Origin: Thermoleophilaceae bacterium
GTDB taxonomy: Bacteria; Actinomycetota; Thermoleophilia; Solirubrobacterales; Thermoleophilaceae
DNA: 56,470 nt
Reading direction: 5' to 3'
Assembly: GCA_030447905.1 (NCBI GenBank)
Contig: JAUJNZ010000002.1
Location: 111,999 to 168,468, forward strand
Of the stretch, positions 1 through 56,470 are shown one piece after another. The position numbers and the translations under genes were made by a program. The stretch's first letter is position 1, and each line of letters opens with the position of its first letter. Below the pieces are notes generated by a model. It did not search any database, was not told the DNA's origin, and saw nothing but the letters and a program-made list of their open reading frames with translations.

Positions 1-366
1 GCCGCCTGCTCGAAGCCCTCGGCGTCGAGCCCCGAGACCCGGCCGCGCACGTTCAGGTCGATGTGCGAGATCTCGTAGCCGCCGCCCGCGGCCTCGGCCA
101 GCGCGACGTCGGCTCGCGTCGAGCGCGTCGGGCGGATTGCCACCCTGGTAGAGGACCAACGAGAGCGCCATCGCGTAGCAGCCGGCGTGGGCGCCCGCGA
201 GTAACTCCTCGGGGCTCGTCTGGCCCCCGGTCTCCTCGGAGGTGCGAGCGGGCAGGCTGAACGGCAGGCCGCCGGCGGCTTTGCTCGAGGCGAGGTCGAC
301 GTTGCCGCCGCCGTCGCCGACGTTGCCCTCCCAGTGAGCGTTCGCGGTGCGCGTTGTCTCGGTCAT
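1..366 (-). pseudogene. osmC: OsmC-family peroxiredoxin, frameshifted, C-terminus outside window
   Basis: Translation from the ATG at 366 gives an OsmC/Ohr-type N-terminus: an AHWEGN segment near residue 10, then SPEELLAGAHAGCYAMALS around residues 50-70, which holds the first redox cysteine and matches the OsmC family (thiol-dependent reduction of organic hydroperoxides in the cytoplasm). At about positions 110-118 the homology moves to another frame, which continues as DVALAEAAGGGYEISHIDL and VSGLDAEGFEQA down to the window edge. One extra base or two missing bases would explain the break. The second catalytic cysteine would lie beyond position 1 and cannot be seen. It could be a true pseudogene or a sequencing indel in an intact osmC. 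The family call is firm; the state of the gene is not. Confidence 0.75.
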
Positions 367-521
367 AGTGGGGCTCCTTGATCGGGTTGAGTAGGGCTCT
401 CACCTACCCGGCGCCCAAGGCGGTGAATCCGCCGGCGCCTTCGAGCAGCGGCGTGCTTCGCACCCAGCGAAGAGGACCGGCGACCGATCGGGCCGCCGTC
501 TCCTGTGGACGGTAGGTTCCC

Positions 522-2069
522 CTACCTACCCCGCCGTCCGCGCCCGTACAGCAGCCCAAGCAACCGCCCCAGCCCCTTGGTCACCCGCCGTCGGTACGGG
601 AAGAAGTAGATCTCCTTCTTGGCCGCGAAGCGCTTGACCATGATCTGCTGGGTCTGACAGTACTTCTGGATGCCCTTCGGGCCGTGGCGGGCGCCCATGC
701 CGGACTCCTTCATGCCGCCGAAGGGCACCTCCAGCGCGAAGTAGTTGGTGGAGCAGTCGTTGACGCAGGTCGCGCCCGCCTGCACGCGGCGAGCGAGCCG
801 CTCGCCCTTCTCGAGGTCGCGGGTGAAGACGCTCGAGTCGAGGCCGTAGCGCGAGTCGTTGGCGAGGCGGATCGCCTCTTCGGCATCGCCGACGCGCATG
901 ATCGGAACCGTCGGCCCGAAGGTCTCCTCGGTCATGATCTCCATCGAGTGGTCGACGTCGCGCAGGACGGTCGGCTGGAAGAAGATCCCGCCGTCGGCGT
1001 CGTTGCGGGCCCCGCCCACGAGCACCTTGGCCCCCTTTTCGACGGCGTCGCGCACGTGGCGCTCGATCAGCTCGGCCTGCTCGGGATAGGTCACGGCGCC
1101 GACCTCAACCGAGCCCGGGCCGCGCGGCACGCCCTGGCGCAGGTTGCGCGCCTTGGCGGCGACCTTGCCGACGAACTCCTCGTAGATCGGCTCCTCGACG
1201 TAGACCCGCTCCACGGATATGCAGGTCTGCCCGCCGTTCTGCATCGAGTAGAAGAGAGCGGAGTTGGCCGCGCGCTCGACGTCGGCGTCGGCGCAGACGA
1301 TCATCGGGTCCTTGCCCCCGAGCTCGAGGCTGACCGGCGTTAGCGTCTCCGCCGCCCGGGCCATCACCTTCTTGCCAATCTCGGTCGAGCCCGTGAAGTG
1401 GACGAAGTCGGCGAAGTCGACGAGCGCCGAGCCGGTGTCGCCCGAGCCGGTGGCCACGAGGAAGACGTCCTCGGGCAGGCCGCTCTCCCGCAGTCCCTCG
1501 GCGATCAGAAGGCTCGTGAGCGGAGCCAGGCTGCTCGGCTTGAGCACGACGGTGTTGCCGGCCATGAGCGCGGGGACCGCGTCGCCGAAGTTGTTGTTGA
1601 GTGGGTAGTTCCACGGCCCGATCACCCCGACGACGCCATGCGGGCGGTAGCGCTCGATCAGGCGGTTGCCGAACAGGAACGGCGAATGCGGGCGAACCTT
1701 CTCGTCGGCCAGGTACTTCGAGGCCTTCCTGGCCCAGAACCCGAGCGCGTCGAGGTTGTAGAGGAGCTCGGCCAGCAGGCCGTCCTCCCAGGTCTTGCCG
1801 TTCTCCTCGCAGAGGGTCTCGACGATGCGGTCGCGGTTGCGCGACATCCACGCGCGCATCTCGAGCATGATCGCCCCGCGGCCGTCGTAGCCGAGCGCCT
1901 CCCAGGACGGCTGGATCGCTCGGGCCCGAGCGACGAGCTCGCCGACGCCGTCCCGATCGAGGTTGGGAATGTGGCCGATGGTCGCGCCCGTGGCGGGGTT
2001 GTCGACCCGGATGGTGGCGATACCGGCGCCGTTTGGCTGCGGCTGGGTCTGCTGCTCGACCGTGGACAT
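522..2069 (-). CDS. NAD(P)-dependent aldehyde dehydrogenase
   Basis: A 515-residue member of the aldehyde dehydrogenase superfamily, which oxidises aldehydes to carboxylates with NAD(P)+. Visible marks are PWNYPLNNNFGDAVPALMAG (substrate channel and cofactor fold), FTGSTEIGKK (Rossmann loop), LELGGKDP (general-base Glu) and GGQTCISVERV with the catalytic Cys at residue 283. The start is the ATG at 2069 because a GAGGAG ribosome site lies just upstream; the open frame runs further back but overlaps the cyclophilin gene. The C-terminal 35 residues are basic and hydrophobic (YFFPYRRRVTKGLGRLL), an extension seen in some actinobacterial members, which may place the enzyme at the membrane (inference). 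Substrate unknown; succinate semialdehyde is one possibility. It follows the cyclophilin and helicase genes on the same strand after a 98-bp gap. Confidence 0.93.
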   Translation of the reverse strand: MSTVEQQTQPQPNGAGIATIRVDNPATGATIGHIPNLDRDGVGELVARARAIQPSWEALGYDGRGAIMLEMRAWMSRNRDRIVETLCEENGKTWEDGLLAELLYNLDALGFWARKASKYLADEKVRPHSPFLFGNRLIERYRPHGVVGVIGPWNYPLNNNFGDAVPALMAGNTVVLKPSSLAPLTSLLIAEGLRESGLPEDVFLVATGSGDTGSALVDFADFVHFTGSTEIGKKVMARAAETLTPVSLELGGKDPMIVCADADVERAANSALFYSMQNGGQTCISVERVYVEEPIYEEFVGKVAAKARNLRQGVPRGPGSVEVGAVTYPEQAELIERHVRDAVEKGAKVLVGGARNDADGGIFFQPTVLRDVDHSMEIMTEETFGPTVPIMRVGDAEEAIRLANDSRYGLDSSVFTRDLEKGERLARRVQAGATCVNDCSTNYFALEVPFGGMKESGMGARHGPKGIQKYCQTQQIMVKRFAAKKEIYFFPYRRRVTKGLGRLLGLLYGRGRRGR

Positions 2070-2167
2070 CGTCGGCTCCTCGTGATCCTGGGGCGGAGCC
2101 GGCGGGCGCCGATCTCCGACGGGCGAGTCTAATGGAGCTTGGTTGCTCGACAGCCGTGCCGAGGGCG

Positions 2168-2623
2168 CTACGCGAGCTCGACGCGCTCGATCGTGGCGTC
2201 TTCGAGCGGGCGGTCGCGCGCGCCGGTCGGCGCGGCCTCGATGCGGTCGACCGCGTCCATCCCGGCGGTGACCGCCCCGAAGACGGTGTGCTTGCCGTCG
2301 AGCCACGGCGCGGCCTCGGTGGTGACGATGAAGAACTGGCTGCCGTTGGTGTTCGGCCCGGCGTTGGCCATGGCGAGCGCCCCGCGGACGATCTTGTGCT
2401 CGTTGATCTCGTCCTCGAACGTGTACCCCGGGCCGCCGGTCCCGGTGCCGAGCGGGTCGCCGCCCTGGATCATGAAGCCGGGGATCACGCGGTGAAAGAC
2501 GAGGCCGTCGTAGAAGCCGTCGGCGGCCAGCGAGCGGAAGTTCTCCACGGTCTTGGGCGCGTCGGCGTCGAACAGCTCGAGCTCGATCGAGCCGTGATTG
2601 GTGTGGAGGGTGGCGAGGCTCAC
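2168..2623 (-). CDS. Cyclophilin-type peptidyl-prolyl cis-trans isomerase
   Basis: A 151-residue protein that is almost exactly one cyclophilin domain and catalyses proline cis-trans isomerisation during protein folding. The core motifs are clear: [16 protein letters not shown] (catalytic Arg in FHR), [19 protein letters not shown], and [12 protein letters not shown]. No signal peptide is seen, so it should act in the cytoplasm. Its ATG overlaps the TGA of the upstream helicase by four bases (ATGA), so the two are probably co-transcribed and translationally coupled. The length is typical of short bacterial PpiB-like proteins. Confidence 0.93.
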
Positions 2624-4218
2624 GAGCTCGGTGGCGGTGCGCCGTTGGCGAGCACCTGGAGCCGCAGGTCCCTGCCCTTGACCCGGCGGCCTCCGACCCG
2701 CTCGACGGCTTCGGTCGCCCGCTCCGCCGGCATCTCGGCCAGCGAGAAGCGCTCGAGCACCCGCACGTGCTCGATGTCCTCGCCCTCGAGGCCCGAGCCC
2801 TCGACGAGCGCGCCGACGACATCGGCGGGCTCGAGCCCGTGGGCACGCCCAGCGCCGATCACGAGCCGCGCTCGCGGGGAGTCCTCCGGACGCCGGCGGG
2901 GCTTGGTGTGGCGAGGCCGGCGCGGCTGGCGGCGGGGCTCGGCCGCCGAGCCACCCGCCGTGAGCTTCGCGGGCTCTGGCGGGGCTCCGTCGCCGTCGGC
3001 CTCCACGGCCACGGCGAGGCCGACGTCGGGCGAGCCCGGCAGGTCGGGGTGGTTGTGGTGGTCGCGGAGCGCCCGCGCGCCGCCGTTGCCCGTCGCGGCC
3101 CCCGCGGCCTCCGGCGACCAGGCGGCGATCTCGGTCCCGGCGTGGCGCTCGATCGCCTCGAGCTCGCGGCGCTGGCGCGGGGAGATCAGGGTGATCGCCC
3201 GCCCTGACCGACCGACGCGGCCCGTCCGGCCGATTCGGTGCACGTAGACGTCGGGTGACGTCGGGACGTCGTAGTTGACGACGTGGGTCACCCCCGAGAT
3301 GTCGAGGCCCCTCGCCGCGATGTCGGTGGCGATGAGCAGCGGCTGGCGGCCCTCCTTGAAGGCGATCATCACTCCGTCGCGCGAGCCCTGGGACATGTCC
3401 CCGTGCAGGGCCTTGACCCGCAGCCCCTTGTCCGAGAGAGCGCGCGCCAGCCGGTCGGTGCCGATCTTCGTGCGCACGAAGACGATCGCCTGGTCGGGGC
3501 GCTCGGCCTTCAGCACGCGGGCGAGCGCGTCGGGCTTCTCTCGCTCGGAGGTCACCTCGACGTGGAGCTGCTCGACCGTGTCGATCGCGAGCGTGGCGGC
3601 GCGCACCTTGATCGTGACCGGGTCGAGCATGCGCTTCTCGGCGAGCTTGGCGATCGGGGGCGGCATCGTCGCCGAGAAGAGCGAGGTCTGGCGTCCGGAG
3701 GGACAGCGCGAGAGGATCGTCTCGACGTCCTCGAGGAAGCCGAGGTCGAGCATCTCGTCGGCCTCGTCGAGGACGACGTAGCGGGCGTCAGAGAGCACCA
3801 GCTCGTGGCGGCCCATCAGGTCCATGACCCGGCCGACCGTCCCGACGACGACCTGTCCCCCCTCCTTGAGCTGGGCGACCTGACCGCGGATCGGCGCGCC
3901 GCCGAACACGGCGACGATCTGGACGCCGCGCCGCTCGCCGTAGGCGCGCAGTGCCTGGGTGACCTGGATGCAGAGCTCTCGGGTCGGGGTGAGCACGAGC
4001 GCCTGCACCTCCTGCTCGCCCGGATCGACGAACTCGAGCAGGGGAAGGCCGAAGGCGGCCGTCTTGCCGGTGCCGGTCTGGGCCTGGCCGATCATGTCGC
4101 GGCCCGCGCGCAGGGCCGGGATGGCCTGCTCCTGGATCGGGGTGGGGCGCTCGTAGCCCAGGTGGCTGAGCGCGTCGAGAAGCGGCTGGGTGAGGCCGAG
4201 GTCGGCAAAGGTGGTCAT
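2620..4218 (-). CDS. DEAD-box ATP-dependent RNA helicase with DbpA-type RNA-binding domain
   Basis: A 532-residue DEAD-box helicase that unwinds structured RNA (ribosome assembly, mRNA turnover or cold adaptation in this family). Motifs in order: Q motif near residue 20, AQTGTGKT (I), PTRELCIQ (Ia), VLDEADEML (II, DEAD), SATMP (III), HGDMSQ (IV region), [10 protein letters not shown] (V) and HRIGRTGR (VI). After a linker rich in Pro and Arg, the last ~75 residues match the DbpA RNA-binding domain ([20 protein letters not shown] onward), as in CsdA/DeaD and DbpA. The ATG at 4218 is chosen because a GGAGGAGG site sits directly upstream; an in-frame ATG at 4326 lacks this. The stop overlaps the cyclophilin start. 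Confidence 0.95.
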
Positions 4219-4361
4219 CCTCCTCCTGAGGCTAGCCGTGGCGGCGCTGAGTGACTCAGCGTGCGGACTTACCAGGGGCTCGAGCGGGTAGGCGGAAGTG
4301 ACCGTGCGCGGCGGGAAGGTCGTCAACGCCGCCCTGGCGCCGGTATGGGACGGTTAGCGGG

Positions 4362-4592
4362 TTGTCGCTCGCGGCGATCACCGTGGTTGGGTCTCCCCGG
4401 GCCACCGAGGCCCGTCCGAGCGTCCTTTCGGGCCCCACGCGGGAGGAGGCCCGGCTCAAGCGTCACCTCAACCGGCTCGGGGCGATCACCACGGCGACCG
4501 AGCTGAGCTACGTCGCCGTGAACGCCGCGCTCGCCCAGGCCGGGCACTCGCGGCCGCCGCTGCGCCGCGCCCTCACCCGCCGCTCGCGCTGA
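4362..4592 (+). CDS. Possible small hypothetical protein
   Basis: A TTG-initiated frame of 76 residues lies in the otherwise gene-free stretch between the helicase start (4218) and the PfkB gene (4673). Its second half (EEARLKRHLNRLGAITTATE, then LSYVAVNAALAQAGHSRPPL) has the amphipathic, Leu/Ala-rich look of a real small protein, but no family is recognised. The start is uncertain and there is no strong ribosome site. Nothing else is seen in 4219-4672 apart from a TAGCCT hexamer before the kinase gene. Confidence 0.35.
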   Translation: MSLAAITVVGSPRATEARPSVLSGPTREEARLKRHLNRLGAITTATELSYVAVNAALAQAGHSRPPLRRALTRRSR

Positions 4593-4672
4593 CCTTCGCT
4601 CTGCGCGGTGGACGGACCGGGTCGGTCGGCCACGGTACCGCCGCGCCCCGCGGCCGATAGCCTTGTCCGCCC

Positions 4673-5604
4673 TTGAGCCTCTGCGTGGTCGGATCCATCG
4701 CCTTTGACGCGGTCGAGTCGCCCTTCGGCCAGCGGGAGCGCATGCTCGGCGGCTCGGCCGTCCACTTCTCGCTCGCGGCGAGCTTCTTCTGCGACGTGCG
4801 CGTCGTCGGACCGGTCGGCGACGACTTCGGCGATGAGGAGTACGCCGTGCTCCACGCGCGCGGGGTCAATACCGACGACATCGAGCGCGTGCCCGGCGGC
4901 CGGACCTTCTTCTGGCGCGGGCGCTACGACGACGACCCCAACACCGCCCACACCCAGGACACCCAGCTCGGGGTCTTCGGCGACTTCGAGCCCAAGCTCT
5001 CCGAGGCCTCGCGCGCGGCGGAGAGCCTGTTCCTGGCCAACATCCAGCCGGATATCCAGCGACGGGCGAACGAGCAGTGCGCGAGGTAGCACGGCTCGTC
5101 GGGCTCGACTCCATGAACCTGTGGATCGACACCGCCCGCGACTCGCTCGTCGAGGCCATCGGCGGCGTCGACCTGGTCTTCATGAACGACACCGAGCTGC
5201 GCATGCTCACCGGCGAGGGCAACCTCATGCGCGCGACGCGCGAGGTGATGGGCATGGGCCCGCGCGCGGTCGTGGCCAAGCAGGGCGAGCACGGCGCCGC
5301 CCTGTTCACCGCCGAGGGATACTTCGCTCTCCCGGCATATCCGCTCGAGACCGTGCCCGACCCGACCGGCGCCGGCGACTCGTTCGCCGGCGGTTTTCTC
5401 GGCTATCTCGCCTCGCAGGGGGAGGGTGCCGGGGAGGACGACAGCCTTCTGCGGCGCGCCATGGCCTACGGCTCGACGCTCGCCTCTTTCAACGTCGAGG
5501 AGTTCGGGACCGAGCGCGTCCAGCGCCTCACCCGCGAGGAGATCGAGGAGCGGTTCGAGGGCTTCCGCCGGATGACGGCCTTCGAGGCCCTCCCCACGAC
5601 CTGA
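4673..5604 (+). pseudogene. PfkB-family carbohydrate kinase, single frameshift
   Basis: Two overlapping frames together spell one PfkB/ribokinase-type sugar kinase of about 305 residues. The first (4673-5089, TTG start) has the N-terminal VVGSIAFD strand, MLGGSAVHFSLAAS and the substrate lid region. The second (from about 5077, offset by two) has the ATP-site signature DPTGAGDSFAGGFLGYL with the catalytic Asp. Family members phosphorylate sugars or nucleosides with ATP. The shift falls between 5055 and 5089 and is equal to loss of one base. A GTG at 5077 could start the second half separately, but neither half alone would be an active kinase. A TAGCCT hexamer at 4658 may be the -10. A sequencing indel is as likely as real decay. 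Confidence 0.8.
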
Positions 5605-5614
5605 CAGGACGGCG

Positions 5615-5953
5615 ATGATCGACGACGGCCACGCGGTCCACTACTCCGCCGTCAAGCGCGGCACTCCGGTCCTGAGCTCCGAAGGCGTCGAGGTGGGTAA
5701 GGTCGACGAGGTCCTCGACAACTACCGCGAGCACATCTTCGACGGGATCGTCCTCGAAACGAACCGGGGGGACTTGCGCTTCGTCGACGCCCCGGAGGTA
5801 GCTCGGACGGCCGAGCGCGCGGTCACCTTGAGCATCACCGCAGGCCAGGTGAGCGAGCTCCCGCCTCCCGAGCGCGCCGCGCCGAGCTTCCGACCCAACC
5901 GAGCGACGAGCCGTCTCGGACGCCTCTTCGGCGGTGGCTGGCGGCGAGGCTGA
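5615..5953 (+). CDS. PRC-barrel-like domain protein
   Basis: A 112-residue soluble protein. The first ~75 residues (AVKRGTPVLSSEGVEVGKVD, DNYREHIFDGIVLET, FVDAPEVARTAERAVTLSI) have the pattern of a PRC-barrel/YlmC-like fold, a small beta barrel found in photosynthetic reaction-centre H subunits and RNA-metabolism proteins. The C-terminus is basic with an LGRLFGGGW tail. It starts at an ATG ten bases after the kinase stop and overlaps the next gene by 20 bases, so the three look like one transcript. Molecular role unknown. Confidence 0.75.
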   Translation: MIDDGHAVHYSAVKRGTPVLSSEGVEVGKVDEVLDNYREHIFDGIVLETNRGDLRFVDAPEVARTAERAVTLSITAGQVSELPPPERAAPSFRPNRATSRLGRLFGGGWRRG

Positions 5954-6269
5954 GGCAGCCGACACCGCCCCCTGCGATCTCGCTACCCTGCACCGCGTGG
6001 GGTGGACGTTCGTCTTCATGATGGTCGTGCTCAAGCTCCCGATGCTCGCGCTCCTGGCGCTCGTGTGGTGGGCCTGGCGGTCCGAGCCCGATGACGAAGA
6101 TGGCGGCGGTGGCTCCGACCGTGGCGGCGGAGACGGACCTCGCCACCCCCGTCCGCGCCGGCCGCTGCCCTCGCGCCGGGGCCCACACCGTGCCCCACCT
6201 TCGCCCGCGCCCCCGCGGGTCCGGGTGGGCGCCCGCCCCGCGCGCACGCGGGTTCCAGCCCGCCACTGA
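5934..6269 (+). CDS. Small single-pass membrane protein, hypothetical
   Basis: A 111-residue protein with GTG start overlapping the end of the PRC-barrel gene. One clear membrane segment lies at about residues 23-47 (VGWTFVFMMVVLKLPMLALL, then ALVWWAWR), followed by an acidic stretch (EPDDED), a Gly-rich linker and a Pro/Arg-rich tail. This order is familiar from short actinobacterial membrane proteins of unknown role, and the pairing with a PRC-barrel protein is consistent with a shared unit. The stop codon TGA lies inside the first unit of an 18-bp tandem repeat (6259-6350). Confidence 0.65.
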   Translation: MAGGEAEAADTAPCDLATLHRVGWTFVFMMVVLKLPMLALLALVWWAWRSEPDDEDGGGGSDRGGGDGPRHPRPRRPLPSRRGPHRAPPSPAPPRVRVGARPARTRVPARH

Positions 6270-6350
6270 CGACGAGCCCGCCACTGACGACGAGCCCGCC
6301 ACTGACGACGAGCCCGCCACTGACGACGCCGGCCCGCCACTGACGACGCG
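6259..6350. repeat. 18-bp tandem repeat, five units
   Basis: Five copies of CCCGCCACTGACGACGAG or a near copy: units at 6259, 6277 and 6295 are identical, the unit at 6313 ends in GCC, then two extra bases (GG) precede the fifth unit at 6333, which ends in GCG. Each unit holds a TGA; the first one ends the small membrane protein gene. In another frame the repeat would read PATDDE. It lies between convergent genes. Confidence 0.9.
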
Positions 6351-6380
6351 GGTTCGTTGATCCTCGCGCCGGGCGGCGCG

Positions 6381-7067
6381 CTAACGAGGCTCCGGCGGCT
6401 CCCGCGAACGGCGCGGAGGACGCGCCTCAGTCGACCCACCCTCGCCGGGCGGCGAGGATGGATCGCTCCACGACAGATCCTCGTCGGCGCGGAGGGTTCG
6501 CTCCGGAGCAGCGCTTGGAGGCTCGGGGGTGGCGCGGGTCGTCGGGACGGGCTCCTGGTTGGCCCCCGAGCGCTCGCCGCCGCGCCGGCTCTCCATCCCG
6601 GGCGGAGGCTGCTCGAAATCCTCCGTGGCGAGCGGCCGGCGCGGGCGACCACGCTCGCGCTCTCCCCGCCGCGGGCGCTCGCGCCCGCGTCCGCCCCGAG
6701 ACGCCTCGGCGCCGGGCGTCGTGATGCCGCCGTAGAGGATCCCGGCGGAGGCCAGTACGGCCAGGAAGATGCCGACGTGGCGGTCCTCACCCTCGAGGAG
6801 GAAGACGGCGGTGATCGTCAGGGTCACGATGCCGATGCGGGTCAGGATGGCCGGCATCGACGCCCCCGACCGCGGCCCCGACCCGACCGCCCGGGCCAGC
6901 GGCAACGCCAGCGCGGCGAGCGCGAGCAGGGCGAGCAGGACATGGGTGATGCTGAAGAGCTCCCAGGCGTTCCTGTTCTCGAGCCAGGAGAAGAACAACA
7001 GGCCGAACAGCGCCACCCCGCTGACGGCCGCGATTCGCTCTCCCAGGCTCAGCGTCTTCAGGTCCAC
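6381..7067 (-). CDS. Hypothetical multi-pass membrane protein with basic C-terminal tail
   Basis: A 228-residue protein. The first ~120 residues hold four likely membrane helices (for example VSGVALFGLLFFSWLE, ITHVLLALLALAALALPLA, GIVTLTITAVFLLEG, HVGIFLAVLASAGILYGGI). The remaining ~110 residues are charged and Pro/Arg-rich without predicted structure. The start is GTG at 7067, supported by an AGAGGAG site eight bases upstream; the open frame extends to 7385 but would overlap citrate synthase. It is divergent from gltA. No family function is recognised; similar tails occur on actinobacterial membrane proteins of unknown role. Confidence 0.7.
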   Translation of the reverse strand: MDLKTLSLGERIAAVSGVALFGLLFFSWLENRNAWELFSITHVLLALLALAALALPLARAVGSGPRSGASMPAILTRIGIVTLTITAVFLLEGEDRHVGIFLAVLASAGILYGGITTPGAEASRGGRGRERPRRGERERGRPRRPLATEDFEQPPPGMESRRGGERSGANQEPVPTTRATPEPPSAAPERTLRADEDLSWSDPSSPPGEGGSTEARPPRRSREPPEPR

Positions 7068-7206
7068 CTCGGTCTCCTCTCGGGCGTCGCCCGGTGGGAC
7101 TCTAACGGTCCTTCCGGCACGCGCGCATGGCGCGGCGAGGTATCGGCCGATCGGAAAACGGATATGTCTACGGCGGAGGCGGCATCCGAGCGAGACGAGG
7201 AGACCG

Positions 7207-8541
7207 ATGGCGGACGACGAGATCCAGCAGGCCCGGGACGGCGGCGGGATGGCCACCGCGCAGGAGACCCTCTCGGTGACCGACAACCGCACCGGCCAGA
7301 GGTACGAGATGGAGATCACCGACGGCACGGTCCGGGCCATGGACTTCCGCGGCATCAAGGTCTCCGAGGACGACTTCGGTCTCATGACCTACGACCCCGC
7401 CTTCAAGAACACGGCCTCGACGCGCAGCGAGATCACCTACATCGATGGCGACGCGGGGGTCCTCGAGTACCGCGGCTACCCGATCGAGCAGCTCTGCGAG
7501 CACTCGACCTATCTCGAGGTCGCCTACCTGCTGATCTACGGCGAGCTTCCTTCCAGGCAGGAGTACGAGTCGTGGGAGCACGAGGTCACTCATCACACCT
7601 ACGTCCACGAGAACATCAAGAAGTCGATGGAGGCCTTCCGCTACAACGCTCACCCGATGGCGATGCTGCTCGCCACGGTGGGGGCTCTGTCGACCTTCTA
7701 TCCGGGCTCGAACAACATCACCGACGAGCACGAGCAGCGCATGGCCGCGGTGCGGCTGATCGCCAAGATGCCCACCCTGGCGGCCTTCGCCTACCGCCAT
7801 AACCTCGGGCTGCCCTACATCTATCCCGACAACGACCTCAGCTATCCCGAGAACTTCCTATCGATGCTGTTCAAGATGGCCGAGTGGAAGTACGCACCCG
7901 ACCCCCGCCTCGCCCGCGCCCTCGACGTCCTCTTCATCCTCCACGCCGACCACGAGCAAAACGCCTCGACGAACGCCGTCCGCGGCGTCGGCTCGACCGC
8001 CGTCGACCCCTACTCGGCGATCGCCGCGGGGGTCGCCGCGCTCTACGGTCCGCTCCACGGGGGCGCCAACGAGCAGGTGCTGCGCATGCTCGACCGGATC
8101 GGCTCGACCGAGAACATCCCCGACTTCCTCGAGGGCGTCAAGAACCGCGAGGAGCGCCTGATGGGCTTCGGTCACCGCGTGTACAAGAACTACGACCCGC
8201 GCGCTCGGATCATCAGGCGACACGTCGACGAGGTGCTCGAGGTCACCGGTAAGAGCCCGAAGCTCGAGATCGCCGTCGAGCTCGAGAAGCGCGCGCTCGA
8301 CGACGAGTTCTTCACCGGTCGCAAGCTCTATCCCAACGTCGACTACTACTCGGGCCTGATCTACGAGGCGCTGGGAATGCCGACGGCGATGTTCACTGTA
8401 ATATTCGCCATCCCGCGGACGTCCGGCTGGGTCGCCCAGTGGCTCGAGCTGGTCGGCGACGAGGAGCAGGCGATCGCTCGGCCCCGACAGGTCTATGACG
8501 GGTACCGCGAGCGGGACTACGTGCCGCTCGACGAGCGGTGA
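7207..8541 (+). CDS. gltA: Citrate synthase
   Basis: A 444-residue type II (GltA-like) citrate synthase that condenses oxaloacetate and acetyl-CoA at the entry of the TCA cycle. Active-site segments are present: GPLHGGANE (His), GFGHRVYKNYDPRA (second His and acetyl-CoA contacts) and YPNVDYYSGLIY (catalytic Asp). N-terminal MEITDGTVRAMDF is typical of the hexameric bacterial form, which is often inhibited by NADH. The ATG at 7207 follows a GACGAGGAG ribosome site. The other TCA genes in this window, the 2-oxoglutarate dehydrogenase at 11.7 kb and fumarase at 47 kb, are not in the same operon. Confidence 0.97.
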   Translation: MADDEIQQARDGGGMATAQETLSVTDNRTGQRYEMEITDGTVRAMDFRGIKVSEDDFGLMTYDPAFKNTASTRSEITYIDGDAGVLEYRGYPIEQLCEHSTYLEVAYLLIYGELPSRQEYESWEHEVTHHTYVHENIKKSMEAFRYNAHPMAMLLATVGALSTFYPGSNNITDEHEQRMAAVRLIAKMPTLAAFAYRHNLGLPYIYPDNDLSYPENFLSMLFKMAEWKYAPDPRLARALDVLFILHADHEQNASTNAVRGVGSTAVDPYSAIAAGVAALYGPLHGGANEQVLRMLDRIGSTENIPDFLEGVKNREERLMGFGHRVYKNYDPRARIIRRHVDEVLEVTGKSPKLEIAVELEKRALDDEFFTGRKLYPNVDYYSGLIYEALGMPTAMFTVIFAIPRTSGWVAQWLELVGDEEQAIARPRQVYDGYRERDYVPLDER

Positions 8542-8555
8542 GGCCAGGGGCCGGA

Positions 8556-8561
8556 TACGCT
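8556..8561 (+). promoter_or_regulatory. Putative -10 element (TACGCT) for leaderless moaA
   Basis: TACGCT fits TAnnnT and ends exactly six bases before the moaA ATG, with no ribosome site between. Transcription would start at or next to the start codon. The pattern recurs before metF, the gene at 9990 and ppx. Confidence 0.5.
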
Positions 8562-8567
8562 GGCCAC

Positions 8568-9563
8568 ATGAGCCAGGACCCCCTTCGCGACGCCCACGGC
8601 CGCCTCATCTCCGACCTGCGGGTCTCGGTCACCGACCGGTGCAACTTCCGTTGCCAGTACTGCATGCCGGCCGAGGGCATGCCCTGGCTCGACCGGGCCG
8701 ACGTGCTCAGCTTTGAGGAGATCAAACGGCTCGTGCGGCTCTTCGCCGCGCTCGGGGTCACCGACGTGCGCCTGACCGGAGGCGAACCGCTCGTGCGGCG
8801 AGACTTCCCGAGGCTCGTCGGGATGCTGGCGGCCGTCGAAGGGCTCGAGGACCTCTCGCTCACCACCAACGGCTACCTCCTCGAGCGCGACGCCGACGAG
8901 CTCGTCGCCGCGGGGATCGGGCGCGTGAACGTGTCGATCGACTCGCTGCAACGCGATCGCTTCTTCCAGATCACGCGCCGTGACTCCCTCGCGCAGGTCC
9001 TGCGCGGGCTCGAGGCGCTCGCGCGCCACCCCGAGGTCCACCCGATCAAGGTCAACGCCGTCGCCATGCGCGGCTTCAGCGAGGAGGAGGCGATCCCGTT
9101 CGCCGACTTCGCCCGCTCGACTGCCTTCCAGGTGCGGTTCATCGAGTTCATGCCGCTCGATGCCGACCGCGAGTGGGCCTCCGACGCCGTCCTCAGCGGC
9201 GAGGAGCTGCGGAGCATCGTCGACGCCGTCCATCCGCTCGAGGAGCGCCCGCGTGAGCCGCATGCCACCGCCCGGGTGTACCGCTTCCGCGACGGCCGCG
9301 GGGAGATCGGGTTCGTCAACCCGGTGTCGGACCCTTTCTGTGGCGACTGCAACCGGATTCGCCTGACCGCCGAGGGCAGGTTGCGAACCTGCCTGTTCTC
9401 CCACCACGAGACCGACCTCCGCGATCCCCTGCGGGCCGGCGCGAGCGATGGAGAGCTGGAGCTGGTCGTCCGCGAAGCGGTCTGGCGCAAGGAGCTCAAG
9501 CACCGCGTCAACGAGCCGGGGTTCACCCCCCCGCCGCGGTCGATGAGCGCCATCGGGGGGTAG
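8568..9563 (+). CDS. moaA: GTP 3',8-cyclase MoaA (molybdenum cofactor biosynthesis)
   Basis: A 331-residue radical SAM enzyme that converts GTP to 3',8-cyclo-GTP, the first step of molybdopterin synthesis. Near the N-terminus CNFRCQYCMP gives the CxxxCxxC cluster site for SAM cleavage; LTGGEPLVRRD is the SAM-binding GGEP motif; the C-terminal cluster that binds GTP is CGDCNRIRLTAEGRLRTC. The chain ends in GG, as MoaA proteins do and as its activity requires. No other moa gene is near, so the rest of the pathway must be elsewhere. It lies 26 bp after gltA and probably has its own leaderless promoter. Confidence 0.96.
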   Translation: MSQDPLRDAHGRLISDLRVSVTDRCNFRCQYCMPAEGMPWLDRADVLSFEEIKRLVRLFAALGVTDVRLTGGEPLVRRDFPRLVGMLAAVEGLEDLSLTTNGYLLERDADELVAAGIGRVNVSIDSLQRDRFFQITRRDSLAQVLRGLEALARHPEVHPIKVNAVAMRGFSEEEAIPFADFARSTAFQVRFIEFMPLDADREWASDAVLSGEELRSIVDAVHPLEERPREPHATARVYRFRDGRGEIGFVNPVSDPFCGDCNRIRLTAEGRLRTCLFSHHETDLRDPLRAGASDGELELVVREAVWRKELKHRVNEPGFTPPPRSMSAIGG

Positions 9564-9603
9564 GCCCGCCGGCGCAGGGTCCGCGCCGGTGCCGTAGGGA
9601 GCG

Positions 9604-9951
9604 ATGCTGGGGGCCTACCGCCTCAAGGTCCGCTCCGGCCCGCGCGTCGAGCGATGGCGCTTCGGCGGCCGCGACGCCGCGCTGGCCGAGCTCGAGGCCC
9701 GCGCGCGCTCCATCGCCGACGACGCGAGCGCACGGCGCATCGACCTCAGGGTACGCCGGTTCGAGCCGGTGGCGCAGGTCGTGGCCCGGCTGGAGCTCGC
9801 CGGCCCGCGTCGCCTGCGGGCGGGGCTCGACGTGCGCGGCGACGGCTCGGTCGAGGCCTACACCGGCGCCCTGCGCCGTCGGGTGATCGAGCAGCGAGCC
9901 GGCGAGTCGGCGTACGAGGCGCTGCGGCGGATCGTCGCCGAAGCGCGTTGA
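9604..9951 (+). CDS. Conserved hypothetical protein
   Basis: A 115-residue soluble protein with ATG start behind a GGGAG site. It is rich in Arg, Ala and Glu (RVERWRFGGRDAALAELEAR, RRFEPVAQVVARLEL) with alternating helix and strand potential, no signal peptide and no membrane segment. No function is recognised. Composition and codon use match the neighbours, and it sits 40 bp after moaA. Confidence 0.6.
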   Translation: MLGAYRLKVRSGPRVERWRFGGRDAALAELEARARSIADDASARRIDLRVRRFEPVAQVVARLELAGPRRLRAGLDVRGDGSVEAYTGALRRRVIEQRAGESAYEALRRIVAEAR

Positions 9952-9976
9952 GCTCGATCCCTCCAAAGGCGGGCGC

Positions 9977-9982
9977 TATAAC
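9977..9982 (+). promoter_or_regulatory. Putative -10 element (TATAAC), leaderless start
   Basis: TATAAC lies seven bases before the ATG at 9990 and no ribosome site is present, consistent with a leaderless transcript. Confidence 0.45.
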
Positions 9983-9989
9983 CGCCGCC

Positions 9990-10343
9990 ATGGCCAAGCG
10001 GTCGCTCGTCGAGCTCCCCGGCGGTGCCGAGCCGCCCTACACCGTGTTCGTGAACGGCGTTCGCCAGGCCGAGGGCTCCGACTACCGCGTCAAGGGCCGC
10101 TCGCTGCTCTTCGACCGCGAGCTCAGGCAGGAGGGGCCGCTCGGCTTCTGGCGCTGGACGTTGATGTTCTTCTCGATCGCGGGCACCTATCGCCGCCACG
10201 ACTCGGTCGACGTGAAGTATCGCCAGGACGGGCGTGACCGGGTCGCGACGAACCTCGACGTCGTTTACCTGGAGCAGCCGGACACCCCCGCGGCGAGCGG
10301 ACCCGGGGAGCGCGGCGGTGCCGATCGGCGCGCCGGTCCCTAG
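9990..10343 (+). CDS. Conserved hypothetical protein
   Basis: A 117-residue protein beginning MAKRSLVELPGGAEPPYTVF. It contains VFVNGVRQAEGSDYRVKGRS and LRQEGPLGFWRWTLMFFSIA, a compact strand-rich N-terminal part followed by an aromatic, hydrophobic stretch too short to be a sure membrane helix. This arrangement recurs in actinobacterial hypotheticals. It is likely transcribed from its own leaderless promoter and is followed after nine bases by metF. Function unknown. Confidence 0.65.
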   Translation: MAKRSLVELPGGAEPPYTVFVNGVRQAEGSDYRVKGRSLLFDRELRQEGPLGFWRWTLMFFSIAGTYRRHDSVDVKYRQDGRDRVATNLDVVYLEQPDTPAASGPGERGGADRRAGP

Positions 10344-10346
10344 TAT
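10341..10346 (+). promoter_or_regulatory. Putative -10 element (TAGTAT) for leaderless metF
   Basis: TAGTAT is followed by six bases and then the metF ATG at 10353. It overlaps the stop codon of the upstream gene, so metF probably has its own promoter as well as read-through. Confidence 0.5.
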
Positions 10347-10352
10347 CTCGGC

Positions 10353-11249
10353 ATGCGAATCGACCAGATCCTCGAGGAGCGCCGCCCCTGCTTCTCGTTC
10401 GAGTTCTTCCCGCCCAAGGACGACGAGGGCATGGAGAGGCTGTTCAACACGGTCTCCGAGCTCCAGAAGGACGACCCGGCGTTCGTGTCGGTCACCTACG
10501 GCGCGGCGGGATCGACCCGCGACCGCACGCTGGGCGTCGTCAAGCGGATCCGCCAGGAGACCGACATCGAGGCCATGGCGCACTTCAGTGTCGTCGGCGC
10601 CACCGTGGACGATCTACGCGCCACGCTCGACGACATGGATGAGATCGGGATCGAGAACGTCCTCGCCCTCCGCGGCGATCCGCCGAAGGGTGAGACCGAG
10701 TGGCGCGCGACCGAGGGCGGCCTGCACTACTCGACCGAGCTCGCACGGCTCATCTCCGACGCCTATCCCTTCTGCATCGGCGCCGCCTGCTTCCCCGAGG
10801 TCCATCCCGAGGCCCAGAGCCTGGAGCACGACCTGCGCTTCCTGCGCGAGAAGGTCGAGGCCGGGGCGAGCTTTCTGATCACCCAGCTCTTCTTCGACAA
10901 CGAGCTCTACTTCAACTTCGTCGAGGAGGCGCGCGCGGCGGGTATCGGAGTGCCGATCATCCCGGGGATCATGCCGGTGACCAACTATCGCCAGATCAAG
11001 CGCTTCACGGAGATGTGCGGTGCCTCGATCCCCGAGGACCTCGAGCGCGAGCTCGCCGAGCGCCAGGACGACCCCGACGCCGTGAAGGACCTGGGGGTCT
11101 CCTACGCCACGCTCCAGTGCGCCGAGCTTCTGTCGCGCGGTGCGCCCGGGATCCACTTCTACACGCTGAACAAGTCTCCGGCTACGCGGTCGATCCTGGC
11201 CGCTCTGCGCGCCGCCCGGCCGTGGGACCGCACGCTCGCGCCGGTGTAG
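10353..11249 (+). CDS. metF: 5,10-methylenetetrahydrofolate reductase
   Basis: A 298-residue FAD-binding TIM-barrel enzyme that reduces 5,10-methylene-THF to 5-methyl-THF, the methyl donor for methionine synthesis. Family marks are FSFEFFPPKDDEG (strand 1 with the catalytic Glu), FVSVTYGAAGSTRDRT, NVLALRGDPPKGE (FAD site) and FLITQLFFDNELYFNFV. Length agrees with bacterial MetF, which lacks the SAM-binding regulatory domain of eukaryotic enzymes. The nearby hypotheticals give no further clue to a methionine operon. Confidence 0.96.
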   Translation: MRIDQILEERRPCFSFEFFPPKDDEGMERLFNTVSELQKDDPAFVSVTYGAAGSTRDRTLGVVKRIRQETDIEAMAHFSVVGATVDDLRATLDDMDEIGIENVLALRGDPPKGETEWRATEGGLHYSTELARLISDAYPFCIGAACFPEVHPEAQSLEHDLRFLREKVEAGASFLITQLFFDNELYFNFVEEARAAGIGVPIIPGIMPVTNYRQIKRFTEMCGASIPEDLERELAERQDDPDAVKDLGVSYATLQCAELLSRGAPGIHFYTLNKSPATRSILAALRAARPWDRTLAPV

Positions 11250-11276
11250 CCGGCCAGCTCGCCTTGCGTCAGGTCG

Positions 11277-11639
11277 ATGGGCCGCCGCCAGCGCCGTCGC
11301 GCACACGAGACCGCATCGCAGCCGTCGGCACACGCCACCGAGTACCGCGACGCCGACGGGAACGTCCTCAGCCTCCGCGACACCCTGTCCGCCGGGACGG
11401 TCGAACGCTTCGGGACACTCGATAGCCGGCCGGGCGCCTCGTTCGAGGACCTCGAAGAGCGCCGGCTCGAGTTCCTGTTCGAGCGGCTCGCCGTGCGCTG
11501 GGAGATCGCCGGTCTACCGCTCGAGGGACAGGCCGAGCTGCTCGGGCGCCTGCGCATGGCCGATCCGCCGCTGCGGCGCTGGGTTCGCGAGACCGTGACC
11601 GCGCACGCGCGCGCTCGGCTGCCGGAGCTGGGGGCATAG
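11277..11639 (+). CDS. Conserved hypothetical protein
   Basis: A 120-residue soluble protein starting 27 bases after metF. The N-terminal ~25 residues are basic and probably disordered; the rest (ADGNVLSLRDTLSAGTVERF, FEDLEERRLEFLFERLAVRW, AELLGRLRMADPPLRRWVRE) looks helical. No recognised domain. Sequence and codon pattern suggest a true gene, possibly co-transcribed with metF. Confidence 0.6.
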   Translation: MGRRQRRRAHETASQPSAHATEYRDADGNVLSLRDTLSAGTVERFGTLDSRPGASFEDLEERRLEFLFERLAVRWEIAGLPLEGQAELLGRLRMADPPLRRWVRETVTAHARARLPELGA

Positions 11640-11717
11640 CGCGTCCGATCGGGGGCTCGGGCGGCCGCTATCACCGTCGACCGACCGGGCGTGGGGCCGG
11701 AACGGGACGGCTAAGGT

Positions 11718-14700
11718 GTGAGCACGCCGATGGCGACCAGCAACCTCGAGATCATCATGCCCCAGATGGGCGAGTCGGTCACCGAAGGCACGGTGCTCGA
11801 GTGGCACAAGCAGGTGGGCGACGAGGTGGAGGCCGACGAGACGATCGTCGAGGTCTCGACCGACAAGGTCGACGCCGAGGTGTCGGCACCCGCCGACGGG
11901 GTGATCGCAGAGATCCTGGTCGAGCCCGACGAGACCGTGCCGGTGGGGACGGTGTTGGCTCAGGTCACGGTCGGCGGCGCGGCCGGTGAGGACGGGGCAG
12001 CGATCGAGGCCGAGGAGGACGCCGCGACGATCGTCCAAGGCGCCGGCTCCCCACCGGCCGGCAAAGGCGGGGTCCCCGCCGCCGAGGAGGGCGACGCCGA
12101 GGCGGCCGGCGCCCGCGCGGGCGAAGCGGGCATCCTGACGCCACCAGGCGAAGGCGCCGGCCCGCCGCTCGCGCCCGACACCGGCGAGAGCACCGTCGAG
12201 GAGGCCGAGCACGGCGCCGCGGCCGAGCGGGAGTCGATGGAAGCGGCCGAGGCCGCGGCGAAGGGCCGCGCGCCCGAGCGACCCGGGCCGCCGCCCCGCG
12301 GCGGCGCCCCCGCCGGGGAGCTGGTCGACGTGGCGCTCCCCCAGATGGGCGAGTCGGTCGCCGAGGGGACTGTGCTCGAGTGGCTCAAGCAGGTCGGCGA
12401 CCGGGTCGAGACCGACGAGACGATCGTCGAGGTCTCGACCGACAAGGTCGACGCCGAGGTTCCCGCCCCGGCCACGGGCACGATCGCCGAGATCCTCGTC
12501 GAGCCCGACGAGACCGTCGGGGTCGGAACGGTCCTGGGTCGAATCGCGGTCGGGGCGACGGCGCCCGCCCCGGCGCCCGTGCTCGAGAGCTCGCCGCCGG
12601 CACCGGCGGACGACGCGACGCTCGCCGCCGACCCCGCCACCGCGGCTGCGCCGGCCATACCGATCGACGGCGGCGCGATCGCCGCCACCCCGGTCGCAGC
12701 GCGCATCGCCAGCGCCCACGGGCTTGACCTCGCCGCGGTGACCGGCTCCGGACCGCGGGGCCGGGTCACCAAGGATGACGTGCTCGCCGCCGTCGAGGGC
12801 AACCCCGCCGCCCCCGAGGCGGCTCGGGCCACGGCCCGGGCGACCGCGGCGGTCGAGGCCCAGCTCGAGCAGGGCGCCGCCGAGGCCGCCCCGCCCCCGA
12901 CCACCCCAGCCGCCCGCCCCGAACCGATACGGCGTCCCCTCCGGGGCCCCGCCGGCACGCTCGCGCAGTACATGAACGAGAGCCGGTCGATCCCCACGGC
13001 GACGAGCTTTCGCACCCTGTCGGTCGACGCGCTGGATGAGCGCCGCCGTCAGCTCAAGGCCAGCGGCCGGCGCATCTCCTTCACTCATCTGATCGCCTGG
13101 GCGATCGTCGAGGCTGCCCGCGATATGCCGGTGATGGCCCACGCCTACGCCGAGTCAGAGGGCAAGCCGCAGGTCGTCGAGCCCGCCGCGCTCAACCTGG
13201 GGCTCGCGGTCGACGTCGAGCGTCGCGACGGCTCGCGGTCGCTCGTCACCCCCGTCGTCCACGACGCCGGCTCGCTCGACCTCGCCGGGTTCCTCCGTCG
13301 CTACGACGAGCTCGTGGCCGGGGCGCGCGACGGCAGCCTTCCACCGGAGGCCTACTCCGGCGCGAACCTCACCCTGACCAACCCGGGCGGCATCGGGACC
13401 GTCGCCTCGGTCCCCCGGCTGATGCCCGGCCAGGGCACGATCGTGGCCACCGGGGCAATCGGCTTTCCGGCGGGCTTCGAGCGGGTCGATCCGGACCAGC
13501 TCGGCGAGCTCGGGATCTCGAAGACGATGACGATGACCAGCACCTACGACCATCGCGTGATCCAGGGCGCGCAGTCCGGCGCCTTTCTCAAGCGCATCGG
13601 CGAGCTGCTGTCGGGCGAGCACGGATTCTACGAGGCGGTGTTCGCCGCGCTCGGCGTGGAGGTAGCGCGGGACGAGCCCGAGCAGGCCGACGGCGCCGGG
13701 CCGGTGACCGCCGCCGAGCCCGTCAGCTCGCCGGTCACCCCGGGGGCGCGCGAGCAGTCCGACGAGGCCATGCTCCAGGCCGTCCAAGCCGCGACCTCGG
13801 TGGTCAAGGCCCACCGCATGCACGGGCACCTGTGGGCCAATCTCGATCCCCTCGGCTCGGCTCCCGAGGGCGACCCGGCGCTCGACCCGCGCAACGTCCA
13901 CCTCACTCCCGAGCTGATGCGCGCGATCCCCGCCTCCGTGCTGCGCGTCGCCGTGCCCGGGGAGACCTTCGGCGAGGCGCTACCCCACCTCCAGAGGATC
14001 TACTGCGGGACGATCGCCTACGAGTTCGAGCACATCTCCAACCACGACGAGCGGGTGTGGCTGCGCCAGACCGTCGAGTCGGGTGAGCACCGCAGACCAC
14101 TCTCGGCCGAGGAGAAGCGCGGCCTGCTCGAGCGCCTGACCCAGGTCGAGGCGCTCGAGAACTATCTGCACAAGGCGTTTCTGGGGCGCAAGCAGTTCTC
14201 GATCGAGGGCCTCGACATGCTCGTTCCCGTGCTCGACGAGACGATCGAGCTCGCATCCGCCGCGGGTGCGCGTGAGGTGCTGATCGGAATGGCCCACCGG
14301 GGCCGGCTGAACGTCCTCTGCCACACGGTCGGGCGGCCGTACGAGTCGATCCTCGTCGAGTTCGAGGGCGAGCAGTCACTCGAGGCCGAGACGGCTATGC
14401 CCGAGGGCGGCACCGGCGACGTCAAGTACCACCACGGCGCCGCGGGCACCTACCGCACCCGCGACGGTCGTGGAATCACCGTCAGCCTGTCCCCCAACCC
14501 GAGCCATCTCGAGTACGTCGACCCGGTCGTCGAGGGCCGCGCGCGCGCGGACCAGTCAAGCCGCAAGGGACGCGAGCTTCATCACGACCCGACGCTCGTG
14601 TTGCCGGTGCTCGTCCACGGCGACGCCGCCTTCCCCGCCCAGGGCGTCGTCGCCGAGACGCTCAACCTCCAGAGCCTGCGCGGCTATTCGACCGGCGGCA

Positions 14701-16484
14701 CGATCCACATCATCACCAACAACCAGCTCGGCTTCACCACCGACCCCTCCGAGGCGCGCTCGACCCGGTATGCCTCCGACCTGGCCAAGGGCTTCGACGT
14801 CCCGATCATCCATGTCAACGCCGACGACGTCGAGGCCTGCGTCTCCGCGGTCCGGCTCGCCATGGCCTACCGCGCACGGTTCCGGCGCAACGCGCTGATC
14901 GACCTCGTCGGCTACCGCCGCTTCGGCCACAACGAGACCGACGAGCCCGCGTACACCCAGCCAAGGATGTACGCCAGGATCAAAGAGCATCCCCCGGTGC
15001 GCTCGCTGTACGCCGACCACCTGGCCGACGAGGGCGTCGTCACCGACGAGGAGGTCGAGCAGATCTCCGATGAGGCCCAGAGCCGCCTCGCCGACGCACA
15101 CGCCGAGCTCAAGGAACACATGGCGCGCGAAGAGGACGACACCGGCGAGTTTCAGCTCGACCGGGGGCCGAGCACCGAGCCGAAGACCTCGCTCGGAGAG
15201 GACAGCCTGCGCTCGCTCAACGAGCAACTGCTCAAGGTGCCCGAGGGCTTCGAGGTCCACCGCAAGCTCAGGCCCCAGTTCGACCGCCGGCGCGAGGCGC
15301 TCGGGGCCGAGGGCGAAATCGACTGGGCGCAGGCCGAGGAGCTCGCCTTTGCGAGCCTGCTCTGCCAGGGCGTGCCGATCCGCCTGACCGGCCAGGACTC
15401 AGAGCGGGGCACGTTCAGCCAGCGCCATTTCGTCCTCCACGACGCCAAGACCGGCGAGGAGCACACGCCGATGAAGCGCCTGGCCAAGGCGACTGCGCCG
15501 TTCGAGCTGCACAACAGCCCGTTGTCTGAGACCGGGTGCCTCGGCTTCGAGTACGGCTACAGCGCTCAGGCGCCGGAGGCCCTCGTCCTCTGGGAGGCCC
15601 AGTTCGGCGACTTCGTCAACGGGGCGCAGGTGATCGTCGACCAGTTCATCGCCTCGGGGCTGGCAAAGTGGGGGCAGACCACGCGCCTCACGCTACTGCT
15701 CCCCCACGGCTACGAGGGCTCGGGGCCCGAGCACTCGAGCGCCCGCCTCGAGCGCTTCATCCAACTCTCCTCGGAGGGAAATCTGCGGGTGGCCAACCCT
15801 ACGACTCCGGCGCAGTACTTCCACCTCCTGCGTCGCCAGGCGCTCGTCTCCAAGCAGCGACCGCTCATCGTCATGACCCCCAAGAGCCTGCTGCGCCACC
15901 CTCAGGCGACCTCGAGGGCAAGCGAGCTCACGAGCGGGTCCTTCCAGGTCGTGCTCGACGATCCGCAACTACCGGGCGACCGCGAGCAGGTCACCCGCCT
16001 CGTGCTCTGCTCCGGGAAGCTGTACTACGACCTGATCGGCCATCCCGGCCGTCCCGAGGCCCGGCGCGTCGCGATCGCGCGGGTCGAGCTGCTCTATCCG
16101 TTCGCCGAGAAGGAGCTGCGCGACCTCATGGCGAGCTACCCGTCTCTCGAGACCGTCGTCTGGGCCCAGGAGGAGCCGCGCAACATGGGCGCGCGGGCGG
16201 TCATGGAGTCGCGCCTGCTCTGGCTCCTCACCGACGAGGGCGTGCATTACGAGTACATCGGCCGGCCCCTGCGGGCCAGCCCGGGAGAAGGCTACTCACC
16301 GGCTCACAAGGCCGAGCAGGCGCGCATCCTGCGCGGGGCCCTCGAGGTGGGCACCGAGGCGGGGGAAGGCCGAAACGGCGGCGGCCCGGGGGCCGGCGCG
16401 GGCAGCGACGGAAGCTCGAACGGCGGCGGCGTGGACGGTCCGTTCGCCGGCGCTGAGGCCCAGTCGGCCCGCAAGACGCGCTGA
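11718..16484 (+). CDS. kgd: Multifunctional 2-oxoglutarate dehydrogenase (fused lipoyl/E2/E1)
   Basis: A 1588-residue fusion that decarboxylates 2-oxoglutarate and transfers the succinyl group to CoA. Order: lipoyl domain 1 (residues ~9-83, lipoyl Lys50 in TDKVDAE), Ala/Glu/Pro-rich linker, lipoyl domain 2 (~202-276, Lys243), peripheral subunit-binding domain (~322-360, VAARIASAHGLDLAAVTGSG), E2 acyltransferase core (~400-640, TYDHRVIQGAQSG with catalytic His612), then the thiamine-diphosphate E1 part (~690-1550, with GDAAFPAQGV at Asp969 and GHNETDEP). E2 core plus E1 matches actinobacterial Kgd/OdhA, but mycobacterial and corynebacterial proteins lack the lipoyl and binding domains, so this chain could need only E3 to work. 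GTG at 11718 is assigned; the ATG at 11730, twelve bases further from a TAAGGT hexamer at 11712, is a good alternative. The C-terminal ~50 residues are low complexity. Confidence 0.94.
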   Translation: MSTPMATSNLEIIMPQMGESVTEGTVLEWHKQVGDEVEADETIVEVSTDKVDAEVSAPADGVIAEILVEPDETVPVGTVLAQVTVGGAAGEDGAAIEAEEDAATIVQGAGSPPAGKGGVPAAEEGDAEAAGARAGEAGILTPPGEGAGPPLAPDTGESTVEEAEHGAAAERESMEAAEAAAKGRAPERPGPPPRGGAPAGELVDVALPQMGESVAEGTVLEWLKQVGDRVETDETIVEVSTDKVDAEVPAPATGTIAEILVEPDETVGVGTVLGRIAVGATAPAPAPVLESSPPAPADDATLAADPATAAAPAIPIDGGAIAATPVAARIASAHGLDLAAVTGSGPRGRVTKDDVLAAVEGNPAAPEAARATARATAAVEAQLEQGAAEAAPPPTTPAARPEPIRRPLRGPAGTLAQYMNESRSIPTATSFRTLSVDALDERRRQLKASGRRISFTHLIAWAIVEAARDMPVMAHAYAESEGKPQVVEPAALNLGLAVDVERRDGSRSLVTPVVHDAGSLDLAGFLRRYDELVAGARDGSLPPEAYSGANLTLTNPGGIGTVASVPRLMPGQGTIVATGAIGFPAGFERVDPDQLGELGISKTMTMTSTYDHRVIQGAQSGAFLKRIGELLSGEHGFYEAVFAALGVEVARDEPEQADGAGPVTAAEPVSSPVTPGAREQSDEAMLQAVQAATSVVKAHRMHGHLWANLDPLGSAPEGDPALDPRNVHLTPELMRAIPASVLRVAVPGETFGEALPHLQRIYCGTIAYEFEHISNHDERVWLRQTVESGEHRRPLSAEEKRGLLERLTQVEALENYLHKAFLGRKQFSIEGLDMLVPVLDETIELASAAGAREVLIGMAHRGRLNVLCHTVGRPYESILVEFEGEQSLEAETAMPEGGTGDVKYHHGAAGTYRTRDGRGITVSLSPNPSHLEYVDPVVEGRARADQSSRKGRELHHDPTLVLPVLVHGDAAFPAQGVVAETLNLQSLRGYSTGGTIHIITNNQLGFTTDPSEARSTRYASDLAKGFDVPIIHVNADDVEACVSAVRLAMAYRARFRRNALIDLVGYRRFGHNETDEPAYTQPRMYARIKEHPPVRSLYADHLADEGVVTDEEVEQISDEAQSRLADAHAELKEHMAREEDDTGEFQLDRGPSTEPKTSLGEDSLRSLNEQLLKVPEGFEVHRKLRPQFDRRREALGAEGEIDWAQAEELAFASLLCQGVPIRLTGQDSERGTFSQRHFVLHDAKTGEEHTPMKRLAKATAPFELHNSPLSETGCLGFEYGYSAQAPEALVLWEAQFGDFVNGAQVIVDQFIASGLAKWGQTTRLTLLLPHGYEGSGPEHSSARLERFIQLSSEGNLRVANPTTPAQYFHLLRRQALVSKQRPLIVMTPKSLLRHPQATSRASELTSGSFQVVLDDPQLPGDREQVTRLVLCSGKLYYDLIGHPGRPEARRVAIARVELLYPFAEKELRDLMASYPSLETVVWAQEEPRNMGARAVMESRLLWLLTDEGVHYEYIGRPLRASPGEGYSPAHKAEQARILRGALEVGTEAGEGRNGGGPGAGAGSDGSSNGGGVDGPFAGAEAQSARKTR

Positions 16485-16488
16485 GCGG

Positions 16489-16908
16489 CTAGGCGGCGTC
16501 GGTCCGAGCGGGGGCTCGGGCAGGGCGGGCGTGCCGTCCGGTCCTCCGGATCGCCGGTCTGTCGGCGTCCTCCGGCAGGCGGTAGATCGGGAGCCTTCTC
16601 GCGCGGTGGGGCGAGGTGGCGGCCTCCGCACGCGTTGCGGGATCGGTCCTGCTACCCCCGATGTTCTCCACGATCCGGTCGACGCGCCGCTCGAGCCCGG
16701 CGAGTGACAGCCCGTGCGAGTAGGCAAAGGCCAGGAAGCGATCGACCTCGATCTCGCGGGCGCCGCGCCTCGACCTTCCGGGGCACGACGGGTCGAGGAG
16801 CAGCGCGGCGATAAGGGCGTCGGGGTCGAGAGGCTCGACGGGAGCCGCGAGTTGCCGGCGCCCATGGTGGTCGGAGCGACCGGGGGGCGGCTGCTCGGCC
16901 GGGTCCAC
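16489..16908 (-). CDS. Hypothetical protein
   Basis: A 139-residue frame with GTG start, convergent with kgd after only four bases. The middle (LDPDALIAALLLDPSCPGRS, EIEVDRFLAFAYSHGLSLAG, LERRVDRIVENIGG) resembles a real helical protein; both ends are low-complexity and Arg/Pro-rich. No family recognised and no strong ribosome site. Confidence 0.5.
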   Translation of the reverse strand: MDPAEQPPPGRSDHHGRRQLAAPVEPLDPDALIAALLLDPSCPGRSRRGAREIEVDRFLAFAYSHGLSLAGLERRVDRIVENIGGSRTDPATRAEAATSPHRARRLPIYRLPEDADRPAIRRTGRHARPARAPARTDAA

Positions 16909-17021
16909 GGTGGAAACCCTACGAGTCGGGACGGACGCCCGGGTCCGGTGGACCGGTCATGCGCCGAGGCTCGCAGCGAAGGGGCTCGCGGTGTGATCGG
17001 GTGGTGAAGAACGCGGCTCAG

Positions 17022-17825
17022 TCACCGCTTCGAGCGCTGGGCGGCCGCGGCGCGGTCGGCCACCTCGCCGGCCCCGAGACGTCTCCCGACGGCCGCCACG
17101 AGGCCGGGGGCCACGCCGGCCAGCGCGGCGGAGACGCGCAGGGGGATGGGCGCGACGTCGATCTCTCCGTGGCCGTTCTCGATTGCCCTGACCACGGCCG
17201 CCGCGACGTCGTCCGGCGACGGAAGGCGTACCCCGAGTGGAAGCTCGATGCGGGTGTCTGCCCACATGCCCGCCTCGGCGATGAAGCTCGGGAACACGGC
17301 GCTCGCGCCGACCCCGGTGCCGGCCAGCTCGGCCCGCAGCGAAGCGGCAAACCCGCGCAGGCCATACTTGGTGGCCGTGTAGACCGACGTGCCCGCCGAC
17401 GGCACCTTGCCGTTGAGCGAGGACACGAAGACCAGGTGGCCCTGCCCGCGCTCGCCCATGGCGGGGATCAGCGCCCGCGCCAGCTGCATCGGAGCGCGCA
17501 GGTTGACGTCGAGAGCGCGGTCGATCTCCTCGGCGGCGAAGGTGGCGAGGCGACCGCTGGCGGGGAGGGCGGCGTTGGCCACGAGCACGTCGACTCGGCC
17601 GGCCCGCTCCGCGAGGGCGGCTACGCCGTCGTGGGCAGCCAGGTCGGCGACGCGCGGCTCGATCCGGTCGCCGAGCTCGGCGTGCAGCTGCGCCAGCGCA
17701 TCCTCGCGCCGGCCCGTGGCGACGACCGTCGCGCCCCGGGCGTGCAGAGCGCGGGCGATGGCGCGGCCGAGGCCGCCCGTGGCCCCCGTGAGCAGGACGC
17801 GACGGCGATTGAGGGGCACTCCCAC
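17022..17825 (-). CDS. Short-chain dehydrogenase/reductase (SDR)
   Basis: A 267-residue classical SDR using NAD(P)H to reduce or oxidise a carbonyl or alcohol. TGATGGLGRAIA is the Gly-rich cofactor site, VLVANAALPASG corresponds to the NAG structural motif, and the catalytic Ser lies in FVSSLNG with YTATK supplying Tyr and Lys. The start is GTG at 17825, with another GTG two codons later. ATVVATGRRED, with Arg after the second strand, favours NADPH (inference). It lies 36 bases downstream of the GH31 gene on the same strand, so the two may be co-transcribed. Substrate unknown. Confidence 0.9.
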   Translation of the reverse strand: MGVPLNRRRVLLTGATGGLGRAIARALHARGATVVATGRREDALAQLHAELGDRIEPRVADLAAHDGVAALAERAGRVDVLVANAALPASGRLATFAAEEIDRALDVNLRAPMQLARALIPAMGERGQGHLVFVSSLNGKVPSAGTSVYTATKYGLRGFAASLRAELAGTGVGASAVFPSFIAEAGMWADTRIELPLGVRLPSPDDVAAAVVRAIENGHGEIDVAPIPLRVSAALAGVAPGLVAAVGRRLGAGEVADRAAAAQRSKR

Positions 17826-17861
17826 GGCACGGCGATCGTACTTGGCCTCACCGCCTCGGCC

Positions 17862-20099
17862 CTACCCCCGTTCCGCGAACGTCACCTCGCGGTCGGGCTG
17901 GACCGCCCATCCGCCGCCTCCCCAGCGCACCCGTGTGCCGTCGGCGAGCCGGGCCGAAGCCCGTCCGAGCCGCGGCTCGCCCCATAGCGTGGCCTCGAGC
18001 GGGCGCTCGTGCTCGGGGGTGTCCCCGAGCCCGCGGGCGACGTGCTCCCTCGGAGACGTGACGACGATCGATCCGCTCCGCACCCACGCAGGGATCCGCC
18101 CGAGCGGGGCAGGGGCGATCACCTCCCGGCCGCCGGACACCGCCGCGGCCGTCCAGAAGTCGATCCACTCGCCGCGCGGGAGGTAGACGCGGCGCTCGCG
18201 CGCTCCCTCCTCGAGTACGGGCGCGACCCACAGGGCCGGGCCGTAGCCGAAGGCGTCGGCGATCGTCCAGCCGCGCGGATCGCCGGGGTCGGTCAGGCAC
18301 AGCGGGCGCACGATGGGCAGACCGCAGCGCGTCGCGGTGGCCGCCGCGGCGCGCGTGTAGGGAACGAGTTGCTCGTGGAGCAGGAGGAGCTGCCGGTACA
18401 GGTCGAGGGTCTCGCGGTCGTAGGTCCACGGCTCCTGCTCGAAGCGCCCGTGAGAGTGCAGCAGCGGCGTGAAGCATCCGAGCTCGAGCCAGCGCACGAG
18501 AAGCTCCCTGGGGCAGCGCTCGACGAGGCGCCTGCCGAGATAGCCGCCCACGTCGTGCGACCAGTTGGAGAAGCCACTGGCGGCCGCCGAGAGGGTCGCG
18601 CCCACGAGCGCACCCAGCGACCAGAAGTCGCTCACCTGGTCGCCGCCCCATGTGACCCCCTCGGCCTGGGCGCCCGTCCATGCGCTCCGGGCGAACAGGA
18701 CGCCGGTCTCCGGGTGGGCCTCGCCGAGCGCACGCCGCATCGAGCGTCGGTACAGCCCCCCGTGGGCCCACGCGGCCTGGGCGCCACGGCGCCCGTCGGC
18801 GAACCGGACATCCTCGGGGAGGTAGTACCCCTCGCCGTCGTCGGCCTTGATCCCCTCGACGCCGAGCTCGAGCACCGGCCGCGCGAGCTCGCGCCACCAG
18901 GCGTCGGCGGCCTCGGACGTGAAGTCGACCGGCGAGCCCGTGCCCATCCACCACTGGGCAACGTAGGGCTCACGGCCGCCCGGGCCGCGCACGAAGTGGC
19001 CCGCCGCAGCGCCCTCGGCGTAGTTCTCGGCGGGCTCGGCGTGAAGGCGCTCCGACTCGGCGTCAGGGGGTCGCTGGCCCTCGCTCGACTCGAGGTTGAC
19101 CCACGGGGCGCACCACACCACCGTGCGCACACCGGCTTCCCGCATGCGCGCGATCAGCCCGGGGGCGTCGGGGAACTGGTGGGGGTTGAAGCGCCAGGTG
19201 TTGTACTGGGTCTCCCACGGCGAGTCGATGACGATCGCGTCGAGCGGCAGCGCGTGGCGGGCGTAGCCCTCGAAGTCATCCTCGACGTCGCTCTGGTGCG
19301 CATAGACGTCGCGGCTCTTCCAGTGCCCGTACGCCCACTCCGGCAGGAGCGCGGGCAGGCCGGTGAGCCGGAGGAGGTCGCGCAGCCGCGCCGCCGGGGT
19401 GGCGCGCGTGAGCAGGTGCAGCCGCAGCGCTCCCTCGGCGGCGCGCGTCGAGACCTCAACCGGCTCGTCGAGGCCGAACTCGGCGCCGGGGCCGTTGGCC
19501 GAGAGCCAGACCGCGTAGCCGGCGCTCGAGATCACCCAGGGCAGCGGCGCGCAGTCGCCCTGCGGCACTCCACCCACGTCGAGCAGGTCGGGGGGGCAGT
19601 CGGGGCCCGTGTAGCGGCGATCGGCTCCGAGCCGGATGCGGCGCCCGGACTGGTCGAGACGGTGGCCGTGGTTTGCGCCGAGGCCGACGAACCGCTCCCC
19701 GGCCGCTCGGCCCCAACGCGCGCCGAGGCGCAGAGGCTCGCCCGCGACCTCGAAAACGATCACGAGGCGCGCGGGCTCGAGCCGCAGCCGCAGGCAGAAG
19801 CGGCGTCCGCCTCCCGTGAGGGTCCCGTCCAGCTCGACCTCGCCGGCGCGCGCGACGCCGCCGTCAACCCGCTCGACGAGCTCCGGCGCCTCGAGCTGCT
19901 CGGCGGCGATCACGCCCTCCGTCGGCTGCACGAAGCGATCCCGACTCTCGCCGGCCGCGGCCCAGAAGGTGAGCCCGCCCAGCAGCGCCTCTCCGGCGCG
20001 CTCGAGCGTGAGCGAGAAGGGGTCGAAGCAGACCCGCAGGGACAGCGGCCAGAGGTCGAGGCGCGCTTCGCCCGCCTCGATCGACAGGCGCTCGCTCAC
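17862..20099 (-). CDS. Glycoside hydrolase family 31 alpha-glycosidase
   Basis: A 745-residue GH31 enzyme, which removes alpha-linked glucose or xylose with retention. An N-terminal beta-sandwich (about residues 1-230) leads into the TIM barrel. The nucleophile is Asp420 in GIKADDGEGYY, equal to the KTDFGE motif of YicI-type enzymes; the acid/base Asp is in VTWGGDQVSDFWSLG. YAHQSDVEDD, DSPWETQYNTWRFN and GGYLGRR further match the family. No signal peptide is seen, so it should be cytoplasmic. Start is GTG at 20099. It diverges from the PHP-glycosyltransferase gene across a 155-bp region that carries a Pho-box-like array. Alpha-glucosidase or alpha-xylosidase cannot be decided by eye. Confidence 0.92.
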   Translation of the reverse strand: MSERLSIEAGEARLDLWPLSLRVCFDPFSLTLERAGEALLGGLTFWAAAGESRDRFVQPTEGVIAAEQLEAPELVERVDGGVARAGEVELDGTLTGGGRRFCLRLRLEPARLVIVFEVAGEPLRLGARWGRAAGERFVGLGANHGHRLDQSGRRIRLGADRRYTGPDCPPDLLDVGGVPQGDCAPLPWVISSAGYAVWLSANGPGAEFGLDEPVEVSTRAAEGALRLHLLTRATPAARLRDLLRLTGLPALLPEWAYGHWKSRDVYAHQSDVEDDFEGYARHALPLDAIVIDSPWETQYNTWRFNPHQFPDAPGLIARMREAGVRTVVWCAPWVNLESSEGQRPPDAESERLHAEPAENYAEGAAAGHFVRGPGGREPYVAQWWMGTGSPVDFTSEAADAWWRELARPVLELGVEGIKADDGEGYYLPEDVRFADGRRGAQAAWAHGGLYRRSMRRALGEAHPETGVLFARSAWTGAQAEGVTWGGDQVSDFWSLGALVGATLSAAASGFSNWSHDVGGYLGRRLVERCPRELLVRWLELGCFTPLLHSHGRFEQEPWTYDRETLDLYRQLLLLHEQLVPYTRAAAATATRCGLPIVRPLCLTDPGDPRGWTIADAFGYGPALWVAPVLEEGARERRVYLPRGEWIDFWTAAAVSGGREVIAPAPLGRIPAWVRSGSIVVTSPREHVARGLGDTPEHERPLEATLWGEPRLGRASARLADGTRVRWGGGGWAVQPDREVTFAERG

Positions 20100-20161
20100 G
20101 GAGGACGATCTTCTTCGCCTCCGCTCGCGAGATGTTTCCCTCGCGTTAACGCGATCTTGCG

Positions 20162-20194
20162 TTCACCAGCTCGTCACAGCAGGTTCTCGGCCCG
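20162..20194 (+). promoter_or_regulatory. Pho-box-like direct repeats before the PHP-glycosyltransferase gene
   Basis: Three pentamers at exact 11-bp spacing: TTCAC at 20162, GTCAC at 20173 and TTCTC at 20184. The known PhoP/PhoB box is built from 11-bp direct repeats with a TTCAC-like core. The orientation is toward the plus-strand gene at 20255. The same pattern precedes pstS (33626) and the CpsB-type PHP gene (31786). Confidence 0.6.
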
Positions 20195-20254
20195 ATAACC
20201 CTGGGTGAGCAGGCAATCCTACTCTCGGTACGACCACGAGAAGAAGGAGCCGAG

Positions 20255-22528
20255 ATGATCCAGCCACCGAAGAGCAGGGTCGACCTCCACTGTCACTCGA
20301 CGGCCTCCGCGGTCGGGAAGCTAGGCGTCCAGCGAGCTCTCGGGCTGCCGGAGTGCGCCACCCCGCCCGAGGAGGTCTACGAGCTCGCGAAGCGCCGCGG
20401 AATGGACTTCGTGACGATCACCGACCACGACACGATCGACGGGGCGCTCGCCATCGCCGACCGCCCGGACGCGTTTGTCTCCGAGGAGCTGACCGCGAGC
20501 TTCCGCGCAGAGCCTCAGGCGGTGCACGTCCTCTGCTACGGCATCGATGGCAACGACCACGAGTGGCTGCAGCGTCACTCAGACGACGTCGAGGCGTGTG
20601 CGGGCTACCTCGACGAGCAGGGCATCGCCTGCGCGCTGGCCCATCCCTTCTACGCGGTGGCGGCGCCGCTGACCGCCCGCCACCGCCGCCGTCTCGCCGA
20701 GCTCTTCCCGATCTGGGAGACCCGCAACGGGTCGCGCGCGCGCGAGCTCAACCTCCCGGCGGCGGTGTACATCGACACCCACGGTGGCACGAGCGTCGGC
20801 GGCTCCGACGACCACGCGGGCATCGACATCGGGCGCACCTGGACCGAAGCCCCTCCGGCCGAGACACCCGAGGAGTTCCTCGACCACCTCCGCGCCGGGC
20901 GGCTCGAGGCAGCAGGCGACCAGGGCAGCGCCGCGAAGTGGGCGCACGCCGCGCTGGCGCTCGCCGTGCGGGTCCTCGGCGCCGCCGATGTCCCGGCCGA
21001 CGGCCGGCGCGCAAGCCCCGCCGCCGTGCTCGAGCTCGTCGAGCGGGTCGTGCGCGAGGGCGGCGCGCGCACGAGCGCGGTCGGTGCCGACCTTGACCCG
21101 GCAGACGCACTGGCGTTGCTCGAGGCGTGGCTCGCGGCGCTCGAGCTGGACCTGCGCGGCCCCGAGCTGATCGCCCTGCTGCAGCACGACGACTTCAGCC
21201 ACGCGGCGCTGTTTCGGCGCGCCCGGCGCGCTCACGAGCGGGGGCTTCGGCGTGCCGCCGAGAGCGCCGTCGCGGCGCTCGAGGGCGGCGGCGAAGCCGC
21301 CGGCGCGGCCGCGGGACTGTTCGAGGCTCTGATTCCCGCGATCCCCTACGCACCGGCGGCCTCCTTCCTCGGATGTGAGAAGGCAAAGCTCGTGGCCCGG
21401 GAGGGCGAGCCGCCCCGCGTCGCGATCGTCACCGACGCGATCCAAGGCGTCCACGGGGTGACCCGCACGATCGAGGAGCTACGCGGGCGTGGCGTGCCCG
21501 GATTCGAGGTCGAGGTGGTGGGAACCGACCCGGCCGTCGACCGCCGGCTCGCGGCGGTGGCCGAGCTCGAGGTCCCCTTTTACCCCGGGCTGCAAATCGG
21601 GGTTCCGACACTGCCCGGCCTGGTCGAGGTCCTCGCGGAGGGCCGCTACGACGCGGTCCATCTGACCTCTCCCGGCCCCGCCGGGGTCGCCGCCGCACTC
21701 GTCGCCCGCACCCTGGAGCTTCCGCTCCTCGCGAGCCACCATACGGAGCTCGGGGCCTACGCGCACCTGCGCTCCGGCGACTCGACCCTCGCGGGCGGAG
21801 TCGATCTCGGGCTGGCCGCCTTCTACGGTGCCTGCGACATGGTCCTCTCGCCCAGCGCGGCGGCCGACGCGTCCCTGCGGGCCCTGGGCGTCGGCGACGA
21901 CAAGGTGGCTCGCTGGGGCCGGGGGGTCGAGCTGGCGCGGTTCGGACCGCACCATCGCGTCGAGGGCCACCTGCCCGGCGAGCTGAACGTCCTCTACGCC
22001 GGCCGGCTGACCCGGGAGAAGGGTGTCGAGCTCCTCGCCGAGTCGTTCCTCGACGCTCATGCCCGGGACCGGCGCCTGCACCTCGTGCTCGCCGGCGGGG
22101 GACCAGAAGAGGAGCTCCTGCGCGAGCGCCTCGGCGACCGCGCGACCTTCCTGGGCTGGCTCGAGGGCGACGAGCTCGCCCGGGCCTATGCGAGCGCCGA
22201 CCTGTTCCTGTTCGCGAGCACGACCGACACGTTCGGTCAGGTCATCCTCGAGGCCCAGGCGAGCGGCCTGCCCGTCGTGGCGGTGGCCGAGGGCGGGCCC
22301 TGCGATCTCGTCGAGGACGGGGTGACGGGGCTGCTGCGCCCGGCGAGGGCCGAGGCGCTGGGCCCTGCCTTGATCGCGCTGGCCTCCTCGCCGTCCGATC
22401 GCAGCCGGCTGGGGCGCGCGGGCGAGCGCTCGGCCCGCGGCCATACCTGGGAGCGCGCCCTCGTCCAGCTCGCCACCGGCTACGGGCGGGCCCTCTCGTC
22501 TCCGCTCGCGGCGGTCAGGGCCGCCTGA
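20255..22528 (+). CDS. PHP-domain / GT4 glycosyltransferase fusion protein
   Basis: A 757-residue two-domain protein. Residues 1-230 form a PHP metal-dependent phosphoesterase domain: DLHCHS (His12, His14), TDHDT, ALAHPF and GGSDDHAG are metal-site motifs. A helical stretch follows (~240-375). Residues ~385-757 are a GT-B glycosyltransferase of family 4: VAIVTDAIQGVHGVTRTIEE at the acceptor side, LLASHHTEL, LYAGRLTREKGVELLAESF and TDTFGQVILEAQASGLPVV with the donor-binding E-x7-E. GT4 members transfer sugars from nucleotide donors, often to lipids; PHP domains hydrolyse phosphoesters. ATG start behind AGAAGGAG. The upstream Pho-like array suggests induction under phosphate limitation, where glycolipids can replace phospholipids (inference). 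Confidence 0.9.
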   Translation: MIQPPKSRVDLHCHSTASAVGKLGVQRALGLPECATPPEEVYELAKRRGMDFVTITDHDTIDGALAIADRPDAFVSEELTASFRAEPQAVHVLCYGIDGNDHEWLQRHSDDVEACAGYLDEQGIACALAHPFYAVAAPLTARHRRRLAELFPIWETRNGSRARELNLPAAVYIDTHGGTSVGGSDDHAGIDIGRTWTEAPPAETPEEFLDHLRAGRLEAAGDQGSAAKWAHAALALAVRVLGAADVPADGRRASPAAVLELVERVVREGGARTSAVGADLDPADALALLEAWLAALELDLRGPELIALLQHDDFSHAALFRRARRAHERGLRRAAESAVAALEGGGEAAGAAAGLFEALIPAIPYAPAASFLGCEKAKLVAREGEPPRVAIVTDAIQGVHGVTRTIEELRGRGVPGFEVEVVGTDPAVDRRLAAVAELEVPFYPGLQIGVPTLPGLVEVLAEGRYDAVHLTSPGPAGVAAALVARTLELPLLASHHTELGAYAHLRSGDSTLAGGVDLGLAAFYGACDMVLSPSAAADASLRALGVGDDKVARWGRGVELARFGPHHRVEGHLPGELNVLYAGRLTREKGVELLAESFLDAHARDRRLHLVLAGGGPEEELLRERLGDRATFLGWLEGDELARAYASADLFLFASTTDTFGQVILEAQASGLPVVAVAEGGPCDLVEDGVTGLLRPARAEALGPALIALASSPSDRSRLGRAGERSARGHTWERALVQLATGYGRALSSPLAAVRAA

Positions 22529-22843
22529 GCGAGGATCGGCGCGGGGGTCTTGGGACCACCGCCGCGCGGGAGCACCCTTCCGAGCGTCACCGAGGTCGCC
22601 GTCGCTCCCGCGATCAGCAGCAAGCCCGCGGGGCCCGGCGTGGCGAGGCCCGACCGCGCGCGCCGCGGCGGGGTCTCCTCCCCCGCGGCTGGCCAGCACG
22701 AAGGCGGCGAGGCTCGGCGCCGCGGTGGCAAAGCTGCGACGCAGCACCTCCGCGCGCAGCGGCGCGTCGAGCGCTTCGGCGCCCTCGCGCTGAAGCTCGG
22801 CGAGGTTGCGGTGAACGCGTGTGGCCGGCGCAGAGGCCCGCAC
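22480..22843 (-). pseudogene. Possible frameshifted hypothetical ORF
   Basis: The 22529-23187 stretch has no solid gene. On the minus strand a frame from a start at 22843 reads plausibly (RVHRNLAELQREGAEALDAP, RRSFATAAPSLAAFVLA) but turns to low-quality sequence. A second frame ending at 22480 resumes with a hydrophobic run (PAGLLLIAGATATSVTLGRV). A single shift near 22670-22720 would join them into a ~110-residue protein with one or two membrane segments. No family is recognised and the end overlaps the glycosyltransferase gene by 49 bases. Confidence 0.25.
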
Positions 22844-22876
22844 CGGCTGGAGACGGGGTGGCGGCGAGAGGTCTGG

Positions 22877-22996
22877 CTACAGGAGCACGGCCAGGGCCGT
22901 CACCGTCACGGCCGGTATCCCGAGCGCGGCCCCCGCGCTGCGAACCCACCGGTGGACGAAGATGGCGGCGGCGATCCCGAGAGTGAACTCGATCAT
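22877..22996 (-). CDS. Possible 39-residue membrane miniprotein
   Basis: ATG at 22996 opens a 39-residue frame (MIEFTLGIAAAIFVHRWVRS then AGAALGIPAVTVTALAVLL) with two hydrophobic runs flanking an HRWVR turn, like a tiny two-helix or hairpin membrane protein. There is no clear ribosome site. It lies just upstream of the possible frameshifted ORF on the same strand. Confidence 0.3.
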   Translation of the reverse strand: MIEFTLGIAAAIFVHRWVRSAGAALGIPAVTVTALAVLL

Positions 22997-23187
22997 GGCG
23001 CCATCTTCGGCCTGACCCGGCAGGCTCTTGTAACCGGTCGGTGTAGGACTCGTGAAGACTTCGTTATCGGCGCGACCGGGGCGCCGCAACGCCGAGGAGC
23101 GGCTTGTCGACCGCGCCGACAACAGGTCCAAGGTGTTCGCCCCGCTCGCCTGAAGCGACGGGGTGACCTTCTGTACCCTCAAGGCCC

Positions 23188-23322
23188 TTGACGCTCCGTA
23201 GAGAGAGGGCATGCAACGATCGCCCGACGCCCGAGCTGCGGCGTGTCGGCCGCGCGCTGGCCTTCTTCCTCGCTTGCGCTGCGCTCTTCGCCGGCGCGAT
23301 GGCGATCGGACTGTTTCACTGA
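23188..23322 (+). CDS. Possible 44-residue membrane miniprotein
   Basis: A TTG-initiated frame ends eight bases before the VTT gene and reads ELRRVGRALAFFLACAALFA then GAMAIGLFH: a basic N-terminal part and one membrane helix. The position directly upstream of a membrane-protein gene and the in-phase hydrophobic run suggest a real short gene, but start and existence are uncertain. Confidence 0.35.
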   Translation: MTLRRERACNDRPTPELRRVGRALAFFLACAALFAGAMAIGLFH

Positions 23323-23329
23323 GCGGCGC

Positions 23330-23998
23330 GTGAGGCGACTGGCGTGCCGGCTCGCCTCGCCTCGGACTCGCCTCGCGGCCCTGGGCGCAACGCTCGCCGC
23401 GGGCGTGCTCCTGGTGCTCCTGCTCGGCGTTCCCTCGCCAACCGACATCCGGACCGCGATCGATGGCGCCGGTCTGGCCGCGCCGCTCGTGTTCGTTGCG
23501 CTCTACGCACTGCTCACCGTCTTCCTCGTTCCCGCAGCGCCGGCGTCGCTCGCCGCCGGGGCACTGTTCGGGGTGGCCGCGGGCACCGCCCTGGTCGCCG
23601 TCGGCGCGACGCTGGGCGCGACCGGCGCCTTCTTGGTCGCGAGGCGGCTCGGCCGGCCGGAGGTCGAGCGGATCGTCGGGCGCCGCTCGGTGCGCGTCGA
23701 CCGCTGGCTCGAGCGCAACGGCTTTCTCGTCATGCTCTACGCCCGGCTCGTACCCATCGTTCCGTTCAACGTCCTCAACTACGTCGCCGGGGCGAGCGCC
23801 CTATCGGTACGCGACTATGTACTCGCCACCTCCGTCGGCATCCTGCCGGGGGCCTTCGCCTACGTGGCGCTCGGCGGCTCGCTGGACGAGCCCGGCTCTC
23901 CCCAGTTCCTGATCGCGGTCGGCCTGGTGCTCGTGCTCGCGGTCGCGGGTCCGCTCGTTGGCCGCCGGCTGGGACCTGCCGGCGACTCCGACTCCTAG
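23330..23998 (+). CDS. VTT (DedA/TVP38)-family membrane protein
   Basis: A 222-residue integral membrane protein of the VTT/SNARE-associated family, whose members are proposed lipid scramblases or ion-coupled transporters. The core motif is recognisable: FLVPAAPASLAAGALFG (re-entrant loop), GATGAFLVARRLGR, and ARLVPIVPFNVLNYVAGASA (second re-entrant region with conserved Arg and Pro), followed by GILPGAFAYVALGG. GTG at 23330 is chosen because the frame upstream lacks coding character. A second family member lies at 41374 with the same order of motifs. Confidence 0.85.
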   Translation: MRRLACRLASPRTRLAALGATLAAGVLLVLLLGVPSPTDIRTAIDGAGLAAPLVFVALYALLTVFLVPAAPASLAAGALFGVAAGTALVAVGATLGATGAFLVARRLGRPEVERIVGRRSVRVDRWLERNGFLVMLYARLVPIVPFNVLNYVAGASALSVRDYVLATSVGILPGAFAYVALGGSLDEPGSPQFLIAVGLVLVLAVAGPLVGRRLGPAGDSDS

Positions 23999-24403
23999 AC
24001 GCAGTCGCCGACCCGACCGCCGCGACGCTCGAGGAGGCCGGTCCTCCGTCCCTCGCTGCCATAGATCCAGGGCAGCGCCGGACCGTGTCGACGGCGCGTC
24101 GCCGCCAGCCGGAAGGTGTCCCGCTGCGGCGCTCCCCCAGGACGCCGGCACTCAGGGGGAGGTGGCCGGGGAAGAGCGGGCACGAGCCTCCTCCGAAGGG
24201 TCGCGGCGAGCCAGCGGGGCTCGCCCGAGGAATCGACAATGGCGAGGTCCTCGGGCACCGTCCAGCCGAGCCCGAGCGGCGCGTCGGCGCGTCGGCGCGT
24301 CGGGGCGTCGGGCGTCGCGGCTTGTCATATCGAGAGCCGCGCGCATCTGGTCGGACTCGTATCGGCTCGACGAACCGGGTCCCAGCCGTCGGAGCGCCCG
24401 AGA
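23999..24403. other. 405-bp intergenic stretch without a supported gene
   Basis: Between the VTT gene and the end of the BCCT gene, which converge here. Open frames are Arg/Pro-rich shadows. It contains a short GC-rich tandem repeat (24278-24316). No hairpin with a T run was seen. Confidence 0.5.
24278..24316. repeat. 8-bp GC-rich tandem repeat
   Basis: Three exact copies of GGCGCGTC at 24278, 24286 and 24294, then GGGGCGTC at 24302 and a shortened GGGCGTC at 24310. Simple-sequence type, in a non-coding stretch. Confidence 0.8.
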
Positions 24404-25984
24404 TCAGCCCTGCCCCGGCCGGCCCTCGACGGTCGGGCGGAGCGGCACGCCACCGGCACGAGTGCGCTCGCGGCGCTCCTCCTCGGCCCCTCGGGTCTCC
24501 TCCTGCAGGGCCCGGTAGAGGGCGACGCACATCGCGAGGATCACGAAGACGAAGGGGAGGGCCGCGAGGATCGAGGCCTGCTGTAGCGCGTCGAGGCCCC
24601 CGGCGACAAGAAGGATGGCGGCAAAGGCACCCATGACGAGGCCCCATATCACCTGGGTGACCTTGCTCGGCGTAAGGATCCCTCCCGACGTGAACCGAGC
24701 GAGGACGACCGTGCCCGCGTCGGCTCCGGCCACGAAGAAGATGAAGACCAGGACGATGGCGATGATCGAGGTCACAAGGCCAAGCGGAAGCTGCTCGAAG
24801 AACGTGAAGAGCCCGACGGCCTCGTCCCCGGCGACCGCCCGGCTGATCAGACCTCCTGTCGCCCGATCGATTTCGATGCCCGCACCCCCGAAGACGGCGA
24901 ACCACGCGAAGGAGAGAAGACTCGGCACGATAAGGACGGCGGCGATGAACTCCCTGATCGTCCGCCCGCGAGAGACGCGGGCGATGAAAGAGCCGACGTA
25001 CGGCGCCCACGAGATCCACGTGGCCCAATAGAAGAGCGTCCACTGTCCGGCCCAGTCGTCCTTGGCGAACGCGTTGATCCGGAAGCTCATGGGAATCAGG
25101 TCGCCCAGATAGCTTCCCGTAAGCTGGGTGAAGGCGTTCAACTGGACCAGGGTCGGGCCCGTCACGAGGACGAAGAGCATGAGCAGACCGGCGAACACGA
25201 GGCTCGCTCCCGAGAGCCACTTGATGCCGCGCTCGAGGCCGGTCACCGCCGAGGCGATGAAGACGACCGTGGTCACGGCGATGATCACGATCTGCGCCCC
25301 CGAGCTGTTAGGTACGTTGAACGTGAAGTTCAGGCCGCTGTTGATCTGAAGCGCGCCCAGCCCGAGCGAGACCGCGACCCCGAAGAGGGTGGCGAGGACC
25401 GCGAGGACGTCGATGAAGTGGCCGAGCGGCCCGTCCATTCGCTTCCCGAAGATCGGTCGAAGGACCGCGCTGATCAGGCCGGGGCGGTCCTGGCGGAAAT
25501 TGAAGTAGGCGATCGCGAGGGCGATGACCGCATAGATCGCCCAGGGGTGCAGCGCCCAGTGGAAGAAGGCATAGCGGAGGCCGACGTCCGCGGCGTCAGT
25601 CGTACCGGGGCGTGCGAGGCCGTACGGGGGATCGACGCCGAAGTGGTGGACGGGCTCGGACACCGACCAGAAGACCAGGCCGATGCCCATCCCGGCTTGG
25701 AAGAGCATCGCGAACCAGAAGAAGCGGCTGAACTCGGGCTCGTCGTCGTCCTTGCCGAGCTTTATGCGCCCGAATCGACCCAGAGCGAGGTACAGGGCGA
25801 AGACGAGGAAGAAGGTCGTGGCAATCAGGTAGAGCCACCCGAAGTCGGCCACGACGAAGTCCTGGGCCACCTTGGTCACCGAGCCGAGGGTCTTCGAGCT
25901 GATCACCCCCCAGGCGACGAAGGCCAGCGAGAGGCCGCCGGCGATCCAGAAGACGGGAGTCACTTGTCTCCTGAGCTCCCGCAT
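24404..25984 (-). CDS. BCCT-family betaine/carnitine/choline transporter
   Basis: A 526-residue secondary transporter with about twelve membrane helices that imports quaternary ammonium compounds (glycine betaine, choline or carnitine) with Na+ or H+, usually for osmoprotection. Signature segments are AMLFQAGMGIGLVFWSVSEP (helix 3 region with GMGIG), FFHWALHPWAIYA, and WISWAPYVGSFIARVSRGRT followed by IREF, the family motif. GMGIG is the form found in Na+-coupled members. The C-terminal tail is charged (EEERRERTR) and may sense ionic strength as in BetP (inference). The ATG at 25984 follows a poor ribosome site; an AT-rich TATTTTTAAA run lies just upstream. No betaine-metabolism genes are adjacent. 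Confidence 0.94.
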   Translation of the reverse strand: MRELRRQVTPVFWIAGGLSLAFVAWGVISSKTLGSVTKVAQDFVVADFGWLYLIATTFFLVFALYLALGRFGRIKLGKDDDEPEFSRFFWFAMLFQAGMGIGLVFWSVSEPVHHFGVDPPYGLARPGTTDAADVGLRYAFFHWALHPWAIYAVIALAIAYFNFRQDRPGLISAVLRPIFGKRMDGPLGHFIDVLAVLATLFGVAVSLGLGALQINSGLNFTFNVPNSSGAQIVIIAVTTVVFIASAVTGLERGIKWLSGASLVFAGLLMLFVLVTGPTLVQLNAFTQLTGSYLGDLIPMSFRINAFAKDDWAGQWTLFYWATWISWAPYVGSFIARVSRGRTIREFIAAVLIVPSLLSFAWFAVFGGAGIEIDRATGGLISRAVAGDEAVGLFTFFEQLPLGLVTSIIAIVLVFIFFVAGADAGTVVLARFTSGGILTPSKVTQVIWGLVMGAFAAILLVAGGLDALQQASILAALPFVFVILAMCVALYRALQEETRGAEEERRERTRAGGVPLRPTVEGRPGQG

Positions 25985-26140
25985 CTCGTTTAAAAATACC
26001 CCGAGATCCGGCCCTCAATGCCACTCGGCCGGCCCCTCAGTCGAGACAGTGGGGCAATCAGCGGCTTTCCGGCAGACTCGGTCTCCGCCGGGGTTTCGTC
26101 TTCCTCCTCCACCCACGGATCGAGACAGCGCGACCTCGAG

Positions 26141-27199
26141 CTACTCGGGAGCACTGTCTGGTTCCAGGAGCGCCCGAGGCTCCGACCTGTTCTCCGCCGC
26201 CAGGCGGAAGAGGAACGTCTCGGCTCGGGCGAGAAAGGTCCGCAGGTCCTCGGTCAGAGCCGCATCCTCGGCGGCGGCATCCAGATCGACCTCCCCCACT
26301 CCCCGCCGAGCCGAGGCGAGCCGCTCACGGGCGGCGGCTTCGTCGAGCGGCTCGGGAACGTCGAGCTCGCGCAGGCGCCCGCCGACATAGTCCTGCTCGA
26401 AGTCGTCGATGAGGCGAATGAGGGCGCTGTGGAGGGCGGGCCCATAAGCCCCCTTGGAAGCCACCACGCCCTCCTTGATCCCCCAGCGGAAGACGAGGTA
26501 CAGTACCGCGCTCCCTCGAAGTATGGTGTCCACCGACTCGGCCAATGTCGGGGCGTGGAAGTAGTAGAGAACCGGGAAGCGACGGATGTTCTCGTGGGTC
26601 TCGACCAGCGCGCGGTGTACGTCGACCAGCTCGTGCTCTCCGCCTACCAGTAGAAGGCGCGTCGCGCCCTCGGGCGTCTCTGCCTCCAGGTCGGACAGGC
26701 GAAGGGCGGTGCCGCGGATGCTCGACACCAGCGGGTAAACCGAGATGACATAGGTGATCGCGGCCGTGAACGCGGCCAGGCCGCTGGCGCTCTCCAGGAC
26801 GGTTACGAACCGGAGGGCGCCAGTGTGGGCGACGACGTCTCCGAAGCCGACCGTCGTGAGAGCGATCGCGCTGAGATAGAGAGCTTCGGGTATCCCCTTG
26901 TCCCCGTATCCGGGGGCGTTGTAGACCAGCCTCTCGACGAAGGGCAGGTAGATGAGCGCAAAGCCGACCCACAGAATCCCGACCCAAGCCAGGACATTGA
27001 CGAGCATGGCCAGAGGACCGGCGGCGGTGAGGCGCCGCAGTCCGAGGCTAGGAAACAGGTTGCGCACGACGACCCAGCTAAGGCGGTTGGTCAGGTAGGA
27101 CAGCGGCCCGCGCGCGGAGGGATGGAGGATCGTGAGGACGATGTCGCCCGCGACAAGGAGGAAGAGGGCAGCGCCAACGGCTACCGAGAGGGCGGTCAC
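26141..27199 (-). CDS. Potassium channel-like protein (2-TM ion channel domain)
   Basis: A ~352-residue membrane protein with four hydrophobic segments and a pore loop carrying the K+ selectivity filter, SAIALTTVGFGD (TVGFGD). Segments: residues ~2-25, ~65-95, pore ~115-135, ~145-170. The remaining ~180 residues are cytoplasmic and mostly helical (VDVHRALVETHENIRRFPVL), unlike RCK/TrkA domains. The start is uncertain: GTG at 27199 lies just before the first helix but has no ribosome site, an AGGAGG lies ~34 bases upstream, and the frame remains open to 27418. A short frameshift near the N-terminus cannot be excluded. Likely role is K+ flux. Confidence 0.82.
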   Translation of the reverse strand: MTALSVAVGAALFLLVAGDIVLTILHPSARGPLSYLTNRLSWVVVRNLFPSLGLRRLTAAGPLAMLVNVLAWVGILWVGFALIYLPFVERLVYNAPGYGDKGIPEALYLSAIALTTVGFGDVVAHTGALRFVTVLESASGLAAFTAAITYVISVYPLVSSIRGTALRLSDLEAETPEGATRLLLVGGEHELVDVHRALVETHENIRRFPVLYYFHAPTLAESVDTILRGSAVLYLVFRWGIKEGVVASKGAYGPALHSALIRLIDDFEQDYVGGRLRELDVPEPLDEAAARERLASARRGVGEVDLDAAAEDAALTEDLRTFLARAETFLFRLAAENRSEPRALLEPDSAPE

Positions 27200-27518
27200 C
27201 CAGCGAGTTCTAGCGATGTTTCGCCAGCTGAGGACCTCCTGGCGTTCCCCGGGCGAAACTCCGCACCGTCGCTTTGTCTTGGCGGTGCTTGACCTCTCGA
27301 GCCGGGGTGGCGGGTAGTCGCCATGGGGCCGAAAACCTGGCCGAGATACAACGGCTACGGCGTGGTGAGCTCTCGACGAGCCGCGACGAAGGCCGAGCCC
27401 GAAGCCAGGCCAGCCCAACGGCGAGCCGCTGTCGGACGCGAAGGCTGTGTCCGTGCAATCCGTTCGGACAAGAGGGACTCAGGTGCAGCGAACGGGAGCT
27501 GCCGCTCGTTCCCGTCGG
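27200..27518. other. Stretch of ~320 bp with no supported gene
   Basis: It lies between the channel N-terminus and the decayed toxin gene. It may hold an N-terminal extension of the channel (the minus frame is open to 27418). Otherwise no coding signal, RNA gene or clear repeat was seen. Confidence 0.4.
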
Positions 27519-27760
27519 TTGAGAGTTCCTCAAAGTCAACGCGCTCTCGCCGGTGCCGGCGGAGGGACGTAGGCCGCGAACCACAAGCCGTGCAGGTCCG
27601 CGAATACGAGCTCGAGGCGGCGACGAACGAGGGGTTCTTTTTCCGCGCCGCCGAGGAGAGCGAGCGGTGGTGTCGGCGGATTCGGACTTCGCAACGCTGA
27701 TCGCCTACGCCAAGGGTGGCGACCAACGGCCTCGGGTACCTCGACGACCTCGGGATGACG
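27519..27760 (+). pseudogene. Remnant of a DUF5615 (PIN-like) toxin-family gene
   Basis: Pieces of a ~110-residue DUF5615 protein, a PIN-like nuclease fold common in toxin-antitoxin loci, lie in alternating frames. FLKVNALSPVPAEG (frame one, 27524-27565) matches the family start; AVQVREYELEAATNEGFFFR and AAEESER (frame two, 27588-27668) match the middle; VVSADSDFATLIAYAKGG (frame one again, from ~27667) is the characteristic SADTDFGTLLA segment with acidic residues. At least two shifts are needed and the C-terminus degenerates. No antitoxin partner is visible, though a short frame ending at 27796 could be a remnant of something else. Confidence 0.6.
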
Positions 27761-27846
27761 CCTTTACATGTCAAGCGCAGCATCCCCGAGAAGTGACGCC
27801 TGCGGGGCGCCCTCTCCGTAAACGGCTATGAGCAGGGCTTCTTCAG

Positions 27847-27920
<74 letters not shown>

Positions 27921-28022
27921 GAGCGGCCCTAGCGTAGCGAAAGGCCGTGTTCGCAACCTTTTCACATCGGCGGCGCGCGCAACGGCCACCATCCTCGCGA
28001 ACGAGACCTCCCTCGTTGCCCC

Positions 28023-28061
28023 GTGGCCCCGGCTCTCCCCAGCCGGGGCCACGCCTTTTTT
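28023..28061 (+). terminator. Strong plus-strand intrinsic terminator, no plus-strand gene upstream
   Basis: A perfect 12-bp stem (GTGGCCCCGGCT at 28023-28034, AGCCGGGGCCAC at 28041-28052) with a 6-base loop is followed by GCC and six T. The T run is on the plus strand, although the genes on both sides (ppk and tRNA-Asp) are on the minus strand. On the minus strand the hairpin follows the ppk stop but has no U tract, so it would work there only as a weak terminator or mRNA end stabiliser. Confidence 0.75.
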
Positions 28062-28072
28062 CGCCCGGTGGG

Positions 28073-30268
28073 CTATCGCACCGCCGCCGGCGTCTCGGTC
28101 GCAAGCGACGCGCCGTCGCCCGGCGCTGCCCGCCGCATCGCCCGCTCCATCAGCTCCGCGTGGACCGCTCGGTCCCCGCCCTCGCGCCGGCGCCAGGTCC
28201 CGTCGGCCTCGAGCTCCCAGGCGAAGGTGTCGTCGGCCAGGCAGCGCTCGAGCGTATCCTCGAGCTCGGCCCGCAGATCGGGCGATCGCACCGGGGCGAG
28301 CAGCTCGACCCGGTTGTCGAGGTTGCGGGGCATGAGGTCGGCCGAGCCGATCCAGTACTCGCTCTCGCCGGCGCCGTGAAAGGCGTAGATGCGCGAGTGC
28401 TCGAGGAAGCGGCCCACCACCGACACGACGCGCACGTTCTCGCTGACCCCCTCGAGCCCGGCCCGCAGGCAGCAGATCCCGCGCACGTTCAGGTCGACGG
28501 GCACGCCCGCCTGCGAGGCCCGGTAGAGAGCGCGGATGCACTCCCGGTCGACCAGCGAGTTCATCTTCATGACGATGCGGGCATCGCCGTGCTCGCGCTG
28601 CGCGTCGATGGCGCGGTCGATCCGGTCGAGCAGCCAGTCGCGTAGCTGTCCGGGCGCCACGACGATCTTGCGGTAGTGGCGTGGACGGCCGTAGCCGGTC
28701 AGCGAGTTGAACAGCTCGGCCACGTCGGCGGCGATGTCGGGGTCCGTGGTGAACAGACCGAGGTCCTCATAGATGCGCGAGGTCTTGGCGTGGTAGTTGC
28801 CCGTTCCGACGTGCACGTACCGCCGGACACCCGCGCCCTCGCGCCGGACGACCACGAGCGCCTTGGCGTGGGTCTTCAGTCTCGGCAGGCCGTGGACGAC
28901 GTGAGCGCCCGCCTCCTCGAGCGACCGCGCCCAGGCGATGTTGCGATCTTCTTCGAAGCGGGCCTTCAACTCGACGAGGCATACCGCCTGCTTGCCGCTC
29001 TCGGCCGCGTCGATCAGCGAAGGGACGAGCGCCGCATCGTCGGAGGTGCGATAGACGGTGAGCTTCACGGCAAGCACGTTGGGATCCTCGACGGCCTGCT
29101 CTACGAGACGCTCGACGCTCGCCGAGAAGGAGTCGTAGGGGTGGTGGACGAGCAGGTCTCGCTCGCGCATGCGCGCGAAGAGGTCGGGCTTGCGGTCGTC
29201 GGTGGCGGCGAAGGTACGAGTCGCCACCGGGCTCCACGGCTGCTCGCGGAGCTCGTGGTGGCCCTCGACCTCGTAGACCTCCCACACGTCCCCGAGGTCG
29301 AGGAGGCCCTCCACGTCGTAGACCTGTCGCTCCTCGAGGTTGAGCCACTCGACGAGCCGCCGCCGCAGCTCCGGATCCATGTTGGCGCCGACCTCGAGGC
29401 GCACGACCTCGCCGAAGCGCCGCCGGCGGAGCTCGTCCTCGACGGCTCGCAGCAGGTCGTCGGCGTCGTCTGAGACGGTGAAGTCGGCGTCGCGGACGAC
29501 GCGGAAGACCTCGTGGTGGAGGATCTCCATCCCGGGGAACAGGGAGTCCAGGTGGCGTGCGATCGCGCTCTCCAGCGGCACGAGACTGTCCTTGCCGATC
29601 GACACGAAGCGCGGTAGAAGCTCCTTGGGCACCTTGACGCGCGCGAAGACCTCGGCCTTGCTCTCGGGGTCGCGCAGCCACACCGCGAGGCTCAGCGACA
29701 GGTTCGATATGTAGGGAAAGGGCCGACCCGGGCCGACGGCGAGCGGGGTCAGCACCGGCAGGATCTGCTCGCGGAAGTGGGAGTCGAGCTCTTCGAGGTC
29801 GGCCTTCGAGCACTCCTCGCACGCGATGACCTGTATCCCGGACTCGGCCAGGGCGGGGCGAACGCGGTGCTCGAACTCCTCCGCCTGACGGTTCAGGAGC
29901 GCCTGCGCCTTCCCCGACACCGCGTCGATCACCTCGCCGGCCGATAGGCCGTCAGCTCCGCGCGCGTCGATGCCGGCGTCGACCTGGTTGTGCAGCCCCG
30001 CCACCCGGACCATGAAGAACTCGTCGAGGTTCTGGGCGAAGATGCCCAGGAACTTGACCCGTTCGAGCAGCGGGACGCTCTCGTCCTCGGCCAGCTGAAG
30101 GATCCGGTCGCTGAAGTCGAGCGCCGAGAGCTCGCGGTTGACGAAGAGGTCGCTGCGGCCCTCGAGGGACTGGGCGGCCGGCGGCGTATCGCCGTCGGCG
30201 CTCGCCTGCATCGAGGTGGCGTCGGCGACCTCCAGCTCCTCCGTGCGGCCTTCGGTGGCGGAGCTCAC
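28073..30268 (-). CDS. ppk1: Polyphosphate kinase 1
   Basis: A 731-residue PPK1, which polymerises the gamma-phosphate of ATP into polyphosphate and can run in reverse. The order is typical: N-terminal domain (FVNRELSALDFSDRILQLAE), head domain (FLGIFAQNLDEFFMVRVAGL), then two phospholipase-D-like C domains with RLKTHAKALVVVRREG (the HAK motif with the phosphorylated His), YVHVGTGNYHAKTSRIYEDL, and YWIGSADLMPRNLDNRVELL. The GTG start at 30268 overlaps the TGA of ppx (GTGA), so ppx and ppk form a coupled unit. The first ~35 residues are extra and probably disordered. The gene lies 1.5 kb from a Pho-boxed PHP phosphatase and 3.5 kb from pst. Confidence 0.96.
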   Translation of the reverse strand: MSSATEGRTEELEVADATSMQASADGDTPPAAQSLEGRSDLFVNRELSALDFSDRILQLAEDESVPLLERVKFLGIFAQNLDEFFMVRVAGLHNQVDAGIDARGADGLSAGEVIDAVSGKAQALLNRQAEEFEHRVRPALAESGIQVIACEECSKADLEELDSHFREQILPVLTPLAVGPGRPFPYISNLSLSLAVWLRDPESKAEVFARVKVPKELLPRFVSIGKDSLVPLESAIARHLDSLFPGMEILHHEVFRVVRDADFTVSDDADDLLRAVEDELRRRRFGEVVRLEVGANMDPELRRRLVEWLNLEERQVYDVEGLLDLGDVWEVYEVEGHHELREQPWSPVATRTFAATDDRKPDLFARMRERDLLVHHPYDSFSASVERLVEQAVEDPNVLAVKLTVYRTSDDAALVPSLIDAAESGKQAVCLVELKARFEEDRNIAWARSLEEAGAHVVHGLPRLKTHAKALVVVRREGAGVRRYVHVGTGNYHAKTSRIYEDLGLFTTDPDIAADVAELFNSLTGYGRPRHYRKIVVAPGQLRDWLLDRIDRAIDAQREHGDARIVMKMNSLVDRECIRALYRASQAGVPVDLNVRGICCLRAGLEGVSENVRVVSVVGRFLEHSRIYAFHGAGESEYWIGSADLMPRNLDNRVELLAPVRSPDLRAELEDTLERCLADDTFAWELEADGTWRRREGGDRAVHAELMERAMRRAAPGDGASLATETPAAVR

Positions 30269-31224
30269 GGCTCGCTCGGCGTCCCCGAGGCCAGCGGTCG
30301 CCCCGCGGCCGGCGACTCGGCGAACGCGCCGTCGGAACCGACCGCCGGGCGCAGGCCGCCCGCGAGCTCGAGGATCAGGCCCTCGCGCAGGCCTCCCTGC
30401 CCGACGGCGATCGGCTGGCCGATCGGACCGAGCAGGGCTTCGAGGATCAGGGCACCGCCGGGAAGCAGTCGCGCGCGCTCGGGAACGAGGTCGAACCGCT
30501 CGGCGATCTCCGAAGCGGGCGCCGAGGTGAGGATCTCGAGCGCGCGGGAAAGCGTGGCGAGGTCGAGCTCCTGCCCCACGAGCTTTCGCAACGAGCGGGC
30601 GCTGCCCCCCACCGCCACCGAGCCTTCGGTCGGTGGGGTCTCGAGGCCCTCGAAGGCCTTCGCGACCTCGGCCCGCGCGGCGTCGAGCTCGCCGTCGCGG
30701 GGCGGGTCGGACTTCAGGTGCAGGTCGAGCAGGACGCCCGATCCCATCGGAGTCGACCGCCACCAGGAGACGCCGTCGGTGACGGTGCCGACGGCGATCT
30801 CGACCGAGCCCCCGCCGATGTCGACGACCGCAACGGTGCCCGGGACCGGCGCTCCCAGGGTCTTGGTGGCTCCCACGAAGGCCAGGCGCGCTTCCTCCTC
30901 GTCGGAGAGGACCTCGACGTCCACGTGAGCGACCCGGCCGATCACGGCCACGAGCTCGTCGCCGTTCGCGGCCTCGCGAACCGCCGCCGTGGCCACGACG
31001 ACCACCTCGCGCACCCCGAGCTCGCGGGCGAGGCGAGCCTGCGTGCCCACGACCTCGGCGGTGTCGGCGATCTTGTCGGACGTAATCCGCCCCGATGCGC
31101 GCAGCCCCTTGCCCACGCGCGTATACGCCCGTTGGCTCGCGAGCTCGCGCAACCGGCCGCCGCGGCACTCGGCCACGAGCAGCCGTGTGGTGTTGCTGCC
31201 GATGTCGATGCAGGCGTAGGTCAC
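30265..31224 (-). CDS. ppx: Exopolyphosphatase / GppA-family phosphatase
   Basis: A 319-residue ASKHA-fold phosphatase of the Ppx/GppA family, which releases phosphate from polyphosphate ends or from pppGpp. ACIDIGSNTTRLLVAE is phosphate loop 1, VVDIGGGSVEIAVG is loop 2 with the catalytic region, and VAVGGSARSLRKLVG follows. It is the short two-domain type common in Actinobacteria and lacks the C-terminal HD domain of E. coli Ppx. GTG start with a TAGGCT hexamer seven bases upstream suggests a leaderless message. It is the first gene of the ppx-ppk pair, an unusual order that puts the degrading enzyme first. Confidence 0.94.
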   Translation of the reverse strand: MTYACIDIGSNTTRLLVAECRGGRLRELASQRAYTRVGKGLRASGRITSDKIADTAEVVGTQARLARELGVREVVVVATAAVREAANGDELVAVIGRVAHVDVEVLSDEEEARLAFVGATKTLGAPVPGTVAVVDIGGGSVEIAVGTVTDGVSWWRSTPMGSGVLLDLHLKSDPPRDGELDAARAEVAKAFEGLETPPTEGSVAVGGSARSLRKLVGQELDLATLSRALEILTSAPASEIAERFDLVPERARLLPGGALILEALLGPIGQPIAVGQGGLREGLILELAGGLRPAVGSDGAFAESPAAGRPLASGTPSEP

Positions 31225-31231
31225 CGCACGT

Positions 31232-31237
31232 AGCCTA
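31232..31237 (-). promoter_or_regulatory. Putative -10 element (TAGGCT) for leaderless ppx-ppk
   Basis: On the minus strand TAGGCT lies seven bases before the ppx GTG with no ribosome site between, consistent with a leaderless transcript. Confidence 0.45.
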
Positions 31238-31304
31238 GATGGCTACTCCACGAGTCCGCTCCTCCCGGTACGCACCGGACGGCGCAGCCGTGGAATTCGA
31301 TCAC

Positions 31305-31733
31305 CTAGCCGCCGATCGCCGACAGCTCGGGCGGTCGCAGGAGCACGCTCAGCTCGCCGCGGTCCACCCCGGCCAGGCCGCCTTTCGAGAGGCGGACCTG
31401 AGCGCCGGTCAGATCGCGCACGGCGGTCGAGAAGTCTGGATCGTGCCCGACCAGAAGGACGTCCTCGAGCCCGGTGGCGAGCTCCCAGGCGTCAAACGGG
31501 CCGCCCTCCAGGCGTGACTCGGTGGCGACCTCGACGCCGAGCTGCTCGCACGCCAGGCGGGCGGTGTCGAGAGCGCGCAGCTTCGGCGAGCTCAGGCACG
31601 CCTCGACCGCGACGCCCAGGCGGGCGAGCGCGCGACCGGCGTCGCTGGCCTGGCGCTCCCCCTTCGAGGTCAGCGGCCGCTCGGCATCGGGGGAGCCGTC
31701 CTCGGCGTCTCCGTGACGAAGCAGCCAGATCAC
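31305..31733 (-). CDS. SixA-like phosphohistidine phosphatase (histidine phosphatase superfamily)
   Basis: A 142-residue member of the histidine (RHG) phosphatase superfamily. VIWLLRHGDAED gives the catalytic RHG, RPLTSKGERQA is typical of SixA, SSPKLRALDTARLA holds the second Arg, and VLLVGHDPDFS holds the second catalytic His. SixA removes phosphate from His residues on phosphotransfer proteins; other substrates are possible. Start is GTG at 31733, just before the first strand, with a TACAGT hexamer eight bases upstream; an earlier start at 31790 would add ~19 residues and overlap the Pho-box region. It is divergent from the PHP phosphatase and lies 80 bp from ppx on the same strand. Confidence 0.88.
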   Translation of the reverse strand: MIWLLRHGDAEDGSPDAERPLTSKGERQASDAGRALARLGVAVEACLSSPKLRALDTARLACEQLGVEVATESRLEGGPFDAWELATGLEDVLLVGHDPDFSTAVRDLTGAQVRLSKGGLAGVDRGELSVLLRPPELSAIGG

Positions 31734-31785
31734 CGGCGGGAACTGTAACCGCGGCGCCCGATCATCGCCAGCTCTTCCCAGGTCC

Positions 31786-31818
31786 TTCACGGGTTTCTCA
31801 CCGGCTCTTCACTTCCGC
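31786..31818 (+). promoter_or_regulatory. Pho-box-like direct repeats before the CpsB-type PHP gene
   Basis: Three pentamers at exact 11-bp spacing: TTCAC at 31786, CTCAC at 31797 and TTCAC at 31808, oriented toward the gene starting at 31846. This fits the 11-bp direct-repeat plan of actinobacterial PHO boxes. The array could also affect the divergent sixA-like gene, whose start is 53 bp away. Confidence 0.7.
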
Positions 31819-31845
31819 CCACGGTCTGCCTGCAAGCTGACCGTC

Positions 31846-32613
31846 ATGCCCAGACCTGTCGCGTCCGCGCGCACCGAGATCCACTGCCACCTCCTGCCCG
31901 GAATCGATGACGGGGCGCGGGACCTCGATGACAGCGTCGACATGGCCGCGGTCGCGGCGGCAGATGGGACCGCCACCATTCTCGCCACCCCACACGTGCG
32001 GTCGGACTTCGTGACCGACGTCTCGATCCTGCCCGAGCTCGTCGCCGAGCTTCGCGCCAACCTCGCCCTGGCCGGCGTCAAGGTCGAGGTGCACTGCTCG
32101 GGAGAGCTCGGCCACGAGCTCGTGGGCCGGTTGGGTCAGGTCGAGCTCGAAACGATCGCCTCGGGGCCCTCGGGGCGGCGCTGGCTGCTGGTCGAAGCGC
32201 CCTTCGACGGCCTCGGCGAAGAGTTCACGGCCGCCACCGGCGAGCTGCGGGCGAGGGGCTTCGGCGTGGTCATCGCCCACCCCGAGCGCAGCCCGGGCGT
32301 CCTCGAAGGCTGCCGCGAAGCGCTGGGGCTGGAGATCGAGCGGGGCAGCCTGCTGCAGGTCAACCAGTGGTCGCTGACCGGCGGCCACGGCGCCGAGGCC
32401 GAGGCGGCGGGGCTAGCGCTCCTGCGTCAGGGCCGGGTCGCCGTGCTCGCCTCGGACTCACACCCCGGCTGGCGCCGCCCGACGCTCAGCGTGGGCGCCG
32501 CCGCCGCCCAGGCCGCGGGCCTCGACGCCGGCTCGGCCGCCCTGCTCGTCACCGACCGCCCGGCGAGCCTGGTGCGCGACGGGATCGCCGCACCGGTCGG
32601 AACCGGGGCTTGA
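31846..32613 (+). CDS. PHP-domain phosphatase, CpsB/YwqE type
   Basis: A 255-residue PHP-fold metallophosphatase. EIHCHLLPGIDDGARD is the signature of the CpsB/CapC/YwqE group (Mn-dependent tyrosine-protein phosphatases of capsule regulation); ILATPHVRSD, FGVVIAHPERSPG and VAVLASDSHPG supply the remaining metal ligands. Family members dephosphorylate bacterial tyrosine kinases, but no kinase or capsule operon is nearby. The Pho-like array upstream and the pst/ppk surroundings instead suggest phosphate scavenging or signalling from phosphoesters (inference). Cytoplasmic; no signal peptide. Convergent with the response regulator. Confidence 0.88.
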   Translation: MPRPVASARTEIHCHLLPGIDDGARDLDDSVDMAAVAAADGTATILATPHVRSDFVTDVSILPELVAELRANLALAGVKVEVHCSGELGHELVGRLGQVELETIASGPSGRRWLLVEAPFDGLGEEFTAATGELRARGFGVVIAHPERSPGVLEGCREALGLEIERGSLLQVNQWSLTGGHGAEAEAAGLALLRQGRVAVLASDSHPGWRRPTLSVGAAAAQAAGLDAGSAALLVTDRPASLVRDGIAAPVGTGA

Positions 32614-32666
32614 GCGCAGCCGCTGCGGGCCCGCCGAGCCCGGGCGGCTGAAACTGAGGGTCTCTC

Positions 32667-33518
32667 CTACGAGCGCCCGGCGGCGAGTGCCTCGCTGCGG
32701 TTTTCGAGCGGGGGACCGGGCGCATCGATCTGGCCCTCGAGCGGGGAGTCGAGCACCGCTGTGTCGGTTGTCGACGAGATCCGCTCCTCGCCAGGTCCGG
32801 AGCTCCCCTCGAGAGGCTCGGGCTGGAAGCGATAGCCGATCCCGAAGTGGGTGTGGATGTAGCTCCAGCGCGGTGAGGCTCCCTCGATCTTCGAGCGCAG
32901 CTTGCGAACGAAGACATCGACCGAGCGGTCGCCGTGGGCCATCGCGTAGCCCCACACCCGCTGGTAGATGTCCTCGCGCTGGAGCACCTGTCCCTCCGCC
33001 TCGGCGAGCAGCTGGAGAACCTCGAACTCGCGACGGGTCAGCTCGACGCTCCGTCCGGCGACGAAGGCCTGGAACTGGTCCACGCGCAGCTCCAGGTCGC
33101 CGAGCACGAGCGGCCCGGCATCGACCGGTGCCCGAGCGCGGCGGCGGCGGCGAGCCACGGCCTCCAGGCGCGCGACCACCTCCTCGGGGTGGCATGGCTT
33201 CGAGATCCAGTCGTCGGCCCCGAGCCGCAGGCCGCGGACGCGCTGGGCCACCGTCGAGCGCTCGGTGCAGACCACGATCCCGAGCCCCGGAAGCGCCTCG
33301 CACACGCGCGCGAGGTATTCCCACCCGAGGCTGCCCAGGCACGCCGGGTCGAGTAGCAGGGCGTTGAGTCGCATGGCCACGAGCTCCGCCGGCGGCACCG
33401 AGGACGTCTGGGCGCGGAACTGCCAGCCGGCGCTCTCGAGCCGGTTGGTCAGCACGCGCACGAAGCCCGAGTCGTCGTCGACGATGGCGAGTCGGAGCTT
33501 TCCCGAGGACATGGTCAT
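32667..33518 (-). CDS. OmpR/PhoB-family response regulator
   Basis: A 283-residue two-domain regulator. The receiver domain has the acidic pocket AIVDDDSG, phospho-acceptor Asp57 in ALLLDPACLG, a Thr switch in VVCTERST and Lys in WISKPCHPEEV. The winged-helix DNA-binding domain (ELTRREFEVLQLLAEAEGQV, HGDRSVDVFVRKLRSKIEG, THFGIGYRF) is of the PhoB type. About 50 extra Ser/Glu/Pro-rich residues follow. ATG at 33518 (or 33512). It diverges from pstS across 213 bp carrying Pho-box-like repeats, so it is the best local candidate for the regulator that binds them. No histidine kinase is encoded beside it. Confidence 0.92.
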   Translation of the reverse strand: MTMSSGKLRLAIVDDDSGFVRVLTNRLESAGWQFRAQTSSVPPAELVAMRLNALLLDPACLGSLGWEYLARVCEALPGLGIVVCTERSTVAQRVRGLRLGADDWISKPCHPEEVVARLEAVARRRRRARAPVDAGPLVLGDLELRVDQFQAFVAGRSVELTRREFEVLQLLAEAEGQVLQREDIYQRVWGYAMAHGDRSVDVFVRKLRSKIEGASPRWSYIHTHFGIGYRFQPEPLEGSSGPGEERISSTTDTAVLDSPLEGQIDAPGPPLENRSEALAAGRS

Positions 33519-33625
33519 GGGAGTGGCGCGGATACCCGAGCCGCGACGAGTGTAGGGCAGCGGCCGGGCACTAAAGACCCGCAAGGCCGCAACCTCCGGC
33601 GATCCCCGTCCCTCACCCGTTGCCA

Positions 33626-33669
33626 TTCACATCTTCTTCACAACCCGGCCACAGTTCGGTAACAGGCTG
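33626..33669 (+). promoter_or_regulatory. Pho-box-like repeats in the pstS promoter
   Basis: TTCAC at 33626 and 33637, then weaker GCCAC at 33648 and GTAAC at 33659, all at exact 11-bp spacing. A TAGGTT hexamer at 33684-33689 is a reasonable -10. The position upstream of pstS, the classic Pho-regulon gene, supports the reading. Confidence 0.75.
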
Positions 33670-33731
33670 TCCACCTTCGCCAATAGGTTGGGCGCCGAAT
33701 TCGCATCGACGTCAACTCGAAGGAGCGGTTA

Positions 33732-34679
33732 GTGAAGCCAACGATGTGGCTCTTCCTCGGGCTCGCAGGAGCTCTCGCGCTGGTCGGTGCCGCCTGTGGC
33801 GGGAGCGGCGGCGGTGGCGGCGGGGCCGGAGACCTCTCCGGCACCATCCAGGTCGACGGGTCATCGACCGTGCAGCCTTTCGCGCAGGCCGCGGCCGAGC
33901 TCTTCCAGGAGGAGAACCCGGGCGTGCGCATCACCGTGGGCGGCGCCGGCACCGGTGACGGCTTCGAGCGCTTCTGCCGCGGCGAGACCCAGGTCTCCGA
34001 CGCCTCGCGGGCGATCGAGGCCGAGGAGCAGGAGGCCTGCGAGAAGGCGAACGTCGAGACCGAGCAGGTCCCGGTGGCCAACGACGGCATCGCGGTGGTG
34101 ACCAACAAGCAGCTGCGGCTCGACTGCATGACCGTCGACGAGCTCAAGGACTTCTTGGGCCCGGACGCCGACGCGAAATCCTTCAGGGACGTCAACCCCA
34201 AGTTCCCCGCCCAGCAGGCGTCGTTCTTCACGCCGGGCGAGGAGTCCGGGACGTTCGACTTCTTCACGGAGGAGGCGCTCGAGACCGACGCCGAGCAGCG
34301 CACCGACGGCGTCCAGACCTCCGCCGACGACAACCAGCTGGTCACAGGCGTCTCCGGCACCCCCGGCGGCATCGGCTACTTCGGCTTCTCGTTCTTCCAG
34401 CAGAACCAGGAGAAGCTGAACGCCGTCGCCATCGATGGTGGCGACGGGTGCGTCAAGCCGAGCACCGAGACGATCCAGAACGGCACGTACAAGCCGCTGG
34501 GACGGCAGATCTTCATGTACCCGAGCAAGAAGGCGATGCAGCGGCCGGAGGTCGCGGAGTTCATGCGCTTCACGGCCGAGAACGCCCCGCGCATCGCCGA
34601 GGCGGCGCAGATCGTCCCGCTCACCGGCGAGCAGGTCTCCGAGGCCCAGAAGGCCGTACAGACCCTGGCCGGCAGCTAG
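33732..34679 (+). CDS. pstS: Phosphate ABC transporter substrate-binding lipoprotein
   Basis: A 315-residue periplasmic-type phosphate-binding lipoprotein. The N-terminus is a lipoprotein signal peptide with lipobox VGAAC (Cys at residue 22), followed by a Gly/Ser linker. TIQVDGSSTVQPFAQAAAEL and TVGGAGTGDGFERFCRGETQ are phosphate-site segments, and FTPGEESGTFDFFTEEAL matches the PstS family. It captures inorganic phosphate and passes it to PstCA. GTG start at 33732 behind AAGGAG. First gene of pstSCAB-phoU, under a Pho-box-like promoter. Confidence 0.96.
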   Translation: MKPTMWLFLGLAGALALVGAACGGSGGGGGGAGDLSGTIQVDGSSTVQPFAQAAAELFQEENPGVRITVGGAGTGDGFERFCRGETQVSDASRAIEAEEQEACEKANVETEQVPVANDGIAVVTNKQLRLDCMTVDELKDFLGPDADAKSFRDVNPKFPAQQASFFTPGEESGTFDFFTEEALETDAEQRTDGVQTSADDNQLVTGVSGTPGGIGYFGFSFFQQNQEKLNAVAIDGGDGCVKPSTETIQNGTYKPLGRQIFMYPSKKAMQRPEVAEFMRFTAENAPRIAEAAQIVPLTGEQVSEAQKAVQTLAGS

Positions 34680-34701
34680 CAGAGAAGCCGCCGGGGCTCG
34701 C

Positions 34702-35655
34702 ATGGAAGCAGCGCCCACCGCCGCCGCGGGCGGTCCGCCTCCTAATCTCGCTCGGGGGCGGACGCCCCGGTCGGTGGGCGAGCAGGTCATCAAGGCGCTG
34801 CTGTTCGTGGCGGCCGCGCTCTCGATCGCCACCACCACGGGCATCGTCGTCTCTCTACTGTCGGAGACGATCCGGTTCTTCGGCGAGGTGCGGATCGGCG
34901 AGTACCTCCTCGGCACGAAGTGGACGCCGCTCGCCGGCGGCGATCAGCAGTCCTTCGGCGTCGTGCCCTTGATCACGGGCACCCTTTACCTGACCGCACT
35001 GGGACTTATCGTCGCCGTGCCGCTCGGCCTCGGGTCGGCGATCTACCTCGCCGAGTACGCCTCTCACAGCGCGCGGCGGGTGATCAAGCCGGTGCTCGAG
35101 CTCCTCGCCGGTATCCCGACCATCGTGCTCGGCTACTTCGCGCTCACGTTCATCACCCCGGTGGTCCTGCAGGGCATCCTCGGGATCGAGGTTCAGATCT
35201 TCAATGCCCTATCGGCGGGGCTCGCGCTCGGCGTCCTGATCCTCCCGGTGGTGGCCACGCTCGCCGACGACGCCCTGCGCGCCGTACCCGGATCGCTGCG
35301 GGAGGGCGCCTTCGGGCTCGGGGCCTCGAAGCCACAGGTCGTCATGCGCGTGGTCTTTCCGGCCGCTCTGTCGGGGATCGTCGCGGCGCTCGTGCTCGCC
35401 GCCTCGCGGGCGATCGGCGAGACCGTCGTCGTGCTCGTGGCCGGGGGGGCGAACGCCAACCTCGGCCTCGATCCCCGTGAGAGCTACCAGAACATGGCCG
35501 CCTTCATCGCCCAGACCGCGCGCGGCGACATCGCCGTGCAGTCGGTCGAGTTCCTGACGATCTTCGCGGTGGGCACGACCCTGTTCGTGATGACGCTGGT
35601 CCTCAACGCGATCTCGATCCGGTTCGTGCGTCGCTTCCAACAGGTCTACGAATGA
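34702..35655 (+). CDS. pstC: Phosphate ABC transporter permease PstC
   Basis: A 317-residue inner-membrane permease with about six helices. PLITGTLYLTALGLIVAVPL, the permease-loop region LRAVPGSLREGAFGLGASKP and SRAIGETVVVLVAGGANANL are typical of PstC. It forms the phosphate channel with PstA, powered by PstB. ATG at 34702, 22 bp after pstS. The stop overlaps the pstA start (ATGA). Confidence 0.95.
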   Translation: MEAAPTAAAGGPPPNLARGRTPRSVGEQVIKALLFVAAALSIATTTGIVVSLLSETIRFFGEVRIGEYLLGTKWTPLAGGDQQSFGVVPLITGTLYLTALGLIVAVPLGLGSAIYLAEYASHSARRVIKPVLELLAGIPTIVLGYFALTFITPVVLQGILGIEVQIFNALSAGLALGVLILPVVATLADDALRAVPGSLREGAFGLGASKPQVVMRVVFPAALSGIVAALVLAASRAIGETVVVLVAGGANANLGLDPRESYQNMAAFIAQTARGDIAVQSVEFLTIFAVGTTLFVMTLVLNAISIRFVRRFQQVYE

Positions 35656-36554
35656 GCGTCACGGAGGTCCCCGCCTCGCGCGCCGTCGTGCAGCGCGCCT
35701 CGCGCGGCGAGCGGGTGGGCGAGCTGCTGTTCCCCGCGGCGCTCCTGCTCTGCGTCGGCTTTGCGATGCTGGCGCTCGCCGTCCTGATCGTCGACGTCGC
35801 CGCCGACGGCCTGCAGGTGTTGTCGATCGACTACCTGACGAGCTTTCCGTCGCAGGTCTTCCCCGAGAACTCGGGGGTCCAGTCGGCGCTCGTGGGCACG
35901 CTGCTGCTGATGGCCGTGTGCGCGGTGTTCATCGTGCCGGTCGGCACCGCCACCGCGATCTACCTCGAGGAGTACGCCGACCGCGACCGCTGGTGGAACC
36001 GCCTGATCGAGGTCAACATCCAGAACCTCGCGGCCGTGCCGTCGATCGTCTACGGCATCCTCGGACTGGCCTTCCTGGTCCGCGGGCCGCTCGAGCTCGG
36101 TCGCGTCGTGCTGGCGGGTGCTCTGACGCTCGGGCTGCTCGTCCTCCCCGTGGTGATCATCGTCGGCCGCGAGGCCATCCGCGCCGTGCCGGGTTCGATC
36201 CGAGAGGGATCGCTCGCGCTCGGCGCCACGCAGTGGCAGACGATCTGGAAGCAGGTGCTCCCCGGCGCCCTGCCCGGGATCGCCACCGGGGTGATTCTCG
36301 CCCTCTCGCGCGCGATCGGCGAGACCGCGCCGCTGATCGTGGTCGGAGCGGTCGCCTTTGCGCGGTTCAATCCCAACGACCTGACCGACGACCCGTTCTC
36401 GGCCCTGCCGATCCTGATCCTCGAGTGGGTACAGGCGCCCCAGGAGGAGTTCCGCGTGCTCGCGGCCGGGGCGATCCTGGTCCTGCTCGCCCTGCTGCTG
36501 GTGATGAACGCGGGGGCGATCTACCTGCGCAACCGCTACGAGCAGAAGTGGTAG
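35652..36554 (+). CDS. pstA: Phosphate ABC transporter permease PstA
   Basis: A 300-residue permease, partner of Pst[41 protein letters not shown] (EAA-type loop that contacts PstB) and [18 protein letters not shown] identify it. Its ATG overlaps the pstC stop by four bases, so translation is probably coupled. Length and helix number are normal. Confidence 0.95.
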
Positions 36555-36591
36555 CGCGGGCTTATCTTCGTCGATCCGAAAGGACGGTAGG

Positions 36592-37542
36592 GTGAGACAG
36601 GTGACCGAGCGACCTGAGAGCTCGTCAGAGCCCCAGTCGGCCGAGACCGCCCCGAGCGCCCAGCGGATCCCCCCGGCCGCCGATCGCGCCGACGGGCGCG
36701 CCCGCGGTCCGGGCACGCCCCCCGCCGTAGAGGGCGTCGGCCACGCGGCCACCGGCCCCGAGACCCCACGCGTGTTCGAGATCGAGCGCCTGACCGTCCG
36801 CTACGCGGGCCGGCCCGCGGTGTGCGACGTCAGCTTCCCGATCCACGAGAAGCGGATCACCGCGCTGATCGGGGCGTCGGGATGCGGCAAGAGCACCTTC
36901 ATCCGGTCGCTCAACCGCATGAACGACCTGATCCCGAGCGCGACCGTGGAGGGCTCGGTGCGCTACCACGACCAGGACCTCTATGGCCCCGACATCGACC
37001 CCGTGCTCGTGCGCAAGCGGATCGGCATGGTCTTCCAGAAGCCGAACCCCTTTCCCAAATCGATCTACGACAACATCGCCTTCGGGCCGCGCGTGCTGGG
37101 CATGGACGGCGACATGGACGAGATCGTCGAGCGCGCTCTGCGTCGGGGCGCCCTGTGGGACGAGGTCAAGGACCGCCTCAAGCAGAACGCCTTCGGGATG
37201 TCGGGCGGCCAGCAGCAGCGACTGTGCATCGCCCGGGCGCTGGCCACCGGCCCCGACGTGATCCTCATGGACGAGCCCGCCTCGGCGCTCGACCCGATCT
37301 CCACCGGGCGCATCGAGGACCTGATGTTCGAGCTCAAGGACCGCGTCTCGATCGTTATCGTCACCCACAACATGCAGCAGGCCGCCCGCGTGTCCGACAT
37401 GACCGCCTTCTTCACGGTGGTCGTAGACGAAGAGTCGGGCCACCGCCACGGCGAGGTCGTCGAGTACGACGAGACCGAGAAGGTCTTCACCAACCCGGCG
37501 GACTCGCGGACGGAGGCCTACGTGACCGGCCGAGTCGGCTGA
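36592..37542 (+). CDS. pstB: Phosphate ABC transporter ATP-binding protein PstB
   Basis: A 316-residue ATPase. Walker A is GASGCGKST, the Q loop is [20 protein letters not shown], the signature is [16 protein letters not shown], and Walker B is [13 protein letters not shown], with the switch His in [13 protein letters not shown]. The catalytic part (residues ~61-316) has the usual PstB length of ~256; the first ~60 residues are an extra Pro/Glu/Arg-rich, probably disordered segment. GTG at 36592 follows a GGACGGTAGG stretch; a second GTG three codons on is possible, and a start nearer the ABC fold would remove the extension. The stop and the phoU start share one base (TGATG). Confidence 0.95.
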
Positions 37543-38243
37543 TGGTCGAGGCCCGCCTGCACTTCCAGGAGGAGCTGGGGGCCCTCGAGCACCAGGCGCT
37601 CGAGGGCCTCGACATGGTGGTCGCCGCGATGGAGCGCACGCTCGAGGCCGTGCTGCACCAGGACGTCGAGCTCGCGAGCTACGTGATCGCCGACGACGAC
37701 CGCATCGACGGCCGCTACCTCGAGGTGCGCCAGGGCATCCTCTCCCTGCTGGCGCGCCAGGCCCCGGTGGCCTCCGACCTGCGCCTGATCGCGGCCCTGC
37801 TCGACCTCATCCGGGCGATCGAGCGCATGGGCGACCAGTGCGTGAACGTCTCGAAGCTCGTGCCGCTGGTCGGGCGTGAGCCGCCGACCGAGCAGGAGAT
37901 CCTCGCGCGCGTCGAGCGCATGGGCCGCCAGGCGATCTCGCAGGTGGCCCAGGCCAAGCAGGCGTTCGCTCGCCGTGACGTCCAGCTCGCCGAGGACCTG
38001 GTGCGCCAGGACGACGAGATCGACCGCCTCAACCGCGAGATCTTCTCGCTCGCCCTCGACGCCGGCGACGAGCCCGACGCGCGCGAGTGGGGCATGACGA
38101 TGCTGCTCGTGGCCCGCTCGATCGAGCGCGTGGGCGACAACGCCGTGGACATCGGGGAGCAGACGGCGTTCGTGGTCACCGGCGAGTTCCGCGAGTTCAC
38201 CGACGCCTCCCATCCCGAGATCCAGTCCGGCGCCGTCCACTGA
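37542..38243 (+). CDS. phoU: Phosphate signalling protein PhoU
   Basis: A 233-residue protein of two three-helix bundles. The repeated metal-binding motifs are visible: IRAIERMGDQCVNVSKLV in the first bundle and ARSIERVGDNAVDIGEQTAF in the second (E-R-x-G-D-x-x-x-[ND]). PhoU links the state of the Pst transporter to the PhoR/PhoB signal pathway and limits phosphate uptake. It is translationally coupled to pstB. No phoR-type kinase is in the window. Confidence 0.95.
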   Translation: MVEARLHFQEELGALEHQALEGLDMVVAAMERTLEAVLHQDVELASYVIADDDRIDGRYLEVRQGILSLLARQAPVASDLRLIAALLDLIRAIERMGDQCVNVSKLVPLVGREPPTEQEILARVERMGRQAISQVAQAKQAFARRDVQLAEDLVRQDDEIDRLNREIFSLALDAGDEPDAREWGMTMLLVARSIERVGDNAVDIGEQTAFVVTGEFREFTDASHPEIQSGAVH

Positions 38244-38267
38244 GCGCGGCGGAGGCGGACTAGGCGC

Positions 38268-38498
38268 ATGGCCGAGACCTCTCCCGAGTTTCGCCGCATC
38301 ACCGAGGACTCCGTGCGCCGGCGGACCGGCAAGGGCTGGGCGGACTGGTTCGCCATCCTCGACGATTGGGGGGCAGCCGAGCACGGCCACACGGCGAGCG
38401 CCCGCCATCTGCACGACGCCTACGGGATCAGCCCCTGGTGGGCGCAGGCGGTGACGGTCCGGTACGAGTACGACCGCGGCCTGCGCTTGCCGGAGTAG
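38268..38498 (+). CDS. DUF4287-family small protein
   Basis: A 76-residue protein matching the DUF4287 pattern: RRRTGKGWADWFAILDDWGA and ISPWWAQAVTVRYEYDRGLR (a helix with WWAQ.VTV.YE followed by a basic tail). Function is unknown; it is small, cytoplasmic and Trp-rich. It starts 25 bp after phoU and is followed after 17 bp by the CHAD gene, so it may be the sixth gene of the pst transcript. Confidence 0.8.
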   Translation: MAETSPEFRRITEDSVRRRTGKGWADWFAILDDWGAAEHGHTASARHLHDAYGISPWWAQAVTVRYEYDRGLRLPE

Positions 38499-38514
38499 GA
38501 AGCGTAAGCCGAGC

Positions 38515-39648
38515 ATGGCCTACCGACTCGACGCCCGCGAGACCCTGCCGCAGGGCATACGCCGGATCGTGGGCGAGCAGCTCGACGGGGCCGTCGAGGG
38601 ACTGCGCACCGCCACCGGCGACGAGCGCGACCGAGCGGTCCACGACGCCCGCAAGCGGCTCAAGAAGGCCCGCGCGGCGCTGCGGCTCGTGCGCGACGAG
38701 GTCGGCTCGAAGACGTATAAGCGCGAGAACCAGGCGCTGCGCGACGTGGGTCGCTCGCTCTCGGCCTCCCGCGACGCCGCCGTCCTCGTCGAGACCGTCG
38801 ATCGCCTGGGCGAGCAGGTGCCGCTCGCGAGGCGCAGCCTCGCCCCGCTGCGCGTGGTTCTCGAGCAGCGCCGGCGCGAGACGGCGGCCCGGGCTCTGGG
38901 AGAGGGCGGCGCGCTGGCGAGTGCCGCCGACGAGATCGAGGAGATCCGCGCTCGCGTCGAGGGCTGGCGGCTGCACACGGACGGCTTCTCGGCGCTCGAG
39001 GACGGGCTGCGGCGGACCTACCGCCGCGGATCCAAGCGCTTCGCCGAGGCGCGCAAGGACCCCACCGACGAGGGCATGCACGAGGCCCGCAAGCGCGTCA
39101 AGGACCTCTGGTACCACGCCCGGATCCTCGAGCCCGTCTGGCCCGGTCCGATGGACCAGCTCGTCGAGGCGACCGACGACCTCGGAGACCTCCTCGGCGA
39201 GGACCACGATCTCGCCGTACTCGCCGACACCGTGCGCGCGCTCGCCGGCGAGGACGCCGACGGAGGCGCAGGCGAGACCGCGCTCACCCTGGCCGAGAAC
39301 CGGCGCGCCGAGTTGCGGAGCAAGGTCTGGCCGCTGGGGCGCCGGGTCTACGCCGACAAGCCGAAGCCCTTCGTACGCCGCGTGCGCAACCTCTACCGGA
39401 CGTGGCGCGACGAGCACGTGTGGCGACTCTCGCCCGACAGCGCCGAGCGCGTGCGCGAGCTGCTCGAGACCCGGGAGGCCGGCGATGCGATCGAGCAGCG
39501 GCGCGCGGGCGAGCGGCTGCGCCGCCACGGCATCGACCACGAGGATCTGGATGCCCACCTGCCGCAGCGAAACGGCACCTCCACACCCGCCGACTTCGAC
39601 GAGCTCGTCACGCACGGGCGGGTGCGGATCGCGAAGCGCAAGGGTTGA
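38515..39648 (+). CDS. CHAD domain protein
   Basis: A 377-residue, mostly helical, His- and Arg/Lys-rich protein. The two CHAD repeats are recognised by RAVHDARKRLKKARAALRLV and EGMHEARKRVKDLWYHARIL (conserved His with a basic patch), and by LGEDHDLAVL and RDAAVLVETV. CHAD domains bind polyphosphate and target proteins to polyphosphate granules, which agrees with the nearby pst-phoU and ppx-ppk genes. There is no CYTH domain attached. It is probably co-transcribed with phoU and DUF4287. Likely role: granule association or organisation (inference). Confidence 0.9.
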   Translation: MAYRLDARETLPQGIRRIVGEQLDGAVEGLRTATGDERDRAVHDARKRLKKARAALRLVRDEVGSKTYKRENQALRDVGRSLSASRDAAVLVETVDRLGEQVPLARRSLAPLRVVLEQRRRETAARALGEGGALASAADEIEEIRARVEGWRLHTDGFSALEDGLRRTYRRGSKRFAEARKDPTDEGMHEARKRVKDLWYHARILEPVWPGPMDQLVEATDDLGDLLGEDHDLAVLADTVRALAGEDADGGAGETALTLAENRRAELRSKVWPLGRRVYADKPKPFVRRVRNLYRTWRDEHVWRLSPDSAERVRELLETREAGDAIEQRRAGERLRRHGIDHEDLDAHLPQRNGTSTPADFDELVTHGRVRIAKRKG

Positions 39649-39708
39649 GCGGCGGCGCGCGCGGAGGCCCATCGCGCCGTCTATTCGCTCGCTAGCCTCG
39701 AAAGGGCG

Positions 39709-41364
<1,656 letters not shown>

Positions 41365-41373
41365 CCGGAGACC

Positions 41374-42078
41374 GTGCGACCGGGCGGGCTGAGGATCCTC
41401 TCCCGGCTGCGCCCCGGGCCGCGGGCGCGGCTAGGACTGCTGCTCGCCGCCCTGCTCGCGCTCGCCGCGCTGGTCTCGAATCGCGTGCCCTCGCCCGAGC
41501 AGGTACGCACGTGGATCGAGCCGTGGGGCGCGGCGGCGCCGATCGCGTTCCTCGCCGCGTCGACCGCCCTTCACGCGAGCTTCGTTCCCGGCCCGCTGCT
41601 CGCGGGCGCGAGCGGGTTGCTGTTCGGTCCTCTGCTCGGGACGGCGGTGACCCTCACCGGATCGATCTGCTCGGCGGTGGTCGAGCTGACCGTCGGACGC
41701 CACGCCGGCCGCGAGGGCATGGACCGGCTCGGTGGACGGCGCTACCGGTCCGCGGCCAGCTGGCTCGAGAGCCACGGGTTCTGGGCCGTGGTGACGCTTC
41801 GCCTCGCCCCGGTGCTGCCAGACGCGCCGGTCTCGTATGCGGCCGGGCTCTCGCACGTGCGCACCTGGCAGATCATCGCCGGCACCGCGGTGGGAGCCGC
41901 TCCGCGAGCCTTCGCCTACACCGCCCTCGGCGGCTCTCTGAGCGACCTCAGCTCCCCCGTCGCCTACGCGGCCGTAGCGACCATCGTGATCGCCGGAGTG
42001 GCGGGCGGCGTGGCGCTGCGCCATCAGATGCGCCGCTCGCGCGCGGCGCGGACGGCGGTGGCCGAGCTCGAGCGTTAG
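41374..42078 (+). CDS. VTT (DedA/TVP38)-family membrane protein
   Basis: A 234-residue membrane protein related to the one at 23330. It has a first helix (LGLLLAALLALAALVSN), the loop SFVPGPLLAGASGLLFGPLL, GSICSAVVELTVGRHAGREG, and the second motif TLRLAPVLPDAPVSYAAGLS, followed by GAAPRAFAYTALGGSLSDLS. Likely a lipid or ion transporter of the inner membrane; precise substrate unknown. GTG start nine bases after ettA. Confidence 0.85.
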   Translation: MRPGGLRILSRLRPGPRARLGLLLAALLALAALVSNRVPSPEQVRTWIEPWGAAAPIAFLAASTALHASFVPGPLLAGASGLLFGPLLGTAVTLTGSICSAVVELTVGRHAGREGMDRLGGRRYRSAASWLESHGFWAVVTLRLAPVLPDAPVSYAAGLSHVRTWQIIAGTAVGAAPRAFAYTALGGSLSDLSSPVAYAAVATIVIAGVAGGVALRHQMRRSRAARTAVAELER

Positions 42079-42104
42079 ATCTGCTGCCCTGCGAGCCTAG
42101 GCCG

Positions 42105-42891
42105 GTGTTTCGCTCGCTCCTCAACTCGCTCCTCTACGTCCCCTCACGCGAGATCGTCCGCCAGCCTGCTGAGCTCGGGTCATCGGCTCGCGACCTGAGC
42201 ATCGAGACAGAAGACGAGGACCCATGGCTGGTGGATCCGGGCGCCGGCGCCCTCGCGGGGGCACGTTCTCTTCTGTCACGGCAACGCCGGGAACATCGGC
42301 GACCGCGTCGAGCACGCCGGGTTGCTGGCGACCGCCGGCTTCGACGTGCTGCTCTTCGACTACCGCGGCTACGGGCGCAGCAGCGGGCGCCCGAGCGAGG
42401 AGGGCACCTACCGCGACGCCCGTGCGGCGAGGAGGGCACTGCTGCTCCAGGAAGAGGTCGACGAGTCTGGGGTGCTTTACCTCGGCGAGTCGCTCGGCGG
42501 CGCAGTCGCCTTGGCGCTCGCGCTCGAGGCACCGCCCGGTGGGCTGGTCCTGCAGTCGACGTTCACGAGCGTCCGAGACGTCGGGCGCGTTCACTATCCC
42601 TTCCTACCGAGCGCAGTGGTGCCCGACGCCTATCCGAGCATCCGACTGGTCGGGAAGCTCGAAGCTCCACTCCTCCTGCTGCACGGCGAGCGGGACGACG
42701 TAGTCCCGCTCTCACAGGGGCGGGCGCTGTTCGAGGCGGCGGCCGGGTCCAAACGAATGCGGGTCTTCCCGGGCCTCGGCCATAGCGACCTTGTTCCGCT
42801 GGCCGGCCCCGCCTATGCCGAGGCGATCACCGAATGGGTTGGCGAGGTAGGGCTGTGCCGCGGCGAACGAGACCGGCCCGAGATGTCTTGA
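42105..42891 (+). pseudogene. Alpha/beta hydrolase, one frameshift near the N-terminus
   Basis: The first frame (GTG at 42105) reads FRSLLNSLLYVPSREIVRQP and LSIETED; after about 42213-42217 the homology continues in the next frame as HGWWIRAPAPSRGHVLFCHG, then LLFDYRGYGRSSGRPSEEGT, LYLGESLGGAVALALALE (nucleophile Ser in GESLGG), LLLLHGERDDVVPLSQGRAL (catalytic Asp) and VFPGLGHSDLVP (catalytic His). The full triad is thus present and only one shift, one extra base or two lost, spoils the frame. It belongs to the alpha/beta hydrolases of the BEM46/YfhR type, which are esterase-like and of unknown substrate. A sequencing indel is a serious alternative to true inactivation. Confidence 0.8.
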
Positions 42892-43031
42892 CGGGTTCCC
42901 TCGATGTCCCAGCCGGCGCCTGAGGTACTTGAAGAGCGTGGGCGGGTCGCTTGATGACCACCCGCCTAGAGCGAGCCCCGGGTCTGATCAGGCGGTCGGT
43001 TTGGGTAAGCGGACGGGGGGGAACTGCAAGC

Positions 43032-43610
43032 ATGGTGAGCGCCGCTCCGAACTATCAGACCGTCCGGCTCTCGAAGGGCAAGCACCGCTCGCCCGAGGAA
43101 GGAGTCTGCGTCATGGAGCTCGCCGCCATGCTCGGTGGGTACTTCTCAGACCGCGTGCACTGCGTCGACCCGGCGATCAGGGCCTTCATGTGGGGATACA
43201 ACGACCACATCGACGACGACCTGCGTCAGGACCTCTACCGCTACGCTGCCGCCGTCCTCAACAGCCGCCGCGACGACGAGCTCTCCGAGCGCCGCGCGGA
43301 GATGTGCCGGATCTGGGCACTCCAGGGCCAGTCCGTGCGTCGCTGGCGCCTTCCGTGGGGGCTCCGCTTCCGGCGTCGCCACCGTGTCGATGTCGTCGAC
43401 TGCGAGTTCGCCGGCATCTACGCCGCTCGGATGGCCCGCGCCGATCGGGCCTGGCACACCTGGACGCTCAGCTTCATCGACATGCTCCTCGCCCTGGGCT
43501 CAAGCCGCGATGAGTCCGCGGCGCCTGAATCGGTCTTGGTACCTCTCCCGGAGCCCGAGGCAGAGGTGGCAACGCCGCCTTCTTCGGAGCTGGTCGGCTC
43601 GGCGCGGTAG
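43032..43610 (+). CDS. Conserved hypothetical protein
   Basis: A 192-residue cytoplasmic protein. TVRLSKGKHRSPEEGVCVME, then LAAMLGGYFSDRVHCVDPAI and RAFMWGYNDHIDDDLRQDLY form a conserved-looking N-terminal domain familiar from actinobacterial hypotheticals. The middle is basic (RRWRLPWGLRFRRRHRVDVV) and the C-terminus acidic and Pro-rich. ATG at 43032 is preferred over the upstream in-frame start at 42951, whose added residues look non-coding. No function assigned. Confidence 0.7.
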   Translation: MVSAAPNYQTVRLSKGKHRSPEEGVCVMELAAMLGGYFSDRVHCVDPAIRAFMWGYNDHIDDDLRQDLYRYAAAVLNSRRDDELSERRAEMCRIWALQGQSVRRWRLPWGLRFRRRHRVDVVDCEFAGIYAARMARADRAWHTWTLSFIDMLLALGSSRDESAAPESVLVPLPEPEAEVATPPSSELVGSAR

Positions 43611-43637
43611 CGGACGGCGCTTCGGCGCTGGGCTCTG

Positions 43638-44288
43638 CTAGTTGAGACGGGCGCGCAGCGATCGAAGCTCCGAGTCGAGCGCCGCCCGCTCCGGGTCGGT
43701 CAGCGGCAGCTCGAGGCGCATCTTGGCGGCGCGGATGGCTCGGGTCAGATCGGCGCGGCGGGCGTAGGAGCGGACCAGGTTGTTCAGCATCCGCAGGGCC
43801 GTCTCGTGGGGGGTCGCTGGACGAAGGTCGACCGGCGCCTCGAGCTCCAGAACCGCTCCGCCGCCGAAGGGATCGAGCAGTCGCGGGGGCGTCTGACCGA
43901 AGTGGCCGACTACGAAGTGGCCCGGGACCCCTACGCCGGCGAGCGCGACACCCGCGCGGCGCGCCACCTCGACGTAGACCGTCGACAGCAGGATCGGCAG
44001 GCCCCTGCGGCGCTCGAGGACCAGGTCGAGCATGGAGTTGGCGGGGTCGTCGTAGTTCTCGCGGTCGCCGATGAAGCCGTGACGGCGGCCGAGAAGCTCT
44101 CCAATCGCCTCAACCTCCGCCTCGGCCTCACCGCCGGCCGCCGGGGCGAGCTCCGCTCCCAGCCGATCGAGCTCGGCAAGGGCACGGTCTGAGTCCACCT
44201 CCCTGAACTCACCGGCCAGCGCAAGGGCCAGCTCATCGAGGGAGGCTTCGGGGCGTGAAGCCACGGCGGCGAACGGGCCGACGGACAC
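43638..44288 (-). CDS. SirB1-family transglutaminase-like protein
   Basis: A 216-residue protein with the SirB1 domain (transglutaminase-like fold without proven activity). The pattern ENYDDPANSMLDLVLERRRG, LPILLSTVYVEVARRAGVAL, AGVGVPGHFVVGHFGQTPPR matches this family, and the C-terminal helices (RMLNNLVRSYARRADLTRAI) resemble the TPR-like tail of such proteins. In the transglutaminase fold the catalytic Cys would lie near LSTVYVE, but no Cys is visible there, so enzymatic function is doubtful. GTG at 44288 chosen. Divergent from the LOG-family gene. Confidence 0.82.
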   Translation of the reverse strand: MSVGPFAAVASRPEASLDELALALAGEFREVDSDRALAELDRLGAELAPAAGGEAEAEVEAIGELLGRRHGFIGDRENYDDPANSMLDLVLERRRGLPILLSTVYVEVARRAGVALAGVGVPGHFVVGHFGQTPPRLLDPFGGGAVLELEAPVDLRPATPHETALRMLNNLVRSYARRADLTRAIRAAKMRLELPLTDPERAALDSELRSLRARLN

Positions 44289-44429
44289 GGAGCGATTGTG
44301 GCGCCCGAGGCGGGTGGCGTGCGCAACCGAGCCGAGCGATCCCATACGGTGAGGCGGTGGCGTCTGTCCCCTTCATGCCCCCGGTGCCCTGCGGATAGCG
44401 GACCGACACGACCGCCTCACCGCCGGAAC

Positions 44430-45545
44430 GTGAGAGAGATCGAAACGCTCGAGGCCTTCGTCGAGCATGGCGGCGACCTCCGCGAGGTCGCCGTGCAGGG
44501 CGTGGACCTCGCCGAGGCGAAGTTGGACTGGGACGCGATCGACGTCCGGTCGACGCTGTTTCTCGGTTGCCGGTTCCCATCCGACGGCGTTCAGGCGAAC
44601 CTTCAGGGGCGGGGCGCGCTCGTCTTCCCACGGTTCGCCGACCGGCCTTACGACCCTTACCGCAGGGGCCTGTACACGCCCGCGGAGCTGCTGGAGGGCT
44701 GCCGATGGGGAAAGGTCTGGCAGAGCAGGGACCGCCACATCCATGCGTGCCGCGGGGAGGCATCTACCTGACGTGGCGGAGGCGCTGGCCCAGCGCCTCC
44801 ACGACTTTGCGATCGACGACGCCCTCGGCGACCTGATCGGCGAGTCGACCGAGGCTCGTCTCCGAAAGCGGATCGTCGGCATCATGGGCGGACACGCGAG
44901 GACGCGGGACTCGGAGGCCTACGCACGGGCTGCTCGCGTCGCGTGGCTGCTCGGGAGAGACCACCTCGTGGTGACGGGCGGAGGCCCCGGCATCATGGAG
45001 GCGGGAAACCTCGGGGCGTATCTCAGCGATCGAAGCGAAGCGGCGCTCGAGACGGCGCTCGATCTGCTGCAACAGGCGCCTTCGCCCGACGATCCGGCTT
45101 ATCACCGGGCCGCGGAGGCCGTGCGCGTAGCCTTTCCGTCCGGTCGGATAACCTCGCGGTACCCACTTGGTTCTATGGCTTCGAACCCATCAACCTGTTC
45201 GGGTCGCATATCGCGAAGTACTTCTCGAACAGCGTCCGGGAGGACGGCCTGCTGGCGATCTGCCTTCACGGCATCGTGTTCGCAGAGGGATCGGCGGGCA
45301 CCGTGCAGGAGGTCTTCATGGATGCAGCCCAGAACCATTACGCGACGTTCGACCACCGCAGCCCAATGGCATTTCTGGGTCGGGACCGCTACGAGCCCTC
45401 GAGCGGCGTCGGTGTGTACCCGACGCTCCTGGCGGAGGCCAAGGACTACGCGGACCTGCTGACGCTTTCCGATTCCCCCGATGAGGTCGCCGCCTTCATC
45501 CGTGCGTCAGCCCCTGCACCCCGGGCCGAGAGGCCGTTCGCCTGA
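44430..45545 (+). pseudogene. LOG-family Rossmann nucleotide-binding protein, two frameshifts
   Basis: Three segments in two frames make up one ~370-residue LOG/YgdH-type protein. Segment 1 (GTG at 44430 to ~44765) is an N-terminal domain: LFLGCRFPSDGVQANLQGRG, YDPYRRGLYTPAELLEG. Segment 2 (~44765-45140, shifted by one) holds GIMGGHARTRDSEAYARAAR and VTGGGPGIMEAGNLGAYL, the nucleotide-binding motif of LOG proteins. Segment 3 (from ~45145, back in the first frame) holds WFYGFEPINLFGSHIAKYFS and EGSAGTVQEVFMDAAQNHYA, equal to the PGGxGTxxE region. LOG proteins are nucleotide-5'-monophosphate phosphoribohydrolases, but this long form has no proven role. The shifts cancel, which is compatible with indel errors. 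Confidence 0.78.
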
Positions 45546-45642
45546 GATGGCGAGCGAACGAGTACTTGAATCCCCGACCGTAACGCGCCGCGCCGCACAG
45601 CGCGCGACAATGCTCTGACCCCAAAGCGAGAGGAGATACGCC

Positions 45643-46230
45643 GTGGACCTCATCGACCGGATCAGGAACGACATCGATAGCCGCCTGGAGGAGCTGCGAC
45701 CTCAGATCGAGGAGATCCCGAGGCTCGAGTCCGTCCTCGCGGCCCTCGAGGCGACCGGTGATGGCCAGAGCCCAAGCGGCGGCGCGCGCACCGCACGTGG
45801 TCGCGGACGGACCCGCGGTCGCGCCACCGGCGCCGCGACGACGTCGCGGTCGTCCCGCCCGCGCCGGCGCGCGCGCCGGGGTCAGCGCCGCGAGGAGTTC
45901 CTCCAGCTCGTCAAGGGCCAGCCCGAGATCACGATCGCCGAGGCCGCCCGCCAGATCGGCGTCTCCCCGCCCCAGATCTCGACGCTTGTGCGACGGCTCG
46001 AGGACGAGGGCGTGATCGAGCGCGCGGACGGGCGGTTCGTGCTCATCGCTCCGGCCGCCTCGGAGGCCACACCAGAGGAGGTCACGGTGATCGAGGGCGA
46101 TGCGGGGTCGCCGGACGAGGACGTCCAGGGGCCGGGCGTGGAGGGGCTCGCGCCCGAGGCCGGGGGGAATGAGGAGGAGCTCGCTCCGGAAGCCGCGCGC
46201 GACGAGGCCGGTCGGCCGCAGGCGACCTGA
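45643..46230 (+). CDS. Winged-helix (MarR-type HTH) DNA-binding protein
   Basis: A 195-residue protein, GTG start behind GAGAGGAG. Residues 1-40 form a coiled-coil-like helix (RIRNDIDSRLEELRPQIEEI), then comes a Ser/Arg-rich basic linker, then a winged-helix domain (~85-135: FLQLVKGQPEITIAEAARQI, GVSPPQISTLVRRLEDEGVI) and an acidic C-terminal tail. This order, with dimerisation helix, basic linker and HTH, recurs in Thermoleophilia-like actinobacteria. Targets unknown; the basic linker suggests nucleoid or general DNA contact (inference). Confidence 0.8.
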   Translation: MDLIDRIRNDIDSRLEELRPQIEEIPRLESVLAALEATGDGQSPSGGARTARGRGRTRGRATGAATTSRSSRPRRRARRGQRREEFLQLVKGQPEITIAEAARQIGVSPPQISTLVRRLEDEGVIERADGRFVLIAPAASEATPEEVTVIEGDAGSPDEDVQGPGVEGLAPEAGGNEEELAPEAARDEAGRPQAT

Positions 46231-46330
46231 GGACGAGCGCGGAGGGAACCTACGCGCCGCCCCTTCGAGCGCCCAGCGGGCAACGACGCACGAGCTCGGA
46301 GCCTTTCTTCCCCGTCGCAGCTGATTCGGG

Positions 46331-47656
46331 TCACCGATTACCGCGCGCCATCGCCTCGAGGTCGAGCGCCTCGTCGAGGGTCGACTCGTCGACGCCCTGC
46401 TCGCGAGCGACCTCGCGCAGCATCCGCCCCGAGCGCGCGGCCTCCTGGACCAGCTGGGTCGCCCTGTCGTAGCCGATGTAGGGGTTGAGGGCGGTGGCGA
46501 TGGCGAGCGTGTTCTCGGCGTGGCGGGTCGTCTGGTCGACGTCGGCCTCGAGGCCGTCGACGCACTTCTCGGCCAGTAGCGTGGCGGCGCTCGCGAGCAG
46601 GCCGATCGACCCCAGCACGTTGCGGGCGATCATCGGCACGCGGACGTTCAGCTCGAACTGGCCCTGCGAGCCCGCCACGCTGACCGTAACGTCGTTTCCC
46701 ATCACCTGCGCAGCGACCTGGAGGACGACCTCTGGGATGACCGGGTTGACCTTGCCGGGCATGATCGACGAGCCCTTCTGGAGCTCGGGCAGGCGGAGCT
46801 CGGCGAGCCCCGTACGCGGGCCGGAGCCGAGTAGCGCGAGGTCGTTGGCGATCTTGGTCAGCGACACCGCGACGACCTTCAAAGCCCCCGAGAGCTCGAC
46901 GAGCGCGTCGCGGTTGCCCTGGGCCTCGAAGGGGTCGGCGGGAGCCTCGGCGAGCACGCCTGTTGAGTCCTTGATACGGGCGCGCACACCGGCCGCGAAG
47001 TCGGGATGGGTGTTTAGCCCCGTGCCGGTCGCGGTCCCCCCAAGGGGAATCTGGGCCACGCGCGGCAGCGTCGCCGCCACCCGCTCGCCCCCGAGGCGGA
47101 TCTGGGCCGCATAGCCTGAGAATTCCTGGCCGACGGTTACCGGCACGGCGTCCATGAGGTGCGTGCGGCCGGCCTTGACCACTCCGTCGAGCTCGCTCGC
47201 CTTGGAAGCGAAAGATGCCGAGAGCCGTCCGAGTGCGGGAAGGAGCCTGTCGCTGGTCTCCGCCAGGGCGGCCAGGTGCACCGCGGACGGAAAGACGTCG
47301 TTCGAGGACTGACCCATGTTGACGTGGTCGTTGGGATGCACGCCCTCGCCCGCGAGGGTGGCGATCACCTCGTTTGCGTTCATGTTCGACGAGGTGCCGG
47401 AGCCCGTCTGGAAGACGTCGACCGGAAACTGGTCGTCGTGGCGCCCGTGGGCGACCTGAGCGGCGGCCTCGGCGATGCGCTCGGCGAGGTCTGAGTCGAC
47501 CAACCCGAGCTCGGCGTTGGTCCGCGCCGCCGCACCCTTGATCCGGCCGAGCCAGTGGATCACGGGCGCCGGCACGCGCTCGCCCGAGACCGGGAAGTTG
47601 TCGATCGCCTTGCGGGTTTCCCCGCCCCAGAGCGGCTCGGTCGCCTGTTGGGTCAC
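46331..47656 (-). CDS. fumC: Class II fumarate hydratase
   Basis: A 441-residue class II fumarase that interconverts fumarate and malate in the TCA cycle without an iron-sulfur cluster. [60 protein letters not shown] and [17 protein letters not shown] (the superfamily signature with the catalytic Ser loop) are all present. GTG start at 47656 with AGGAGG upstream. The related aspartase is less likely given the close fumarase motif match. Confidence 0.95.
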
Positions 47657-47738
47657 CGGTAAGGCCTCCTATGCGCGGGGTCTCGGTCGTCCAGAATCTT
47701 GCCCGGCGACTGTACCGGCGCCGGCAACGCCCGCTGCC

Positions 47739-48209
47739 CTAGCCGGTGCTGCGCCCGGCCCGCAGCCCCTCCCGAACCGCCCGCGACCCCGGGTCGACGA
47801 GTGCGAGCTCCTGCTCGATCCGTCGCACGAGCTCGGAGTTGATCCCCTGAGCGTTCGCTCGGCCCGCGCCGCGCTGCACCGCCCCCACGAGGTAGCCGAG
47901 TCGCACCGCGGCCTCGCCCTCGGGTCGCCGTTCCGCGGGTCTCGCGAGCTCGCTTGCCGCCCCGACGAGGGACGTACCGACGGCCTGTAGGTCGGTCCCG
48001 TCGCTCGTGGGATGGAGGCAGGCCGACAGGGGCGTCCCGTCGATGCGCACAGGCCGCGGCGCCGACCGGAGAGCGTCCCGAACGGCCTCGGGACCCACCG
48101 CGCACGCCAGGGGCAGGGGCTCGTCGCCGTCCTGGGGAGCGCAACCAATCGCGACGGTGGCCACCACGATCAGACCGACCGCCGGGCGGGCGCCCCGGTA
48201 ACCGATCAA
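47739..48209 (-). CDS. Hypothetical lipoprotein
   Basis: A 156-residue protein with a lipoprotein signal peptide: ARPAVGLIVVATVAIGCAPQ (lipobox AIGC, Cys near residue 23). The mature part has two further Cys and an Asp/Arg-rich helical C-terminus (LVRRIEQELALVDPGSRAVR). The TTG start at 48209 is inferred from the GGAGAG upstream and the signal peptide position. It is downstream of the diguanylate cyclase gene on the same strand. Function unknown. Confidence 0.65.
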   Translation of the reverse strand: MIGYRGARPAVGLIVVATVAIGCAPQDGDEPLPLACAVGPEAVRDALRSAPRPVRIDGTPLSACLHPTSDGTDLQAVGTSLVGAASELARPAERRPEGEAAVRLGYLVGAVQRGAGRANAQGINSELVRRIEQELALVDPGSRAVREGLRAGRSTG

Positions 48210-48334
48210 GACACGGGCTCTCCAGCGACTTCCCCAAAGCACCCTAGCGGCGCACCTCCTCCCTGGATCGCAAGGTCGGCCCGGTGCGGGACGATTGTGC
48301 CAACGGGGACTCGGAGCAGCTTCGCCGGCCGGCT

Positions 48335-49219
48335 TCAGGCCGCGATTCGAGCCGGTGCGCGCCTCGATTCGCCCCGCGAGCGGCGTTTGTCCTCTGCCTG
48401 GGCGACATCGGCGGCGGCCATGATCGCCGCCGCACTCGCACCGTCCTCGGGGAAGATCGCGTAGCCCACGCTCCCGCTCAGGTCGTGGAAGCCGCCAGTG
48501 GACCGCCGGATCGCCGGCCGCAGGCGCTCCTGGAGGTGTGTCGCCTCCTCGCGATCGGTCTCCGGGGCGAGCACGCAGAACTCGTCGCCGCCAAGGCGCG
48601 CGACCGTGTCCTGCTCGCGCACGGCGGCCTTGAGGGCAAGCCCCACGTCGCGCAGTAGCTCGTCGCCGCCGGAGTGACCGAAGCGCTCGTTGATCGACTT
48701 GAAGTCGTTGAGGTCGAGCATCATCAGCGCAAAGCTCCGCCCGTGGCGGCTGTGGCGCGCGACCTCGTAGGCGAGGCGATCGCCGAGCGCGCGGCGGTTG
48801 CAGAGGCCCGTGAGGGGATCGAGGCGCGCCAGCGCCTGGAGCGCCGCCTGACCGCTCTCGAGGCGCTCGCGCCCGAGCCGCGCGATGGCCGCGCTCAGTC
48901 CGGGCACCGCGATCGCGAGGATCGCCGGAGGCAGGGACCCGAGGCCGGGATCGAGAAGTGCCGGCGCGGCGGCGGCGACGATCGCGAAGGTCGCGAGCAG
49001 GGCCGCCGCGGCGCGAGCCCGAATCACGGCGCCCGCCAGCACCGCGACCGGCACACACAGCCAGTAGGCCTCTGCCCCCGCGACGGCTACGGCCGCGGCC
49101 ACCCCGAGTGCGCTCACCGGCACCGCGGTCAGGGGAGGAGAGAGGTGACCCGCTCGCCGCCCCCCACGAGAAGGCCCTCTCGTAGCCCTTCTCTCGACGC
49201 GTCCATGCACCTGAGGCAT
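48335..49219 (-). CDS. GGDEF-domain diguanylate cyclase, membrane-bound
   Basis: A ~294-residue protein with about five short membrane helices in the first 130 residues (VSALGVAAAVAVAGAEAYWL, CVPVAVLAGAVIRARAAAAL) and a C-terminal GGDEF domain: LARLDPLTGLCNRRALGDRL, MMLDLNDFKSINERFGHSGG (metal-binding and substrate segments) and RLGGDEFCVLAPE (active GGDEF). It makes cyclic di-GMP from two GTP. An intact RxxD-type inhibitory site before GGDEF is not seen. No sensory domain beyond the membrane part. The start is uncertain; ATG at 49219 is the first with a plausible N-terminus. Confidence 0.88.
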   Translation of the reverse strand: MPQVHGRVERRATRGPSRGGRRAGHLSPPLTAVPVSALGVAAAVAVAGAEAYWLCVPVAVLAGAVIRARAAAALLATFAIVAAAAPALLDPGLGSLPPAILAIAVPGLSAAIARLGRERLESGQAALQALARLDPLTGLCNRRALGDRLAYEVARHSRHGRSFALMMLDLNDFKSINERFGHSGGDELLRDVGLALKAAVREQDTVARLGGDEFCVLAPETDREEATHLQERLRPAIRRSTGGFHDLSGSVGYAIFPEDGASAAAIMAAADVAQAEDKRRSRGESRRAPARIAA

Positions 49220-49345
49220 CTTCGCTACCGAGCCGGTCAGATCCTGCCTTTTCCCGACCGGACTACCGCGCACAGAGCGAGAAAAAATCCGGCGGCGAGC
49301 CCCCGGTCGGCGGAGGCTGGGGAGTTCCTAGAATCGGACACCGCC

Positions 49346-52300
49346 ATGGCCCCCTTCCGCTCCGTCGAGCCCGGACAGTCCTTTCCCGCCCTCGAGGAGC
49401 AGGTGCTCGAGCGCTGGCGCGCGCGCGACGTCTTCGGCGAGTCGATCCGCCGCCGCGAGGGGGCACCGCCCTTCGTCTTCTACGAGGGCCCGCCCACCGC
49501 CAACGGCCGCCCCGGCTCCCACCATGTTCTCTCGCGGGTGTTCAAGGACGTCTTTCCGCGCTTCAAGACGATGCGCGGGCATCTCGTCCACCGCAAGGCG
49601 GGCTGGGACTGCCACGGCCTGCCCGTCGAGCTCGAGATCGAGCGGGAGCTGGGCATCTCCTCGAAGGAGGACATCGAGCGCTACGGGGTGGCCGAGTTCA
49701 ACGCGCGCTGCCGCGAGTCGGTGCTCGCCTACGTCGAGGAGTGGAATCGCCTGACCGAGCGGATCGGCTTCTGGATCGACACCGACGACGCCTACCTGAC
49801 CATGGACGACGACTACGTCGAGTCGGTGTGGTGGGCGCTCAAGGAGGTGTGGAAGCGGGGCCTGCTCGAGGAGGGGCGGCGGGTTGTGCCCTACTGCCCC
49901 CGCTGCGGGACCGCGCTGTCGTCGCACGAGGTCGCGCTCGGCTACCGCGACGTCGTCGACCCGTCGGTGTACGTGCGCTTCCCGGTGCGCGGCGAGGACG
50001 GCGTGTCGTTTCTCGGATGGACGACCACGCCGTGGACGCTGATCTCGAACGCCGCGCTCGCGGTCGCCTCCGACGTGACCTACGTCCGCGCGCGCGTGGG
50101 CGACGAGACCTTGGTCCTGGCTGAAGCGCTCGTCGAGCGGGTTCTCGGCGAGGGGGTGCCGATCGAGGCTCGTATGCCGGGGTCAGAGCTCGTCGGGCAG
50201 GCCTACGTCCCCCCCTTTCCCTACATCGACGACTACGGCCCGCGCGGCCACACCGTCCTCGAGGGCGACTTCGTGACCACCGACGAGGGCACGGGCGTCG
50301 TCCACACGGCCGTCGCCTTCGGCGAGGACGACTTCCGCCTCGGCGAGCGCTACGGCCTCACCGTCATCAACCCCGTCCGCGAGGACGGCACCTTCGACGA
50401 GCGCGGCGGCCCGTTCGCCGGGCGCTTCGTCAAGGACGCCGACCCCGACATCGTCGAGGCCCTGCGCGAGTCCGGTCGCCTGCTGCGCTCCGAGCGCTTC
50501 GAGCACGCCTACCCCCACTGCTGGCGCTGCGGGACGCCGCTCCTCTACTACGCCAAGGCGAGCTGGTACGTCCGCACCACCGCCATCCGCGACGAACTGC
50601 TGGCCGCCAACGAGGAGATCGCCTGGTACCCAGCACACATCAAGCACGGCCGCTTCGGCAAGTGGCTCGAGAACAACGTCGACTGGGCGCTGTCGCGCGA
50701 GCGCTACTGGGGCACGCCGCTGCCGGTGTGGAGGTGCGAGAGCGGCGACCACGAGGTCTGCGTGGGCTCGGTGGCCGAGCTGAGCGAGCTCGCGGGGACC
50801 GACGCGGTGCCGTCCGATCTCCACAAGCCCTACATCGACGACGTGACCTTCCCGTGCCCGGACTGCGGCGATGAGATGCGTCGCGTACCCGAGGTCATCG
50901 ACGCCTGGTGGGACTCCGGATCGATGCCCTTCGCCCAGTGGCACGCGCCCTTCGAGGACGGCGATACCTTCGACGAGCGCTTCCCGGCCGACTACATCTG
51001 CGAGGCGCTCGACCAGACGCGCGGCTGGTTCTACTCGTTGCTCGCGGTCTCGACGCTCCTCTACGGGCGGTCCTCTTACCGCACGGTGCTGTGCCTCGGC
51101 CTGATCCTCGATCCCGAGGGCCACAAGATGTCGAAGAGCAGCGGCAACGTGGTCGTCCCGTGGGACGTGATCGAGCGGCACGGCGCCGACGCCTTCCGCT
51201 GGTACTACTTCACCTCCAAGCAGCCCTGGGACGGCTACCGCTTCTCGCTCGAGACCGTCGGCGAGTCGGTGCGCCAGTTCATGCTGACGCTCTGGAACAC
51301 CTACTCGTTCCTGGTGCTGTACGCGAACGCTGGGGAGGTCACGCCGCCGGCGCTGAACGAGGCCGACTCGGACGGGTTCACCGATCTCGACCGCTGGGCG
51401 CTCTCCCGGCTGCAGGCGACGATCGAGCTCGTGATCGACCGCCTCGAGGATTACGACACGACCCTCGCCGGCCGTGCCCTCGCGGCCTACGTCGACGAGC
51501 TCTCCAACTGGTACGTGCGCCGCTCGCGCCGGCGCTTCTGGGACGGCGACCCGACGGCGTTCTCGGTGCTGCGCCACTGCCTCGTCGAGCTCTCGAAGCT
51601 GCTCGCGCCGCTCGTCCCGTTCGTAGCCGACGAGATATACGAGAACCTGGAGGCTTCAGAGCCGTCCGTGCACCTGTGCGACTTTCCGGCCTACGACCCC
51701 ACGCATCGCGACGAGGGCCTCGAAGCCGCGATGAGCACCGTGCGCGAGGCGGTGGAGCTCGGCCGTGCGGCTCGGGCCCAAGCCAAGGTGAAGGTCCGCC
51801 AGCCGCTCGGGGAGGCGATCGTGGTCGCCCGCGAGGGCGAGCAGGCCGCGATCGAGCGCCTCGCACCGCTCGTGCTGGAGGAGCTGAACGTCAAGCGCCT
51901 GCGGTTCGTCACCGACGCCGACGAGCTCGGGGAGTGGGAGCTCAAGCCCAACTACCGCGCGCTCGGACCGCGCTTCGGCAAGCGGATGCCGCAGGTGGCG
52001 GCGGCGGTGGGGGCGCTCGACGCCCGCTCGGCGGCGGCGACCCTCCGCAGCGGCGGGAGTGTCGGCGTGGCCGTCGACGGTCACGAGCACGCGCTCGGCG
52101 CGGACGACGTCCAGCTCGTGCTCAGGCCGCGCGAGGGCTACCAGCTCGAGCGCGCGGGAGGCCACGCCGTGGCCCTCGACCTCGAGCTCGACGACGCGCT
52201 GCGCCGCGAGGGCCTCGCCCGCGAAGTCGTGCACGCGGTGCAGGCGGCGCGCAAGGGAGCGGGGCTTGCGGTGGAAGATAGGGTCGAGCTCGCCTTGTCG

Positions 52301-52480
52301 GGCGACGAGGAGTTGCTCGAGGCGGTGCGGGCCCACGAGGGATACGTGACCGCAGAGACCTTGGCGGTGGAGCTCGCGTACGCGGGCACGGGTCCGGGCG
52401 CAGTCACCGGACACTCCGCCCAGATCGAAGGCCGCGAGATCGCCATCGGCCTGGTGCGGACGTCGGGTCATGGCTCCTAA
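49346..52480 (+). CDS. ileS: Isoleucyl-tRNA synthetase (type 2-like) with altered HIGH motif
   Basis: A 1044-residue class I synthetase that charges tRNA-Ile. Catalytic-domain start FVFYEGPPTANGRPGSHHVL, editing domain around residues 200-400 (GWTTTPWTLISNAALAV, EGDFVTTDEGTGVVHTA), CPRCG and CPDCG zinc-type pairs, KMSKS at Lys594-Ser598 (HKMSKSSGNVVVP) and a long C-terminal anticodon-binding part. The position that is HxGH in nearly all class I enzymes reads G57-S58-H59-H60, i.e. first and third residues exchanged. Such GxHH motifs are known from type 2 enzymes with very high mupirocin resistance. ATG at 49346, with TAGAAT 11 bases upstream. No T-box leader is seen. Confidence 0.95.
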   Translation: MAPFRSVEPGQSFPALEEQVLERWRARDVFGESIRRREGAPPFVFYEGPPTANGRPGSHHVLSRVFKDVFPRFKTMRGHLVHRKAGWDCHGLPVELEIERELGISSKEDIERYGVAEFNARCRESVLAYVEEWNRLTERIGFWIDTDDAYLTMDDDYVESVWWALKEVWKRGLLEEGRRVVPYCPRCGTALSSHEVALGYRDVVDPSVYVRFPVRGEDGVSFLGWTTTPWTLISNAALAVASDVTYVRARVGDETLVLAEALVERVLGEGVPIEARMPGSELVGQAYVPPFPYIDDYGPRGHTVLEGDFVTTDEGTGVVHTAVAFGEDDFRLGERYGLTVINPVREDGTFDERGGPFAGRFVKDADPDIVEALRESGRLLRSERFEHAYPHCWRCGTPLLYYAKASWYVRTTAIRDELLAANEEIAWYPAHIKHGRFGKWLENNVDWALSRERYWGTPLPVWRCESGDHEVCVGSVAELSELAGTDAVPSDLHKPYIDDVTFPCPDCGDEMRRVPEVIDAWWDSGSMPFAQWHAPFEDGDTFDERFPADYICEALDQTRGWFYSLLAVSTLLYGRSSYRTVLCLGLILDPEGHKMSKSSGNVVVPWDVIERHGADAFRWYYFTSKQPWDGYRFSLETVGESVRQFMLTLWNTYSFLVLYANAGEVTPPALNEADSDGFTDLDRWALSRLQATIELVIDRLEDYDTTLAGRALAAYVDELSNWYVRRSRRRFWDGDPTAFSVLRHCLVELSKLLAPLVPFVADEIYENLEASEPSVHLCDFPAYDPTHRDEGLEAAMSTVREAVELGRAARAQAKVKVRQPLGEAIVVAREGEQAAIERLAPLVLEELNVKRLRFVTDADELGEWELKPNYRALGPRFGKRMPQVAAAVGALDARSAAATLRSGGSVGVAVDGHEHALGADDVQLVLRPREGYQLERAGGHAVALDLELDDALRREGLAREVVHAVQAARKGAGLAVEDRVELALSGDEELLEAVRAHEGYVTAETLAVELAYAGTGPGAVTGHSAQIEGREIAIGLVRTSGHGS

Positions 52481-52701
52481 TCGAGAGCGCCTCGACACGT
52501 CCCGGGGTAGTCGGGCCATGACCGCGGTATGGGAACCGATGGCGCAGTCGCCGGAGAGCTGGTCGGAGGCCGATCCCATCGATAGCCTCTGGGGTGAAGC
52601 GGGGCAGGACGCGTCCAACCACTGGCGTGAGTTTGCGTCTTTACGGACAGAATGTCCCAGCAGTCCCCCGTGATCCCTGTCCGGGGCCGACGCGAGCCTC
52701 C

Positions 52702-54162
52702 ATGGAAGCCGAGTCCCTCACCCTTCACCGCCCGCGACTGCCCCGCCCGCGACACCTCCTCGCTGCCTTCAGCGACGAGCGCCTCGCCACCGAGCTCAAG
52801 CGCGGTAACAACACCGCCTTCTCGGTCTTATACGACCGCCACCACCGCGGACTCCTTGCCCTTTGCCGTCACATGCTCGTCTCCCGGGAGGACGCCGAGG
52901 ACGCGCTCCAGCAGACCCTTGCCTCGGCCTTTCGCGCCTTGCAGGGCGATCAACCGGCGCAGGTCAAGCCGTGGCTCTACGTCATCGCGCGCAATCGGTG
53001 CCTCACGATGCTGCGCGCGCGCCGTGAGACACCGGTCGAGGAAGTGGTGCGAGATCCCACGGCAGGGCTCTCCGAGGAAGTCGAGCGGCGTACCGAGCTC
53101 CGCGAGCTGCTCGCCGACCTCGACCACCTGCCCGAGCGTCAGAAGACTGCGCTCGTCCTTTCGGAGCTGGGTGCCCTCGATCACGCTCAGATCGCCCAGG
53201 TCCTCGAATGTGAGACGAAGCAGGTGAAGGCGCTCGTGTTCCAGGCCCGCTCGGCCCTGATCGAGGATCGCCGTGCCCGGGAGGTTCCGTGCGCGGAGAT
53301 CCGCGAGCAGCTTGCCACCGCAAGCGCCGGAAAGCTGCGACGGAGCTCCCTGCGCCGGCACGTTCGGGTCTGCTCTGGTTGCGCCGAATTCCGCGACGAG
53401 GTTCGGCGCCAGCGCAGGATGCTGGCCGCCGCCCTTCCGGTGGTGCCCTCCTTCGGTCTCAAGGAGAGCGCCCTGGCCGCGGTCGGAATGGGAGGCGGTG
53501 GGGCCGCGAGCGGAGGAGGGCTCGTTGCCGCACTGGGGGCCCATGGAGCAGCGAAGGTGGCGGCGATCGCCATCGCTACCGGCGGCGCCATCGGCGGCGC
53601 GGCGATAGTCCACCCGCAGCTCGTGAGCAAGGAGCCAGCCGCCGCCGAGCGAACCATCGTCGAGGGGCGAGGCGGCGGGCCCGGGCGTTCGGTCGGGAGT
53701 CGAGAGCTCTCAGACGCCGGCCGGGCAAAGGGCTCCGTCGACCGGGACGCCGCCCGGGAGAAAGCAAGGGATAAACGCCGGCGCGACAATATGGGCTCGG
53801 GTGGGGATCGTGCCGCAGACGGGCGGAAAGAGAGCCTCAGCCATGGGCGCGCACGCGGCGTCGAGGAGCCCGCTCGGGCCAAACCCCCCAAAGACCAGGC
53901 GCAGCGCCGGGGCGAGGCCGCAGCTTCGCGGAACCATCGGGACCGAGGTAGGCGGGGAGCTTCGGCCCAAGGCAAACCGAGCGCCGCCTCTCGAGGACGC
54001 GGCGACAAGGGCAGCGGACGCAGGGCATTGAACGTGCCGGACGCCGGCGGGAACCGTCGGCTGCGAGGCTCACTCACGAGTGGCAAAAAGGGCGTCGCTG
54101 CGGCCGTCAGGCGGCCTTTGGGCTCGAGGCAAGAGGCAGAGGGCAGAGGCGGGCTCGAGTAG
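52702..54162 (+). CDS. ECF sigma factor fused to a zinc-finger anti-sigma-like module
   Basis: A 486-residue protein. Residues ~25-190 are an ECF sigma-70 factor: region 2 (FSVLYDRHHRGLLALCRHML, REDAEDALQQTLASAFRAL) and region 4 (HLPERQKTALVLSELGALDH, AQIAQVLECETKQVKALVF). Next follows a zf-HC2-like segment (RRHVRVCSGCAEFRDEVRR with His-x3-Cys-x2-Cys), a Gly/Ala-rich membrane segment near residues 285-315 (KVAAIAIATGGAIGGAAIVH) and a ~165-residue basic, disordered tail rich in Arg, Lys, Gly and Ser. This is a sigma factor that carries its own anti-sigma and anchor. ATG at 52702. The upstream 220 bp hold no gene, and no convincing ECF promoter was seen. Confidence 0.88.
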   Translation: MEAESLTLHRPRLPRPRHLLAAFSDERLATELKRGNNTAFSVLYDRHHRGLLALCRHMLVSREDAEDALQQTLASAFRALQGDQPAQVKPWLYVIARNRCLTMLRARRETPVEEVVRDPTAGLSEEVERRTELRELLADLDHLPERQKTALVLSELGALDHAQIAQVLECETKQVKALVFQARSALIEDRRAREVPCAEIREQLATASAGKLRRSSLRRHVRVCSGCAEFRDEVRRQRRMLAAALPVVPSFGLKESALAAVGMGGGGAASGGGLVAALGAHGAAKVAAIAIATGGAIGGAAIVHPQLVSKEPAAAERTIVEGRGGGPGRSVGSRELSDAGRAKGSVDRDAAREKARDKRRRDNMGSGGDRAADGRKESLSHGRARGVEEPARAKPPKDQAQRRGEAAASRNHRDRGRRGASAQGKPSAASRGRGDKGSGRRALNVPDAGGNRRLRGSLTSGKKGVAAAVRRPLGSRQEAEGRGGLE

Positions 54163-54402
54163 CTCCTGACCCGGACGCCCGACGAGCTCCGGTATGGAGA
54201 GGTCTGAGGCGTGCTCTTTACACCCAACCTCCGGGCCGGCGGGACGTCGTATATCCATGTCCGAGGCCTTTGCAGGAAGGATTCGCGACGGCGACGCCAG
54301 CACTTCGACTGGCCTCCGTACGGGGGGCAAGCGGGTCCGGCCCCCTGGGACAGTCGACACCACCTGTCACAGACCAGCCGGTCGGGACCGGGAGGGAGTA
54401 CC

Positions 54403-55146
54403 TTGGCTAAGGAACTCGAGAGCTGGATAAGCGAAGACGTCGGGCCGTTCAAGGACAAGCCCCTCAGCTGGTTGTCTTCGCAGCACTTCTTCCGGGATCC
54501 CGTACGTCCGAGTTACTCGAGCGCCGACTACTTCTTCGCGCCGGCCGACGGCGTCGTCCTCTACCAGGAGGAGGTGGGGGCCTCCGATTCGATCGTCGAC
54601 ATCAAGGGCAAGCCTTACTCGCTTCGCGAGGCGCTGCGCGACCCTAGCTACGACAAGCCGAGCCTCGTCATCGGGATCTTCATGACGTTCTTCGATGTGC
54701 ACATCAACCGCGTGCCTTACCCCGGTCGGCTCTCCTATCGGCAGCTCGATCCGATCGACACCCTCAACCATCCGATGCTCGAGGTGGAGAGCGGCATCCT
54801 CGAAGACCTTCGTGTGGCGCCATCGCGAGCAGAGTACCTTCGTCACAACCAACGGATGGTCAACCGGATCGAGACGACGGCCTTCGCGGATCCCTACTAC
54901 GTCCTTCAGGTCGCCGACTACGACGTCGACTCGATCACACCTTTCGAGCTAAAGCAGAACCAGCCCTGCTTCCAGGGTCAGCGCTTCTCACAGATCCGCT
55001 ACGGCTCGCAGGTGGATCTGATCATTCCGCTCTCCGAGCGACGCGAGCTCGTGCCCACCCAGACAGTCCATTCTCACGTAGAGGCGGCTGTGGACACCCT
55101 CGTAGCGATTCGACCGCGAAAGCCCCCCGCGTACACCGCCGACTGA
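54403..55146 (+). CDS. Phosphatidylserine-decarboxylase-family (pyruvoyl) enzyme
   Basis: A 247-residue protein of the phosphatidylserine decarboxylase family, which cleaves itself at a Gly-Ser bond to form a pyruvoyl group. SQHFFRDPVRP near the N-terminus, ADYFFAPADGVVLYQEEVG, IGIFMTFFDVHINRVPYPGR (catalytic His region), LNHPMLEVESGILED and RFSQIRYGSQVDLIIPL with cleavage expected between Gly201 and Ser202. No membrane helix is seen, so it is probably soluble or peripheral. TTG at 54403 behind GGGAGGGAG is preferred to the frame start at 54211. It sits 13 bp before an amidinotransferase-like gene, an unexpected partner for lipid synthesis; decarboxylation of an amino acid or derivative is an alternative (inference). 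Confidence 0.88.
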   Translation: MAKELESWISEDVGPFKDKPLSWLSSQHFFRDPVRPSYSSADYFFAPADGVVLYQEEVGASDSIVDIKGKPYSLREALRDPSYDKPSLVIGIFMTFFDVHINRVPYPGRLSYRQLDPIDTLNHPMLEVESGILEDLRVAPSRAEYLRHNQRMVNRIETTAFADPYYVLQVADYDVDSITPFELKQNQPCFQGQRFSQIRYGSQVDLIIPLSERRELVPTQTVHSHVEAAVDTLVAIRPRKPPAYTAD

Positions 55147-55159
55147 CAGGGAGAGATCC

Positions 55160-56137
55160 ATGTCCGTGCAAGACTCAGTCATCCACGGCCGCGCCGCGCC
55201 GGGCACCGAGCCGAGCGGGCGTCCCCGGACGCCGAGCGAGCTACAGCGCCCGACCTTCCTCCTGAACTTCCCGTTCTCGTACTCGACGGAGGTCGCGAAC
55301 AACGCTTGGATGACCGACGTCGCCGACGAGGAGCGGAGTCCGGACCCAAGGCGGGCGATGACCCAGTTCCTCGGCCTGTACTCCTACCTCGCCTCAGAGG
55401 GACTCGTCTACCTCCTGCCCACGCCCGGCGGCCAAAACCTCCAGGACCTCGTCTTCACCGCCAACCTGGGCGTCGTCCTTGCGCATCTCGACCCGAGTCC
55501 CGTCGTGATATCGAACTTCACCTCCGAGCCGCGGCGAGGCGAGTCCCAGGTGGGGCTGTCGTTCTTCGGGTCGATGGGCTACGAGGTCTATTCCACGCCG
55601 CACCGCTTCGAAGGTGAGGCCGACCTCAAGCACCTCCACGACAACGTCTACGTCGGGGGCTATGGCCTGCGCTCGGAGCGAGAGAGCTACGAGTGGATGG
55701 AACGCGAGTTCGACATGGAGATAGTCAAGGTCCGCGAGACCGATCCCTACCTCTATCACCTCGACTGCACGGTATTCCCGCTCACCCGCGAGGACACGCT
55801 GGTCTGCACCGAGATGCTCGAGCCCGAAGAGGTCGCCGAGATCGAACGACACACGAACGTCATCGACGTCGGCGTGGACGAGTGCTACTCCGGAATCTGT
55901 AACTCCGTACGCCTCTCGAACACCATCGTCAACGGTTCGAGCCTGCACGACCTCAAAGCCGGCAGCGAGGACTACCGCTACGAGGTAAAGAAGAACCGCC
56001 GGCTCGAGGACATAGCGGTCGAGCACGCGATGGAGGTCTCGTACTTCGATCTCGGCGAGTACATGAAGGGCGGAGCTCTTCTATCGTGCATGGTGATGCA
56101 CCTGAACCGCTACTCCTACGCCTTCCGGCTTGTCTGA
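55160..56137 (+). CDS. Amidinotransferase/dimethylarginine dimethylaminohydrolase (DDAH)-like enzyme
   Basis: A 325-residue member of the guanidino-group-modifying (amidinotransferase/DDAH/arginine deiminase) superfamily with a five-fold beta-propeller. NLQDLVFTANLGVVL (acidic substrate-binding region), HRFEGEADLKHLHDNVYVGG (E-x-E/D), DPYLYHLDCTVFPL (catalytic His) and KGGALLSCMVMHLNR with nucleophile Cys310 near the C-terminus mark the triad. Family enzymes hydrolyse or transfer the amidine group of arginine-like compounds; the substrate here cannot be told. ATG behind AGGGAGAG; likely co-transcribed with the pyruvoyl decarboxylase gene upstream. Confidence 0.88.
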   Translation: MSVQDSVIHGRAAPGTEPSGRPRTPSELQRPTFLLNFPFSYSTEVANNAWMTDVADEERSPDPRRAMTQFLGLYSYLASEGLVYLLPTPGGQNLQDLVFTANLGVVLAHLDPSPVVISNFTSEPRRGESQVGLSFFGSMGYEVYSTPHRFEGEADLKHLHDNVYVGGYGLRSERESYEWMEREFDMEIVKVRETDPYLYHLDCTVFPLTREDTLVCTEMLEPEEVAEIERHTNVIDVGVDECYSGICNSVRLSNTIVNGSSLHDLKAGSEDYRYEVKKNRRLEDIAVEHAMEVSYFDLGEYMKGGALLSCMVMHLNRYSYAFRLV

Positions 56138-56142
56138 GCATC

Positions 56143-56322
56143 GAAGCTGATACCGCCCCAACGGCGCGTCGGCCGCTCGCGCTCGGGCCACGCCGGCTGG
56201 GTTTTCGCGATCCCCATCCTCTTCGCGGAGATCGGCAGATGCTCATCCAGTTCACCGACACCGCCCTGCTTGGGCGGGTGGGTAAGGCCGAGCTGGCGAT
56301 CCGGGCTTCTTTGTCGAGGTGA
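56143..56322 (+). pseudogene. Decayed N-terminus of a MATE-family efflux transporter
   Basis: Two adjoining frames give pieces of the first MATE helix: GWVFAIPILFAEIG (56195-56236) and QMLIQFTDTALLGRVGKAEL (56238-56300), matching the family pattern with D-T in helix 1. At least one shift is needed between them. Downstream, further short hydrophobic pieces occur in other frames (GFFVEVTTSATFGG near 56310, AALAAPLVRLGLPYVGYRF near 56347-56412), then a stop. Remnant or heavily damaged gene; no intact coding frame. Confidence 0.5.
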
Positions 56323-56421
56323 CGACGAGCGCGACCTTCGGTGGCCTGGGCCGCCTTGGCGGCCCCGCTCGTCAGACTCGGTCTTCCCTACGTTGGCTAC
56401 CGCTTCCGCTGACGGCACCGT

Positions 56422-56470
56422 CTACAGCGTGATGACCTGATCCGGCGGCTGCTCGGCCAGCGCGGCGTAG
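56422..56470 (-). CDS. C-terminal end of an unidentified minus-strand gene
   Basis: Reading in from the window edge on the minus strand, one frame gives YAALAEQPPDQVITL and then a TAG at 56422. The composition is that of coding sequence, but 15 residues are too few to name a family. Confidence 0.3.
   Translation of the reverse strand, partial: YAALAEQPPDQVITL

Follow-up and report, generated by a model that had tools for sequence, protein, structure and literature searches.

The 757-aa protein encoded at positions 20255..22528 (+ strand) of a 56,470-nt stretch of Thermoleophilaceae DNA (hereafter, the window) joins a PHP domain to a GT4 glycosyltransferase, and its gene is, to judge from its upstream sequence, very probably a member of a Pho regulon that would be induced by phosphate limitation. 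We posit, giving the idea about an even chance, that the fusion is a Pho-regulated soluble two-domain enzyme of phosphate-saving membrane remodeling, a non-homologous counterpart, recognized by analogy, of PlcP plus Agt. The coding sequence is supported by its open reading frame (ORF), by Pfam and NCBIfam matches, and by full-length homologs, 60-78% identical, from dozens of genomes; because the same full-length fusion recurs so widely, a frameshift or assembly artifact is ruled out as its origin. The first-pass annotation had cast the gene as a “distant member” of a Pho regulon. Membership is upheld by an array that is conserved and shared with pstS and PhoX, and by the place of the gene within pst-phoU-ppx-ppk-pit clusters of relatives, but “distant” understated its closeness to phosphate genes, since in several lineages it sits inside the phosphate cluster.

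The gene is preceded by a PHO-box-like array of four 11-bp units (20162..20205, + strand), TTCAC at 20162, GTCAC at 20173, TTCTC at 20184, and ATAAC at 20195, which the sequence, a Markov null, a footprint, and column frequencies all support. The first three units had been described before, ahead of a single PHP-GT4 polypeptide, and hold up; ATAAC, a fourth unit that had been overlooked, is conserved in relatives. In E. coli, as in Streptomyces and various other bacteria, a PHO box consists of paired 11-nt direct repeats (PMC4415409). A putative -10 element, TACTCT (20220..20225, + strand), is matched by TACTCT, TAGTTT, TAGCTT, or TAGTCT at the corresponding position of the closest relatives. 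When three-unit arrays were scored out of 15, none reached 13 in 30 first-order Markov copies of the window, and the window itself holds three, all in one orientation: 20162 (13), 31786 (14, with an overlapping unit at 31775), and 33626 (13). Two of these lie before PHP-domain proteins, as had been claimed. The second, TTCCC-TTCAC-CTCAC-TTCAC (31775..31812, +), precedes a CpsB/CapC-type PHP phosphatase (31846..32613, +; PF19567, 1.3e-29), whose ortholog in L039 follows a weaker array; the third, TTCAC-TTCAC-GCCAC-GTAAC (33626..33663, +), precedes pstS (33732..34679, +; TIGR02136) and pstC, pstA, pstB, and phoU (34435..38243, +; TIGR02138, TIGR00974, TIGR00972, and TIGR02135), all five matching their models over the cut-offs. 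An OmpR/PhoB-type response regulator encoded between them (32667..33626, -; Response_reg and Trans_reg_C), PhoB/RpaB/MtrA-like and under the equivalog cut-offs, is the candidate regulator of the arrays. Two pattern searches extended these statistics to the 2.58-Mb genome: TTCAC-N7-TCAC-N7-TC has three matches, two of them in the window (20162 and 31786), and none for the reversed control, and a related pattern with one mismatch tolerated has 19 sites versus 6 for its control. At one of these 19 sites, elsewhere in the genome, GTCAC-TTCAC-TTCAC-TTTAC is followed by an ORF for a PhoX alkaline phosphatase (PF05787, 1.7e-52), so that the 11-bp motif precedes established phosphate genes, pstS and PhoX, of the same genome.

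The array upstream of the fusion is conserved at an exact period. Of 40 loci with an automatically settable start (39 in relatives, plus the window), 24 have TTCAC-N7-TCAC no more than 200 bp from the PHP motif, with a period of 11 bp in every one, and none of the 40 has the same motif at periods 7-10 or 12-19; the species are related and the counts are not independent, but a spacing this exact between flanks that have diverged has few other explanations. Elsewhere in those loci the motif occurs 48 times in 1.2 million strand-bases, in many cases before pst-linked genes, and the pst operon of relatives likewise has an array upstream. In six aligned upstream regions, clusters of invariant bases coincide with the four units and the flanks are barely alignable; the consensus of 34 loci reads TTCAC-N6-nTCAC-N6-TTnnC-N6-TTCAC/GTAAC. 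More distant families have a looser array (e.g., TTCAC-GCCAC-GTAAC in L136) or, in some, none that is recognizable. Chance as the source of the array is ruled out by the Markov null, the genome-wide pattern counts, and the exclusive 11-bp period in relatives. For two other ORFs, one nucleotidase-like and preceded by an array (L090, with an NDLHGH motif) and one read as nuclease-like (L095), Pfam gave no confirmation.

Gene order in relatives also points to phosphate metabolism. In the window, the fusion lies 5.5 kb from a polyphosphate kinase gene (28073..31168, -; Ppk1-type, an over-long ORF; TIGR03705, 773.8 bits, over cut-off) and 11 kb from pst. In L050, L054, L057, and similar loci, the order is pstS-pstC-pstA-pstB-phoU-ppx-fusion-ppk-DUF47-pit (confirmed by Pfam for L054); in Patulibacter (L071-L073 and L084) the fusion adjoins DUF47 and pst genes; and in L141, from a different family of the class, it is flanked by pstB/C/S-phoU on one side and ppk-ppx on the other, an independent case. 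In a set of 46 loci that includes many short contigs, 21 have a phosphate gene within 8 kb of the fusion; by a rough estimate, given 2-5 Mb genomes with a few phosphate loci each, chance alone would be expected to give one or two. Many fusion loci have no phosphate gene nearby, which we count against our preferred explanation, as we do the patchy spread of the gene, which is matched in 68 of 151 relatives. Class-wide, a threshold of E ≤ 1e-30 leaves 96 matching genomes out of 299 (a few through GT4 only), contig searches returned Solirubrobacterales, among them Solirubrobacter, Patulibacter, and Conexibacter, and 4 of 39 genomes of a second actinobacterial family, from another lineage of the phylum, have the fusion, one of them on a truncated contig. 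The 155-bp intergenic region with the array is common to the fusion and a divergent GH31 glycoside hydrolase gene (17862..20099, -; Pfam GH31), and the same divergent neighbor is present in 22 loci.

The fusion is predicted to be soluble, with no membrane span. An AlphaFold2 model built from an alignment of 34 fusions (pLDDT 87, pTM 0.83) has a PHP domain (aa 1-225; 20255..20929, +), a linker of ~160 residues with predicted helices and no strands (aa 226-385; 20930..21409, +), and a GT-B glycosyltransferase of the GT4 type (aa 386-757; 21410..22525, +). At the N-terminus, PHP_C scores 26.6 bits, over its cut-off of 21.3, and PF02811 scores 21.0 bits, under its cut-off of 26.4; assignment of the domain also draws on fold and conservation. 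Its predicted metal ligands are H12, H14, D57, H58, E78, H91, H130, D185, and H187. Among 54 fusions with identity down to about 35%, H12, H14, D57, H58, E78, H130, D185, and D186 are invariant, H187 is kept in 53, and H91 in 51; the concern raised in the first-pass annotation that the ligands might be degenerate in homologs is thereby ruled out. Modeled alone (pLDDT 79.8), the PHP half matches the folds of BVU_3505 (Z 17.0 over 194 residues), TM0559 (17.0 over 182 residues), and BAD_1165 (16.6), followed by RNase AM (13.7) and CV1693 (13.2); among solved structures, sequence comparison gave only weak matches, none convincing. These nearest folds in the model are nucleotide or RNA phosphatases or uncharacterized proteins and include no lipid enzyme, which is an argument against a lipid substrate. 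To our knowledge, the nearby PHP folds with a known function belong to proteins that work on nucleotides or RNA and not on lipids, and we know of no lipid activity in the PHP superfamily at large. No copy of the PHP half was found on plasmids.

The GT half, assigned by Pfam GT4 models far over their cut-offs, by fold, and by conservation, retains the residues expected of an active enzyme among the same 54 fusions: R584 and E666 are invariant, K589 is kept in 52 and H496 in 51, and D658, the first residue of the D658-x7-E666 donor-site motif, is D or E in 53. Its modeled fold (aa 384-752) is closest to GT4 enzymes of the GT-B class, MshA (Z 36.4), sucrose-phosphate synthase (36.2), BshA (34), and PimA (32.8), and profile searches again returned MshA and sucrose-phosphate synthase. 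MshA and sucrose-phosphate synthase use soluble phosphorylated acceptors. The fold of the GT half is as near to these two as to PimA, which counts against a lipid acceptor. Sequence kinship leans the other way: the annotated relative with the top score among those tested is a Tsukamurella glycosyltransferase (145 bits; 35% identity across 98% of the domain) encoded in the order menD-DUF3592-GT-menaquinone methyltransferase-polyprenyl synthase-M48 protease, which we take to be the Rv0557 (MgtA) locus, menD-Rv0556-Rv0557-menG. The MgtA product is mannosyl-glucuronosyl-diacylglycerol (PMC3229680). The NCBIfam model that fits the fusion GT best is GlcNAc-phosphatidylglycerol synthase, far below its cut-off, and no MgtA model is among the NCBIfam matches listed for the fusion.

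A single locus of the second actinobacterial family, L126, places the fusion directly before a DUF3419 gene (2e-112), which is followed by a btaB-like Methyltransf_23 gene. DUF3419 corresponds to BtaA, and BtaB matches Methyltransf_23 (PMC6642084). In Agrobacterium and relatives, BtaA uses diacylglycerol supplied by PlcP (PMC3972451), and in known remodeling operons btaAB or agt are the typical genes after plcP, under PHO boxes (PMC4796936). Because DUF3419 is so rare, turning up in 1 of the 39 genomes from that family and in 3 of 399 class-wide, the adjacency of fusion and btaA is unlikely to be due to chance, even as a single case. This very fusion is partly degenerate, in both its GT half (H496S, K589A, and D658G) and its PHP half (H91D and H187Y), which counts against our preferred explanation. 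No clear PHO box lies upstream of the L126 fusion, whereas one is clear in Solirubrobacterales. The envelope-lipid theme of the first-pass annotation is moderately supported, by the MgtA-like GT, by the btaA/btaB-like operon in this one lineage, and by deacetylases beside the fusion in others. These deacetylases (PIG-L in L128, L130, L140, L142, and L143, and DUF2334 elsewhere) suggest that some lineages add, and then deacetylate, an N-acetyl sugar.

We propose that, when phosphate becomes scarce, a PhoP/PhoB-type regulator would bind the four 11-bp repeats and switch on the fusion along with pst and PhoX. The PHP domain would hydrolyze a phosphate ester of a phospholipid or a precursor (a head group or phosphatidate), which would release phosphate and yield diacylglycerol, and the fused GT4 would add a sugar to that diacylglycerol (or to a glycosyl-diacylglycerol), giving a phosphorus-free glycolipid. 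On balance, the GT is slightly more likely than not to act on a diacylglycerol-type lipid, its putative acceptor. The step from PHP to GT, in which phosphate removal by the PHP domain from a presumed substrate would supply the GT acceptor, is the weakest, and we regard it as plausible rather than probable; the notion that PHP makes diacylglycerol draws on the analogy with PlcP, the fusion itself, and btaA. Still more tentatively, the PHP domain could represent a new class of intracellular phospholipid-degrading phosphoesterase (a phosphatidate phosphatase or a phospholipase C), permanently linked to a diacylglycerol glycosyltransferase; this union would have arisen in deep-branching Actinomycetota, separately from PlcP-Agt, and could pair with BtaA/BtaB to make betaine lipid instead.

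The closest functional parallel, PlcP-Agt of Sinorhizobium, Agrobacterium, SAR11, and the Roseobacter clade, likewise combines a GT4 with a phosphoesterase behind a PHO box, is Pho-regulated, as the fusion probably is, and has btaA and btaB as alternative partners, whose counterparts follow the fusion in L126 only. It differs in that PlcP is calcineurin-like and not of the PHP superfamily, whereas the fusion has both predicted activities in one polypeptide and its hosts are Thermoleophilia and a second actinobacterial lineage; because its phosphoesterase domain is PHP and not Metallophos, we do not count the fusion as a PlcP-Agt member and suggest only that it works alike. MgtA/Rv0557, the GDP-mannose-dependent mannosyltransferase of Corynebacterium and Mycobacterium, is also a GT4, 35% identical through its Tsukamurella relative, but is free-standing, lies among menaquinone genes, and uses GlcA-diacylglycerol. 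COG0613-type PHP phosphoesterases (TM0559, BAD_1165, RNase AM/YciV, and CV1693) share the PHP fold and metal ligands; their known members act on nucleotides or RNA, lack a GT4 fusion, and are about 20% identical to the PHP half in structural alignment.

A lipid need not be the product. In an unlikely alternative, the GT4 would join a sugar to a phosphorylated small acceptor and the PHP half would dephosphorylate the product, recovering phosphate and leaving a solute. Sucrose-phosphate phosphatase (SPP) dephosphorylates the product of sucrose-phosphate synthase, and PHP enzymes are typically phosphomonoesterases. The top fold and profile matches of the GT half suit this scheme, as do RNase AM, CV1693, and TM0559 among the fold matches of the PHP half and the PIG-L deacetylases, partners of GlcNAc-transferring GT4s, that adjoin the fusion in L128, L130, L140, L142, and L143. 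Sucrose-phosphate synthase/phosphatase and MshA/MshB offer precedents in their GT4 fold and in the idea of coupled glycosyl transfer and dephosphorylation, but SPP is a HAD phosphatase, the fusion is probably Pho-regulated, and its relatives are without mycothiol MshC: no match exceeds the MshC cut-off in 61 relatives, and sub-threshold matches, presumably to cysteinyl-tRNA synthetase, turn up in all genomes, including that of E. coli. The product is therefore not mycothiol; together with the low MshA equivalog score (72.8 bits versus a cut-off of 462.5), the absence of MshC rules out a fusion of MshA with its missing phosphatase. R506, which aligns with the conserved loop Arg of MshA, is Leu or Ile in more distant fusions, the MgtA-like similarity and the btaA-btaB-like operon favor lipids, and a soluble glycoside would explain the Pho cluster less directly.

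Somewhat less likely still is a phosphorus-free envelope polymer, with the GT4 helping to build a glycan in place of a phosphate-rich wall polymer and the PHP domain processing a phosphorylated carrier or precursor, or regulating as CpsB does. The replacement of teichoic acid by teichuronic acid is the model here, and the CpsB/CapC-type PHP gene, under the same array in the window and next to the fusion in L078, the DUF2334 deacetylase and second GT4 genes that adjoin some fusions, and matches to TuaC-like GT4 models, below cut-off, would fit it. Against this, we saw no recurrent flippase, polymerase, or initiating transferase beside the fusion, a single GT would not suffice to make a polymer, and similarity to TuaC is no closer than that to lipid GTs. 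That the PHP domain scavenges phosphate, or acts as a nuclease-like phosphatase, and is fused incidentally to a GT, with unrelated reactions co-induced by phosphate limitation, would accord with the nucleotide and RNA phosphatases among its fold matches and with PhoX, another phosphatase under the array, but is very improbable because the PHP-GT4 linkage is kept so strictly: in the genomes searched, over two lineages, PHP domains of this type occur only in long GT4-containing frames (at least 770 aa, save one truncated contig).

Phosphate-starvation lipid remodeling is familiar from Proteobacteria and marine plankton, and Thermoleophilia (Solirubrobacterales) are abundant soil actinobacteria. 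We found no account of such remodeling in this group in the literature, nor anything relevant in the open-access literature on a PHP-GT fusion under phosphate starvation. The system had been put forward as undescribed; this applies to the gene family, seemingly absent from the open literature searched, but not to its logic, since PlcP-Agt already pairs a phosphoesterase with a GT4 behind a Pho box. If the membrane-remodeling proposal is true, the gene would be a marker for phosphate-starvation lipid remodeling in soils, one more phosphoesterase superfamily would act on lipids, and bacteria would have built phosphate recovery and sugar addition into a single enzyme; culturable hosts exist in Solirubrobacter and Patulibacter, with the gene present in Solirubrobacter soli (L051) and Patulibacter minatonensis (L072). 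A comparable architecture is found in a 742-aa plasmid protein of Sulfitobacter faviae (L177), encoded near a PhoD-type phosphatase, which has an N-terminal phosphoesterase (PF00149, 2e-5) and a C-terminal GT4 near diacylglycerol glucosyltransferase models (best NCBIfam match, monoglucosyl-DAG synthase, 176 bits, under cut-off) in one polypeptide. It differs in its calcineurin-type superfamily and is an independent fusion in Alphaproteobacteria; relatives of its N-terminal half are carried by many Pseudosulfitobacter plasmids. L177 suggests that a phosphoesterase-GT4 fusion arose more than once.

The array-bearing intergenic region upstream of the PHP-GT4 fusion is shared, in 22 loci, with a divergently transcribed GH31 glycosidase gene (17862-20099, minus strand, in the window); the glycosidase may be co-regulated with the fusion, and it might recycle an alpha-glycoside. 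The strand of the fusion also carries, further downstream, a gene for a VTT/DedA-domain membrane protein (23243-23998, plus strand), a superfamily that counts lipid transporters among its members. The highest-scoring array of the window (14/15) precedes a CpsB/CapC-type PHP phosphatase gene (31775-32613, array included); its orthologue at L039 has an array scoring 12/15, and that at L078 adjoins the fusion.

At L126, PHP-GT4, BtaA (DUF3419) and BtaB-like methyltransferase genes form a single run (1354-4982, minus strand), and the GT active site looks degenerate (H496S, K589A, D658G), as though this fusion no longer performed the sugar step. At L141, in a distant family, a PF04185 phosphoesterase of the phospholipase C/acid phosphatase type (6213-8138, minus strand) is encoded two genes behind the fusion, with an alpha/beta hydrolase gene between them. 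An independent fusion on a Sulfitobacter plasmid (L177, 4966-7194) combines a calcineurin-like phosphoesterase and a DAG-glucosyltransferase-like GT4 part in one gene, near genes for LPG_synthase_TM and a PhoD-type phosphatase.

Perfect or near-perfect three-unit arrays also precede genes that adjoin pstS and encode OmpR-type winged-helix proteins of 100-140 aa at eight loci (L048:1033, L050:296, L054:1436, L071:11200, L073:5163, L075:1484, L084:13129, L086:1498). Pfam found no receiver domain in the L054 protein, and these short proteins are possibly receiver-less Pho regulators. Directly upstream of a glutamine synthetase-like gene at L091, a three-unit TTCAC-type array lies on the opposite strand (about 1500-1545); may it mark a link between the control of phosphate and that of nitrogen, like the one in Streptomyces? 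A fourth, weaker array of the window (ATAAC-TTCAC-TACAC-GTTAC; 23067-23030, minus strand) stands ahead of a 39-codon ORF for a predicted hydrophobic peptide, MIEFTLGIAAAIFVHRWVRSAGAALGIPAVTVTALAVLL.
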